Below, one piece after another: positions 1 to 64,000 of a DNA stretch of 64,000 bases (position 1 is the first letter of the stretch; each line of letters starts with the position of its first letter). The stretch spans positions 682,001-746,000 of the forward strand of contig JACATO010000999.1 in NCBI GenBank assembly GCA_018389105.1, in the 5' to 3' direction. The notes beneath the pieces were generated by a model. The model ran no database searches. It had not been told where the DNA came from and worked only from the letters and a program-made list of their open reading frames with translations. The translations under genes were made by a program, and so were the position numbers. The DNA comes from Nautilus pompilius. Lineage: Eukaryota; Mollusca; Cephalopoda; Nautilida; Nautilidae.

Positions 1-195
1 ATATGGAGACATCAGCTATACTACTAGTATACCTTTGCAAGTACACAGTACACTGGTTACATCTACATGTACAATTACATTGCACTGTCAGCTTTTTATA
101 CATATGTAGACCATGTTGTACATCAATGTCAGTTTCAAGCAAACAGCCGGGCATACACAGGGTAACTACTACAGCACTTGGTAATGTATATATAT

Positions 196-390
196 TTATA
201 TATTTGTTTTGTGCAGCCTGATATGCTGAGCAAGACCGTTACTTGTCAGGAATACTTCTCCACAGCATTCAAACTTAAACGAGGTTTTCTCTGCATTAGA
301 GGTTTTTTGACTGCTGATGGAACTATCTGACAGCAGTTTATCAGCAGCAGAATTAAGAGCAATTTTTCTCGCTTGACGTTTTCCCAGCAA
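196..390 (-). pseudogene. Out-of-frame C-terminal finger of ZF-A
   Basis: In a frame different from the main ZF-A frame, this stretch encodes a plausible zinc-finger tail: a basic segment (KRQARK), then a finger-like unit with KFECC, a central L and H-x3-H, ending at a TAA at 196-198. ZF-C ends with the same unusual KFECC tail and an H near its end, so this is likely the true end of ZF-A. A one- or two-base indel between about 340 and 450 would join the frames; the run of six T at 411-416 is a natural suspect. It has no ATG of its own. Confidence 0.5.
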
Positions 391-1148
391 ACTGTGGTCT
401 GAAAGCCTCTTTTTTGACTGGTTGCAAAATCTTTGCAGTTTTCTTCTGGTTCACCAGACCCTTTCTGCTCTGCACATCTCTTTCGCCTTTTAAAGTTATT
501 CAATTTCCAAAATGACTTTCTGCCCTTTTTTTGTTTGTTACTTTTAACCATGGCACGATTCTGCTGGAGCGTTTGCACCTCTTTTCTGAAATTTGCAATT
601 TCCAAAACAGACTTGTCAAAAATGTTCATTTTCTGGCTGCGGGACCTGTCTGCAGCAGTGTATCCTGACATATTTTTAGCCAAATTCTGTGAGAACTGTT
701 TACTGATCCTTTCCGAAGCATGGATTTGCGTTTTCTTCTTTCTAAGGCAAATTTTTGATGGTAAATTGTATCGATTGTGGATCTTCATGTGTGTTGTCAG
801 GTGGCTGCTCTGGGAAAAAGTTTTCTTACAAAATTTACACCCATATGGTCTCTCTCCAGTGTGGACTCTCACATGTCGGGTGAGATGGCTGCTGTTGGTA
901 AATGACTTATCACAGAGCTTACATTTGTAAGGTTTCTCTCCTGTGTGGATCCTCAAATGCCTAATCAGCTGAGACTTATGAGGAAACACACCAGAGCAGT
1001 GGTCACATTTGTAACATTTTTCGTTGCCACCCGAAATCTGCTTTTTCAGAGGAACCTGACCATCCGTAGAGTTATTAAAGTCATACTTGTACACCCTTTC
1101 ACCGCTGTTGGTTGTCATGTGTATTGTGAAACAATTACCCTCTGACAT
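246..1148 (-). CDS. C2H2 zinc-finger protein ZF-A, 3 intact fingers
   Basis: A 300-residue open frame on the minus strand. Three canonical C2H2 fingers (C-x2-C-x12-H-x3-H) lie at about residues 45-120, joined by TGEKPY/TGERPY linkers. A decayed finger-like stretch (VYKYDFNNS) precedes them. The middle of the protein is basic, with nuclear-localisation-like clusters (RKKK near residue 137, NKQKKGRK and KRRKRC near residues 203-225). The likely role is sequence-specific nuclear DNA binding; the target is unknown. The ATG at 1148 gives an MSEG start, and ZF-B and ZF-C also begin MS, so I chose it. The last 50 or so residues have low-quality composition, while another frame encodes a finger-like tail at 196-390, so the 3' end probably carries a frameshift, biological or from assembly. 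Confidence is high for the family and lower for the C-terminus. Confidence 0.85.
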
Positions 1149-2642
1149 CTCTGCATTAGTACCACCCTCAGTTGTCTTTTACTTGATACTATATCTGCTT
1201 AGTCAGCAGAAGTTAAGTAAAGGTAAATAAAAAATAAATTATAACAAGAAAAAAAAACGCATCAAGTTTTCTGTAATAGGATGGGAAGAAAATGATGCAG
1301 TTACATCTCAGATTCCATTGTTGGGGTTTTCAAGTCCATTGTAAATGTACAATATGGAAACTGAATGTGGTTATTAAAAATATTTTCTTTTCCTTGCAAT
1401 GCTACTGGAAAACATCATCAACTCCCCTCAGATCTAAAAGTTAAAACAAAACAGGTGCATTAACAATAATAATAATGAAAACAACCCAGGTGTCACATAC
1501 ACACTATCTTTATAAAGCAATGACATTTAGGGTTCTGCCCAGTTTAGCTTATGATGAGATGGTTTAACTAAATATGACAAATTTTCCATCTTAGCTTATA
1601 AAAACATGATGATAGAAATGCATTAATAGTATCTGGTATCTAATAGAGCTAATAGAAAGATAATTCATAACATCACTAAGACTATACAAAACACAGTAAA
1701 AGGCTGGAGCAGTGGTTACTAGTTTTAAAGCTTATATGTCATGGAAAAAAATCATCTGTCTACATCTCCACACCTGGGTCTAAACACTCATGGTCTCTGA
1801 GAGGTATACATCCTGCAGAAAAATTTCTCCTATAGGAAATTAACCCCATTAATTTACAAAATTTTTTTCCACATACTTAAAAGATGACTAAGATATTATA
1901 TACATTTTGTGAATAGTCAATATCATGTAAACCTTGGTTTAAATCTCTAATTTAGCATCTCTTCTTAGATCATAGATGTAAAAGTGATTATTTATTTCTG
2001 GCAGTGAATACTCAAGTGCAAAGAATACTGCACTGCTATGTCAGAGGATCCTCATTTGGGACTAATTTGGTTTGGCAAACCTCCCATAGTATGGTTTCTT
2101 CTTGCTCTTCTGTAGCATTGTCAGCACATTTCTTCTGATTTCCTCCCATAGCTAAATAAGATTTCACATTCCTGAAGACAAAAGTGCTAGGGTTCAAGAG
2201 CCACAGGAATGGCAATACTCGTTAGAGTTAACCACATCATTACACAACCTTCTCATGCATGTCCACATTTGTAAACAAGTAGATTGAGGAAGAAAAAGGA
2301 TTTAATTAGTCAAAAGAAACATTTATTGCCAGATAACTTTATACACATAGAAAGCCTAGACACGGATGCTCAAAGAAAAATTCTCTACCCAATTCTGGCA
2401 GATAAGGAAAACTTAAAAACAAAAAAACAAATACTGAATAGGGTTTTGTACTAACAAAACATGACTGCTTGACTTACAGGTGCATAAAATGCACTTGCAT
2501 ACGGTACAGATACTGTTATTTTCTGCAAGAAATATTCAGCAACATTCGTCAAAAGTAGTTCTTCCAAACAAAGAGAATTCCAATGAGATATTAGTCGAAG
2601 AGATACAGAAAGAAAAAAATAAAAATCACCACCAATATTCGG
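1149..2642. other. AT-rich intergenic or intronic stretch
   Basis: No open frame, RNA gene or recognisable transposon is visible. It lies upstream of the minus-strand coding exon of ZF-A and is probably the intron that separates this exon from the 5' exon near 3.9 kb. Confidence 0.5.
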
Positions 2643-2644
2643 TG

Positions 2645-2702
<58 letters not shown>
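2643..2702. repeat. (AAT)n microsatellite
   Basis: An almost pure run of about 20 AAT/ATA triplets. It reads as poly-Ile or poly-Leu in translation, which is an artefact of the repeat. Confidence 0.95.
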
Positions 2703-2703
<1 letters not shown>

Positions 2704-2808
2704 TCACACATGAACCATTCTAATCGATATTTTTTCTTTGCAACAGAATTTAAACCATGAGATTTACATGCATTGTTTTACATTTTCCTTGTAAACACCA
2801 AGTGTGCA

Positions 2809-3712
2809 TATACACACACACACATGCATGCACACACACATACATGCATGCATGCGCACACACACATACATACACACATGCATGCATGCACACACACATA
2901 CATACACACACACATACATACACACATGCATGCATGCAAACACATACATACCACATGCATGCATGCACACACACATACATACACACATGCATGCATGCAC
3001 ACACACATACATACACACATGCACACAAACACATACATACACACATGCATGCATGCACACACACATGCATGCACACACACATACACACACATACATACAC
3101 ACATGCACACACACAATACATACACACATGCACACACACACATATACACAACACATGCATGCACACACACATATACACATACATACACACATGCACACAC
3201 ACATACACATACTGCATGCATGCGCACACACATACATACACACATGCATGCACACACATATACAACACATACACACAGCATGCACACACATACATCACCA
3301 CACATACACATACATGCATGCATGCACACACACATACATACACACATGCATGCATGCACACACACATACACACACACATGCATGCACACACACACATACA
3401 CACACACATGCATGCACACACACATACATACACACATACACATACATGCATGCATGCACACACACCACATACATACACACATGCATGCATGCACACACAC
3501 ATACACACACACATGCATGCACACACACATACATACACACATGCACACACACACATACATACACACACACACATACACACACATACATGCATGCATGCAC
3601 ACACACATACATACACACACACACACACATACATACACACATGCATGCACACACACACACACACACATACACACACACATGCATGCACACACACACACCA
3701 CATGCATGCATA
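2809..3712. repeat. 0.9-kb compound CA/TACA/TGCA microsatellite
   Basis: About 900 bases built almost wholly from the dinucleotide CA mixed with ATACAT and ATGCATGC words, arranged as a loose 28-34-base higher-order unit (CA run, TACATACA, CACA, TGCATGCATGC). Nearly every step alternates purine and pyrimidine, with a few breaks (for example near 2950, 3112, 3150, 3260 and 3465). All six frames stay open for hundreds of codons (His/Thr/Tyr on one strand, Cys/Val/Met on the other); this is a compositional artefact and not a gene. Confidence 0.95.
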
Positions 3713-3897
3713 CGAGTACGACTCCCCTCTCCCACCCCAGGTAATACTGGACAATAGTTCTCTTTGGTTTACACCGGCTCTCCATTTACATAAGCTAACT
3801 CCAGTCGCAGGTGGCTGAATCTTATGTAATTGGAGTTATATATATATATACGTATATTTCGCCATAGAGAGAAAGACGGACCTGACCGAGCACCTAC

Positions 3898-4300
3898 CTT
3901 GGGGAAGAAGGACCAGCAGGTGTCTCAACTTCTTTCGGCGATGGAAAAGTGTGTTCTAAGATTTTTTTTACAGCCTTACTTACGTATTCGCGATCCGAGG
4001 GAGGGAGTACGGCCTTACTTTCGTATTCGCGATCCGAGGGGTATAAAACTTGTTTCTAAAAAAGATACTTATAATTTATTTTAAAATAAATTAATGTGTA
4101 ATCGAAAAAGTTATAATACAAAGGTCTTTGGATATTTGATTGATCTTGTTGGTGGTGGGGGAGAGGGGGACGGAGTCCGACTGAGCCGATATAGGGTCTC
4201 TGGTAAATTTAAGTTACCATGCGTCAGATTTCTCGAATGTTTAAAGATTCGAAAACCACCAGTTAGTTAGTGGTTAACTGGTCGTATGTCTACCCCGAAG
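3898..4300 (-). promoter_or_regulatory. Possible 5' exon/promoter region of ZF-A
   Basis: This stretch is richer in CpG than its surroundings. On the minus strand it contains a good 5' splice site: an exon-like sequence ending CCAAG at 3898, followed by GTAGGT. ZF-A lies downstream on the same strand, so this may be its first, non-coding exon. A direct repeat (3973-4039) lies inside it. The assignment is by position and splice site only. Confidence 0.3.
3973..4039. repeat. Short direct repeat, 28 bp twice
   Basis: Two copies of a 28-base CpG-containing word that begins GCCTTACTT and ends GATCCGAGG, at 3973-4000 and 4012-4039. They differ at one base. The spacing is 39 bases. Confidence 0.85.
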
Positions 4301-4599
4301 TCAATGGAGTGTGGCAGCGACTGAACCGTTTACAAATGAAATTACATACCAGCGCTATAATTAAGCACTGAAGAATTATCTCCCTTGAACTCTTTAAGTC
4401 TGTCTTAACCTCTAGTGGGGCTTGGAAAAATAAGACTGGACATCGATTTTGATTTCAAATGCATTTCAGAAATAATTTTAAAGAAAATAAATATAATTCA
4501 ACAAGATATATATTCTGTCCCGATAAATTACTTCTCACATCTAATTTTTTTTTTTTACACATACAATTAATTACAAAGATTCAGTAGCAAGTCATTTTG

Positions 4600-5086
4600 T
4601 AACCAAATGCCTTTGTCTTCAAATGTCTTTAAGGTGCTTCTGATGGGCTTTTCAGCTGTGCTCTATCCTTCGATAGGTTTCAACCTATCACTCACAGGAC
4701 CCTTGGAAAGGTTGGCCTAAGGGAGTTATCAGTTCCCTCCACTCCCACTCTGTGCTCTTGTCTATGAACTTCTAAGCCATAGCCAACTTGATCCTCTTTC
4801 AGCACTCCCCCAACAGGCAATGGTTTTCAGTATTTTTTCCACCAAGCTTGTCTGGCATCTACTTCTGGGAAAAACTTTCTATATTTTCACCTTGATTTCT
4901 TGGCAAGTCTTTTTTTCTTTTATTTGCCTCCTGATTCTTTGACCAGATGATATCAGGTTTCAAATTTGTTATACCTCTATTTTGAGAGAATGCTAATTTT
5001 TGTCCCACATCTACCAGTTCTGTCCAAACATTGGTTGATGTTAGGATACCTTTTCGTTGGGCACTTTCCTCTTATACAACTTCTAT
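4600..5086 (-). pseudogene. Decayed LINE-type retrotransposon C-terminus
   Basis: The minus strand reads, with stops and frameshifts, as the C-terminal part of a retrotransposon polyprotein. One frame has GQKLAF followed by NLKPDIIWS, which resembles a pattern (GKQL-x-FP, then NLRPDIVLWS) I associate with proteins C-terminal to a reverse transcriptase. A shifted frame then gives FFPEVDARQAW, like the following FPVEVGARGF region. It is broken by stops in every frame and cannot be active. It is interrupted by the hAT element at 5095-5869 and appears to continue at 5878-6000. Confidence 0.5.
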
Positions 5087-5094
5087 GAATGGGG

Positions 5095-5869
5095 CAGAGG
5101 CGTAGCAAGGATGGTGGGGAGGGGGTGCCCGTCACAGGTCTGAAGGGGCGCAAAATTTCTTCTGGCCTATAAATTATAATGTCATTTAATAACTAGCCAC
5201 CTCCACCCATGAAATTTCCACAGTAGTTGTGAAAGGTCTTTCAGCAATCTGAAATTAATTATGACATACTTGAGAACTTCAATGACTCAAGATTGACTGA
5301 GTAACTTGGCAATATTAAGTATTGAAAAAGGCATACTCAATACCTTAAATTCTGATAGTTTGATTCATTTGCAGCAGTAAAAGCATGAAAGGTTCATATA
5401 TAATCTAACAATGGATACCAGAATGCTACCTGTACAAGATCTAGTTAAGTATATGCACAGTTTTGTAAACTAATAGAATTTATTTGTAAACATAGGTAGT
5501 ATTTTATCAATCTGTTTTGTAATACATGTACACCACAAGTGACTGCATTCTGCATGCTTGAAAGATTACTCTAGCTGTGTGACTTTGAACAATACTGGGT
5601 GAAATAAATATCAAAATGGTTTGCAATTTAACAAATTATGTAAGTAAACATAGTAGGCGATATCTCATTAGTTCCAGGTTTACAGTTGTGATATTGTGAG
5701 ATGTTATATTGTGACTTTAAATTAGTTCTTTATAAGGCATGATTAATTCTTTGTGATTATCATTAAATGGGTAATGAGTCACAAACAAATAATCAAAACA
5801 TTTCAGGGGTGGGGGGCACCAAAAGGGTCTTTGCCCCACCGAGCACTGAGAACCCTTGCTACGCCTCTG
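5095..5869. mobile_element. Non-autonomous hAT-type DNA transposon (775 bp)
   Basis: The element has 16-base perfect terminal inverted repeats (CAGAGGCGTAGCAAGG at 5095-5110, and its complement at 5854-5869) and is flanked by a perfect 8-base duplication GAATGGGG at 5087-5094 and 5870-5877. A CAGxGGCGTAG terminus with an 8-base target duplication is typical of hAT superfamily elements. No transposase is encoded, so it is a MITE or a deleted copy. It inserted into an older LINE remnant. Confidence 0.9.
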
Positions 5870-5877
5870 GAATGGGG

Positions 5878-6000
5878 CTAACTTCTCAACTGAATTGCAT
5901 GTTTTCACCTTCTACTTTCTTCACCAGCACTGTCAAAACTCATCATGGCACTATCTATACCTTCCCTCTATTAATACTACCTTACAGCATGATAATATAC
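5878..6000 (-). pseudogene. LINE remnant, upstream part
   Basis: The minus strand reads HDEF..VLVKKVEGEN across frames, similar to the YRHNQVL..LA..LE region that precedes the NLRPDIVLW motif in such elements. It is the other side of the LINE fragment split by the hAT insertion. Coordinates are approximate. Confidence 0.35.
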
Positions 6001-6089
6001 ATTCAAGCATTGCTTTTCTTGCATAAAATAAAGGAACTTCTTTCCTACAAACCTGCAGATTACTTTGGTATAGATATAGTATTTTAATC

Positions 6090-8260
6090 ATACATTTTCC
6101 ATAAGCAGATAACAGATAATCAAAACAATTTGGAATGATACAAACACAATTATATTTGAGATTATCTAATTAATTCAGTTTTGAAATTGCATCATTTACA
6201 TTTCTGTATTTTTTTTTTCTTTTTTCTAAAAAAACATTCAGAACTGAATGGAAGTGTTACTGGATCCAATAACTTACATTAAAAATATATCCAGCACCAG
6301 ATGTCACTTCCTGTCTAACAACATAATATAAAACATATTTCGATGTTACTAAGGTATTATTATTATTTAGTACACTTCATTGTGGAATTTACTTTTGGAT
6401 ACAATTTTAATTAATTTACTTTCCTTTTTTTGTTTTTAATATCTTTGATTTTTTTTTCCTACTCCCATAAAAACAACAAATTATCAAGAGTAAGATAAAT
6501 ACTTTTTACTTGGAAATTTATTTCACTAATGAATATAATTGTTTTTTTTTTCTTAATCTGAATCTTGTTTCCAGTTCTTCATAAGATATTGATATTAGTT
6601 TAATTTTCAAAGTTAGTAACCTTATCCCACAATACTTTGTTGTGTTTTGTTGATGGTCAACTTGTGAAATTCCTCTGTTGTTGCCCTGCAGTGTATGTCA
6701 TCAAATTCTGTTATACATTATATTTCTCAGAAACCATTATTTAACAAAATACATGTGTGGTCTTCAACTATTTGTTAAATGAAATAATACTGATGTTAAC
6801 AGCATTAGATATCAAGTAATTGAAGAAAAGAAATTTCAACTATTTGAAATGTTCTAATGAAGCAAAAGATATGAACATTTATTCTTTCAACTGTTGTTCT
6901 TTTTCAGCCAAAATAAATAAGTAAACATCATAGATATACCTTCTTTCGTTTTGTGAACACAGTAAACAATTAATGAAGCTTTTGCACATTTATAATAATA
7001 GAAAGTGAGTACAAAACCTTCATGAAGTTAATGGTAATCATTATTTCCGAGAGGCACACCGACCTCTGATTCATCTAAGATTAATTTTTAAAAGTTGGTG
7101 ACAGAATTAATGGCTGTAAAGTTTTCAGCAGAAATTTCATATTTAAATATCCCAACGTCTGTGTCATTTTCCTTTCTGTTTAACGTGATCTTGTCATGGA
7201 TGTTATTATTAAAAGAATTATTAGTAGTAGAAGTAACGTGTGGATGGTCAGCCAAAGCCAGCTCTTCGGCTTAAGCTAAATGATTTTGTCAGGGATCAGA
7301 CCTGACCAGAGGTGCTTACACGGTTGGCGTGATGTTTGATTGATGCTGTCTGGAGGGTTAGGGGGCTAGGGATCTGTTAATAGCCTTTGGGGCATTCGCT
7401 GTCTCTCTCTCCCCATCCCCCCAGCAAGAACATAAATGCAGATAATAACAAGTGGCAGCAGCCACCAGACAATATTAAAATAACCCCACCATTCATACAG
7501 GTATGTAGGCCGGAGCTGGAACCCCACGATATGCACCCCCCCCCTGCTCTACCTTCTAATCTTCATACCACAGATTTAAAACTTCCCTTAAAAAAAATGA
7601 ATAAATAAGAAGTTTTTTTTCCCCAACATTCGTCATACCGGACTCCGGTCCCTTCCCCAGGTGTGTGTGTGTGTGTTGGTGGGGGGGGGATGTGGTGTGG
7701 ACCGGTCGAATCCTGCTCTTTAAATTGTAAAAGTAAACGGGGTACAAAGGTCATCGTCTTACCGGTGTTACACCACAGATTGTATACCATTGAAACATCT
7801 TCAGAATTAAGGGGATAAAAAAAGGAGAATGTATCCGTAGTATATTCATATATTTGAATTTACCTAAATTTAAACGACGCCTAAACGAAAAGTTTGAAAT
7901 GCATAAATATAAATTTATCTCAGTTGATGATAAATAATCTTTGTCTATAATTAGTGTTCGCATTATACTTCACGTACATGGCACCGTTTATATATATACA
8001 CATTTTTTTTACGAGCTTTCCTAGTTATTTACAACTATTCACCAACTTTTCCAACGTATTTATGAACCCAATATAAACCTAAATGTTAAGCTATACATGC
8101 ATAATCGAATTTATCAAATAAATCCAGAGTTATCGCTATGAATAAATTAATATTTAGTGATTGTATTGTAGCATTATGTAAATAAGGCGAGAGCAGCCTT
8201 GTCAAATGCGGACTGAGGTATGTAGGCAATTTTTCGCCGGGTCTCAGCAAAAGGGTCTTT
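6090..8260. other. Non-coding stretch
   Basis: AT-rich to 7190. It then has a more mixed part (7190-7760) with a CT-rich tract near 7400, runs of C and G, and a (GT)n run near 7660. The mixed part may be an old insertion, but I could not assign it to a family. No gene is supported. Confidence 0.4.
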
Positions 8261-8454
8261 GCCGTCAGTGGCACTCAGCTGCTCTTCGGGCTCTGGGCGG
8301 AATCGCAATCAAGAGATTTCGGAGACGGAATTTGTGTAATCGTGTGGCAGCTGTTGCTCTCTACGCTCGGCGCCCCGCTGGTTAATGTTAAAGAACAGAT
8401 CTACTATCGTGGCTTTCGTCGGCGAGGGATGCTTGCTGAAGTTTGGAATGGCAG

Positions 8455-8910
8455 GGTCGCTATATCGGGGTTTGGGGCTGTGTAATTTTAGTAGAACCAA
8501 CGACCCGGGAAATGGTTGTCAAAGTTTTAAACGGCAGGGTGGACGGAGTTGTTTACTCTTTACAAAATGATAGGTCGCTATATCGGGGTTTGGGGCTGCG
8601 AGCGTTGTGTAATTTTAGAACCAACGACCCGGGAATGGTTGTCAAAGTTTTAAACGGCAGGGTTGATGGAGTTGTTTACTCTTTACAAAATGATAGGTCG
8701 CTATATCGGGGTTTGGGACTGCGAGCGTTGTGTAATTTTAGAACCAACGACCCGGGAATGGTTGTCAAAGTTTTAAACGGCAGGGTTGATGGAGTTGTTT
8801 ACTCTTTACAAAATGATAGGTCGCTATATCGGGGTTTGGGGCTGCGAGCGTTGTGTAATTTTAGAACCAACGACCCGGGAATGGTTGTCAAAGTTTTAAA
8901 CGGCAGGGTG
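8455..8910. repeat. 123-bp tandem repeat, about 3.7 units
   Basis: Units begin GGTCGCTATATCGGGGTTTG at 8455, 8573, 8696 and 8819, giving steps of 118, 123 and 123. The last three are almost identical; the first is more diverged. Because 123 is a multiple of three, one plus-strand frame stays open through all units (8443-9048). The G+C level is higher than in the flanks. No protein family is recognised and I treat it as a minisatellite. Confidence 0.9.
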
Positions 8911-9049
8911 TTGTTTATTGCAAGTTGTGAATGTACAATTAACAGAAATAAGAAATTGCAGTTTATTCTCTTATCCGTGAAAAAGGATCCACGACTCTGT
9001 ACCGCCTGCCCTTTGACTTGCCACTGCAGCAAAAAAACTTGTCAGTAAC

Positions 9050-11275
9050 AGCCAGCCCAACGATATGGCATCACAAAAATGCAAACTGAGGACACTCACA
9101 AAATTGAGACAAGGTATCAGGTGATTCTTGAAATTGAAAAAGGGATTGAAAAGTAAAACAAGAAATAACAAAGCAGTTTGACATCCCTCCAAATATTTTC
9201 CACATGGCATTAAAATAACGATAAGACCAAAGATACTTACCTGAACAACTGGAGAAACCAGTAACTCTGATTTAAAAAAAAGTCAACTTCTAATTTTGAA
9301 CTTTGGATAAGTGTATTTTTGGAGGTCCCTTCAGTTTTATCGAGAGTATGCTGTATATATTTTGAATAAAGTTTTAATTTAAAGGAATAAAAAATATAGA
9401 CAGTATAAATACAGACAAAAGTTTATTTTACAATAAGTTTGTCTTAATACTAAATTATATTAATTTTGAATATTATTAAAAATAATTAACTATTATTATT
9501 TTAGGCTTTTCAACAACATCCCAAATAGCAAAAATAATATATAATTTTAAAAGAATTATACAGATTTTAAAATTATATGTTAATGTAATTTTCTCTATTC
9601 ATATTGTAGTTATATTTAATGCAGTAAACTTTCTTGGAACTTTCATTTAGAATATAAGCAGGTTATAGCCAAAAGATTTTATAAGAATGTTGGAGACAAT
9701 AGTCAGATGTCTTGATGTTCAATATTTTGTTTGTAGAAAGATTTGTGATAATACTTTACTTTAAAATAAGTTTTCTTCTTTTCTGTCAATTAAATGCACA
9801 CAAACTGTTATATTTTTTTTGTATTTTGTAGTTGTACTGATTCAGTGAAAGCAAATTGGCACCATCTAGTTACCATCAACTATCTACATTTTTGATTCAC
9901 AAATTTGGAAGTAATCCATTTAAGAAGACATATTCTTTTATGAAAGTCTTAAATCTTCTAATATTTAGTGGCACAATTTTGGCTCATAATAGCAACTCTT
10001 GGACATCGTATAGATGTTTCAGAATGTTCCCTCCCACTTTATTTTAAAAATTTTATTTCTATTATTTTTCACCAATTTTTTCTCTTCAAATTTCAAAGAT
10101 TATTTTTTATTCTGAATATTTTTAAGGATAAGTGAAAATTTGCTTTCTCTAAAGATCATCCCTTTCTTGTCAATCTAGTCTTCTCTATTAACAGACTTCT
10201 GCTATGTCACTGTTTGAGGTAATTTATATTTTGTTTTGTAGATACCATCTTGCATTTTCATTTACTTTAAAATCATTTATAAGATTTGTTTTGGGTGTAG
10301 GGGGATGAAAGAGAGAGGGAGGGAAAGAATATAAATTTATTCATGCCTTTAAATATATAATTTTAAAACTGAATATTTTCAGTTATTTACAAATCCTGTC
10401 CTAATATCTAAACTCAAGAAACTTAAAATGTCTTGCTACTTAAGTTAATTTTCTATAAAATCAAATGTACACTTAGTATCCCTTACTCATTTCAACAGAA
10501 TGTTGGGTAAAATAGTGCATTAGTAGAGTTTATTTCATTATTAATAAAGATAGTAAGGTTGACAATAATCATTACAAGTTATTTCAGTGACTGCATACAA
10601 TGGCACCTTTAATTATGGTTGACTGAGATAAAAAGTCTATTTTAACATTCCTTTTCTTCCACAATTGTCATCTATGAAGGTGGATGTATCTGATGAGGTT
10701 GTGTAGTGTCATGGTTATAAGTGACAAACATTGCCATTCCATTTTAATATTGCTGGAGCAATCACTAAAATTAGCCTTTAGTTACCATAGAAGTTGCAAC
10801 CAATTATGAAGAGTTCTTTAAATTAGGTTATAATGTTAGCAGAATGTTTATAAATTATATAACACCCTAGTATTTTTTTTAAATTGCAATTACTCTTAAC
10901 ATCACCATTTTGACTCAGTAAATCATTCCATGAGTGTATAACACTGGGTGAGCAAGCATCTTCCTAGTATTTATCATCAACTCTCATGCTTTAGCTAATG
11001 ACTCTAATTAATAAGATCTAAAGTAAAGAATTTGAGATATTGACATGTTCTTTGGTCATCAAAATTTTGTCTGTCAGTCTTAAGTCTTTGTGGGAACATC
11101 AATGCACCAGACTAGGTAATTTTAACAATGTTAGATGTTGTTCATAATCGTATTCATTCATACCCTTTCCAGATGAACTATATCATTCAAAAGGTAAGAC
11201 TCTTGATGCTTTGCTACAGAACTCACTGCAATATCTTAATTGAGTTAGCACTTTTTGTCACAAGTAGAGTGAATG
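9050..11275. other. AT-rich non-coding stretch
   Basis: No supported gene or mobile element. Many poly(T) and poly(A) runs and no open frame with protein-like composition. Confidence 0.5.
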
Positions 11276-11278
11276 GTG

Positions 11279-11455
11279 TGTATATATGTTTTCAGTATCT
11301 CTGAGTTGATACTGTAGACAGCTAATGCTGGGATTAGAACCAAGAATTTCCAGTTGCTAGGTAGCACACATGGGTTACCAACTGGAGATTCCTGGTTCAA
11401 ATCCCAGTGCTAGTTGTCTACAATATCAAATCAGAGATACTGAGAACATATATAC
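11279..11455. mobile_element. Foldback (long inverted repeat) element
   Basis: Two arms of about 77 bases (11281-11360 and 11378-11454) are reverse complements at roughly 86% identity, with a loop of about 17 bases. Both ends are TATATATG-like. The right arm holds GGTTCAAATCCCAG, close to a tRNA B-box, so each arm may be the head of a tRNA-derived SINE placed head-to-head, or the whole may be a hairpin MITE. Confidence 0.75.
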
Positions 11456-11689
11456 TTGAGGTAAGGACTCCTTGAGTATATATCATACTCCAGATTTGGT
11501 CTGACCAATGATTTAGAAATGAGTACCTGCAATGCATATTCTTTGAAAAAAAAATAACCAAGGAATATTTATCATCTCGATGAACACAGTTCTGACTTGA
11601 TTTTTGAGGTCTATGGACAACTTATAGCAGTAAGTTAGGAAGAGTGTGTGTGTGGAGTAAAGCAAGTCACCCAGGTATGAAGGGGGGCT

Positions 11690-11902
11690 CTTGAAGGCAT
11701 AGGCCAGTCAAGTTACCTGAAAAACCTTCACATGTATCCAGAACACCTACTAGAACTCTTCAATGTTTAGATGTGGTCAGCTGGTGGAGAAGATCAAGAC
11801 ATGCTGAGGTACACCAAACCAAGCTGGTCACAACCTGGATTCAAACTCCAGCCTTTGATCCTGGGGTCCAGTAGTCTAGCAATGTACTACTGGCCACCTA
11901 GA
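11690..11902 (-). mobile_element. tRNA-headed SINE-like insertion
   Basis: On the minus strand a tRNA-like head starts near 11900 (GGTGGCCAGTAG). A B-box-like TGGAGTTTGAATCC lies at 11838-11851, followed by an unrelated body running to about 11690. No clear poly(A) or target duplication was found. It is probably an old, diverged copy. Confidence 0.45.
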
Positions 11903-12585
11903 AATATTTATAAGCTTTCTTAAAATTATTCACAAGCAATTATAAAATATGGAAACTTACATTTTCTTTAACTCCATCAATCTCTTGTGGCATGTTAAGA
12001 TTGGGTGTTGTATGCCTAAACTCTCCTTGCTGTGTGAAAAAGATGGTATCCCCTCCACAAAATAATAGTACACTTTTTTTTCATTTAGGTTCTCAACGCT
12101 GCAATTTCAGAATTACCAAAAATAAATTCTGCTGAACATCCTCCCACCACCAAACTAAAAACACTAAAAGTTATTTACTGATAATGGTCTCTGTACTTTC
12201 CTTATTCTAAAGATGATGTCTGCCGTTTCCATTTGCAAAGATTGTCTTTCTTCTTCTTGCTTACAATATTGTGCTTCATTCTTGTTTATATTTTCCAGCA
12301 ACACACAGAACTGGATTAAAGAATTTAAAGAAACGTTTTTTACTGTTATTTACATTTTTAAAATATTTTTCTTACGTTTTTAACAGCTACATTAGTTTAG
12401 TATTTTCCTGCTCACCTGATTGGAAGTAAATAACTAATGAACCCATGTATACACAGATATGCCTTTCTTTTCTCACTCATAAATAAATTAACACTGGTAT
12501 ATGTGTAAAATGACAATAAACAGCCAATTATAAATTGAACAGATGTCAGTAATGAACATATAAATGTTTTTTAAATCAAACCAAA

Positions 12586-12870
12586 TTAGATCTCCAAATT
12601 TGTTTTTATCATTTGTTGCTGCTTCAGTGCCATAGATCTGTTGGAAAAAAAGACAAAAGTGGTACTTACATGAAAAGTACCTGAAGATGTATGTACAAAA
12701 ATTAGTGATGCTATGAAAAGCTCAAGAATTATTCTAGGCATATCTGAAATCTTTTCATCTAAAAACCTTTTATTAGTCAACATCTCAGAAATTTTGACAC
12801 CACACCATGGTAGTTCCATTTCACATGGATGGGAAGATACATTATCATCCATTTGTTGAAAAAACCTCAC
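12586..12870 (-). other. Short open frame of 94 codons, uncertain
   Basis: The minus-strand frame has protein-like composition in its first part (KISEMLTNKRFLDEKI, then a hydrophobic run IILELFIASLIF) and holds a good donor (CAT then GTAAGT, ending the exon at 12670) and a good acceptor (polypyrimidine then CAG, at 12640-12638). The two sites are only 31 bases apart, too close to bound one intron. It could be an exon of an unrecognised gene or chance. No family is recognised. Confidence 0.2.
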
Positions 12871-12871
12871 A

Positions 12872-14129
12872 AAAATAGACTTGTTATATATAAATAAACA
12901 TCCTGATTTTGCTTAGCTACAAACAAACATGTATGTAACCATTTTACATGTCATTCAGTGGCAGAAAAAGAAATCCCTTTCGATTCAGATTACATATTAA
13001 TAGTTAATCCATCTGTAGGAAAATAGTAGTTTAAAGAATTAAAAACTGAATGAAAAACAGGAAGATATTTAGAAATCTGTATGAACTCTCCTTTGCTTTA
13101 GGTATAAACCTGTTAGTCTTAAAAGAGGAACATTCATACTTTAAAAAAAAACAACTAGATCATAAGTATAGCAAATATGAATAGAGTTTAGATACAGTAT
13201 TTAAAATGCAATATCTAGTTAGAACATTCTCAGTTTGGTTACAGTTTAAATATTTAGACTTGCTAAAGTGTGATTTATGAAGAAAAAAAAAGGATATATA
13301 TATTAGTAATTCTTTACCTGCTTGAATTTACTTACTTTTTAATTTGAAACAACAATAATGATGTTTAATGTAAATTGAGTTTATGGATGAATTTACATTA
13401 GTTTTCAAAATTAAAAAGAAAATGAAATTTCATGGAGAAGCTTACTCCTCTCAAATCTGAAATGATTGCCATTAATCATCATTCAAAAATGTAATTAAAT
13501 AAAATTTATGGATGCTTCACCCAAAAACAAAACATTCCACATATTTGTCTTTACAATATCAGGTATTAATATAGATTTTAAGAAAATTTCCACGAGAACA
13601 AAGACTAATGTCGTTTGTTTTTGTTCCTAATTTCAAATTTTAATGACAAAAGTAATTTCTTCTGACTGTAGTAATCTCAAGTACAAAACTAAAATTTTTT
13701 CTTTTAGCGGTAGTTATCTCCCTTGAATAAACTATGCTATACTTGAGAAACCAAAGTCACAGGCTCCATCATAATTTTCATTATCTACCTAATTTTTTAA
13801 ACGATGATATTAATCTCCATCTAAACTCCTTTATTTGCACGTTTTAGTTTATTTTGAGTTATTACAGTTGGCAGGAGAGATGGCTGGTTTACACTAAAGC
13901 TATTAACTACAATTTATTCCATTCCATTCACAAAATGTGCAACATTCAATAAAATTCCAGTTGTTAGAGAAAAATTACAGCTTTTGCTATGTAAAACGTG
14001 TATGGATGGAGTAGGAGAGGGGATTAGTTCTGGTTGTATCAGAAATGGGTTAGAAATGTTTTAAAAACATTCGAAATGAAAGACATTTTGATTTGCCTGC
14101 AGTGAATAATATTTTGTATTGATGTTCAT
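12872..14129. other. AT-rich non-coding stretch
   Basis: Probably the 3' untranslated or flanking region of ZF-B. Candidate minus-strand poly(A) signals (TTTATT on the plus strand) lie at 13913-13918 and 13830-13835. An AGTTATCTCCCTTGAA motif lies at 13712-13727. Confidence 0.45.
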
Positions 14130-14243
14130 TTAAACCGCCTCTTCTAAGATCATAGCACTGAGAGAGAGTTTGTGACAGTATTTACATTTGAAAACAGTCT
14201 TCCTCATGTGAACAGCACAGCACTCTACAAATTCTTCACAGTA
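14130..14243 (-). pseudogene. In-frame finger continuation beyond the ZF-B stop
   Basis: Directly after the ZF-B TAG, the same frame continues for 37 sense codons to a TAA at 14130-14132. It begins YC, completing the C-x2-C of the interrupted finger (YGC, stop, YC), then has a CC..H pair and a further FKCKYCHK finger start. The TAG occupies a position usually filled by E or Q, so it looks like a nonsense mutation (CAG or GAG to TAG) in an ancestral longer protein, or a readthrough stop. Confidence 0.65.
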
Positions 14244-16625
14244 CTAGCACCCATACCGAGTCTTTTGTTTGTGGTTCCTTTCATGAATTAAGAGTGAGCA
14301 ATTATCTAGAAAGGATTCTTCACAATACTGACATTCATAGAGTATCTGAAAAGTGTGCGTTCTCATATGTCTTGCAAGATGGTATCTACTTACAAATGGC
14401 TTACTACAACAGTTACAAAAGTAGGGTATCTTCTCCGAGTGCATCTGTTTCAAGTGTTTTATAAGCATGGCGTGAACTGTGAAACATTTTTCACAATGAT
14501 TGCATTTATAGGGTTTCTCCTTGGTATGAATTCTTCTATGACTAACGAGACAGCTATTATTTAGGAAAGATTTATCACAACATTCACATTTATAGGGTCT
14601 GTCACCAGTGTGGGTCCTCACATGGACGACAAGGTATGAACTATCTGCAAATGATTTTTTACAAAACTGGCACTTGTAGGGTTTTTCACCTGTGTGCATC
14701 CTCACGTGCCTAGCAAGAAAATACTTCTCAGAAAACAGTTTACCGCAGTATTCACATTTGAGAAGCTGGTCTTTGTTATGGTACTTTCTGTGTCGATAAA
14801 GATTACTAGCACTTCTAAAAGATTCTGTGCACTGTTGGCATTTATAAGGTTTCTCCACTGCATGGACTTTAACATGCTTCTCAAGACTTTTCAAAGATAT
14901 ATATGACTTGCTACAAAATTTACACTTCAGAACAGCATTTATAGTATTATTTTTAATACTTTGGTTTAGGCCATTCTCAGAAATTACTAGTTCATCAGCA
15001 GTAGCATCTTTTTTGGGTGAAATTTTACCCACAGACAAATTTTGATTACTCTCAGATATAAGTGAATCGGTACTTGCATTACAATAATTTCTGAAAAGCA
15101 AATCATTTGCAGTGAATTCACTGGTGTTGCCAACTATAGAAAATTCGTTAGAAAAATTTGACACACCTGAATTATTTTCAGCATGAGTTTCTAAATGATT
15201 AAATAGACTTGCTTCATGTACAAATGATTTTCCACAAAATTGGCATTTCCTGCCTTTGTTAGCACTCTGTGCGCTCTCAAACTTTTCAAGGTCAGCATGT
15301 GTATTTTTTGTGTGCTTTAGAAGGTTAGCCTGCACTGTAAAAGACTTAGTGCAGTAATCACACCTATATGGTTTCTCACCTGTGTGTTTTCTTCTATGAC
15401 TAACAAGACAGCTATTATTTAGAAAAGATTTATCACAATATTCACATTTATATGGTCTGTCACCAGTGTGGATCCTCACATGAATGGCGAGGTATGAACT
15501 ATCTGCAAATGATTTTTCACAATACTGGCACTTGTATGGTTTCTCACCTGTGTGTATCCTCATGTGCCTGGCAAGAAAATACTTATCAGAAAACAGCTTA
15601 TTACAATGGTTACATTTGAAAAGCTTTTCCTTGCTATGGAACTTCTTATGTCTGTACAGATTACTCGCACACCGGAATGATTCACTGCACTGTCCACACT
15701 TGTAAAGTTTTTCCACAGAGTGGATTTCAATATGCTTGTCAAAACTTTTGTGAGATATAAATGACTTCCTACATGATTTGCACTTCAGACAAGTCACTTT
15801 CATGTCATTTCTGATGTGTGTAACAGGTATTAACGAACCACCGCCAGTGCTAGACGACATGTAGGGTTTAAGTTCAATGTGGCTTTTCAAATGTTTAAAA
15901 AATGAAGCAGTATACACAAACGTTCTCTGACAGTACTGACATCTGTTGGTTTTCTTGGAACTGTGATTGAGTGAATGTGTATGATTTGATTCACTAGCAA
16001 CTGAAGTATTGTAGTGATTACTCACATTGGATTTTTCTTTTGAGTAACTTAGTAAATGCTTCTCAAGAGGACCATAAGATTTGCTGCAGAATTCACATTT
16101 GTATAGTTTCTCACCCAGGTGATTTCTCTTATGCCTATTCAAGAGACTGGTGCTTAAGAAGCCTTTCTTACAAAATTCACACTTGTAGGGCCTTTCACCA
16201 GTGTGTGTCCTAACATGGACAGTAAGATATGGACCATTGGAGAAGGATTTTTTGCAAATCTGGCATGTATAAGGCCTCTCCCCAGTGTGTGTCCTCTCAT
16301 GTCTTGTGAGAAAATACTTTGTAGAGAAAACCTTATCACAATGTGCACATCTGTGCAGTTTATTGCTGTGGTACTTCCTGTGTCTGTACAGTGAGCTGTG
16401 GCATGTGAAGGACTTGTCACATTCTCTGCACTTAAAGGGTCTTTCTTTAGCATGTCTCTTGAGCACCTTGTCAGAAGTAAATGATTCACCACAACAGTGA
16501 CATCTTAAGAATTCCATTACAGCAGTGCTCACGTCACCATCACTGCCCACAGTTGCTGGGCTTTCACAAGTTGCAAGCACCTGAGATGGGTTTGCAATGC
16601 AGTGCTCATTCCTCGATCCTGACAT
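14244..16625 (-). CDS. C2H2 zinc-finger protein ZF-B, about 20 intact fingers
   Basis: A 793-residue single-exon frame. About 20 complete C2H2 fingers run from residue 64 to the end, plus two with missing ligands (residues 42-60, which lack the second His, and about 180-197). The array is an internal triplication. Ordered finger types (RHRKYH, then KYFL.RH, then Y.C..C.KSF, then a fourth) appear near residues 64-170. They appear again near 310-450 and 580-720, there with SNLYRH, KYFLARH, ADSSYL and NNSCLVSHRR. Two Ser/Asn-rich spacers (near residues 200-230 and 490-560) separate the blocks. It is probably a nuclear DNA-binding regulator. The ATG at 16625 follows an acceptor (TTTCATTAG, exon from 16634), which supports this start. 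The stop TAG falls inside a finger right after YGC; see the extension at 14130-14243. Confidence 0.93.
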   Translation of the reverse strand: MSGSRNEHCIANPSQVLATCESPATVGSDGDVSTAVMEFLRCHCCGESFTSDKVLKRHAKERPFKCRECDKSFTCHSSLYRHRKYHSNKLHRCAHCDKVFSTKYFLTRHERTHTGERPYTCQICKKSFSNGPYLTVHVRTHTGERPYKCEFCKKGFLSTSLLNRHKRNHLGEKLYKCEFCSKSYGPLEKHLLSYSKEKSNVSNHYNTSVASESNHTHSLNHSSKKTNRCQYCQRTFVYTASFFKHLKSHIELKPYMSSSTGGGSLIPVTHIRNDMKVTCLKCKSCRKSFISHKSFDKHIEIHSVEKLYKCGQCSESFRCASNLYRHKKFHSKEKLFKCNHCNKLFSDKYFLARHMRIHTGEKPYKCQYCEKSFADSSYLAIHVRIHTGDRPYKCEYCDKSFLNNSCLVSHRRKHTGEKPYRCDYCTKSFTVQANLLKHTKNTHADLEKFESAQSANKGRKCQFCGKSFVHEASLFNHLETHAENNSGVSNFSNEFSIVGNTSEFTANDLLFRNYCNASTDSLISESNQNLSVGKISPKKDATADELVISENGLNQSIKNNTINAVLKCKFCSKSYISLKSLEKHVKVHAVEKPYKCQQCTESFRSASNLYRHRKYHNKDQLLKCEYCGKLFSEKYFLARHVRMHTGEKPYKCQFCKKSFADSSYLVVHVRTHTGDRPYKCECCDKSFLNNSCLVSHRRIHTKEKPYKCNHCEKCFTVHAMLIKHLKQMHSEKIPYFCNCCSKPFVSRYHLARHMRTHTFQILYECQYCEESFLDNCSLLIHERNHKQKTRYGC

Positions 16626-19600
16626 TTTGATGTCCTAATGAAACCAATGGCATGGAAATTACTTTTTTTGAAAAAGTGAGATGATAAGAAAATGATCCAG
16701 CAAAAAACTTAATACATCCAGTGCTTCACAAAATGAGTTATTGCTGGTTGAATCCATAGTATTTTCTTCAGATCTGTTTGAACAGCCCATCCTTGCAGGA
16801 AAAAAAAAAAAAAGAAAATCATCTAAAAAGTTTTAAAAAAAAGGAAACAAACAAAACGTTATTCAGTTTTTGGAGAGCATAATACAAAGGATGATTTGCA
16901 TTGTTACTTCAGCATGTCATTGGGATCTGTAATCAAGTTGCTAATGATACTATAATTTTTTTTCTCTAAAACTCGGTATTCTAAATCTAATGTAACAAAT
17001 CCCCATGATATATTATTTGCTACAAATAAAAATGTACCATCAATGTTTGCTATGGGTGTTTTTGCTTTAAATTAAAGGGAAAAATTTCAAAAAACGTTTA
17101 TTTATGCATTTCACCGTTCAAAGCGGCAATAACTTCCACGGTAATTTGTTGAGGTAGAGAAACAAACTAATCAGGGTTAAGAGGACTGAATATCTAATGT
17201 AAATTAAGCATTTACAAATAGTATTCCTCCACTTAATATCACCACCACTGCTGCATTACTTCACACTGACAAATTTTATTTCCAAATCCGTCCTTTGCAA
17301 CATGTATTTCAGTCCCTACTGAAGCAACAAACTGCACACATCTTATTTTACCAACTTACTTTAGAGTTACCGACATTAACAGCAACAGAGAGCATACATT
17401 AATTTATTCTAAGTGATCGGGCTTAACGCTAGACTGCCAGGGGAGGTAACTCACAACCAGAGTAACTTCAAAAGAACAAAAATAATGACCAAACAGAAAC
17501 AGTGTAGTATGTATTCAAATTATTTTAACCACTTTTAACAAAAAAATATATATTGTATTTTATAGATAATATGTTTGGGCACTAAGTTTAATTTGTGGGG
17601 TTTTTTTGCGATGATATGAAATGCATAAATTAACTATAAATTTATCTATATTTTAAACTTTATATTTTTTATATTGAAAAAAAACAAAAAACATAGCGTT
17701 CATCAGTTACATGTAATCTAGTGTAACATGGCGGACCTTGATATTAAGTGGCTGGGGCTGATAAAGTAAACAAATTTTATTAGTTTTTTGCTGTTTATTT
17801 TGGAATAAATCTCAGAAATAACCCGCAAGCAAACGAAAACGGTGGGGGAGAAAGAGAATGACACGAACTTCGTCGCTGTTCGTCTCAGGGACCGTGAGAT
17901 GCTCACTGCGTTTTTCACATTTTCCGCTGTCGAGCGCGATGCAGGACAAAGATGCCGTTTGCTGGTTTTGTAGAAGATTTAAGTAAAAGTAAGCTGTACA
18001 AATCCTCGTTATTTCATTCTGCTCGCGTCTGTTTGATGTCCACACCTCTGCATGGTTGTGTTTGCGTCACCCCGGCCCCAGCCCGAGCGGTTTTCCGCGG
18101 CTGGGTGGCGGTGCTGGAGTGAAAGGTCAGATCACATCAGCAGCGCACCTACTCTCCGAGCTCGGCGGCTATTATTATTATTACCAGCCACTTACGCTAT
18201 ATAGGGTAAAAAGGCTCCTTGCTAATCTAATAATCCATTAACTCTTCGGGCTGGTAAAACGAAGAGCAAAACACGTTCTCTAGCTTTTTGCATCTCGATT
18301 TCTATGGAGTAATATAGGTTTGTTTTGTGATAAGACCCTGGTTAGTGCTTGGTAACTGCTCACCATTCTCAATTGTCATCTTATAAATAGCACGGGTTAT
18401 ACATACAAACACCCACGAAATCAACCGCATCTGATATCAATGTATCTCATCCCATCCCCTGGCTTTGGCGATTTTAACCAGTTAAGCTGGGATTTAACTG
18501 ATTTTTCCTCTTTTTTTCTTTCCCAAACATTGGAGAGAAGTAGAGTTTTGAATAGTTCGGTCCGTAGCGAGAGGTTATGAAAGGGAAGTGTAAGTAAAAT
18601 CCATTATTAAAACCTTTTTTATTTTAGTTTTGACGATCGAACTGAGAAATATCCAGCTTTGATCAGATCGATGTACGATGGTCGTCTGCAACCAAATTGT
18701 AAACCATAGTTATTTTTGTTCATAATTAAATAATAAAAGATCTGGATAGTTTTTGCCATAAGATTAAGCTGATTTAGAGCCCTGAGCCTCCATGTAAATT
18801 TTTTATTTTTGGCATTGTAAGAGAAGATTTAGTAATCAGTACTTTTGTTGTTTCTTATTTTAAAAAAAAAAACAAACATTGTAAACAGTTGAAAGGAGAA
18901 AGCCTTAAATGAAACATGTTTCTACATTGCGATTTCTTGCTACTAAAACAATTAAGTTTTCTGTATTTTCATTGCTCTAACTCATCAAGTTTTTTATATG
19001 AACATTATGTGGAAACCATTGGAACCTGGTGTTATTTCATATTTGATTTTAATACAAGTAGGTGCTAAAATTAAGGAAAAATACATTGGTGCAAAACCAA
19101 TTTCAAAACTAAACTTGGGTAAAATTGGAAAATATTTTTTTGTAGTGTTTATGATTTACCATCAATTCTAGTGTGATCTGTTTCAGCAGACAACCTTCAG
19201 ACTTCTACTACAGCATTGTGGGAATATTATCTTAGCTGTTAGTTAATATAAACAAGTTTCATTCTCCATACAACACTTTTAAACATAGGGATAAATTTTT
19301 CTTTTTACTTGTAGGCAAAAACTATCAGTCTTGAGTTGTCATTACCTAAAGAACAATGTGAATTTATAATGAAACTTATTTTTATCCTGTTTCAAATTTT
19401 TTGTTTGTGCTATACATATATATGAAAGTCTTCTTTTTTTTTTTAAATTACAAACTCAGATTACAAAGTAAGAGTCAGCTAAAAAAGAAAACCACATAGT
19501 TGAAACCCTTGGCCAAGCATAATTTAAAATCAAATTGCCTACCATCCATCCATCCACCCATCCATTCAGTTTCAGCTTGCTTTACAATAGGTGGAACTGT

Positions 19601-20400
19601 TCTGTGTTTGTTCATTCTAGCAGTTTTGATAAGATTTCATGGAACTAGCACCTTTGCTTTTATGGTAAGACACTATTTAACTAATGCCAGTGTATTATGA
19701 CTTTTGCTTTTTCTCTTCCATAAATGATGTATCATTATTATTATTAATAATAATAATAATACTTTATTAGAAAATATTTAAAGTTTTGATTCAATAGAAA
19801 TGATGCAACAATGGTAATTTTATAATCAGTTATATTTTTCTGTTGAAAAACATAATACATTTTATGTATATTACTACAGATATATATATTACATTCCAAC
19901 TGTGAAATTGTTCATATGAACAGCAGTTTCACAGTTTGGGTGTAACATATGTATTACTGTTTAAAGTAGCTTTAAACAGTACTACATACACTGCTACATT
20001 GTGATTTTTTTTTTTTTTTTTTTACAATTTTAGTAGTTTGGAAGTTTGTTTAAATCATAAGAGGATCTTGCTAAAGTTAATTTATAAATAAGATAACTTT
20101 TCTTTTTTTTTATTTTCAGATTTATAGCTTTTGCAGTTGTTCCATGAGATATTTCCTCCAAAAAGACTTTAATTTAAAAAAACCCATTAATTTCAAGGAT
20201 TACTTCTCAAGTTGGACAGTTCATCCTAAGAATCTCATTTATCTTACTCACATCATATATTCATCACTAAGGAAGAACTATGCCTTGCATCTTTTTAAAC
20301 CTATTTTTAATATTTACTTCACTTTAAATTTTTGAGTTTTTTTCTTGGTTTGTTTTTTTGTTAGGTTAAAAAAACATTTTTTTTTTTATACTTTGGTTAT
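16626..20400. promoter_or_regulatory. Divergent intergenic region between ZF-B and ZF-C
   Basis: The two genes are transcribed away from each other. The centre (about 17880-18260) is CpG-rich against AT-rich flanks and is a likely shared promoter zone. It has AACATGGCGGAC, a YY1-like word, at 17726-17737. A strong plus-strand donor (GTAAGT at 18590-18595) may end a 5' exon of ZF-C. Minus-strand GTAAGT and GTGAGT sites at 17359-17354 and 17454-17449 may end a 5' exon of ZF-B. No coding frame is supported here. Confidence 0.45.
19890..19990. repeat. Two adjacent palindromes
   Basis: The first hairpin (about 19890-19945) has the arms AACTGTGAAA and TTTCACAGTT around an inner TGTTCATATGAACA palindrome, extended outward by TTACA/TGTAA. 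The second (19956-19980) has ACTGTTTAAAG and CTTTAAACAGT with a 3-base loop. The pair may be a small MITE; no target duplication was identified. Confidence 0.7.
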
Positions 20401-20453
20401 TTTTAATAATTGTTCTTAGAAATTTTCAAGTTTGGACATCTTCAGCATAAAAA

Positions 20454-21998
20454 ATGTCTGAGAAGAATAAGCAGCCTCAAGCAGGAGAATTACTTTGCAT
20501 GTGTCAACTTTGCAAGAAATCATTCACTTATGAAAATTACATCATACACATTACAAGCCACCCAGGAGAACCATTTAGATGTCCCTACTGCGTTAACTCG
20601 TTTTTAAATTTTAACGATTTGAGCATCCATCTTAAGACTCATACCAATGAAACTGCATACAAAAATGAGTATGGAGAGAAAGCATTTGCAAACAGGCACA
20701 ATCCAACAAAGGATCAAAGACTTTCAGGTGAGAAAAGACCGTTTGCATGTAAGTATTGTGAAAAATTATTTCCTGACATTACTTCTCTTACCAGGCATGC
20801 GGACACTCACAAAGGAGAAACATCTTACAAGTTTGAATTTTCTGATGAGTTATTTCCATCTAAAGATATTTCCCAGAGACAGGTTAACTCTCATACTGGG
20901 GAAGCATCTCATGTGTGGGATTTTTGTGATGACTCATTTCCTGTCAATTCCACACTCAACAAACAGTTTAATAATGCATCCACCAGCAAGAAGCCTTACA
21001 AGTGTGAATATTGTAAAAAGTCATTTGCAAATAATTATCACTTCATGAAGCATGTGAAGCTCCATACTGGTGATAGTCGCTACAAATGTGAATACTGCGG
21101 AAAGTCATTTCTGAATAATTATCGCCTTGTAAGACATGTGAGAATTCACACAGGGGAGAGACCGTACAAATGTGAGTATTGTGAAAAGGGGTTTCTCAGC
21201 AAGTACCACCTTAACAGACATGAGAGGACCCACACCGGAGAAAGGCCATATAAATGTTATTATTGTTATAAATCTTTTTCAAATAACTATCATCGTATTA
21301 AGCACATGGACACCCACACGGGAAAGAAACCTTGTAAAGACAGCGCTGAGAAGTCGTTTTCAGACTCTGGTGAGGCTGCAAAACTTAACATCATAAATCC
21401 TGGGGAAACGGCATACAGATGTGAGTATTGTGATAAATTATTTTCACAGCGCCACGGTCTGAACATACATGTCAGCAGGTGCCACACTGAGAAGACGAAG
21501 AAACCCTACAAGTGTCAGTATTGCAACAAATCTTTTGCAAAGAACAGCACTGCAAACAACCACATGCGAACACACACTGGTCAGTACTGCAATAAATTGT
21601 TTTCGGGTGCCGATGAACTCAGTAAGAACAGTCAGCCACAAACAGCTGAAGGACTGTTTGAACGCAAGGAAACCTTTCCAGATCCCAATGGTGGGAGAAG
21701 GGTGCAGAATGAAGGAAGGCCCTACAAGTGTTTGTACTGCAATGAACTGTTTTCAGAATCCAACGCGCTGAACAAGCACATTGCAACCCACGTTAAGAAC
21801 ACTTACAAGTGTGAGCATTGCTATGAGATGTTTTTAGACAAAGACAGCCTCAGCCAGCACTGCAAACTTCATGCAGCAAAGTTATCCATGCTAACAGAAA
21901 AGGTGGCCAATCAAGAGATGCCTTGCAAGTTTGAGTGCTGTGAAGCAACATTTTCTTGCAATGCTTTTCCACAGCATTTAGTTTGTCATAAAAAATAA
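20454..21998 (+). CDS. C2H2 zinc-finger protein ZF-C, intact and degenerate fingers
   Basis: A 514-residue single-exon frame. Two fingers lie near the N-terminus (residues 10-66). A central array (about 180-290) holds four well-formed fingers with TGERPYKC linkers, and more fingers occur near 325-385 and 420-475. Several modules between them have lost zinc ligands but keep the linker and spacing: [10 protein letters not shown] has no Cys, [10 protein letters not shown] has none, [10 protein letters not shown] has one, and [10 protein letters not shown] has lost the normal pair. The protein ends with the odd module [16 protein letters not shown], shared with ZF-A. The start ATG follows the context GGACATC..AAAAATGTC, similar to ZF-B, downstream of an acceptor (GTTCTTAG). 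A poly(A) signal AATAAA lies at 22225-22230. Confidence 0.93.
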
Positions 21999-22224
21999 TT
22001 AAGTTTTCTCAGTCAGCCAACTATTATAATTGACTGTTGTGTGTTTTGTGTGTTTGTGTGTGGTTGTTTGTGTGTGTATTTTTAAAGATGCAAACTAATG
22101 TAATACAGTAGTACTTTGGGCAACCTGTTTGACTCATAGTTTCAGGAACAGATGGCAGTCAAGCCGGGTATTCAGTCACGATTCCATATGACTAAGACAC
22201 AATTACTTGAATTTGTGTTCTGTA

Positions 22225-22230
22225 AATAAA
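22225..22230 (+). terminator. Poly(A) signal of ZF-C
   Basis: A canonical AATAAA lies 227 bases after the ZF-C stop. It is the first one downstream. Confidence 0.55.
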
Positions 22231-25200
22231 ACAACTCCAAATTAAATGATTGTAATTTGAATGGAAAGGTTATTTAAAAGAAAAAACAAGCTGCACTGTC
22301 ATAAACAGAGTTCATCAAGAAAAAATGAGAATGCATTTGATCTTTTTTTTTTTAGATTTGTTTATTTTTATCTCCATTTCCAACTTTTTTCAAAAATTGT
22401 ATTCCCTTTCAAATCTGGCACATTTTACAGATGAAGAGGCTAGGGTACAGAACTGTATTTATGGAAGGTGGGGTTGGTTGAGTATTTTAAAAAAAAAAAT
22501 TTTTTTTTTAATTCCTAGATGAAGAATCCACAGTAGAATATTAAGAATAATTGTCTAAACATTTTGTTGTATGTATATAAATTATTTATTACACCAACTG
22601 ATAGCTAAAGTACCACTTGCTGCTAAACCATTAAGGCTCTAGTACAGCCTCTGATGTTATAGTCAAAGAATAATTTTTTTTAAAAAAATCAGGCATTAAG
22701 AAAGAGATGCCTAATATGTAACTGTAAAATTTCCGTAAAAGTAGATCTTGAGCCAGAATAAAAGGCAGGAGTAAACTTTGTTGTTGTTTTATTTGTGTCT
22801 CATTTGCAGTTTTTTTTTAAGTTTGAGTGTTATTTTGTGACAAATGTATATAAAGAAAAAAATTTTTTTTTTCATTTATGTTAAAGGTTTATGAGACTGA
22901 TTTCATTTGTGTTTTACTAGTGGATGTTGAACTCTTATGTAGTGAGGTGACGTTGACCAATCTGAAATAATTGGCAAATTCGATAAATGATCTTGCCCAT
23001 AGATGGTCTGGGCTTTGAATAATAGAAGAGCATTTCCTAAATGCTGTTAAAAACACTATAATTGCACCAAAGCTTAGATCCTGCCAAACCAATGATTTAA
23101 TCAAATCTTTTCTCCAGTCATGTGAGCTTTTATGGGGTTATCTCCCTTTGAATAATTTTTGTGTCTTGCATTCTACTGAGTTGCTTTTAGTTCTGCTAAC
23201 AACTGATAAGTATTTCCTGAGAAATTAAAAACAATTTTATTTTCTAGAATGATTTAAGAATTGATGCCTTAAGTGTTTTATTTATTTCTGTTTTGTTGTC
23301 CATGACTTTTTGAACATGATTTTGCAGGTTATTAGTGCCAAGCTAATACAGAAGTAAATAAATTTTTTTATTTCTTATACATGTATTTGAAATATGAAAA
23401 ATCTAAAATGGATGCAGTTTGTGTAGTCATTAATTAGGTGAAAAATTGTCAGCTTGGTATGCATTCAGAAAACTTGGAGAAATATAGCAGATGGTACATA
23501 TTTAATTTTGTTTCTATAAACCCTGTTGTGTGCCTTGTTCAGGATAATTAATTCTGTTTTATCTACATTTTTGGTGCACACTGGAATAGTAAGAGCCTTC
23601 TGCATGTTGTGAAAAATGTTCTTATTAAAGGTTACTGTGGATTGATGGCTGCTAAGAACTGCAAATTGAATTTTGTCACATTTATGCCTGCAACTAAACT
23701 AAAAGATGTTCTGCATGTCTATAAACAGTGGTTACTGGTTACCATATATTTTATTATCTAGGTGATGGTACTCTTTTTATTTGTTGTAGTATCTCAAATA
23801 TAAATTATGCATAACAACTGCTGATAATTCACCCGTAATGCTGTCCCCTCTTATGTTGTAAATGGTATTTTTAACCACCTAAAAAAATACATCAAGGTTT
23901 AACAGAGATCAAACCAGAGTGTTTTTTATTTTTATTTTAGCATTCACAAAAAAAGTGATGTTTCCTTTCATTTACAACCTTTTTTAAAAAAACAAAAATT
24001 TTTGTATAACTTATGTGATCCGAATATGTATACACAAGAAATCTGAGATTTTTACAAGGTTCCTGTAATGTGTGTGTGTGTGTATGTGTGTGTGTTTGGT
24101 CTGTATCATAATCTTTCCAAAATTTACTTTATTATGTTTTTTTTTTTAACCACCCACATCTCCATGTTTAAAGACACGAGGAAAAATAACTTGAGGAAGT
24201 ATAATTTTAGTGGACATTTAAAAACCTAAACTTCATACAGAAATCAACATTTGCAACATATATATAGTATGAACTGTGTAAATATAATAACTTGTATAGT
24301 AATAGTATTAATCATAATAGACTGGAATTTTTAGAATTTAGAAGATTTTTTTGAGTGATGTATAATTTTGAATAATCAGCGGATTTGTTTATAAAAGTTG
24401 AAGTGGGGTGACATGTTGGATTTGACAAAAGTTTCCCTCCATTGATAATCAGGAACATGTTTCCATAATGCATAAGCTGACATTTATTTCTGCTTAAAGC
24501 TGACTTATGCTTAAATGTGCTACACTCACTGATGCAGATTCTGGACAAACAAATGTGATGATACTTAGAACGAACCCTTTACTTCCAGAAGCTGCCAAGA
24601 GAAACTTGCTTGTTTTTTTTTTTATTTTAGAACTTGTTAGAAACAGTAGAAATGGCTTTATCCCTAAATGTTTTAGTGTTTGAAGAGTTTAAAAAGAGAA
24701 AGAAGAATTGTACCCCCACCACCCTGGTTATTATTTATTTCAGGGTGTTGGAAGGAGTCTCAGCTTTTAATAACATTGCATTGTGGGAATGTTTCCTTAA
24801 TCATTAGAGGTAATCTTTCCAAATTCATACAACCCACTTAAAATTTTATACATGCAGTTTGTTTTTTTTCTTTCTTGTGAAGTCTTTTATGTTTTAAATG
24901 GTCATTTGTGTAATACTTTAAAAATGATAAAAAAAATTTTTTTTTTAAATTAAAGATGTGGATGTGTAGTAGTTTGGGGTGTCAGCTTTAACCCCCTCAT
25001 TTTTTTTTTAAAACCATGACAGTAGCTTTTGTCTAATACAGTACATTGGCATTATACTGCAGGCCATCTATTTTCTCTCTCTTTCTGGCCACACAGTAGA
25101 GTTTGTTGATAGAGCATGAATTTCTAAATTCTGATTTTTAGAATTTTTTTTTTTTGTTGTAAAAGCCCAGAGTGGTCAGTAAGGGAGATGAATAATGTAC

Positions 25201-28200
25201 TGTATGCAAATTAGATGGGTGATGCTGCTGTTCTAGGAAGTGTTTATTACAGTTTTACATTTGCTACCTTAGAAGGGAGATAATCTTTAACAAAAAAAAA
25301 AGTTTAAATTGTATATAGAAATTAGATTTTATCAGATTATCTTTGGATATTTGTGGCAGGAAAGAATAATCATACTTTTCATCAGAGGGGGTACTTTGCT
25401 GCACATAATGCTATCTATTTTCAGCTTTAATATGTATAATACTGATTGTATGCAGTTTATCAAGTGACATCAAGATATTCAAATGTAACCAACTTCTAGA
25501 AAGATAGAAAATCTTGAATAAAGAATACTTTATTTCCCATTTGAGTTATTTTCTAATTACTAGGACTCATTAGTGATAAGCTACTTGATTTAATCTTCTC
25601 GTGTTGTGGACAGTTGGTGTAGAGTGAAATCATGACTTTCCAGTATTTTTAAAATTGTGATTGGCATGTTTTTGAAATCTAATTAAAAGTGTGGTCAACC
25701 GCTTTATGAAATAGTTATGGGAATAATTTGGTATTGATTGAAATCATCTCTGAACAGCTTACCTGATGATTTTGTCTGAGGAATGTAGGCACATGAAACA
25801 AAATGTAAGATTATTTCATCGCTTCCAGGCTTTGAATTGTTTTGACTGGTCTATAGTACCTTATGTTAAACACTACTTGGTAATCCAGTTTATTAAAAAT
25901 TTGGATTTTCAGATGCAATTTAACAAGGAACTTTGGGTATGCAATAAAAGCATTTCAAAGATATTTGTAAGTGGCCCATATAAAAATTTGAAAATGTGTA
26001 CAGAATGTTAGAGAAACTTTCTAGCTGTACAATGGTAGGTGTAAGTAAATGCGATGATTATCACTTCATAGTTTTCTAGGAACACTGATATGGACTGCAT
26101 AGCTTATGGATAATTTGAATTACTATTTCAAAAAGTGCAGCATAATCTTTATGAACATAACATTTATTTGGGAAGGAAAACTTCTCTGTAAAAAGTTAAA
26201 CCATGTCACATATTTCATACAAGGTATAAACTAAATAGTTCTATAGTACAGTACTATAAAGTCTGAACTGACAAAGAATCCCTTAACTATTTCCTAAAGC
26301 TACTCCTTGAAGGAAAGAATAGCCATTTAAGGTTGGTATGTATACCCATGCTTCAGTTTATCTTTTTGTGATTCTGCCAATGATGACCCTTTGACAGCAG
26401 AACCTGCTCATGCTCAAAAACTCTATAGTAGTGGCAGGCAAGTGCAAGGCAACAAGCAGGGGTTAGGGTATGAAAGATCCCGTCTAGAGCAAAATGACTT
26501 CAAGAAATTTGATGGTGCCTGACTATTGCAGACTATTCTATTTTCTTTAGCTGTTTATGAGGTAGAGAGAAAACAGTATGCTGTACTTTTATATATTGAA
26601 TGTTTAAAATTTAGATTAATTTGATCCTGAGATGACCATAGCGTGTGGCTTCTATTCAGGTGAAGTGTTGAATGCTGGTCCTGGCACAGACAGAACGCAA
26701 GTTATGCATATTGTTGTCTTGCATATTTTTCTTCGATTAAGAAGTAATAAATTTAAGATACTATGACAATAGCAAAAAAAAAAAAAAAATCAATTGCCAT
26801 CTACAACTTAAATCCAGTTGTATTATGAATTAATACAAAATGAACAAAAAGCAGAGGGTATTTCCCATCAACTTAGTAGTAGTATTAAACGAACTAACAA
26901 GCCTATGCTTGATCTTTCTCTTTTACCATCACCAGGGTTATCTTTTTGTTTTTTTAAAATGCAGTAGGTGTTTCTGATGTCCTGGTGGAGTATTTGGTTA
27001 TAATATAGGTCAAAACATCTTAGCAGCCCACAGGTTGTGGGTTTGAGATCAGTTCAGGATATTTGTACTACCCCAAAATACAAAGAAACTGAAAAATATT
27101 CTGCTGCTATGCAAATTAATATTTTTTTCAATTAAAACAGTAATAAGGGATAGATCCTAGCACTGATCTGTTTGTTTAGTTAACTCTAATAAGGTAATGA
27201 GAAATACTTAAACTAACCTTCTGCTTTTTGTAAGTAACAAAACTTCAATAATTTTGGATTCTTATTTATTAATGAATGTAGTTTCTAACTGTTAAAGATA
27301 TTTACAAATTTCAGCACCTTTGTGGGTCTATGATAGATTTCTACCCGATACCTGGTCTTGCAGAGACACCAGTATTTGTAGTCGATTAATTTACTTAAAA
27401 GAAAAAAATGCTGAACTTTTTCTTAAAAAAAACACCTAAAAAAACCCAAATTCTGTTCTATTGTTTATAGTTTGTTTTTTTTTGCTATTAACTTCTGTAT
27501 AAATATAAATAAAACTGAGTTTACTTTATTGTCTTTAAGCAATGAACAATAAAATATTCTAACAATTTCTATGTACAAGTGAAAACCAAAAATCTTTCAT
27601 TCCTTTAAATAGCATACACAAAATGAACGTGTGAAACAGTTATAATACACAAACATGGAGAATGTATAATTTTAAGATGTGCAGTACCATCTGGATAAGA
27701 TGTCTCTTGCATCTGGTCGCAGCAGTGGTGTTATCACAAGAAGCTTCATCATGGTCTATGCAAGATCTTAGTTTTGGAGAGATTAATTTTAAAACTGATT
27801 TGTGTTATCATTACTAAACACTATTGCTGGGGTTATTAAAATTCATTTTGCTAAAAATTATTTTTGAATATGAAACTAAGCCAAAAGTTAAAACTGTACC
27901 TGCCAGTTATTTCAAATATTTGTTGCTGTCCTACATAATGTTATAATTCTTTCAAAAAATCTCTTAGATTTCCTTTCAAATATATCTCAAATCCAAAGTA
28001 GAATTAATCTAATAATGTTAATATTACTGCATACTTGGAAACCTAAATAATCTAGAAAATCAATGCTGAACCCTTATTTCAATAATTAAATATTTTTTCT
28101 TAAATATTAACTCAATTTGCTTCTAATAGATAACCCTCCACCAAAAACAACACAAAACGAAGCACCACAATCTTCTGAAATATATATATATATATATATA

Positions 28201-28290
28201 TTCTTTAAATGTCTAGAATTATTATTTCTCCATAAACAAAAATTCTAGCATTATTTTTGACAATATATCAGTCACGAAACATTTGTGAGG
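22231..28290. other. 6-kb AT-rich stretch without a recognised gene
   Basis: No open frame has protein-like composition. It holds short runs only: (GT)n near 24070, poly(A) near 26775 and (TA)n at 28179-28201. Two mollusc-type short motifs occur at 23136-23149 and 25273-25284, and a tRNA-like fragment at 26978-27055. The 81-codon frame at 25766-26011 looks like chance. Confidence 0.5.
26978..27055 (+). mobile_element. tRNA-like head fragment of a SINE
   Basis: A stretch beginning GTCCTGGTGGAG and containing TTGTGGGTTTGAGATC resembles a tRNA head with a diverged B-box (GGTTTGAGATC). It lacks the pairing of a functional tRNA gene and is probably a degraded SINE. Confidence 0.3.
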
Positions 28291-28329
28291 AAGTATTTTT
28301 CTGATTTTTCTCCAAGGAACTGTTCATCT

Positions 28330-28445
28330 GCGAGCCTACATTTGTGGCTCGTCTTTTTGATACTTGTCTGTAGTTGAATTCAATGTAACACAAAGAAAGA
28401 TGGCGCTCATCTAACGAATGTGGATTGTCAAGATTACTTTAATAC
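28330..28445 (+). promoter_or_regulatory. Probable first exon of ZF-D
   Basis: A perfect donor, AATAC then GTAAGT, lies at 28446-28451. Just upstream is AAGATGGCGC (28397-28406), close to the YY1 word often found near transcription starts. The only ATG there opens a 5-codon frame, so the exon would be non-coding. ZF-D lies 1.3 kb downstream. The left boundary is a guess. Confidence 0.4.
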
Positions 28446-28686
28446 GTAAGTGGGCAGTAATGTTCGATTTCCAGCAAAGTGAGGCAAAGATTAATAAGCC
28501 CTATGTATGCATTGTAGAGTTAACATTCATTACCTTCAGTTGCCTGGTGCGGGAGTCCACAGATTACCTTTCTCGAATTAGTTAAGGGAAAAGAGATATA
28601 AATGTAATTTATTTTGCTTGAATTTAGTAGATCAGTGATCACCGATTTCTCCTCTGGGGACCGAGATTAAGGACGGGCGATCAGCG

Positions 28687-29095
28687 ATGGGTACCGATTT
28701 CCATCTTAGAACCGATCGCCACGGTGCTGAGCGTGATCACCGGGGGTTCGAATCTGGTGGGTCGCATATCGAAGCGGGTTGGTCCAGGGCCTGTTACTGG
28801 CGCACTCGCTCGACCGAAGTCGGAGGGAGACTTCTGTCCCGTTTTCAGTACCCGGTGTTACGAATTTTCTTTAATTTCTGTTTGTTTGTTTGTTTTGTTT
28901 TTTTTTAAATCCACTGTAGCATCCAGCGGTTTTGCACTGAACGAAAGCGAGAAGCAAACGAATCTTGTTGGACGGAGGATACCGCTAACCTTTGAGGACG
29001 AGATTTTAGTCTTCGTATCTATTTTACACGTTTGAGGAAGGCCCGGTCGGCCAAAACAGAAAAAGTTACAGATTCGACAGTGATATTTTATTTGT
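28687..29095 (+). mobile_element. tRNA-derived element with a hammerhead-like motif
   Basis: The left part holds a good T-arm (CACCGGG, GGTTCGAA, TCTGGTG; the stem pairs over 7 bases) typical of a tRNA-derived SINE head. The right part holds TTTGAGGA, a GGCC-loop-GGCC stem (29040-29052) and AAAAC. This matches the hammerhead ribozyme core CTGANGA-stem-GAAAC with two changes. The two parts may belong to one retroelement or be separate. Open frames of 73-103 codons across it are not credible proteins. Confidence 0.4.
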
Positions 29096-29552
29096 ATTTA
29101 TTTTGTTTATTTAGATAATCTTTTATCAGTTTTTAAAAATAAAGTTGGGACTTTCACTCCCTGGAAGGTTTATCTGATGTGTCACCTAACCAACTGCGAA
29201 ATTCTTTTTTTCCTGGGGTCCTATTTAGAACTAACAAGTAAAGTTATTATTATTTTTTTATTACTTCAAACTTCAACAGCATATGTTTAGTCTCCCAGTT
29301 TTTGGTGTTGCCTAAATTCATGTTATGGGATTGGAAAAAAAAAAAGAGGATTTTAATGTTGACTGAAGTTTTTGGACAACATCTTTGCTGATGTGGTACA
29401 GTACAATAAAAAAGAAAAGCCTATCTTGTGGGTATTTTGAATTTGGGGTTTTTACCTAAAATCTAAAAGATATACTTAACTTATTTGGTGTAAAGGTCTA
29501 ATTGCAGTAAGTTTTCTCACTATTTACTGATATTTATTAAATAATTTTTTTT

Positions 29553-29708
29553 CAGATTATTTACCTTGGTGGCTATCATCATAAAATGTAATTACTTAAT
29601 TAAAAAATCTGCAGTGCAAGGATTATGAGAGTAATGTAAAAAAATTTTACATTGAAGAAAGGGAGGTAAACATGATGCCACGCAAAAAGTGACCTTCATA
29701 CTGGTAAT
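29553..29708 (+). promoter_or_regulatory. Acceptor and 5' leader of ZF-D
   Basis: A strong polypyrimidine tract with CAG at 29553-29555 marks the start of the ZF-D coding exon. The leader (29556-29708) contains three minimal upstream reading frames (ATG at about 29586, 29625 and 29671), each ending within seven codons, so translation of ZF-D may be dampened. Confidence 0.5.
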
Positions 29709-31349
29709 ATGATGGGAGAAAAGGAGCAAAAATGGATTGAGAAAAATGAGCTAGAAAAATCCAAGAGAAATCAGCAACAGTCTCACAAAAATGAGGAGTT
29801 CCTGAAAAATGAAGACATGAAGTTGCATCAATTTAAACAGGAGAATGAGGAAGATATGGATATTTTAAGAAGCAGTCACAAGCTAAGTGAGGCCAGCCAA
29901 AAGGAGCAGGATGAGAACAAGCTGGAAGAGTGTAAGATAGTGAAACCCTTGAAAGTCAAGCAAGAACAGAGTGATGACCATGGGAAGTCTGCAGAAGATT
30001 GTCAGGTACAATGTAAGGAGTCTGTACAAAAGCAGCTGAAGAAAGAATTGAACTCACCAAAATTACCTATAAATGATAAACAAGAAGGGTCGAGAATGAA
30101 CAGATGCAGCATTTGCAAAAAAATGTTTATATATAAGAGTCATTTGACCACTCATTTGAGGTGCCATACTGGGGAGCGACCTTACAAATGTGAGTATTGC
30201 ATAAAGTCATTCTCATACAGGAGCCACCTCACCACTCACATCAGGAGTCACACTGGTGAGAGACCTTATAAATGTAAGTACTGTGACAAATCATTTTCAG
30301 ACAGAACAGGGCAAACTAAACATCTTCGAACTCACACTGGCGAGAAGCCTTATGAGTGTGATTTCTGTGATCAGTCATTTTCAACTAAAAGTAACGTCAA
30401 CAGACACATTAGGTTTCATACTGGGGAGAGACCGTATAAATGTGACTTTTGTGAGAAATCATTTTCTTACTGGAATTCACTCACCAAGCATTTTAGAAGC
30501 CACACTGGCGAGCGACCATATAAATGTGAGTATTGTGAAAAGTCATTTCTGAGCAGTAGTCATCTCACAAGGCATGTGAGAATCCATACTGGGGAGAGAC
30601 CTTACAAGTGTGAACTTTGCAAAAAACTCTTTTCATATAAGAGCCATTTGGTAGTACATGTTCGGACTCACACTGGGGAGAGACCTTACACATGTAAATT
30701 CTGCAATAAATCCTTCTCATATAATAGTCACCTCACCACACACATTAGGATTCACACGGGGGAAAAGCCCTACAAGTGTGATCACTGTGAGAAGTCTTTT
30801 ACAAATAACACTGGACTTACCAAACATCGCAGAAACCATACCAAGGATAAAAGCGAACTTTGTGAGAAACCATACAAATGTAATTACTGTGAGAAAACTT
30901 TCTCAAAGAAGTTTGGACTTACCAAACACATCAGGATACACACTGGTGAAAGGCCATATAAATGTGACCAATGCAGCAAGACATTTGGAAATAGGGGTCA
31001 TCTCACAAGGCATGTGAAAGTTCACACTGGGGAGACAGCTTACAGGTGTGAATACTGCGATAAGTTGTTTACAGAGCATAGAGTGTTCATGCGACATGTT
31101 ACATCCCACACTGGAGAAAAACCATTTAAGTGCACAACATGCAGCAGAGGATTCATGCAGCGGCGAAATCTAGTTAAGCATGTTATGACCCACATTGTGG
31201 AAAGACCTTGTGATGACATACTTGTTAATTCTAGAGGAGAAGACACACATGGCAATGAGATCTTAGCTTCTGAGGATAGCTTGGCTTCCAAAGAAAATCC
31301 ATTTGATGAAGATTTGCAATCTGATGCAAATACACTTAATGTTAATTAA
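29709..31349 (+). CDS. C2H2 zinc-finger protein ZF-D, 13 fingers
   Basis: A 546-residue single-exon frame. Residues 1-130 are charged (Lys/Glu/Gln-rich, possibly coiled-coil) and hold VKQE at 83-86, a consensus SUMO acceptor site. Thirteen intact C2H2 fingers follow from residue 133 to about 499. They carry standard TGERPYKC linkers except between fingers 9 and 10, where an 11-residue spacer (TKDKSELCEKP) is inserted. An acidic tail (about 500-546, ENPFDEDLQSD) follows. It is the least decayed zinc-finger gene in the cluster: all ligands are present. Its likely role is nuclear DNA binding with a possible regulatory N-terminus. The second ATG, three bases on, is an equally possible start. Poly(A) signals lie at 31608-31613, 31804-31809 and 32029-32034. 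Confidence 0.95.
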   Translation: MMGEKEQKWIEKNELEKSKRNQQQSHKNEEFLKNEDMKLHQFKQENEEDMDILRSSHKLSEASQKEQDENKLEECKIVKPLKVKQEQSDDHGKSAEDCQVQCKESVQKQLKKELNSPKLPINDKQEGSRMNRCSICKKMFIYKSHLTTHLRCHTGERPYKCEYCIKSFSYRSHLTTHIRSHTGERPYKCKYCDKSFSDRTGQTKHLRTHTGEKPYECDFCDQSFSTKSNVNRHIRFHTGERPYKCDFCEKSFSYWNSLTKHFRSHTGERPYKCEYCEKSFLSSSHLTRHVRIHTGERPYKCELCKKLFSYKSHLVVHVRTHTGERPYTCKFCNKSFSYNSHLTTHIRIHTGEKPYKCDHCEKSFTNNTGLTKHRRNHTKDKSELCEKPYKCNYCEKTFSKKFGLTKHIRIHTGERPYKCDQCSKTFGNRGHLTRHVKVHTGETAYRCEYCDKLFTEHRVFMRHVTSHTGEKPFKCTTCSRGFMQRRNLVKHVMTHIVERPCDDILVNSRGEDTHGNEILASEDSLASKENPFDEDLQSDANTLNVN

Positions 31350-31607
31350 GGCAATGGACTTACAGCATGTAAGGATGACATGCTTTAAGATGACATACAA
31401 TAGACTATATCTACCAGAACCCAAAAGAAGTTTTGGGAATTATAACTGAAAAGTGAACATTATTTTCATTTAAGTACACTTTTAGAAATTTTGAAACTTG
31501 TTTTTTAGACTTTACATTAAAAAAACTAACCAAACAGACAAAGAACAAAAGTGCAGTATACTTGTCTTCATGTAACTTCAAAATTTATGATTAGGCCCTA
31601 TTATGGA

Positions 31608-31613
31608 AATAAA
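31608..31613 (+). terminator. Poly(A) signal of ZF-D
   Basis: AATAAA 259 bases after the stop. Further AATAAA copies at 31804 and 32029 allow longer 3' ends. Confidence 0.5.
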
Positions 31614-32034
31614 TCTTTGACAAGTTACGATATGTTATTAGTGAATATACTCCAGAAATTAAAAAAAAAATAAAATTTGATGACATTGGAAACAAGATTA
31701 GTCAAGAGAAAAAAATTATTAAAGAATCCTGCTGTCAGATCAGGGAAAAAGGTACATTTGTTTAGAAATATTGGTCTGTACTTTTTCATTCCAGACTTTT
31801 CTGAATAAAACTTGAGATTAATTTTTCTTGCTGCAAAAAAAAAAAGACTAAGTCAGGCTGGTTTAAGAAAGAGAACCTTAATGAAAAAAAATGTTCATTT
31901 CCATTATCTTTGAATCTGCTTGAAGCACCATTAGTTTTTACATCATGGCGTCAACTGTGTTTATTTGGAATTTATTTTATGAAGATGCTGACTATAACAT
32001 TTTCAAATGAATATTTTACAAAGGATACAATAAA

Positions 32035-33300
32035 ACATTAAGTCATACTAAATGAGGTTTGTTTGTGCTTATCCATTTTCAAAGTTATATGCAGTTTCAG
32101 TTTTGGACAGTCTGTGTTTACATTTTTAGTCATTGCAAACAAAAATAAAAAGAACCTAAAATTAAAGTTCCAGTGTATAGCAGAGAAGACATGGTTGGCT
32201 TCCTAGGATTTCAGTCAAATATAATGGCAAATAGATATAAGATTCTGAATCTCCACTGAGAAAAAATCAAAAGAAAAGATAAAATATCAATGTATTCTCA
32301 AAAAATAATAAATCATCATTAATAATAATTCCAATTATTGACAATAATATAACTGTTTTATACATGTTTCCTAAGGCCTTGCAACAAAACCTAAATATAA
32401 TTATGCTAATAAAATTGTTTACAAAAACATTAAATTAATTAAGTCTTGACAGAGATAAGAGATGGTGCATGTGCTTGTAAATGGCCATTTTATGTATGAA
32501 GTTCTTTGAAAATTTTAAAATGTCTTCTGTCTGTGTTTATGAATAATTCTATGGCATACGAGATGATTCATTGTTTTAACTGTTAGATAAATGTGCTTTC
32601 TGAAATTGTGATTCCATAGTTTGATAAAATTAGTTTCCAAGAATTTCTTTGCATTTCTCTGAATGAGTAGTTTACTCGAAACTTTATCTAGAATCAAATT
32701 TGCTCACTCTCACTACTACTGCCTGCAGTACAATTTACAGGGGAAAAAAGTTAAATGAAGACAATACCAAATGCACAACCAGGAATTCTTGCATCTTTTT
32801 AATGTTTTAGAAATTGTGCATTTGCCTTGATACTTTGAGGTCAGTATACTGCTGGAGGTGAGCATAAAAAAGGTGAACAAGGCAAGTCTTGTAAATCTGA
32901 AAGTAGTGACAATTATTTTGTTTGATGAAAGTTACAAATTGTCATCCATAGTTATTAGTTTCTAATGAATCAATAGAAAATTTAGCCTTCTAATAAAAAC
33001 TAGTGTTTTGTTTTTTTAGCACAAAGTGTAACGATGCATGCATTTCTATCATTTACTTTTTGGTTTACAGAAAGCAATTATTAAAGTACTGTACATATTA
33101 CTATCATTTAACGTTCTAAAGGATCATTTTAAACCCTTAAAAATAATGTAAATGGTTTCCAGACTAATTATACTATATAACATCAATTCTGTCATAAATA
33201 TTTTGATTTGGCTTCAAACAAATGGTTAAAAATTTGAATACAGCACAGCAAACTGAAAACATGAATTATCTCCCCTTACATATTGAAAGTCGTTAAGCTC
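32035..33300. other. AT-rich non-coding stretch
   Basis: Nothing recognisable apart from a diverged GAATTATCTCCCCTTAC motif near 33263. Confidence 0.5.
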
Positions 33301-33439
33301 CCTATGTTCATTAAGACTGAAAGGATTAATCACGATCCGCTTCCAGCCGCCAATGGAGAGAGAATTATTATAATGATTTTGAAACTTAGAAAATAAACAT
33401 TAGACACTAGTTATTTACTGATAGGATTCCCTCCTTTCT

Positions 33440-34122
33440 CCTACAGGTCGCATAGTCGCTATCAGCCATTAAGGACCCGAAGAGACGCCATTGGCTTCGG
33501 CGGCGGCGTCGCATCTCCTGGCGGAGAATAGGAATCGGTTGGATGATCGATCGAGTTCTTCCGAGACGTTGGAAGCTATAAATTCTTCTTTTCTTAAAAA
33601 GATTCTTTGTCTTTATTTTAATTTAATTTATTTTTTAAAAAGAATTTAAAAAGAAATCATACATTTTTGTCCAGTTGTTGCCAAGGCACGAAATATTTAT
33701 TTATTTATTTATTTTTAACGCCCCACTCTGGGGTTCTGCTGCGCATTCAAGCGGTCAGTTAAAGTCGAGGAGCGAAAACAATGGACGAAACTAATTCGTC
33801 CCATGTCGCCCGACTTTTGCCCCGTAAACTACCAGACATCTCTACAATACAACAGTAAGTTGTCCGTTTTGCGCATGCGTAGTCACAAAATCGAGACGTA
33901 TTTTCACAGTCGAAATATTTTCTGCGCACCGGATAAAACGACACATTACGGATGCCACCTTTATTTATTAATGCTTTGTATTAATAACAAATCTGTAAAC
34001 TATCAATACATCATAAAGATAATACGTTTTTTTTACTATCGAATTCAGTCAGAGGTTATACGGTGTTTCCCGTTGAAGTCCCCAATCGGTCATGGAAGTT
34101 AGCTCGCCCGCGTCTCTGCTCG
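33440..34122 (+). promoter_or_regulatory. CpG-rich 5' region, possible first exon of ZF-E
   Basis: A CpG-rich patch (GGCGGCGGCGTCGC near 33500) precedes a strong donor, CTCG then GTAAGT at 34123-34128. An ATG at 34092 opens 10 codons plus one base (MEVSSPASLL, phase 1) to that donor, so a short N-terminal coding exon is possible. Position upstream of ZF-E is the only link. Confidence 0.3.
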
Positions 34123-34256
34123 GTAAGTCGCCCGACGGCCTCCATCGGTCCTCACATCAAATCTCCTCGATTAATAGTCTGCCATCGTGACGCCGCAGGC
34201 AGTAACCACTGAGTATTAAGTATAATCCATGTCAACAAAGTTTGGTCTTCTACTAA

Positions 34257-34286
34257 ACACTGGTAGAGAGTGTAGTGTTAACAAAC

Positions 34287-34320
<34 letters not shown>

Positions 34321-34645
34321 GAGAGGGATGTATGTTATTTAATAGTTACACTGGTAGAGTGTGTAGTATTAACAAACAAACAATAATAATAATAATAATA
34401 ATAGAGAGGGATGTATGTTATTTAATAGTTACACTGGCAGAGAGTGTAGTATTAACAAACAATAATAATAATAATAATAATAGAGAGGGATGTATGTTAT
34501 TTAATAGTTACACTGGTAGAGTGGTGTAGTATTAACAAACAATAATAATAATAATAATAATATAATAATAATAATAGAGAGGGATGTATGTTATTTAATA
34601 GTTACACTGGTAGAGAGTGTAGTATTAGCAATAATAATAATAAGA
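34257..34645. repeat. Compound minisatellite, 5 units with internal (AAT)n
   Basis: ACACTGGTAGAG recurs at 34257, 34349, 34431, 34510 and 34605. Each unit holds an (AAT)n block of different length followed by GAGAGGGATGTATG and TTATTTAATAG. The variation in unit length (79-95 bases) comes mostly from the AAT blocks. Confidence 0.93.
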
Positions 34646-34649
34646 TTAT

Positions 34650-36904
34650 TAAACTCCTCAAGTATGCAAAACTGGTTTAGCTTCACTAACTTAATGGGAC
34701 GGTGGTGCATACTGCAGAGTATTTAGGGACTTGCATTTATAAATTCTCATAGTTGTGTTCTTATTGTCATGTGAATTATGTTCCTCAATTTTTTAAAAAT
34801 TAATTTCTATTGTAAAGATTTTAAGGTCCATTGGTTAGGAAAGTTTTCAAGTTGAAGAAATCATTTGAAACTTGGCTGCTAAGAATTACAGAAGTACTTG
34901 TATTGTTGCAATGTAAATACTTCATTTTTGCATTTTTGAAAATTACAAGTGAGAAACCCTCAAGTAGATTTTGTGTGCATGTGTGTGGCAAGGGGACTAA
35001 ATGATGATTTCTGTCACTTGGAAACTGCATGCCTTAGATGGATTTGCTTTTTTTGAAAATATGATAATAAAAACCTATTAGAATGTTCACCCAGGAAAGG
35101 AACTAGTTAACTTAATCATAGTTTATGGCTAATCTTTACTTTTTAATGTGGAGCTCTGAGTGTGTTATAATACAATATGTGGATTCTTTCTTTCTTCTAG
35201 AATAGCTCATCCATAACATCATTTAGAAACATTTTTATTTTTTTTTAATAGCATTACACATTTATGTCTTTATTTTATATCTAAATATTTCTTGGCTAAA
35301 TTCTAATTAAGATAGTACTTTAAACATGTAATTATTTCTGCCTATTATTTTTTTGGAGGTTTTTGTTTTTTAAAAATATTTCACTAGAGAGACTTTAGTC
35401 CTTACAAATTTAGGTGTTTCAAGATTGGCATTGCTTTAGAATTATCTGTTTAGGAATTGTCTTATACCATTGTTTGTTTTGTTGTTTTTGTTTGCTTCTC
35501 TTTAACAATCTAGCAAGACAAATTCCATTAGACAATGTTTGTGGACGCAGGCAGATTAGAGTTGTCACTAAGCGATAGTTGTGTAAGAAAACAGTAGGAA
35601 TTTTATCTGATGTTATGATTAATCCATAATTGTTTTTAGTAGTCTGCTCTGTCAGTCAGTCTGTAGTACTAGTTTTTCTTTTTAATTCAATATTTTGTGG
35701 CAAGAGAGTTAATTATGTATTATGGAGAAAAGGGGTTTTGAAATAAAAGGAATATCTGTTTTTAGAGTACAGGTTAGTAATGCTGAATTGTATTTCTCAG
35801 AGTTTGTTAATACGCCATGGGTTTCACATGCTTTTACCATAATTGATTATCTTGGATTTTAAAAAAAAACACTAAGGAATTTAGATATCTTTAAATTAAT
35901 TTCTATGCAATGTTTCCTCAGATTTATAGTTTAGAAGCATTTACATAACATATCTTTCAGGAAACTCTTAGTAAAAACACAATTGAGTAAAATTATATTT
36001 ACTTTCAAGCTTATAATTCAACATCAAAACATTTTTTTGTTTTAGCTTTTATTCAGCTGCAGGAATGTACATTTTCTCTGTGCTTATTAGCGTGGCTTTG
36101 AGATATCACTCATTTGTTTTTTTCCAATAATATACACATTTGGATTTCAGAAATTTTCCTTGTTTTATTTGAGAAATGAATTCTAAATTAAATAGATTGC
36201 TGTTATATTCAGTCTCTGTGGAAACCAAAGAATATTCTTCTCATTTTGTCACGGTTCTTTGTAATTCTCTAGTCACTTTATTATGCTTTAGCTTATATTT
36301 GATGAGCACAAGAATGACTTCAGGCTGATATGTTTTGAAAGAGAGCATTTCTAGGAAAAGGATTGCTTGCTGCTCTTGGTTAAAAATCCAGTATGATAAG
36401 TTGTTAAATGATAGCTGAATTTTAGCAGAGAGAGAATCTGTCTGACTGACTTTGAGAAACTTGTTTGCTTTTTTGTTTCACTTGTAAGTTCATCCTTGAA
36501 AGGAATGTTGTCACCCTAGAAACAAAGACTAAAGGTTTTCTTATATATCAAGTTTGAATATGTTATTCTTTTGGATTTGGTTCATGTAAATCTTAATAAA
36601 ATGTATTCTGTTTGGACTAGTAAATTCACAAAAATAAGATTACTGGTATATCTTCGTTTTTCTTATTTAATTTTTTTTTTTAATTACCTTACCCCAAACA
36701 TATTTTCTAGTTGATACTAAAATCCCTCCAAAATATGTGTGTTTGTGTAAATATATATGTATTTGCTCTTTGTTGCAGATTCACAACACAGTTTATCCTG
36801 CAACTGACTGGATACCTTTGTATTCATAAAAGATTTAGCTTCTTTTCCAATTTTTTCAACTGAAATTAGTATTTTCATAATCAGCACACACACACACACG
36901 CGCA

Positions 36905-36935
<31 letters not shown>

Positions 36936-37280
36936 AAATGCTGGAAGCTAAAGGAGGAGATCACAGCATCTTGACTTTTCCTTTCTTTTTTGTTTTTATT
37001 TTGTCTTTATTACAATGGTAACATTGTGCTTGCTAATTTGTTCAATGGTTGTGAATATAATTTAAGAATTAGATATGCAGTGATAAATATTGAATAGAAT
37101 TGCAAATACCCCCCACACAAAAATAACAAAAGCTGGTTAGAAAAGAGAAAAATGGATATTGCACATGAATTTCATCAGGCAGATATGAAAATGTGATTTA
37201 CCAGTTCTAGATGTTGCTGCTGCAAATGATTTTTCTGCACCCATTAATAAAAATTCTCGCAAACTAAATCATTGGGAGAA
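34650..37280. other. AT-rich stretch, probable intron of ZF-E
   Basis: No gene is seen. A (CA)n-(TA)n microsatellite lies at 36884-36936. Confidence 0.45.
36884..36936. repeat. (CA)n(TA)n microsatellite
   Basis: Two CA runs split by CGCGCAA, followed by a TA run. Confidence 0.9.
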
Positions 37281-37350
37281 GTTATTTTTGGAAGTTGCTG
37301 CCCCACTTGATGAGGATTTTGAGAGAGAGAGTGTGCTCATCAGAAAGAAG

Positions 37351-37680
37351 TATTTTTGTATCAGTACTGTAGGAAATCATTTTCCTCATCCAGTCATCTC
37401 ACATCACACGTACACACCCATACAGGAGAGAAACCCTTCAGAGGTGAATACTGTAGTAGATTTTTTGCCAAACAAGTGTAGATGCGCACTGGAGAAAAGT
37501 CTTACAAGTGTTGATATTGCAGGGAAGTTGTTTTTGAGAAGTGTGTACTTGCATGTGCATTGAGAAAATGCGTGTGAGTGTTGTGAAAGATCATTCATTA
37601 GTTTTGGCCCTCTGGCTACGCACATTAGAACTCTGGTGAGAGACCCTGTGAATGTGACCAATGCGAGAAAGCTTTTATAG
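37351..37680 (+). pseudogene. Decayed zinc fingers upstream of ZF-E
   Basis: About four or five finger modules can be read only by switching frames. They are [27 protein letters not shown] followed by a TAG; YKC, TGA, YC; CECCERSFISFGPLATH with its last ligand lost; and CECDQCEKAF broken by a one-base shift at the ZF-E start. Linkers such as HTGEKPF are still visible. ZF-E therefore probably began further upstream in the past. The first of these modules has a matching decayed copy upstream of ZF-F. Confidence 0.7.
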
Positions 37681-38869
37681 ACCACAAAGTTCACTGAAAG
37701 GGCATGTGAAAACTCACATGCAAGATGATAAAAAGACACCTGGAAAACATCAGTGTGAACATTGCAGGAAAGTGAGTGTGAACATCAGGAGCTGCAGGAT
37801 GCATGCTAGGTACCATTTGAAGGCAAAATCTTTTCGGTGCGAGCACTGTGAGAAATGTTTTCTCCATCTTTTCCAGTTGAAAAGGCATGAAAGTACTTGT
37901 GCTGAAAAACGATCTTATATCTGTGAGTATTGTGGGAAGATGTTTTTCAACACGAGCCACCTCACTTCCCACATCAGAACGCACACTGGCGAGAAGCCTT
38001 ACAAGTGCGATCACTGTGAGAAACACTTTGCTGAGCGCAGCAGTGTGAAGAAACACGTAAAAACACACACAGCAAGCAAGAAACCAGTTTACATTGTTCG
38101 GAAAGCTTTCAGATGTGAACACTGTGAGAAATCGTTTTCCTGCACCTCCCATCTGATTGCACACGTGAGAATTCACACCGGGGAGAAACCTTACAAATGC
38201 GTCTTTTGTGAGAAGTCTTTTGTAGATCGCAGCAGTCTGACCAAGCATGTGAGAATTCACACAGGAGAAAAGCCATTTAAGTGTGAATTTTGTAGTAAGC
38301 TATTTTCTGAGAGTAGCTCTTGTAGAAAGCATGTTCGAAGACATGGAATGGAGATGTTTCACAAGTGTAAACATTGTGGAAAACATTTTTTTCATTTTCA
38401 CAGTCTGACGAAACATTTGAGGACTCACATAGAAAAGCCAACACATGTGTGTGAACATTGTGGGAAAGTCTTTTCTCGATCAAGCCATTTGTTGGCACAT
38501 GTTAGAATCCACACTGGCGAGAAGCCATGTAAATGTAAATTTTGTGAGAAATCCTTCACGGAGAGCAGTACATTGAGAAAACACATTAGGATTCACACCG
38601 GAGAAAGGCCGTACGTTTGTGAGTATTGCAGCAAATCATTTTTTGACAACAGTAGCCTCAACAGACACATAAGGATGCATACTGGGGAGAAACCCTACAA
38701 GTGTGGAGAGTGTGACAAAACCTTTTTGCAACCCAGTCATCTTACGAAACATGTGAGAACTCACACAGGTGAGAGACCCTACAGATGTGAGCACTGTGGC
38801 AAAGGATACCCTCGTTACTTTTGTTTGGTCAGGCATCTTAAAAGCCATCATGCAGATAAGCAACTTTAA
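37661..38869 (+). CDS. C2H2 zinc-finger protein ZF-E, 13 fingers
   Basis: A 402-residue frame with a half finger (SSLKGHVKTH) at its start and 13 finger modules. Module 2 ends H-x3-C in place of H-x3-H. Non-standard linkers mark the order: KAKS, AEKRS, ASKKPVYIVRKA, GMEMF and IEKPTH. These match ZF-F module for module, so the two are paralogs. The array ends with the GKGYPRYFCLVRH module and a short tail. The ATG at 37661 lies within a broken finger, so it may be a fortuitous start, with real transcripts beginning upstream. It may still encode a working 13-finger protein. A poly(A) signal lies at 38963-38968. Confidence 0.85.
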   Translation: MRESFYRPQSSLKGHVKTHMQDDKKTPGKHQCEHCRKVSVNIRSCRMHARYHLKAKSFRCEHCEKCFLHLFQLKRHESTCAEKRSYICEYCGKMFFNTSHLTSHIRTHTGEKPYKCDHCEKHFAERSSVKKHVKTHTASKKPVYIVRKAFRCEHCEKSFSCTSHLIAHVRIHTGEKPYKCVFCEKSFVDRSSLTKHVRIHTGEKPFKCEFCSKLFSESSSCRKHVRRHGMEMFHKCKHCGKHFFHFHSLTKHLRTHIEKPTHVCEHCGKVFSRSSHLLAHVRIHTGEKPCKCKFCEKSFTESSTLRKHIRIHTGERPYVCEYCSKSFFDNSSLNRHIRMHTGEKPYKCGECDKTFLQPSHLTKHVRTHTGERPYRCEHCGKGYPRYFCLVRHLKSHHADKQL

Positions 38870-38962
38870 AGTCCAAAATGAGAAATAACTTTATCAATGT
38901 CAGAACTCCTATGGCAGGAGTGTGGCAAGGTTTCTCTGGAATTTTAAACACTGATATAATGA

Positions 38963-38968
38963 AATAAA
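38963..38968 (+). terminator. Poly(A) signal of ZF-E
   Basis: AATAAA 94 bases after the stop codon. Confidence 0.6.
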
Positions 38969-38969
38969 A

Positions 38970-41402
38970 TGCTTGATTGTCAAATACAGTGGATCAATAC
39001 TTCTGAAGTATACTTGAGAATAACCTGATTGCACTTAGTACTGGAGAAAATAAGGGAAATGCTTTGTTTAATATTTATTTCAGAATTAACATTGTTTAAC
39101 ATTCACAATGGCAGAAAAAAACTATGAAAACAAGTATTTAATAAATAACAGTAAACTAAGTTATTACATAATATTAATGTGTACTTTGTGTAACCCTTAT
39201 ACTACTTGGTTACTGTGTTTTTGCTGTTGATTTGTTCATATGATCTGACTGCATTCATGAATGTGATCAAGTGAAATATGTTCAGCATTTGTTGATCTCT
39301 GTACTACTGCATTCTCTCAGTAATGTTAGTATCAGGACTCTGTGCTGGCCAGTTTATCACATTCAGAGTTACAAACCACTTTTTTACCTTGCACACATTG
39401 TTTAAACATTGTATGATAGAACTTGTGCCCATGAGATCTCAATTAACAAACCACTACATGTAATGAAGTTCCCATAATATATTTTCCGGTACTAGGCGTG
39501 CACACTCCACCATTACCACCTTTATATATTTTATAAAAGAGAATTAAATGATTTTTTCTGTTTGTTTTGGTTTTTGTTTTTTCAGACACTGTTGCGATAG
39601 ACTAAAATGTGCTCTGTCTAGCTATCTGTGGCAGATTTGGTGAGGTCATTGTGGATCCAAACTGCCGCGCAGCTGTTGGAGAGTGCCCGATCCAGTGTTG
39701 TCTGTAGGCAGTTATAGGAAATGTGTTCTGCCCTGTTTCAGCAACTAGACATGTCACTAAGATGTATCTAGTTATTGAATTAATCTGTCTGAAAAGGCCT
39801 CAATTTATTTTTAATTTTTATGATTTGGCATTTTATTTGAGAACTCTATTGAAATTTCATTTGAATCAACTAATTGACATGTCACACACTTTTCAAAGCT
39901 TTAATAGACTTCTGTTTGTAGAGAAATTATGAAAATTTAAAAAAACTCTTTCTCCTGGGGTCCTTGGGATAGCATTGTTGGGTTTAGTGAGAATAACTTT
40001 TGACTTTGTTGATGACAGTGGTCATTGCCAGTTGAAAATTCTGTTCTTGTGCGCATGTTGGAGTAAAAAAAAAATCATGTCAAATACCTTAGTTATCCCA
40101 CAACCATTCTGTAAATATCTTAAAATAACAAGATCAGGTATACACAACACTGGGAAAAATCCTCATTTTAACTTCTGTTTAAGCAATTTTGGGTTTCTTT
40201 CAACAGAATGATCGAAATTTATATGGCAGTTTCTTTGCTGTATTAATAATATTCCTAATATAGTTAATCAGCATGAGAATTCTACTTTTGAGAACTTAAC
40301 AACAATAATCACATTGCCATCTTTTCTCATTTTAGCAATAATGCACTTTCCAAACTCTATAGCCTCAATATCGGCATCTTATCAGCATTAATCGCTCAAC
40401 GTGGACCAGTGGCTGCTCTTTATGTACCTGTATCATGCCTTATGCCGCCAACTTGAGGATCTTTGGATCCAGATTTAAACTTGCTACATCTGAACAAAAA
40501 AAAATAAAAGCTAAAATTGATTTTTGTTTTTTTTTTAACCTTTAATTGTGTGAAATTAAATGGAAGATTTTGTTAGACTATTCAACAAAGAAAACTGGTG
40601 TGAATTCTAGTAGAACAGTAAGTATATTAATTATTGGTTGATTGTACCCCATGGGGAACTTGCTTTTATCGTGGCACTTAAAAAGAAGAATAGATGGCTA
40701 AGATGTGTGGCCAAGATTTAAGTTTCTGTGCTTTGATAGCTATAAACATTTTTTTTCTTCATTGTTTTAATTTCTTTTCTTAGATGCATTAAGTTAAAAA
40801 GTAGGAAATTCTTAATTGTTTCTAAAGATATGTTACAGAAGAAAGAAAAACTTCAAAAGTACTTAATATTTGGTGGGTTTGTCACGTTTTTAAGTTAAAT
40901 ATTTAGATATTTCAAAGAAATAAATTTGTAAGTTATTTGCTTTCTATGGTAGAAAAACAAAATTACTGCTAACAAAGCCGTGATAGATGGCCAACTAACA
41001 TTACTTTCAAAGAATAAACTTGTTGGTGAAAGTATACAATCATAATCTGAATTCAGTTCAGAAGCATTCAGTAAATTGCTGGAACTTAACTGTTTCTTGC
41101 TGACATGAAAATTATCATTGAGTTTTTCTTTGCACTTATGTTGGTAGATTTCGCTTCCAGAAGCTACTATACGAATTCATTTTAGTATACATTATTTGTT
41201 ATCTTGTACATCACATCACTGGACAAAAATGATGATTTAACATTTGTGGAAAAAGACTAAATTAAAACAAGTTGTCTTATGCTGGGGGGTCTAGACTCCC
41301 TGGCTCCCAGAAATCAGTCTTAATAAACTTGTGTGTTTGCATGTGTGTGAGATTTTGTGAGCACTCATCATTTACAAAACTAAAATCCATTTATTGCCAA
41401 AG

Positions 41403-41441
<39 letters not shown>

Positions 41442-43300
41442 TCTGTCAAAATTGCTTATTATTGTAAAACAATTGTAAGATAAAAATTAAAGTGAATTTC
41501 TTTAAGATTGTTTTATGGTTAATGTTGCTATAATGAAGAAGCAAACAACTTATGCTTGTTTTTAAAAAAAACTTTTTGAAAAATTCAGCCTGTATCATTT
41601 GGGTGATGGAATTATTATTTCAACTCTTGTTCACCAATTCATCAACTGAAATCACAACCCAAATTCATTATTCAAAAACTATGCTTTCAGAGTTTGGATT
41701 TCATGTGGTGACTATTAGTAAGATGCAACAGTTGATAGTAAAATTCTTACTATAGACTTAAAAATAGCAAGAGAAAATTATCAGCATGGTTTGATATTAA
41801 AAGAAAAAACTTAACAGATTTTTAAAATGAACTGATTGTCATTGATGTTTGTTGATAGTAATAGTATAAACCAAGAGAGAGTACATTTATCTGTGGGGGC
41901 CCTGTATAAACTGATGGTTTCTTGTCTCCATGTAGCAACTAAACTAACCTCAGCTATGCTGAGATTTTGAATATTTTAACAGAAACAAACAAGATGGATG
42001 TTTTTCTGACCCATTTTAAAATTCAAACACCAAGAGAGAGAAACTAAAGGTCGATACTCAGTGGTACGTTTGACTTAGCTATGATGTCTCCCCACTCCAC
42101 CCTTTCATCATGTAGCTGATGTTCAGAAAATATAGGCAAATTTTGCTGAGTACTGCTTATATACATAAATATTTGTTTTTGGAAAATACACCATATTAAT
42201 GTTTGGCATCAATGCAGTAAAAGGGTTATTTGTACTGATGATCCCATGATCAAGATCTACTTTTTACACCTCATTTGTTGCATTCAATGAATAAACTACC
42301 CATGAGCTCTGAGCCAGCTTAGATTCTACCTTACCATAAGGTTTTCTGGGTAGAATATAGCCTTGACTAGGTTTTTTTTTTCTTTCTCTGTCATGGAAGT
42401 AAGAAACATTTAATTACCAATGGTTCAAATAACTGCAAAATTGATGGCTACCTCTATCAAAGTCAATCCTATCATAATCCATTGGTAGTAAACAAGAATT
42501 GATCTCATTTGCTTGATTCCATAAATTGATTTGTGATCACTTTTTGGAAAAGTATGAACTAATAAAACGAGTAGTAGAGATAGAGAATGTGAAATGACAC
42601 AGTTCTGAAGGAGAAAATGTTTCTTGATAAAAATTTTTATTTGTAACCAGTACAAATTTATAATTTCTACATTTTAATTCTCATTTGGCAAAGGATAAAA
42701 ATCTGATCGAAGGGAGACAACCTTTAAAAACAAATTTTGATGTAACCAGTAAAATTAAATTAAATAAAATATTAGTATAAAGAAAAACTTTTTTAAAACT
42801 GCTGTTATAGGCTGAAAACAAAGAATCTTGGCACTAATAATTACGGGTATGGTTTTGTAGTTTAAACTGAACATGAAGTGTAAAATCGACAGAGTAACAG
42901 ATGTGGAGGAGAGATGCGGCGGCCTGGGACCAGCAAGTAGTTGGTGGTGAAAGATTATTAGACAGGTCAAAAACAAAATAATAAAAGTTTCATAGAAATC
43001 ACTGGGCCAGGTAGACAAAATCTGCCTGGATCTAGAATAATTTTCCTTTCCATCGCAACCAGAATTGGTGATAGAAATACTGGATGTCACCAACAATGAA
43101 TGACAATGATTAGTTTGCCCGACTATTGTAAATATGGACTTCTCCCCTAATGGGTTGGGGAGGAGAACAAACCGAGCATTGATTGTACTGGAACAAAGAA
43201 CAATTATTAATTTACTAAAGTAAACTTTGGGGTTATATGGTTAGAAGAAAAGTAGTATAATGGAATTTAAAATAAGATGTCTTTTCTAAGTTTTACGGAA
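38970..43300. other. AT-rich intergenic stretch
   Basis: No gene is supported. A poly(A)-(TA)n run lies at 41402-41440. A minus-strand frame of 113 codons at 42755-43096 has no recognisable features. Confidence 0.5.
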
Positions 43301-43329
43301 TGAGCGGTTGCAGAATTGCCGAAGATAGA

Positions 43330-43428
43330 GAGGGTTTTAGTTTCTGATGCAACTACAGCTTGTCTCTCCATTCCCAGTAGAGGGCGCCATGTGCTGGTCT
43401 CCCCCACAGACGATTTGTACTCAGCTTG
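43330..43428 (+). promoter_or_regulatory. Possible first exon of ZF-F
   Basis: A CpG-richer patch with GGGCGCCATG ends in CAGCTTG at 43428, followed by the donor GTAAGC. ZF-F lies 3.2 kb downstream. This is inference from position and splice site. Confidence 0.3.
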
Positions 43429-43516
43429 GTAAGCGATTTATCGTATTTTGTCCGGTCGCAGATTTCCAAATCAAATTTTTTCTCTCCCAGAAATGCTGCT
43501 ATCAGCTTGAAGACCA

Positions 43517-43544
43517 TTGATGATGATGATGATGATGATGATGC
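43517..43544. repeat. (GAT)n microsatellite
   Basis: About nine GAT triplets in the 5' region of ZF-F. Confidence 0.9.
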
Positions 43545-43838
43545 TATCGGCCTAATGCAGTTGGTATTTGTAAGGGGGGGAGATGAACATCGTTGGCCCT
43601 ACACCAGTAAAGACGCCGCCGCGGCAGTCGATACTTGAGATTGGATTCAAGGCGATACGATGGACGATCTCTCGTTCTCGTGTCTCGTCCGGGGGGGAGG
43701 GGTAAACACGGGGATTCCGTGTCTAATTAGCCAGATTATTTTCTTTTGGGGTTTTAACCGGGAGTACGCCAAGAGAGCAAGGGGAGGTAACTCTCCAGGG
43801 AGTGGGGTACTGAGTGTCCTGTCCATTTCTATGCATCG

Positions 43839-43997
43839 ATGGACGGCGAGCTGTCTGGATGTGAATTAGAAAGACAGTTTCTGTCGTTAGAGGTATCACC
43901 AGATTTCGAAATGTATTACATGTTTAAGTCTGGAAGCAGACGTGATTTGTCAGACAGCCAAGTTAAGGCATTAATGGTTTACTTTCAGGAAAATTGA
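43839..43997 (+). CDS. Small open frame, 52 codons, unknown
   Basis: An ATG-started frame encoding MDGELSGCELERQF near its start and SDSQVKALMVYFQEN at its end, 52 residues in all, with even, protein-like composition and no low-complexity runs. It sits in the CpG-rich 5' region of ZF-F, and a donor (GTATGT at 44022) follows 25 bases after its stop. It could be an upstream reading frame in the leader of ZF-F, a short independent protein, or chance. No family is recognised. Confidence 0.3.
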   Translation: MDGELSGCELERQFLSLEVSPDFEMYYMFKSGSRRDLSDSQVKALMVYFQEN

Positions 43998-44029
43998 ACA
44001 AAAAAAAGAAAGAAAATGATGGTATGTGA

Positions 44030-46100
44030 GTGAAGTTGGATGGTCATTCTGGACAAAAGCCATTTAAAAGTGTCCCATCATCTTAATCTAAGACCTGTTT
44101 TGGCTAATGCGGACCTTAAGAAGTGTACCTACTATTTTTGGAGATGCAGAGTTTGAACCAAACAGCTAGTTGCAGACAAAGTCCATTATTCTCATCTCTT
44201 CCAGGAATTTTGAAACCATGCGTTTGAATTATCTGTTAAATTATTAGAACTCGATTATTTGAGTCTGTTCCTTTGTATTTTTTTTCTTTTACTGGTTTCT
44301 GTAAAGTTTTCTAAAGGTGTACTCTTTACCGTAACCATTCTAGAAATCTTTATATAATGTTGTACGAGTAGGTGACCTGTTCATAGCTCTTCCCAGACAC
44401 TGCAGCTTACATCTGACAATATGGCATTTTAGCTGTATCAGATTTGGCAGCACTGACTTGGAAATATGGGAAACATTGGCTCTAGAAAGATTAAAATTAT
44501 TTGAAGACCAGAACCACTGTCAGTACTTAAAAGTTGTAGATCATTAGATTTTTCTTCCACAGATGTCAGCATTGTTTGCCTTCAACTCAACTGGCATATT
44601 ATGCGATTTTTGTGTACTTAAAAAAACAATCATCTTAGCTGTATTTGCTGCCCAGAAACAGAAACAAGTAGATTAAAAAAGAAAATGTTTGGCTACTGAA
44701 TTGATACCTTAATCTAATGCTCCACAATGTTTGTAATATGTCTGAAGTGCTAATGTTGTTTTCATTGTCTGTCTATTAAACCTTTTGTTTTCTTTTTATA
44801 CTGCTCAGTTATAGGTGTCTGTTCTGTTGCACAGGTGTGGGAAGGGTTGCTGTGGTGATCACTTCGTGCATTTTTTTTGCTTTTAAAGCCAAGTTTGCTG
44901 CAAATTTAATTTACTTGCATGTCTTGTGTTTTTTTTGTCAAACTATATCTTTAAAGAAATTCCATTTGTTGAGACCAACAAAATTGTGTAACAGATCCCT
45001 TAATGCTAATATTTCAGAGTAGGTAAAAAGGAGTAACTGACCTGTGGTGATCTTTGCTGTCAGCTGATACCATTATTTTCTTTCCTAGTAAGAAAAATAG
45101 AAAATCATTTAAATCTTTTTTAAAATTTTTTTCCTAAACCAATTTTTATTACTATAGTGCTCTGTAACTTAGTCTGCATTGCTGTGTGACACAGTCCTTT
45201 CAAATTCCCTGTTCTTCTCTTTTTTCAGCTAAATGACGTTATTTAGTATGCAGTTTTAGTTTAATTTAAACTTTCCTAAAACTATTTGCATTGAATGTAT
45301 ATGTTCAAATATGGAGGGATACTCTTATGTAAAATCACTGGCTTATGTCGATTATTGCTGAATGTGTACTGAGTTTGCTATGGTATTGGTACTAAGGTGT
45401 GCCAGACAGTATAAATGCTATGGTGTAGTGCTGTAGAATGAATGCTATGATGTGGTGCTGTATTATACTAGAATACAGAATGGCTGCTATGGTGTAGTGC
45501 TGTAGAAAGTGCAGTATGTCTTGTCACTCTATGTTCTAAAGTACAAATACTTTTTTATATGAAAAAAAAACAAACTAGTGCCTGATTTAAAGTTTGTTGT
45601 TGATTTATAAAAGGTTATTATGTGCACTTAATGGCTATAATGATACTTTTGTTTCAGTGAGTGTATCATTTGTTTTCAGGTTTATTAGTTTTTCTGTTTC
45701 TCTGCTCAGTGGAATCTATTTTTGAAAAACCAGTAAGAAATTCAATTTTGAAATTAGAGGAAAGAAAAGAAGAAAAAAATCTGCTTGATTACCTAAAGCA
45801 TTATTAATGTAAGAATAATTTGCACATATGAATTTTTTTCTTTTGAAAATTTAATTTGATTGATGTAGGATATTGGAAATGAATTTCTGTGGTTTTAATT
45901 ACCCTGGATTCCAAGGAACAGGTTTTGAAAGAGTTAAATATCAATCAAAGTATAGTGGGTAAGCAGATTGATAAATTGATATTCTACTCAGACTAATTGT
46001 TTGGCTTTTTTTACTTTTATACTTTCAGATTTACAGCCTGGCTAATTACCTATTGGCAGTTTAATCAGCCTACAAATATTTTTGAAATAATCAAACTTTT
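44030..46100. other. AT-rich stretch, probable intron of ZF-F
   Basis: No coding frame is supported. An imperfect 30-40-base repeat (ATGCTATGGTGTAGTGCTGT) occurs three times at 45413-45510. Confidence 0.45.
45413..45510. repeat. Imperfect short tandem repeat, 3 copies
   Basis: The word GCTATGGTGTAGTGCTGTAG and close variants recur three times, separated by short unique bases. Confidence 0.75.
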
Positions 46101-46102
46101 AT

Positions 46103-46640
46103 TTGTTGTCAGAGAAAACAAAAAGGCGGAAATGTCTCATCAGGAAACGAAGCAGTGGCTATTGTAATTCTGTGCATGATAGCGCATTATTTTATGGGTT
46201 TACGAGTATAAATCACTCTTCTATTTCTTCCCACCCACCCAAAAAAACCTCCATGTTACAAAGAGTCGAAGTTAAAATACTGCAAACTTTGATTGTTGTT
46301 GGAGGCGCTGAAGCCAAACTCTTTCTGAACACTTGTGAATACCGAAAGATATCTACCGCCAAAAAATTATGGAACCTAAGGAAGAAGAATGGAAAACTTG
46401 CAATTTTTCGAGTTTTCAAAGGCAAAAAATGTTTTAAAAATCCTGTAAAAAAGGGGGAGAAGAAAAATCTACATTTGTGTACAGTCAGAAATCATTTTCT
46501 TACGCTAGTCTTCCCTTTTGAGAGCCTAGACTAGCGAAAGGCCGCATCACTGTGAGTATTGTGGAAAGTCGTTTGCGCTGAATAGTAGTGGCATGAGAAG
46601 GCTTACTAAAGATTATACTAGAGGGGGAAGAAAAAAAAAA
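46103..46640 (+). pseudogene. Degenerate N-terminal part of ZF-F
   Basis: After an acceptor (polypyrimidine then TTGTCAG, near 46112) a basic frame of about 140 codons runs to 46534 without an ATG start. It ends in LCTVRNHFLTLV, the counterpart of the decayed [14 protein letters not shown] finger upstream of ZF-E. Another frame then gives [19 protein letters not shown], a finger without its histidines. A poly(A) run just before 46646 is a likely frameshift site. The parts may be remnants, or the true N-terminus with sequence errors. Confidence 0.45.
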
Positions 46641-46645
46641 CAACA

Positions 46646-47950
46646 ATGCTTAATTTTGGAAAACAGTATAAATGTGAACAGTGCGGGAAACATTTTTCCC
46701 AGTCCAGCCATCTCACGGTGCACGTTAGGACTCACACTGGTGAGAAACCTTACAAATGTGAGTACTGTGAAAAATCTTTCAGCGAAACTAGCAGCCTCAC
46801 GAAGCACATGAGGACACATACGGGGGAAAAACCCTACAGCTGCAACCACTGCAGCAAAGCATTTTCAGACAGCAGTAGCTGCAAGAAGCATATCAGACAT
46901 CATTTTGTGAAGAAAACGTACCGGTGCGAGCATTGTGATGTACTGTTCCATAATATGGCGCACCTGAAAAAACACCTGAAGACCTATGCAGAAAGAAAAT
47001 CATACATTTGCGAGTACTGCGGGAAATTATTTTCGAATAGCAGCCATTTAATGTCACATATTAGAACGCACACTGGTGAAAAACCGTTTAAATGTGAGAA
47101 GTGTGAGAAGTATTTTGCAGAACGGAGCAGCATGAAAAAACACTTAAAGACACACGTGGGGAAGAAGCTAGTCTGCTCCATCGTCAAGGCTTTTAAATGT
47201 GAGCATTGTGACAAATCATTTGCACGTGCTTCCCATCTTACAGCGCACATTAGAACTCATACAGGTGAGAAGCCTTACAAGTGCGTGTTCTGTGAGAAAT
47301 CTTTTGTTGATGGCAGTAGTCTGACAAAACATGTAAGAACCCACACTGGTGAGAAACCATACAAATGCGAATACTGTGGTAAATTCTTTTCAGAGAGTAG
47401 CTCCTGCAGAAAACATGTTAGAAAGCATGGCATCGAAATTTTTCATAAATGTGAGCACTGTAACAAATTGTTCAGCCAGGTTCATAGCCTCGTAAAACAC
47501 CTGAGAACCCATGTCAATAAGATGACGTACATATGTGAACACTGTGGTAAAGTCTTTTCTCAGTCGAGTCATTTGATGGCTCATGTTAGAATTCACACTG
47601 GTGAGAAGCCTTACAAATGTGAGCACTGTGATAAATCGTTTACAGAGAGCAGTAGTTTGAGAAAACATGTCAGGATTCACACAGGTGAAAAGCCCTACAT
47701 TTGCAAGCATTGTAGTAAGTCGTTTCTTGATAACAGCAGCCTCCACCGACACGTTAGGACTCACACAGGTGAGAAACCTTACAAATGTGACGAGTGCAAT
47801 AAGGCATTTTTGCAACCTGGACATCTTACGGAACATGTGAGAATGCACACAGGTGAGAGACCCTATAGATGCGAGTTGTGTGGGAAAGGATATCCACGCA
47901 ATGCGTGTTTAGTTCGGCATCTGAGAACTCATCCTGGATACAGACAGTGA
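46646..47950 (+). CDS. C2H2 zinc-finger protein ZF-F, 15 finger modules
   Basis: A 434-residue single-exon frame that is almost all zinc fingers, 15 modules from residue 7 to the end. Fourteen have complete C2H2 ligands; module 4 ends H-x3-Y. Standard TGEKPYKC linkers alternate with unusual ones (VKKTY, AERKS, GKKLVCSIVKA, GIEIF, NKMTY) at the same places as in ZF-E, showing recent common descent. The last module (GKGYPRNACLVRH) lacks the usual F and matches the last module of ZF-E. It is probably a nuclear DNA-binding regulator. The ATG at 46646 sits after an A-run and leaves no N-terminal domain, so the natural start may lie further upstream. A poly(A) signal lies at 48446-48451. Confidence 0.92.
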   Translation: MLNFGKQYKCEQCGKHFSQSSHLTVHVRTHTGEKPYKCEYCEKSFSETSSLTKHMRTHTGEKPYSCNHCSKAFSDSSSCKKHIRHHFVKKTYRCEHCDVLFHNMAHLKKHLKTYAERKSYICEYCGKLFSNSSHLMSHIRTHTGEKPFKCEKCEKYFAERSSMKKHLKTHVGKKLVCSIVKAFKCEHCDKSFARASHLTAHIRTHTGEKPYKCVFCEKSFVDGSSLTKHVRTHTGEKPYKCEYCGKFFSESSSCRKHVRKHGIEIFHKCEHCNKLFSQVHSLVKHLRTHVNKMTYICEHCGKVFSQSSHLMAHVRIHTGEKPYKCEHCDKSFTESSSLRKHVRIHTGEKPYICKHCSKSFLDNSSLHRHVRTHTGEKPYKCDECNKAFLQPGHLTEHVRMHTGERPYRCELCGKGYPRNACLVRHLRTHPGYRQ

Positions 47951-48361
47951 AAAAAAAAAATTCTGACCACACATTTCACATTTGGGTGGGGTTCATGTAG
48001 GCTGGAAGAGAGAAATTAAAAAGATAACTTGTTTTTGGTTTGCTGCATTCCTTCACACCTATGAGGGTAATGAGCCAAAATTAATTAAAGGGAAACCACA
48101 ATTTGAGTAAACCTGAGATTTTATTAATAGTGTTGCCTTGGTGAAATGGCACTGTTGTTAATCGTTTCCTGGGAGCAGTACAGTTGCAGATGGAGGCAAA
48201 ACAAAGATTGACCCTAGAGATTCATACAGAAAAGACCGCACACTTTACATGTGTTCATACCTGACTGTGGAATGTGCATGGTAATTTTACCATTAGAATG
48301 ATGCAAATGTGGAAGACTGGTCTTCATACTTTATTACTAGAAATGACAACTTTGGGGACAA

Positions 48362-48395
48362 GCCATGTGTCAGGCGGCCTGCTCTGACACATGGC
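48362..48395. repeat. Perfect 12-bp inverted repeat
   Basis: GCCATGTGTCAG and CTGACACATGGC flank a 10-base loop in the 3' region of ZF-F, 50 bases before its poly(A) signal. It would form a stable hairpin in RNA. Confidence 0.85.
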
Positions 48396-48445
48396 ATCAA
48401 AAATGCATGTAGACGCACTAATTCAAGCATTCCATGAGGTGTTCT

Positions 48446-48451
48446 AATAAA
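48446..48451 (+). terminator. Poly(A) signal of ZF-F
   Basis: AATAAA about 500 bases after the stop. Confidence 0.5.
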
Positions 48452-49189
48452 ATCACAGGTTTGCCCACATAGTGCTTTTCCTTTAATTAGGCCTTGTTAC
48501 TTCCGGTGTAATCCTTGTATTAACAACATATTAGGAAAGAAAAAAAACTTTGCATTTTAGATGAAATATGTATATTTCAAGACATTATTAGTACAGCCTG
48601 ACTTTCATCCAGAATGCGTCGTGATTTTAGAACATTTGTCTGAATATTCACTAAAACCAAGTGTCACACCACACATTGGAGAACAAGACAACACAACGGG
48701 GATTTATTAACATTGTACAAAATAAACTTATATGCATTTTTTAAAAAAAAAAAGGAAATGGTTTTATTAATGTTAAAATGGCAGTGTAATTAAAAATGTC
48801 TCATTAAGGAATGTTGCAGATGGGGCAACATTTTAGGAAGTCACTAGATGAAATCTGATATTATGTGACATTGAAAAAAAATTTGTTGTATGTAAATTAT
48901 TCCATGCTGGCAAAACATTGCTGTATGATATGCTGACTGATAATTTATAAAAAACAATTATTGTGAAGCATAAGAAAATAGGCATGTCATAGTAAATTCA
49001 AGGGAAATTAAAGGGATGAGTTGGTGTCACGTCACCAACATGGTACTGTCTCAGATGATCAAGTTCTATGTGAAATAGTTTCAAGATTGTGTCAGCCAAT
49101 TAGTTGGATAGTGAGAATAAAGGTTTGTGTTGTACACCAGTCTCTACAAGGGAAATAATCCCTTTACATTGCTGACAACTCTGGTGAAA

Positions 49190-49415
49190 TATGGTGGCAT
49201 GGTTATCTGCTAGAAAGTGTTGCCTATCTTGTACCATGAGGTGTCCAGCAACCTTCTACCACAATTCTTTAATTTTAGATGTGGGAAGAAACTCCCACAA
49301 TCAGCAATTGAAAGAGATCAAGAACCCTGTCAGGGAAGTATTCCAAACTAACCCCAACCCCAACCAGGGATCCTCATCGATGGCTGTCCGTTAGCCCGAA
49401 CCAGTGGCTACTCCT
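49190..49415 (-). mobile_element. SINE-like insertion
   Basis: Read on the minus strand, a tRNA-like head (AGCCACTGGTTCGGGCTAAC) starts near 49415, followed by a body with a GGGAGTTTCTTCCCACATCT segment. The same order (tRNA-like head, then a CCGG/GGAGGAAA-type segment, then TAGATG) is seen at 55290-55475, so the two may belong to one family. Diverged. Confidence 0.4.
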
Positions 49416-49429
49416 AAAGGTTTGAAATA

Positions 49430-52400
49430 GTGTAAACTTCTGTCACAGACCACAGAGACCTCATCTGAAAAGGTTACCATAAAAGTACATGGTACCTGAA
49501 TGCCAATTTTTACCTGCAGATTTAGCTGGGTTAACCACTTCTGCATTCTCTAACACATTGATAAAACCTTGGTATTTGAATGTATCCTGTTAAATTTAAA
49601 ATGGTGTAACAATGTCTGCTGATCAACAAACATGTGAGTTATGGAAACGTATAACGACCATCTTCTGAACCTTAATTTAAGACTTTTCCCCTTCCCAGTT
49701 TCACGAAAATAATTTAAAGGTGGGGGTATTATTGGCTCGACTATTACTGGCAGAAATAGCTTTACAAGAGTTATCTCTCAGACTGTGAAGTAGTGGTTGA
49801 CTGAATTATCCCCCATTAAGCCAGGAAAACTATGGTACCACATGAAAAGGTATGGAGATAGATTTGACGACCAGGGAAAACAAAGGCGCCTGGGGACTAT
49901 ATTCCAGAAAAGCATGCAATAGACAGAGCGCGGAAGTATTCAAGACGAGGATATACTGATCAGGATAACACCCAGAGAGCTTTATTTATACCGCCAGATC
50001 AGAAGCCCGAACGCGGGTTTATGTTCGGCCGCCATCAATTACCAAATTTGTAAGTAAAAACAGAGAAGAAAAAGTGTTCCACGGGGGACAGGAAGTAGGG
50101 GGGGTAGTCGTCATTTAAAGCTGAACTCTGTGAATGATATTAAAAATCGGATGTCTGTAAATGATCGGCATACCCGTTAGCAGGGGATCAGACTGAGTGG
50201 GCTGATCAAGTTAGAAACGGGGGTCAGCTCGCTCGATCAGCTTACTTTTATAAGGAAGGAGATCGGGAATTCCCTTATAGTTGGAAGACAGTTCACTCGC
50301 TCTAGTTGTTTGCCCCCCTAATTGAATTATTAATTAGCTAACGGGCTGGCTCAAGCTATGGAAAAAAGCAATAGACGTTGTTTAGGCGAACATCGAGTAG
50401 CTTGGCGACCCCATCGCGCCCGCAGCCTGACCGACCTCGGCTGCCAATGAAGGGTTAACACTAAGGAAACAGATAAAAAATGAGAATATTAAAGTGTGTG
50501 GATGGACCAAACACCTGTAGACCACGTGCACAGTAATATCGCGTCTGTTCATTTTCCATTTTAAAGTTCAAGATAACATTTATTCAAATTTTAAAAATAT
50601 AGGGCTCAGATACAATCCGAACCGGATCCGGAAACCAGAGCGTCCGCTTTGGTCCCGCGTGCCTTAAGTTACTTTACGTGTCCGTGGGATCTCTGATGGT
50701 CCCTTGAATATTTCTAAGTACCCGCGAGGTCCCATTTAGTCCCTAAGTTACTTAACATGTGAACCTTGCTCAGAATATGTACCGGAGTATCAGAGAATGG
50801 ACGAAGAGATGGATATCTTATGGGGTTTTAAACCTCCACTGAACACGACGGGAAAGAATACAGACCACAACAAAATCATCAGTAGATTTGCTTTGACACT
50901 ACTAACGTATACGTAATAGAAATTTGTTTATTTAACATTTTAACTAAGATTAAAATACTAATTAATTCAGATGACATTACCATAAGTAAAACAATGCATT
51001 CCTTTGATTGTCTTCGGGCAGTCTAAGTGAAGTCCACAAAACCCAAAAGTTGTGTTTCGCACACGTATGAGATTGGTTGTTTGTTTTTCTTAGGTAATAA
51101 AGGACTTACAGCCTAACAGACATGTGTTTGGGGAAGGGAGCGGAGAAATCCCCGCCTGGATCCGTTAGAGATCGGCCCGGCCTCTAACCGCGGCTGATCG
51201 GCACGAAAGCCTGATAATCAGAAGCTGGTGGGTGGCGTAGGGTTTATTCCAATCCGGTAGAAGAGATCGGAACTTTTCAAGAATCGTTTTTCTAAGAGGA
51301 GGAGGAACGCGTTCGCTGCTTTGGAACGGAGAGAGAGAGCGAGATATTCAAGGGGGATGCCCCGGGTTGTGTTTATTGGACAGTTCCTCGGGCCCCCCCC
51401 TCCCACGTGAGCCAGACTGAAGAACCCAACCCAAATTACTCTCGGGGTTAGAACCCCGAGGTTCTCTGTCAGATATCGATTCCACGCCATCAGATGTAAA
51501 GATGTCAAGCAGCGTGGGAAAGACGACAGCACGAGCCACCGAAGGGGACAACTTTATACGCTGGGGGGATTAAAAACAAAAATTCGATATTGTTCCGCGT
51601 TTTTATTCAGCAAAATTTCCCTTTAAAAACTGTAAAAATGCATTAATAAGCATTTTAAAATTTAAATCGTTATTTGGAAAAGCTCGCGCGTCTCCTCTGT
51701 GCGTGGTGGTCGGTCAGTACATACATCACATGACCTCGGCGGATGTGACGTATCGCGATTTATAGGTAAAGATGCTTGTTCTCCGCCATATGGCTGTGTA
51801 TCAGTTATCGCTGCATTTTTAATTTTCTTATTCGAACGGCATAATTTTTCAAAAATAAGTACGAATATATCACGATTTACCAAACAGAAAGGATAATCTT
51901 TCAGCCTTTAAAGAACAACAAATGATTTGCAGATATAAAAAAAAAATTAATTTGATGTTTAAAATCTGAACAACGCTTCGGACTGTTTATGTTTTTGATC
52001 CCTTCACTCCCTGATCCCACGCAGGATTTTTGGCTTTTATCACCACTTAATTATTTCGTTTGTCGACATTTCGAAAACTCTCCCTACACCGTCTTCAGGA
52101 AAGTTCTGTTTGGGTGCCAGGCTAATTAGTTTATTGTCTTTCACTTCGTGACAAAGATGCTCTTTTTTAGAAGAACTAGGTGACGAGAAAAGGATGTGTC
52201 CGCATTGTCAACCTGGAAAGGAATCAGAGCGCAGCAGAACTTCTAAAGAAAAAGAAATTCTCTTTTAGCGAAGGCGCACTGACCGTCTCGGCAGTAAAAC
52301 ATCACTGATGTCGATCGTCTCTTAAAAAAGCCAAAACAGTTTTTTCAAGAAAAAAATGTTTTTTAAACAAGAGTTTTGTTCTATCGGTTTGCACGTGTAA

Positions 52401-52720
52401 TAAACCCACTACTTCTGTAATAATTAAGTCAAGATTTGCTGGTTCCCAATAAGGATTATCTATTTTTAATCATAATCTACTGCTTTTAAAATGAAACGTA
52501 GAAAGAATACTTTATCTACTTTTTAAAGATCGGCGGAGAGGACCCTGGGTCACGAGTCCCGAGATTAATTTCCCGAAATTGTACATACTAATCAGTCAAT
52601 CAGTTGTTAGCAATAAATTTAAATTTCCATTTTCTTTGCTAGACTTAGTATCTAGTAAAAAAGACACAAACAAAAAACCCCAAAAAATTTAGAAACAATA
52701 TTTAATAATTCTACAATAGA
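49430..52720. other. Mixed non-coding stretch
   Basis: More G+C-rich than the zinc-finger region, notably 50100-50460 and 51120-51560, with a near-perfect 20-base palindrome (CTCGGGGTT..AACCCCGAG) at 51441-51460. Open frames on the minus strand at 51218-51551 look like chance or repeat. On the minus strand near 52061-52093 there is CTGAAGA..GAAATG, a weak hammerhead-like pattern without a pairing stem. No gene is supported. Confidence 0.4.
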
Positions 52721-52727
52721 TTTTTGG

Positions 52728-52995
52728 CGGCGCAGTAGCACGGTGGTTAGCCTACTGGACTACTGAAAGTCGGGAGACCGGCTCGGTGTGGCTGGGTACC
52801 TTTCTGCTGCGTGAGCCTCACCCATCTACAAACGAAGTGTCTACTGGAGACCTTCGGTGGATCCCCTCCTGGGGTAGGGGAAGGCAGTGTCAGAGGTACA
52901 GCAGCCCGACACGCGAGCGCCTCTTCTCTCCAGCCTCCCTTGAATATTGGCTTGTGCTGCGGGACTGTCGATCTTCCGCCGCACCGGGGATGGCA
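52728..52995 (+). mobile_element. tRNA-derived SINE-like element
   Basis: It begins GGCGGCGCAGTAGCACGG with an A-box-like GGTTAGCCTACTGG, then a degenerate B-box region near GAGACCGGCTCGG, then a G+C-rich body of about 200 bases. G+C content is far above the flanks. The tail runs into T-rich and then AAAAAAAC sequence. No target duplication was identified. Open frames through it are incidental. Confidence 0.5.
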
Positions 52996-52999
52996 AATG

Positions 53000-54230
53000 T
53001 TGACGACGATAGCAGTAGTTTGTAGTTTTTATTTCTGTGTAAAAAAATTTTGACTGTTATTTTAAAAAAAACAGCAACAACAACAGAGGAAGATAGTGAA
53101 AGTTTTACCAAAACAAATACGAAAGGCTCCACAATCAGAATAGCAAATTAAATCATTAGTTTATCTAACCCCGTAAACAGCATTAAGCCATGCAATCATT
53201 AGTTGTCTATAAACAGCTAGAGAGTAAATGGCGCGTGGTCGTGGAGTTTGACTCCCTGCTTTCGAAAAGAATTGTAAGCTCTACTTTCGTTTAGTGGGAA
53301 CTTAACAGACAGCTATCAAGTAATAGAAAAAAATGGTAAAAGCATTTTAAAGAATTTCAAAACGCCATCAGCACATATTCTGGGCCCCTCAAACTCCTCC
53401 CACCCCACTATTTTTAAAACGAAAGTCCGCTACAGGGGCTGTCGAATGATGCTGTTATTCTATAAATGCAAAAATTCTTGCGAAAACTGGTTAGTTTATC
53501 AAGATAATGGTAATTTCTTAAAGACAAACAAAAGACGGAACAACATAAATCAAAGCTTATTATAATACAAGATTCCATTGGGCATGATATATGGCGCTGG
53601 AAAATACTTGGTGATGGTGTTTAATATTTACTTCGGAATCAGTGGGTACTACTAGTAACGTTAAGGTTAACGTATAATAACAAAAAAGAAAGGACAAAGA
53701 CTTAAACTATTTACAGTTACTAATAATTAGTATCCTTGCAGTTGGTACAGTTTCGACTCTTTTGTCTAAACTCTGATATGGCTTGAGTGGAATACTGTTA
53801 ATTATGCTTTACGCAATGTTCCACGGAATTCTTTTAAAGCATCGTACTCTACTTTCTCTTCCTCTCCCGAAAACACACGAAAGTTTGCTACTAACAGAAT
53901 ATGCATATTTAATATATTTTTTTTAAATTCTCGAATAAAATAATATATGCTCGTTGCAGAAGTTTCTTTTGTTGCAAGCTCCGTCTGCAGTTCCCACGAG
54001 ATCTTCACCCCTGCTGAAGCCACAACAAAGAGATTCAAATCCTCCACCACAGCCACCGATTTAATTCGGCAGTAAATATTTATTTTATCGCAAGTGAGAA
54101 GCGCCATCCAGCGGCTATTAAAGTTAAATTCCAAAAAGAACGCTGACGCCGCAAAACAGAATTCGCCATGTAAGCGAAATGCTGAATCTTCCCGCCCGCC
54201 CTGGCGGAGGGTATTGTAACCACTGAGCTG
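53000..54230. other. Non-coding upstream region of the secreted-protein gene
   Basis: AT-rich until about 54000, then more balanced. A minus-strand open frame (53802-54299) overlaps the promoter and is probably chance. Regulatory sites other than the TATA box were not identified. Confidence 0.45.
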
Positions 54231-54238
54231 AGAGAGAA

Positions 54239-54247
54239 CTATATAAG
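54239..54247 (+). promoter_or_regulatory. TATA box of the Gly/Tyr/His-rich secreted-protein gene
   Basis: CTATATAAG lies 96 bases upstream of the start codon. Transcription would start near 54270, giving a leader of about 65 bases. A strong TATA box suits a highly and cell-specifically expressed secretory gene and differs from the CpG-type 5' regions of the zinc-finger genes. Confidence 0.75.
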
Positions 54248-54334
54248 CCGCTAGGCGAACTTGGTAAGTCACTTGCCAGCTACTTGGCGGCTTGCACATT
54301 TCTCGTCGTCGGTCGACATCCTTCGATCCTCAAG

Positions 54335-54368
54335 ATGAAGGCTTTCACCAGTTTCTGCGCCATCGTCG
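54335..54368 (+). CDS. Exon 1 (signal peptide, first part)
   Basis: Codes for MKAFTSFCAIV plus one base, followed by the donor GTACGT. The ATG has AAG before it (CAAGATGA) and is the first after the predicted transcription start. Confidence 0.8.
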
Positions 54369-57300
54369 GTACGTGCGACTTTAGCCGATGCCACCCCTCA
54401 CTAGGACGCTCCAACGCTTCGCTGCGTAAAGCGACATAACATCAACAATACCAGGAAGCAGCCCTAAACAATCTCGTTTTTATTTTGTAATCACGCATTT
54501 GATATTAGTTAGCGATCTGCTGTGCAGCTAACTCTCCTGCACCGCTAACTTAGCGGGAATTCCCAGTAAATTAAAGGGCACATGCTCTTCGAAGATGCAT
54601 TGTTCTCTTGTCAAGAAAAGCACAGAAAGCTTTGTCCTCATCATAGACGTGCAAAAACTGGGTGGGGGTGGGGTTTGGTGTTAGTTACTCTTTTTCAAAT
54701 CTCACTTCAAAAGAGCTACAAACACAAGACAGTGGTCACCGAAATATCGACTTGCAAATTATTATTTTTTTTAAAAATTAATAATTATTGTTATTTAAAC
54801 TTTGCCTCTCTTTTTTTGTCTTCTCTCTCTTTCTCTTTTTTCCAGCATTTCTTTCGATCCTTTTCGCAGTTGGTGCTCATTCTCAGCGTAAGTTTCTCTT
54901 TGTATCTTTGTTTTTTTTCCGAATGGAATAAATTCAGGTGCGGTCCGCTTTCATCTGTTCAGTCGATTTTGGCAATCACCCGGAAGTCGAGACCGGTCGG
55001 GTCCCGCTCGGTGGTCCCGCTATAAGATTTTAAATCCTGTTTGTCTCTGTCATTCGTGAATGTCGCCCGAACCCCTCGACGAAGGCTCCTAGGAGGTGAG
55101 ATGCAGTGAGAGGAGTTACACTCAGAGTGCTTACTGTTGCAATGGCGTACATGGGTCTCAACAACAGAGGTGGCATCCCTACAGGGGAGACAACAAGTGG
55201 TGCTGCGGTTATCCGCCAGAGGGCGTTTTTTTGGTTTTTTTTTTTTTGCGCCATGACAGATCCTGCGCTTCCGACATCTGCAGTCCTCGCTATAACGCAT
55301 TTCTAGATGCGGGAGGAAACCGGAGTACCCGGAAGCAATACAGTTGGCTGGTGAAAAGGATCCTAAAGAAACTATGTAAGGAAGGTACGTCAAGCCGAAC
55401 TGGTCCAGACCGGGGTTCGAAATCGGGCCCTGCAGTTTTACCAGTCCATAGACTAACAACTGGACCCACCAGCTTAACTCTGTCGTCTAGTAAAAACTGT
55501 TGTTCTTTAAACACCCTTATTACTAACAATAATAAATAACTGGCAATAATCAAGGTTTTTATACTTGTTTTTTTTTTAAAAAAAAGACTAATCCTGAAGG
55601 GCATTTTGCAGGATTTGAAACATTTTAAATGCCAGGTAAGCAGAATTGCGGCCACTCACACCGCGCCAGCAGGTATCTGGTCGCTCATTACTTTTTTTCT
55701 ACTTTCACTTTGATAAATCCCCCAAAAAGCAACAAAAAACCACGAGATGGAGGTCTCTAAAGTAACGGTACGAGAAGATCCGCCTAATTATTTCTCACCT
55801 GGATTTGCTAACTTGTTATGACTAATTTTACCATCGAAACCGAAACGTGGGTAACGTGACTTAAAATGGCGTCCTCCCTGTCCCAGCGATTCGATGGAGT
55901 TTTGCTTAGACTAATATTATTACTTTCAGTTATCGGCGGATCGTCCGTCAGCTCCAAGCACATCCACAAGGTGACCAGTGGAATTGCCAGAGGTAAAGCT
56001 TTTGGATTTGCACCATAATTTATACATCACGACGCAATGGCTTAAAAAAAGAAAAAAGAAAACGATTTACTCCTTCAATCCGATTGTATCCCGTCTCCGC
56101 CCTAAAGTTTCATCTGGTTTAGGTAATGTTTTTGTACTTTCAGTTCACGGCGTCCTGCCTGGATATGGAGGAATCCCCCACCGTTACGGCCTCACTGGCG
56201 GCTTTCCCGGTAATAGCGGTTGAGCGTTTCGAAGAATTTCCAAAAACCATGCAGTACCAGGCTGTCTGTAGACCTGCGCCGGACGCACTGGCAGTCTTCA
56301 CACGAGCGGGTCCGTATGGCAGGACAGGGTCCCCGCGCCTGTTGTTCGTTGGCGATCAAAAAATACCCGCCACCTTGGTTGATACCGTCTCATTAATTAC
56401 GAAAACTTCTCAGTTTCTAAAATTTCCAGCTTGGTGAAATGCGGAGTTTCGTCAGAATCTGAAGACGTTACTCTTTGCGTGTTCCCTCTGTAATTATTCT
56501 GACACAGCCGTGACCCCACGGCACGGCAGGAAAGCTGCAACTACAGCAGACTTGTCGTCAAGCATGGTGCGTCTGTATTCTCGGCGAGAATTCCTTACTG
56601 CGGCTCTACATCAGCTCTTCGACTCAATACTTGCTATAGTTCTCGCTCTCGTCAGTTTTCTTTAAGCAGGTAATAAAATTAAAATTGCAAATTAACTGCA
56701 GTTTGTAGTAAACATTTCCATCACGGTTCGAGAGCCTTCGGTGATGCAGGCCGCTGCTCATGTAGCAAAGTTATATATATATAAATAATCTTCTGGGAAA
56801 CACGAAGGTAATATTTCTTATTACCATTGCTGAATCTATTTTGAGGTTTTACCTGATTTAAGTGGAATGTTTTATACTTTCAGCTTACGGTTCACCTTTT
56901 GGATATGGAGGAATGTACCGTAGGTACGGGATGCATGGCGGTTTACACGGTAATGAAAGCTAATTTATTTTGTGCTGTAAATGGAATTACAAGTAAAGCA
57001 TAAGTGAACATCACCTCTTTACTGAGTAGGTAATTACGGATTGTCTCCCTTGATGACGGTAACTCCGAATCTCGTCGTGCGTGAACTCTCAGCTCGAAGA
57101 CCAAGAAACGATTCGTAACAGCTTTTCACGGGAAAGGTAACAACAGGTGGAGGTAACTGCTAGCTGACGAGCTGTCAGTTCTCTCCGAAGTCAGCGAGAG
57201 GAACTCTGCTCGCTCGCGGAATCTACCATTAGTTTTGTACCATTTAAAACAAGGAGTGTAGACCGGCTGCTTCTGTCAATATACCTTGCCACTTTTAGGA

Positions 57301-57399
57301 CTCGGCAGATTATCCCTAATGTCTCCACGTATTGGAAGCCATGGGTTGCATCACATTCCACCTCTGAATCTCATGGCGAACTTCGCTCATTATAAGTAA
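54335..57399 (+). CDS. Secreted Gly/Tyr/His-rich modular protein, six-exon model
   Basis: The joined exons 54335-54368, 54846-54887, 55930-55992, 56144-56209, 56884-56949 and 57299-57399 give 372 bases, a 123-residue protein. Every junction is phase 1 with GT..AG borders. Residues 1-24 or so form a clear signal peptide (MKAFTSF start, hydrophobic core, AHS-Q). Exon 3 gives a Ser/His/Lys segment; exon 4 gives GYGGIPHRYGLTGGFP; exon 5 gives GYGGMYRRYGMHGG; the last exon ends MANFAHYK. The mature part has no Cys, Asp, Glu or Trp, about nine Lys/Arg and about ten His. It is exported. A structural role (shell, radula, beak, jaw or capsule matrix) fits the composition; a glycine-rich antimicrobial or neuropeptide-like precursor is the alternative. 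Family membership cannot be proved from sequence alone. Repeat exons downstream suggest longer isoforms. Confidence 0.8.
54846..54887 (+). CDS. Exon 2 (signal peptide, second part)
   Basis: A long polypyrimidine tract and CCAG precede it, and the donor GTAAGT follows. Joined to exon 1 it completes a hydrophobic core (AFLSILFAVGAHSQ). Confidence 0.82.
55290..55475 (-). mobile_element. tRNA-headed SINE in intron 2
   Basis: Read on the minus strand: a tRNA-like head (GGTCCAGTTGTTAGTC), then a B-box-like GATTTCGAACCCC (55424-55412), then a body containing CCGGGTACTCCGGTTTCC. The last part (plus strand GGAGGAAACCGGAGTACC) is a conserved word found in repeats of several animal groups. The element lies in the intron between exons 2 and 3 of the secreted-protein gene. 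Confidence 0.55.
55930..55992 (+). CDS. Exon 3 (Ser/His/Lys linker)
   Basis: 63 bases, phase 1-1, acceptor TACTTTCAG, donor GTAAAG. Codes for IGGSSVSSKHIHKVTSGIAR, a basic segment just after the signal peptide. Confidence 0.8.
56144..56209 (+). CDS. Exon 4 (type-A-like module, A0)
   Basis: 66 bases, phase 1-1, acceptor TACTTTCAG, donor GTAATA. Codes for HGVLPGYGGIPHRYGLTGGF plus P, the ancestral form of the amplified A exon. Confidence 0.85.
56884..56949 (+). CDS. Exon 5 (type-B module, B0)
   Basis: 66 bases, phase 1-1, acceptor TACTTTCAG, donor GTAATG. Codes for YGSPFGYGGMYRRYGMHGG plus LH. The exon and its flanks are duplicated at 63711-63776. Confidence 0.87.
57299..57399 (+). CDS. Terminal exon of the short form
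   Basis: The acceptor CCACTTTTAG is followed by 33 in-frame codons (GLGRLSLMSPRIGSHG..., ending FAHYK) and TAA. The frame agrees with phase 1 from exon 5, and the composition (Gly, His, Leu, Pro, basic) matches the rest. An ATTAAA signal follows at 57420-57425. Its place before the exon array makes it an alternative last exon or the end of a first gene copy. Confidence 0.6.
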
Positions 57400-57419
57400 A
57401 TGCTGCTTAAGATTAGAAG

Positions 57420-57425
57420 ATTAAA
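57420..57425 (+). terminator. Poly(A) signal ATTAAA
   Basis: The common variant signal lies 21 bases after the TAA of the terminal exon. Confidence 0.5.
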
Positions 57426-57469
57426 AACAACAACAATCACAAAGGCAGGAAGCCCCGCAGCGTCCCTCT

Positions 57470-57870
57470 CAGTCTTTGATAATTCTACCTGATATCTTAA
57501 GGTGGGTATGGCGCGGCCCCCTTCCGTCTCGACACCGGAACTTCCTCTTAAAGGTCCGCCGTCACTTGTTGTCCCACTGGCGCTGGTTTTCTCCCCCGAC
57601 TGCGCCAGATTCAGGTTCGTTCGTTAGACCGTCCAGAAGTCGCACAGATAGAAGTAAGGCACTAGGGTAAAACCGGGATCACGGGACATCTGGTGTCGCT
57701 GTCTCCCCTCCCCCTGAAGACCCCGACGACGGGACTCGGGCGGTACAAGTCGCTTCTGGCAGCGTTGCGCCCTCCGATCTCTCGCGCGCCCCTGTCCGCT
57801 CTAGTGACAGACATGCGCGAGACGACTGGAAAGGGTTAAGCTGCAGGAAGTCCCTAATAGAAATCTTCAT
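57470..57870. other. G+C-rich island between terminal exon and exon array
   Basis: About 400 bases of CpG-rich sequence with no credible frame. An acceptor-like TTCATTTGCAG ends at 57876. It may be a promoter island for a downstream transcript or an insertion. Confidence 0.35.
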
Positions 57871-58789
57871 TTGCAGATATGGGAGAAAACGAGCAACCGA
57901 TTAGGACGCAACACCGCTGCTGGATCTTTATTGCTACAGACAAAAAACCCAGCCCTGACCGCGCCCTTTATTTATTCAGTTTGTTTTCTGTAACATCGAC
58001 TCATGAAGTGATAACCTTCTCCATCTAAAGCTTCTCCATTCAATGGCAAAGACACCATCCCACAATCGCTACAATTTTAAATAACCGGAACAGTAACGAT
58101 TCTAGTAAAATCTCAACAGCTCTTTTTACCCTTCAATGTAGTTTTACATATACCACCGATTCTTTTCCGTTTAAACCACGATTTGGAATATCATTGAAGT
58201 CACGAATCCATTCTCTATCAGGGGTTCTTTTCCATAGCTCTGATAAAACCATCTTTTATATCTTAAACCTTGTCTATAGCACCGTCGAACAACACCGACT
58301 TTTCTAATGCGTTTTTTTTTTTTGTTTTACCTGTTTTGGTGAATTGTCTGGATGGAATCTTGATTTCAATCGGTACCTGGTCCACAGTAGCTGTACCTTA
58401 GTGAATGCTTCTCGTCAGGTTCCTTAATTCAACCCAAGGTGAAGCCGAGAGGGGGGGGGTTCTGTCAAACTCCTGAATTAAAAAAGAGATTCTTCTCACA
58501 GTTTCTATGTTCCAATTAACACCAGTCAGTATTGTTACCGGTTACCTGGTTTTAATTTTTTAAAAAAGTTTTCAAAAACTTGCAAATTGTTGAAACAATG
58601 CGTTTTATCTGAATTTTAAAAACGCCATCAACATTCACATAATGTACTGTTCCTAAATGGACCAGAGTATGACGTCAGTAGGCGGAATCACAGTACGAGG
58701 AAAGCTTCATAAAAGCTGAAAACCGTTTATGCTCTACTTTCACCTTTAAGGTTGTACCCGAGACGTCATTTTTAAATAAATACTTTCAG

Positions 58790-58861
58790 CTCACGGTTTA
58801 ATGCATGGATACGGATACGGAAGAATTCACCATGGCATCGGCCTGGCTGGCGGTTTTCCGG
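58790..58861 (+). CDS. Repeat exon A1
   Basis: Codes for a 24-residue module: HGLMHGYGYGRIHHGIGLAG plus GFP, with split codons at both ends (A at the start, G at the end). Acceptor TACTTTCAG, donor GTAATA. Related to exon 4. Confidence 0.85.
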
Positions 58862-59072
58862 GTAATAAAACTTACTTTTTCTTTTTGGCTGAAAAGTTAC
58901 TAAACTACAAAATATATGAGAATAAAAAGTAAGTCATGCCTGACACTGATCCTGACAGAAGTAGCTATGCATAATTATATACAAAATATCAAATGCTGTA
59001 CTATTGTTATTATTATTCTTGGTTCTATATTGAGGTTTTATCTGACTTTGGTGGAATACTATATACTTTCAG

Positions 59073-59138
59073 CTTACGGTTCATCGTTAGGATACGGAGG
59101 AATGTATCGAAGATACGGCATGCATGGCCGTTTACCTG
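59073..59138 (+). CDS. Repeat exon B1
   Basis: Codes for a 22-residue module, YGSSLGYGGMYRRYGMHGRL plus P. Acceptor TACTTTCAG, donor GTAATT; the next codons in the intron read into a TAG, so retention would stop translation. Related to exon 5. Confidence 0.85.
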
Positions 59139-59363
59139 GTAATTAGAATTAACTTTTTATTCTTTCTAATATAAAAACATGCAATAATTTATTTTCTTTT
59201 ACCATTCTACCTCTTTGCTAAAGTTTTTTAAATACTTATATAAAAGGCAAATGCTTGCAAATATGGAAGGAAAGCTTCATAAAAGCTGAAAACCGTTTAT
59301 GCTCTACTTTCTTTCACCTTTAAGGTTGTACCCGAGACGTCATTTTTAAATAAATACTTTCAG

Positions 59364-59435
59364 CTCACGGTTTAATGCATGGATACGGATACGGAAGAAT
59401 TCACCATGGCATCGGCCTAGCTGGCGGTTTTCCGG
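59364..59435 (+). CDS. Repeat exon A2
   Basis: Same protein module as A1; one synonymous change (CTA for CTG). Confidence 0.85.
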
Positions 59436-59634
59436 GTAATAAAACTTACTTTTTCTTTTTGGCTGAAAAGTTACTAAACTACAAAATATATGAGAATAAA
59501 AAGCAAGTCATGCCTGACACTGATCCTGACAGAAGTAGCTATGCATAATTATATACAAAATATCAAATGCTGTATTATTGTTGGTTCTATATTGAGGTTT
59601 TATCTGACTTTGGTGGAATACTATATACTTTCAG

Positions 59635-59700
59635 CTTACGGTTCATCGTTAGGATACGGAGGAATGTATCGAAGATACGGCATGCATGGCCGTTTACCTG
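59635..59700 (+). CDS. Repeat exon B2
   Basis: Identical module to B1 (GMHG form). The preceding intron is the short variant. Confidence 0.85.
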
Positions 59701-59922
59701 GTAATTAGAATTAACTTTTTATTCTTTCTAATATAAAAACATGCAATAATTTTATTTTCTTTTACCATTCTACCTCTTTGCTAAAGTTTTTTAAATACTT
59801 ATATAAAAGGCAAATGCTTGCAAATATGGAAGGAAAGCTTCATAAAAGCTGAAAACCGTTTATGCTCTACTTTCACCTTTAAGGTTGTACCCGAGACGTC
59901 ATTTTTAAATAAATACTTTCAG

Positions 59923-59994
59923 CTCACGGTTTAATGCATGGATACGGATACGGAAGAATTCACCATGGCATCGGCCTGGCTGGCGGTTTTCCGG
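59923..59994 (+). CDS. Repeat exon A3
   Basis: Same as A1 (CTG form). Confidence 0.85.
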
Positions 59995-60204
59995 GTAATA
60001 AAACTTACTTTTTCTTTTTGGCTGAAAAGTTACTAAACTACAAAATATATGAGAACAAAAAGTAAGTCATGCCTGACACTGATCCTGACAGAAGTAGCTA
60101 TGCATAATTATATACAAAATATCAAATGCTGTACTATTGTTATTATTGTCTTGGTTCTATATTGAGGTTTTATCTGACTTTGGTGGAATACTATATACTT
60201 TCAG

Positions 60205-60270
60205 CTTACGGTTCATCGTTAGGATACGGAGGAATGTACCGCAGATACGGCATGTATGGCCGTTTACCTG
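60205..60270 (+). CDS. Repeat exon B3
   Basis: B module with His to Tyr (GMYG in place of GMHG) and synonymous TAC CGC codons. Confidence 0.85.
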
Positions 60271-60492
60271 GTAATTAGAATTAACTTTTTATTCTTTCTA
60301 ATATAAAAACATGCAATAATTTTATTTTCTTTTACCATTCTACCTCTTTGCTAAAGTTTTTTAAATACTTATATAAAAGGCAAATGTTTGCAAATATGGA
60401 AGGAAAGCTTCTTAAAAGCTGAAAACCGTTTATGCTCTACTTTCACCTTTAAGGTTGTACCTGAGACGTCATTTTTAAATAAATACTTTCAG

Positions 60493-60564
60493 CTCACGGT
60501 TTAATGCATGGATACGGATACGGAAGAATTCACCATGGCATCGGCCTAGCTGGCGGTTTTCCGG
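60493..60564 (+). CDS. Repeat exon A4
   Basis: Same as A2 (CTA form). Confidence 0.85.
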
Positions 60565-60771
60565 GTAATAAAACTTACTTTTTCTTTTTGGCTGAAAAGT
60601 TACTAAACTACAAATATATGAGAATAAAAAGTAAGTCATGCCTGACACTGATCCTGACAGAAGTAGCTATGCATAATTATACAAATATCAAATGCTGTAC
60701 TATTGTTATTATTATTCTTGGTTCTATATTGAGGTTTTATCTGACTTTGGTGGAATACTATATACTTTCAG

Positions 60772-60837
60772 CTTACGGTTCATCGTTAGGATACGGAGGA
60801 ATGTACCGCAGATACGGCATGTATGGCCGTTTACCTG
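60772..60837 (+). CDS. Repeat exon B4
   Basis: GMYG form, as B3. Confidence 0.85.
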
Positions 60838-61057
60838 GTAATTAGAATTAACTTTTTATTCTTTCTAATATAAAAACATGCAATAATTTTATTTTCTTTT
60901 ACCATTCTACCTCTTTGCTAAAGTTTTTTAAACTTATATAAAAGGCAAATGTTTGCAAATATGGAAGGAAAGCTTCTTAAAAGCTGAAAACCGTTTATGC
61001 TCTACTTTCACCTTTAAGGTTGTACCTGAGACGTCATTTTTAAATAAATACTTTCAG

Positions 61058-61129
61058 CTCACGGTTTAATGCATGGATACGGATACGGAAGAATTCACCA
61101 TGGCATCGGCCTGGCTGGCGGTTTTCCGG
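61058..61129 (+). CDS. Repeat exon A5
   Basis: Same as A1 (CTG form). Confidence 0.85.
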
Positions 61130-61340
61130 GTAATAAAACTTACTTTTTCTTTTTGGCTGAAAAGTTACTAAACTACAAAATATATGAGAATAAAAAGTAA
61201 GTCATGCCTGACACTGATCCTGACAGAAGTAGCTATGCATAATTATATACAAAATATCAAATGCTGTACTATTGTTATTATTATTCTTGGTTCTATATTG
61301 AGGTTTTATCTGACTTTGGTGGAATACTATATACTTTCAG

Positions 61341-61406
61341 CTTACGGTTCATCGTTAGGATACGGAGGAATGTACCGCAGATACGGCATGTATGGCCGTT
61401 TACCTG
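61341..61406 (+). CDS. Repeat exon B5
   Basis: GMYG form, as B3. Confidence 0.85.
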
Positions 61407-61629
61407 GTAATTAGAATTAACTTTTTATTCTTTATAATATAAAAACATGCAATAATTTTATTTTATTTTACCATTCTACCTCTTCGCTAAAGTTTTTTTA
61501 AATATTTATATAAAAGGAAAATGTTTGCAAATATGGAAGGAAAGCTGCTTAAAAGCTGAAAACCGTTTATGCTCTACTTTCACCTTTAAGGTTGTACCTG
61601 AGACATCATTTTTAAATAAATACTTTCAG

Positions 61630-61701
61630 CTCACGGTTTAATGCATGGATACGGATACGGAAGAATTCACCATGGCATCGGCCTAGCTGGCGGTTTTCCG
61701 G
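61630..61701 (+). CDS. Repeat exon A6
   Basis: Same as A2 (CTA form). Confidence 0.85.
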
Positions 61702-61900
61702 GTAATAAAACTTACTTTTTCTTTTTGGCTGAAAAGTTACTAAACTACAAAATATATGGAAATAAAAAGTAAGTCATGCCTGACACTGAACCTGACTGAA
61801 GTAGCTATGCATAATTATATACAAAATATCAAATGCTGTATTATTGTTGGTTCTATATTGAGGTTTTATCTGACTTTGGTGGAATACTATATACTTTCAG

Positions 61901-61966
61901 CTTACGGTTCATCGTTAGGATACGGAGGAATGTATCGAAGATACGGCATGCATGGCCGTTTACCTG
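61901..61966 (+). CDS. Repeat exon B6
   Basis: GMHG form with a short preceding intron, so it matches B2 more closely than its neighbour B5. Confidence 0.85.
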
Positions 61967-62030
61967 GTAATTAGAATTAATTTTTTATTCTTTATAATAT
62001 AAAAACATGCAATAATTTTATTTTAAGCTA

Positions 62031-63370
62031 ATTTACGTCTTTTCTAAAACTGTTTTTTTTTTTAAATTTAAGAAATTATAGAAACACAAATAAGCCAATG
62101 GTATTACGAATGCGATGGTATGACGAGGCTAATGCTTTTTCATATACATTATTTAGAAAATATGTCCATACGTCAAGGCATTCAGAATTCCGCGCGAAAA
62201 AAATTATTGCTTTAAAATTTGTTTTTTTAAAATTCTTCTACTCATTTCCCGACCAGCTGTGGCCACGTGTAGCAGATGGCAAGCAAACAGAAACACGCTT
62301 CAGTCCCATCAATCACGAGGTACTGACGGAAACTATGACATTTCTATAAAAAGTGTGAAGAAAGCCAAATCTCTTACACTTTCGGAAATATGGCATTTTT
62401 AGCAGACATCTTCCAGTGTCGATATCAAAGGGGGCAGACAGATATTGTGGAGGTGCTATGTACTCGAAGGGATTAGTTCGGACCGTGTTTCTATCATCTT
62501 ATTAGTGTTTCAGCGGGAATGTCTCTCTAATTAGATGGAAGTCGCACGCTCCTGAATCGTCCTTTATATGGATTTTTTTATCCCCCCTCCCAAACCCAGC
62601 TGAACGGGTCCTGTTGTTGTTGTGTTTTGAAGGCTTCTTTGCTTTCACGAAATAGTAAGATCATACACAAAAACTAGCAGGTAGGAATTTCCATAACGGT
62701 GGTTCTGTGTACGTCAGGCCTGTGATCGTGTGGCCCGACATGAGCAGCTTAAACTCCAATGTGCTTGATATGATCGCTCGTCTTCATAGAGGAAAACTGA
62801 TTGATGATTTCATGGGTTTCGAGAAAGAATATCCCGTATCTCCTTTCACTCTCAGAGAAGCTGGTTAACTATTAGAGATAAAGATAACCCATTTCTAATT
62901 ATGCGAACAAAAGCATGGACTCCAAGAGGTGAAAAGACAAAGAAGAAAGGTTCTGAGAAAACAGGCAACCAACATAACGACATTGTAGATCATGGATGAC
63001 GTGACATGCATTTATCCTCGTTGATCTAGATTATCTACATATAAATAATTATCTACAGAATATCAAATATTCTATATAACTCATTATTTCTATTCTCATT
63101 AGTTGAATTAGAAGTAGAAATATCCAGCCTACCTTAACTGCCCACTTGACTTTTTAAAAAACCTTACCTACGTTGGCTTTACGGTTGGCCATCGAGAAGA
63201 TTTCTCAAACATCATACACTACTAGCTCACACGTAGATTGAAAGTAAAAGAAATGGGCAGTTTTCCCACTAATTCATCTAGTACGATACGTTCCCAGGCA
63301 GTAGCTGATCTCTGTTAACCATGGACTCTGTTACCGAGCATAGTTCGCATTAGCAAAGGAGGCTGTGGCT
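62031..63370. other. Spacer after the exon array
   Basis: No A- or B-type exon, signal-peptide exon or terminal exon was found. An 83-codon open frame at 62098-62349 has no recognisable features. Confidence 0.4.
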
Positions 63371-63930
63371 GTACGATAGACAACATGTCCGCGTAATTAC
63401 AGATAACGGTGAAGACTCATTATTACGATTCTACACGAACTCTTCGACTGAATAACTGCTGTAGTTCTCACTGTCAGTATATTTAGTTTTTTTCTTTAAA
63501 TCTGCAAGCAACATTAATTTAAAAAAAACAAACAAACTAATTATAGTTAGTAGATGTTTCCATCACGGTTCGAGAGCCTTCGGAGATGCAGGCCGTCGAG
63601 TAGCAAAGTTTATATACGTAAATGATCTTCCAAGAAACAAAAAGGTAATATTTCTTATTACCATTGCTGAATCTATTTTGAGGTTTTACCTGAATGTTTT
63701 ATACTTTCAGCTTACGGTTCACCTTTTGGATATGGAGGAATGTACCGTAGGTACGGGATGCATGGCGGTTTACACGGTAATGAAAGCTAATTTATTTTGT
63801 GCTGTAAATGGAATTACAAGTAAAGCATAAGTGAACATCACCTCTTTACTGAGTAGGTAATTACGGATTGTCTCCCTTGATGACGGTAACTCCGAATCTC
63901 GTCGTGCGTGAACTCTCAGCTCGAAGAACA
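63370..63930 (+). repeat. Duplicate of the exon-5 region
   Basis: Matches about 56540-57105. The match is imperfect in the left part and nearly perfect for about 150 bases after the exon. Shared landmarks are CATCACGGTTCGAGAGCCTT, the exon, and the stretch to CTCAGCTCGAAGA. The match ends near 63930. Confidence 0.9.
63711..63776 (+). CDS. Exon B7 (copy of exon 5)
   Basis: Identical in coding sequence to exon 5, phase 1-1, acceptor TACTTTCAG, donor GTAATG. The exon that should follow would lie beyond the window (exon 5 is 350 bases from the terminal exon). Confidence 0.85.
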
Positions 63931-63951
63931 ACGTTTGTAATCGCAACCGCC

Positions 63952-64000
63952 TGTATTATTATTATTATTATTATATTATTATTATATTATATTATTATTA
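63952..64000. repeat. (ATT)n microsatellite at window edge
   Basis: Imperfect ATT/TATT run that continues past the window. Confidence 0.9.

Follow-up and report, generated by a model that had tools for sequence, protein, structure and literature searches.

In the Argiope silk gene MaSp2 the repeat unit comprises two exons and two introns, the repeated introns are on average 97.6% identical (94.3-99.7% in individual genes), and two alternating types of homogenised intron were, to the authors' knowledge, without a second example among eukaryotic genes (PMC9779670). Tropoelastin is a secreted, Gly-rich (30%) protein of alternating module types with phase 1 intron/exon borders (PMC3458006). The squid beak proteins HBP-1 and HBP-2 consist of Gly/His/Tyr-rich tandem repeats, and their phase separation is driven by Tyr and His (PMC6884462), while in the schistosome micro-exon genes symmetric exons of 6-36 bp make up about 80% of the coding region (PMC5825161). 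The shell matrix proteins of Nautilus pompilius itself carry repetitive Gly motifs, poly (Gly or Gly-Ala), without a clear known domain (PMC8257504).

Here we describe a locus in a 64,000-nucleotide stretch of N. pompilius DNA (the whole stretch analysed, called the window) at which exons encoding two module types, A and B, alternate in tandem (Table 1). A first-pass annotation had claimed six A-B pairs and a 46-residue A+B block, and both were confirmed: all 12 exons within 58790-61966 are open, in phase 1-1 and bordered by AG and GT, and the modules of 24 and 22 residues add up to 46. The signal-peptide exons and the single A-like and B-like exons that it had placed upstream were all found, with exon 5 ending at 56949 as claimed. 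The array itself stood, but its proposed extent (58700..62030) had to be widened slightly at both ends, and the term 'micro-exons' was abandoned, the array exons of 66-72 nt being short rather than micro-exons in the schistosome sense. Exon 5', an extra B-type exon beyond the six pairs, was absent from that annotation; it lies inside a 240-nt stretch that is 100% identical between the duplicated exon 5 and exon 5' regions.

The gene model comprises 20 exons from 54335 to about 66740 (window numbering), which when joined give 1251 nt with a single open frame of 416 residues and a TAA stop; the exon-3-like and terminal exons were picked by eye, and an alternative to the 17-nt terminal exon is possible. 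All 19 introns are in phase 1, and all 18 internal exons (first and last excluded) are symmetrical 1-1. The splicing of the array into the upstream transcript, proposed in the first-pass annotation, is consistent with in-frame joining both upstream and to the downstream stop and polyadenylation signal, and the symmetry of the internal exons would permit the block-wise change of length without frame shift that it had also proposed.

Table 1. Features of the predicted gene and its array (window numbering)
Feature	Position	Strand	Remark
TATA-box-like TATATAAGCC	54240..54249	+	presumably a TATA box; ATG 95 nt downstream
Exon 1	54335..54368	+	start codon and first half of signal peptide (MKAFTSFCAIV..)
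Exon 2	54846..54887	+	remainder of signal peptide (..AFLSILFAVGAHSQ), judged by eye; phase 1-1
Exon 3	55930..55992	+	phase 1-1; reads VIGGSSVSSKHIHKVTSGIAR with preceding G
Exon 4	56144..56209	+	single A-like module
Exon 5	56884..56949	+	single B-like module
Tandem A-B exon/intron units	58698..62058 (about)	+	n=6, spacing 559-574 nt, last unit shortened
Exon A1	58790..58861	+	72 nt
Exon B1	59073..59138	+	66 nt
Exon A2	59364..59435	+	72 nt
Exon B2	59635..59700	+	66 nt
Exon A3	59923..59994	+	72 nt
Exon B3	60205..60270	+	66 nt
Exon A4	60493..60564	+	72 nt
Exon B4	60772..60837	+	66 nt
Exon A5	61058..61129	+	72 nt
Exon B5	61341..61406	+	66 nt
Exon A6	61630..61701	+	72 nt
Exon B6	61901..61966	+	66 nt
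Duplicate of exon 5 region (56582-57104)	63407..63931	+	overall identity ~85%
Exon 5'	63711..63776	+	B-type, phase 1-1, identical to exon 5
Exon-3-like exon	65561-65629	+	past window end; chosen by eye
Terminal exon with stop	66353-66369	+	past window end; chosen by eye
AATAAA polyadenylation signal	66713	+	past window end

A splice pattern devised after the array exons had been seen ([CT]TTTCAG + 36-110 nt open phase 1-1 + G|GTAA) matched the + strand of the window 16 times, each time within the gene, and the - strand not at all; the same scan of 20 first-order Markov simulations gave a mean of 0.15 and a maximum of 1 match per strand. Units 1-5 are 97.5-99.5% identical in pairwise comparison, and all six units are distinct, with 3-34 mismatches and 2-6 gaps per pair (the pairs with unit 6 being inflated by its end). 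Since 28 of the 45 pairs of informative sites failed the four-gamete test, the units exchange sequence. The six-unit alignment has no gap columns in A (0/72) or B (0/66) and 68/442 in the rest, a count inflated by the shortened end of unit 6. The introns are homogenised along with the exons, as two alternating types, with mean identities of 98.7% for the AB introns (n=6) and 97.9% for the BA introns (n=5). The locus shows two features of modular structural-protein genes built from iterated, homogenised exon-intron units, namely a repeated exon-intron unit with near-identical introns and symmetrical exons permitting in-frame gain or loss of units.

One version of the array was found in the assembly: a word from one A exon has six exact matches, all in the array on contig C954. 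Protein searches of the 728-Mb assembly with the A/B modules and with exons 3, 4, 5, the exon-3-like and the terminal exon revealed no relatives outside the gene at E<1; only the top candidates were scored at the level of single exons, which leaves room for short, diverged exons to escape, and neither query included the signal peptide. The A/B query gave 16 matches, 14 in the gene and two weak ones (C600, E 1.38; C610, E 5.01), the former of which was dropped, its stretch, read in part, being microsatellite and repeat-like DNA. All 11 matches of the other query fell in the gene. No further modules were detected in the surrounding 133 kb (E<=0.5); weak matches outside the gene to exon 4 (C954:792092, E 0.24) and to the signal peptide (C954:683709, E 0.10; C954:696823, E 0.37) were dropped. 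The module peptide words were absent from the open-licence literature searched.

The predicted mature chain of 391 residues is basic, lacks Cys, Asp and Glu altogether, and contains 28.9% Gly, 12.5% Tyr, 10.2% His and 8.2% Arg. DUF6329 and DLL_N were the only Pfam families matched at E<=1; the DUF6329 match, which exceeds the curated cut-off (28.7 versus 26.8 bits, E 1.1e-6) with no single stretch above it, we take to be a match of composition. A 142-residue query (A-B-A-B plus exon 5, the exon-3-like and the terminal exon) matched no PDB sequence at E<=1. The predicted tryptic peptides include YGMHGR, YGMYGR, LPAHGLMHGYGYGR and IHHGIGLAGGFPAYGSSLGYGGMYR.

In common with Argiope MaSp2, the locus has a two-exon/two-intron unit, near-identical introns and a Gly-rich secreted repeat product, but its exons encode 22-24 residues, its units number six, and no poly-Ala was seen by eye in the predicted protein. 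Spidroins have conserved N- and C-terminal domains; spidroin identity was rejected, as no spidroin family appeared in Pfam at E<=1. Besides the Argiope study there is one more silk-gene paper, judged by title, in which 'iterated introns' occurs once (PMC1885213); beyond these two, no silk-gene paper was recognised by title in the literature on repetitive or homogenised introns, the rest of which was judged by titles and the starts of abstracts. Tropoelastin is matched in Gly content, alternating modules and phase 1 borders, whereas the Nautilus units are nearly identical and rich in Tyr, His and Arg. In tropoelastin, Lys-containing cross-link domains alternate with hydrophobic ones, and elastin identity was rejected because no Lys occurs in any A or B module. 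The squid beak proteins are likewise cephalopod Gly/His/Tyr-rich tandem repeats, but the Nautilus protein is Arg-rich with a 46-residue unit, and membership was rejected on the absence of their pentapeptides from the mature chain (GHGxY, 0; GAGFA, 0). Schistosome micro-exon genes also encode secreted proteins from short symmetrical exons; in Nautilus a low-complexity module recurs almost unchanged from exon to exon, and with 18 of 20 coding exons longer than 36 nt this class was rejected as well. The shell matrix proteins of N. pompilius, compared by description only, are similarly repetitive, Gly-rich and without a clear known domain, but poly (Gly or Gly-Ala) was not seen by eye here.

Exon 5 and B1 differ by 7 synonymous changes at ~15 sites and 4 nonsynonymous changes at ~51 sites (dS 0.70, dN 0.083; Fisher p 0.0016 with rounded sites), a synonymous excess which, resting on 11 changes, suggests coding constraint. 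Older module copies compared with newer ones give a dN/dS below 1. The signal was weaker for exon 5 against B3 (p 0.013) and not significant for exon 4 against A1 (p 0.068); dN/dS was higher for exon 4 against exon 5 (dS 0.66, dN 0.49) and against B1 (dS 0.95, dN 0.54), where different module types are compared. Identity alone does not distinguish the exon 5/B1 pair, because 59 of 75 aligned bases are identical in the upstream intron and 55 of 66 in the exon, and the openness of the array, taken alone, is weak evidence because the array is so young.

The array exons could be left unused: the mRNA would run from exons 1-5 directly into the 3' exons, bypassing a recent array that would be a non-functional or rarely included duplication. 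Its splice sites may be weak: the donor +5 base is T in exons 4, 5, A, B and 5' (G in exons 1, 2 and exon-3-like), and the pyrimidine fraction in the last 20 bases of the acceptor is 0.55 for A and 0.50 for B (0.55-0.65 for exons 3-5, 0.90 for exon 2). However, the older exons 4 and 5 share the +5 T and the exon 5 acceptor is as pyrimidine-poor as that of A, so these features do not reflect decay of the array, and borders and frame are kept in all 12 array exons, which makes this reading improbable. It is very unlikely that the assembler created the number of units or the exon 5/5' duplication: units of up to 99.5% identity and the perfectly matching 240 nt would fit such an error, but all six units differ from one another, the duplicate diverges outside that stretch, and the published assembly of the species, if it is the same, rests on 112.5x PacBio (PMC8257504).

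The charge of the product could also indicate a cationic secreted defence peptide precursor of the Gly/His/Tyr-rich antimicrobial type, its modules cleaved out at basic sites. Besides the signal peptide, the mature chain has a predicted pI of 10.3, contains 36 Lys+Arg and no acidic residue, and has Arg-Arg in every B module; the A modules and exon 4, however, lack Arg-Arg, consecutive modules have no spacers, and neither Pfam match is named as such a peptide. We regard this origin as unlikely. A neuropeptide-like precursor carrying repeated peptides could be envisaged too, given the signal peptide, the tandem repeats with Arg-Arg once every 46 residues, and Gly-Arg in A (GYGR-I) as well as in B (HGR-L) as a possible single-residue processing site. 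The precursor features looked for were Gly-Lys-Arg or Gly-Arg-Arg and acidic spacers, and by eye none of these was present in the predicted protein, leaving this the most far-fetched of the alternatives.

Instead, the exon structure and composition point to a single 20-exon gene whose product is probably a repetitive, basic, secreted protein rich in Gly, Tyr and His, most likely an extracellular structural (material-forming) one, in a setting such as the shell organic layer, beak, radula or egg capsule. The predicted protein resembles material proteins of the silk or elastin type. All 20 exons would be spliced into one mRNA, and the product may self-assemble via Tyr/His/Arg-Gly contacts, perhaps with oxidative Tyr cross-links. 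Blocks of 46 residues would be gained or lost through unequal crossing-over and gene conversion among units, allowing the chain to change in length without damage to the frame.

If expressed as modelled, this would be an apparently undescribed cephalopod material protein, judging by the open-licence literature, and useful to biomaterials work. The array is a case of two alternating homogenised intron types in a phylum distant from Argiope, and it touches the open question of whether repeated introns help to homogenise repeated coding units; being small (3.4 kb), it can be typed across individuals by single long reads. More tentatively, the mollusc may represent a second, independent case after Argiope of a structural-protein gene of this kind, in which the A-B count would differ from one individual to another through unequal crossing-over, and within one individual through cassette splicing of array exons with weak sites, so that both the length of the protein and its material properties could be tuned.

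The window covers bases 682001-746000 of C954, a contig of 933,328 bases; the assembly totals 727.6 Mb in 2558 contigs. We found six A exons of 72 nt and six B exons of 66 nt alternating where the first-pass annotation had placed them, and every one was open, in phase 1-1, preceded by AG and followed by GT. We scanned both strands of this 64-kb window for a simple splice pattern around 36-110 nt of open phase 1-1 sequence. The plus strand gave 16 hits, 16/16 in this gene, and the minus strand gave none, while 20 first-order Markov simulations gave a mean of 0.15 and a maximum of 1 per strand; the pattern was devised once the exons had been seen and thus fits them by design, and the informative part is the empty background.

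Downstream of the array, exon 5' is followed by two coding exons that were selected by eye, the first of which has a short His/Lys/Val core in common with exon 3 (HIHKVTSGIAR vs STHHKVKAIHGVH, by eye). Joined to exons 1-5 and the array, these 3' exons give a 20-exon model of 1251 nt that would encode 416 residues, and 19/19 introns are in phase 1. A TATA-like TATATAAG lies 95 nt upstream of the ATG, and the N-terminus MKAFTSFCAIVAFLSILFAVGAHSQ is, by eye, hydrophobic and of signal type. The constant phase across all pieces favours the gene model as support rather than proof. Splicing of the array into the upstream transcript, the central proposal of the annotation, gains support from this 3' end and would still be a prediction from the DNA. 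The gene model itself is a real and well-built finding.

Features of the gene's 3' end and zinc-finger frames, in window numbering (for L007, the DNA fetched past the window end, add 63000)
Feature	Position	Strand	Remark
C2H2 zinc-finger open frame	249-1178	-	by eye
C2H2 zinc-finger open frame	14247-16634	-	Pfam-confirmed
C2H2 zinc-finger open frame	20451-21995	+	Pfam-confirmed
C2H2 zinc-finger open frame	29676-31346	+	Pfam-confirmed
C2H2 zinc-finger open frame	37658-38866	+	by eye
C2H2 zinc-finger open frame	46622-47947	+	by eye
exon 5'	63711-63776	+	window numbering
exon-3-like exon	65561-65629	+	picked by eye beyond window
terminal coding exon, ends in TAA	66353-66369	+	picked by eye beyond window
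AATAAA	66713	+	beyond window
C2H2 zinc-finger open frame	L007 about 6700-7670		by eye

Donor position +5 is T in exons 4, 5, A, B and 5', G in exons 1, 2 and the exon-3-like exon, and A in exon 3, and the pyrimidine fraction of the last 20 acceptor bases is 0.55 for A, 0.50 for B, 0.55-0.65 for exons 3-5 and 0.90 for exon 2. Both features bear on splice-site strength, and from them we infer that the module exons may be candidates for skipping. The frame is kept whichever module exon is skipped.

Pairwise identity is 97.5-99.5% among units 1-5. Unit 6 reaches 93.5-94.4%, in part because its end extends beyond the repeat. All four combinations occurred in 28/45 pairs of informative sites, although these 28 are not independent, as several sites have one pattern in common, and column 323, involved in 7 of them, overlaps an indel. 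Such pairs do not arise under a simple duplication tree in which mutations do not recur; unequal crossing-over or gene conversion, by which units exchange sequence, generates them. A second trace of exchange may lie around exon 5, whose region (56582-57104) is duplicated at 63407-63931 with about 85% identity over 0.5 kb, including 240 nt without any difference that have the look of a recent gene-conversion tract. The introns are of two kinds, with a mean identity of 98.7% among the six AB copies and 97.9% among the five BA copies. Between the kinds all matches were short and weak, the best covering 12 bases at E 0.005; the 81% returned by a global aligner counts ungapped columns only and is no evidence of relation.

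Selection is untestable on the array copies because they are too alike (B1 vs B3: 2 synonymous, 1 nonsynonymous change). Older pairs do allow a test. Exon 5 differs from B1 by 7 synonymous changes at about 15 sites and 4 nonsynonymous at about 51 (dS 0.70, dN 0.083; Fisher p 0.0016), and from B3 by 6 and 5 (p 0.013); exon 4 vs A1 gave 8.5 per 17 and 10.5 per 49 sites (p 0.068 after rounding). Constraint is lower in the older cross-type pairs, exon 4 vs exon 5 (dS 0.66, dN 0.49) and exon 4 vs B1 (dS 0.95, dN 0.54). However, 59/75 aligned bases upstream of exon 5/B1 are identical, near the 55/66 within the exon, so this conservation extends beyond the exon, which counts against the coding argument. 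In the unit alignment, gap columns number 0/72 in A, 0/66 in B and 68/442 in the remainder, where the cut-off end of unit 6 accounts for some of the gap columns and for some of the 37 variable columns.

The predicted mature chain, after a putative signal peptide, has 391 residues (about 41.6 kDa, predicted pI 10.3), with Gly 28.9%, Tyr 12.5%, His 10.2%, Arg 8.2% and no Cys, Asp or Glu. By sequence comparison a single module recurs, in different versions, as A (AHGLMHGYGYGRIHHGIGLAGGFP), B (AYGSSLGYGGMYRRYGMHGRLP, with MHG -> MYG in B3, B4 and B5), exon 4 and exon 5. In Pfam, DUF6329 formally passed (28.7 bits, cut-off 26.8); no single stretch passed alone, and we took it as a composition match. 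DLL_N fell below cut-off (E 0.041), and a 142-residue query of modules and 3' exons had no PDB match at E<=1. All matches to the modules and flanking exons better than E 1 in the assembly fell in this gene, which thus appears to be single-locus here.

C2H2 zinc-finger open frames flank the gene upstream and downstream, on both strands. Elsewhere in the window, a U11 spliceosomal RNA match (RF00548, 83.3 bits) lies at 8248-8377 (+), with a tandem repeat of 123 bp a short distance downstream (8492-8909; 3.4 copies, 98% match). At 2812-3707 there is an imperfect microsatellite of CA/ACAT type, about 0.9 kb long, in which several frames of either strand are open through composition alone. The assembly also holds mollusc-type hemocyanin sequence at C557:780470-791999 and C1362:511129-522124, contigs that may represent two genes or two haplotypes, with at least seven functional-unit matches each (14/14 above the Pfam cut-off). 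One of these units was compared with the eight units in the chain of PDB 6r83, a decapod cephalopod entry, and scored 539 bits against the seventh and 323-415 bits against the others. PMC4491423 gives seven units per subunit for octopods and Nautilus, and eight for squids and cuttlefish. The hemocyanin sequence is among the evidence that makes Nautilus the likely source.

The nearest gene architecture is that of Argiope MaSp2, whose unit comprises a pair of exons together with homogenised introns of two alternating types (PMC9779670); the authors of that study were aware of no further eukaryotic example. Tropoelastin (PMC3458006) resembles this gene in its Gly content, in the alternation of its modules and in having phase 1 borders. 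Squid beak HBPs have similar Gly/His/Tyr chemistry and a cephalopod origin, but the HBP motifs (PMC6884462) are absent from this protein. By the membership tests run, the gene belongs to none of these three families. Within the literature searched on module peptide words and repetitive or homogenised introns, the gene is apparently undescribed. It is ordinary in kind, with tandem symmetrical exons and a predicted repetitive secreted protein, and is set apart by its unusual, neatly alternating homogenised introns.
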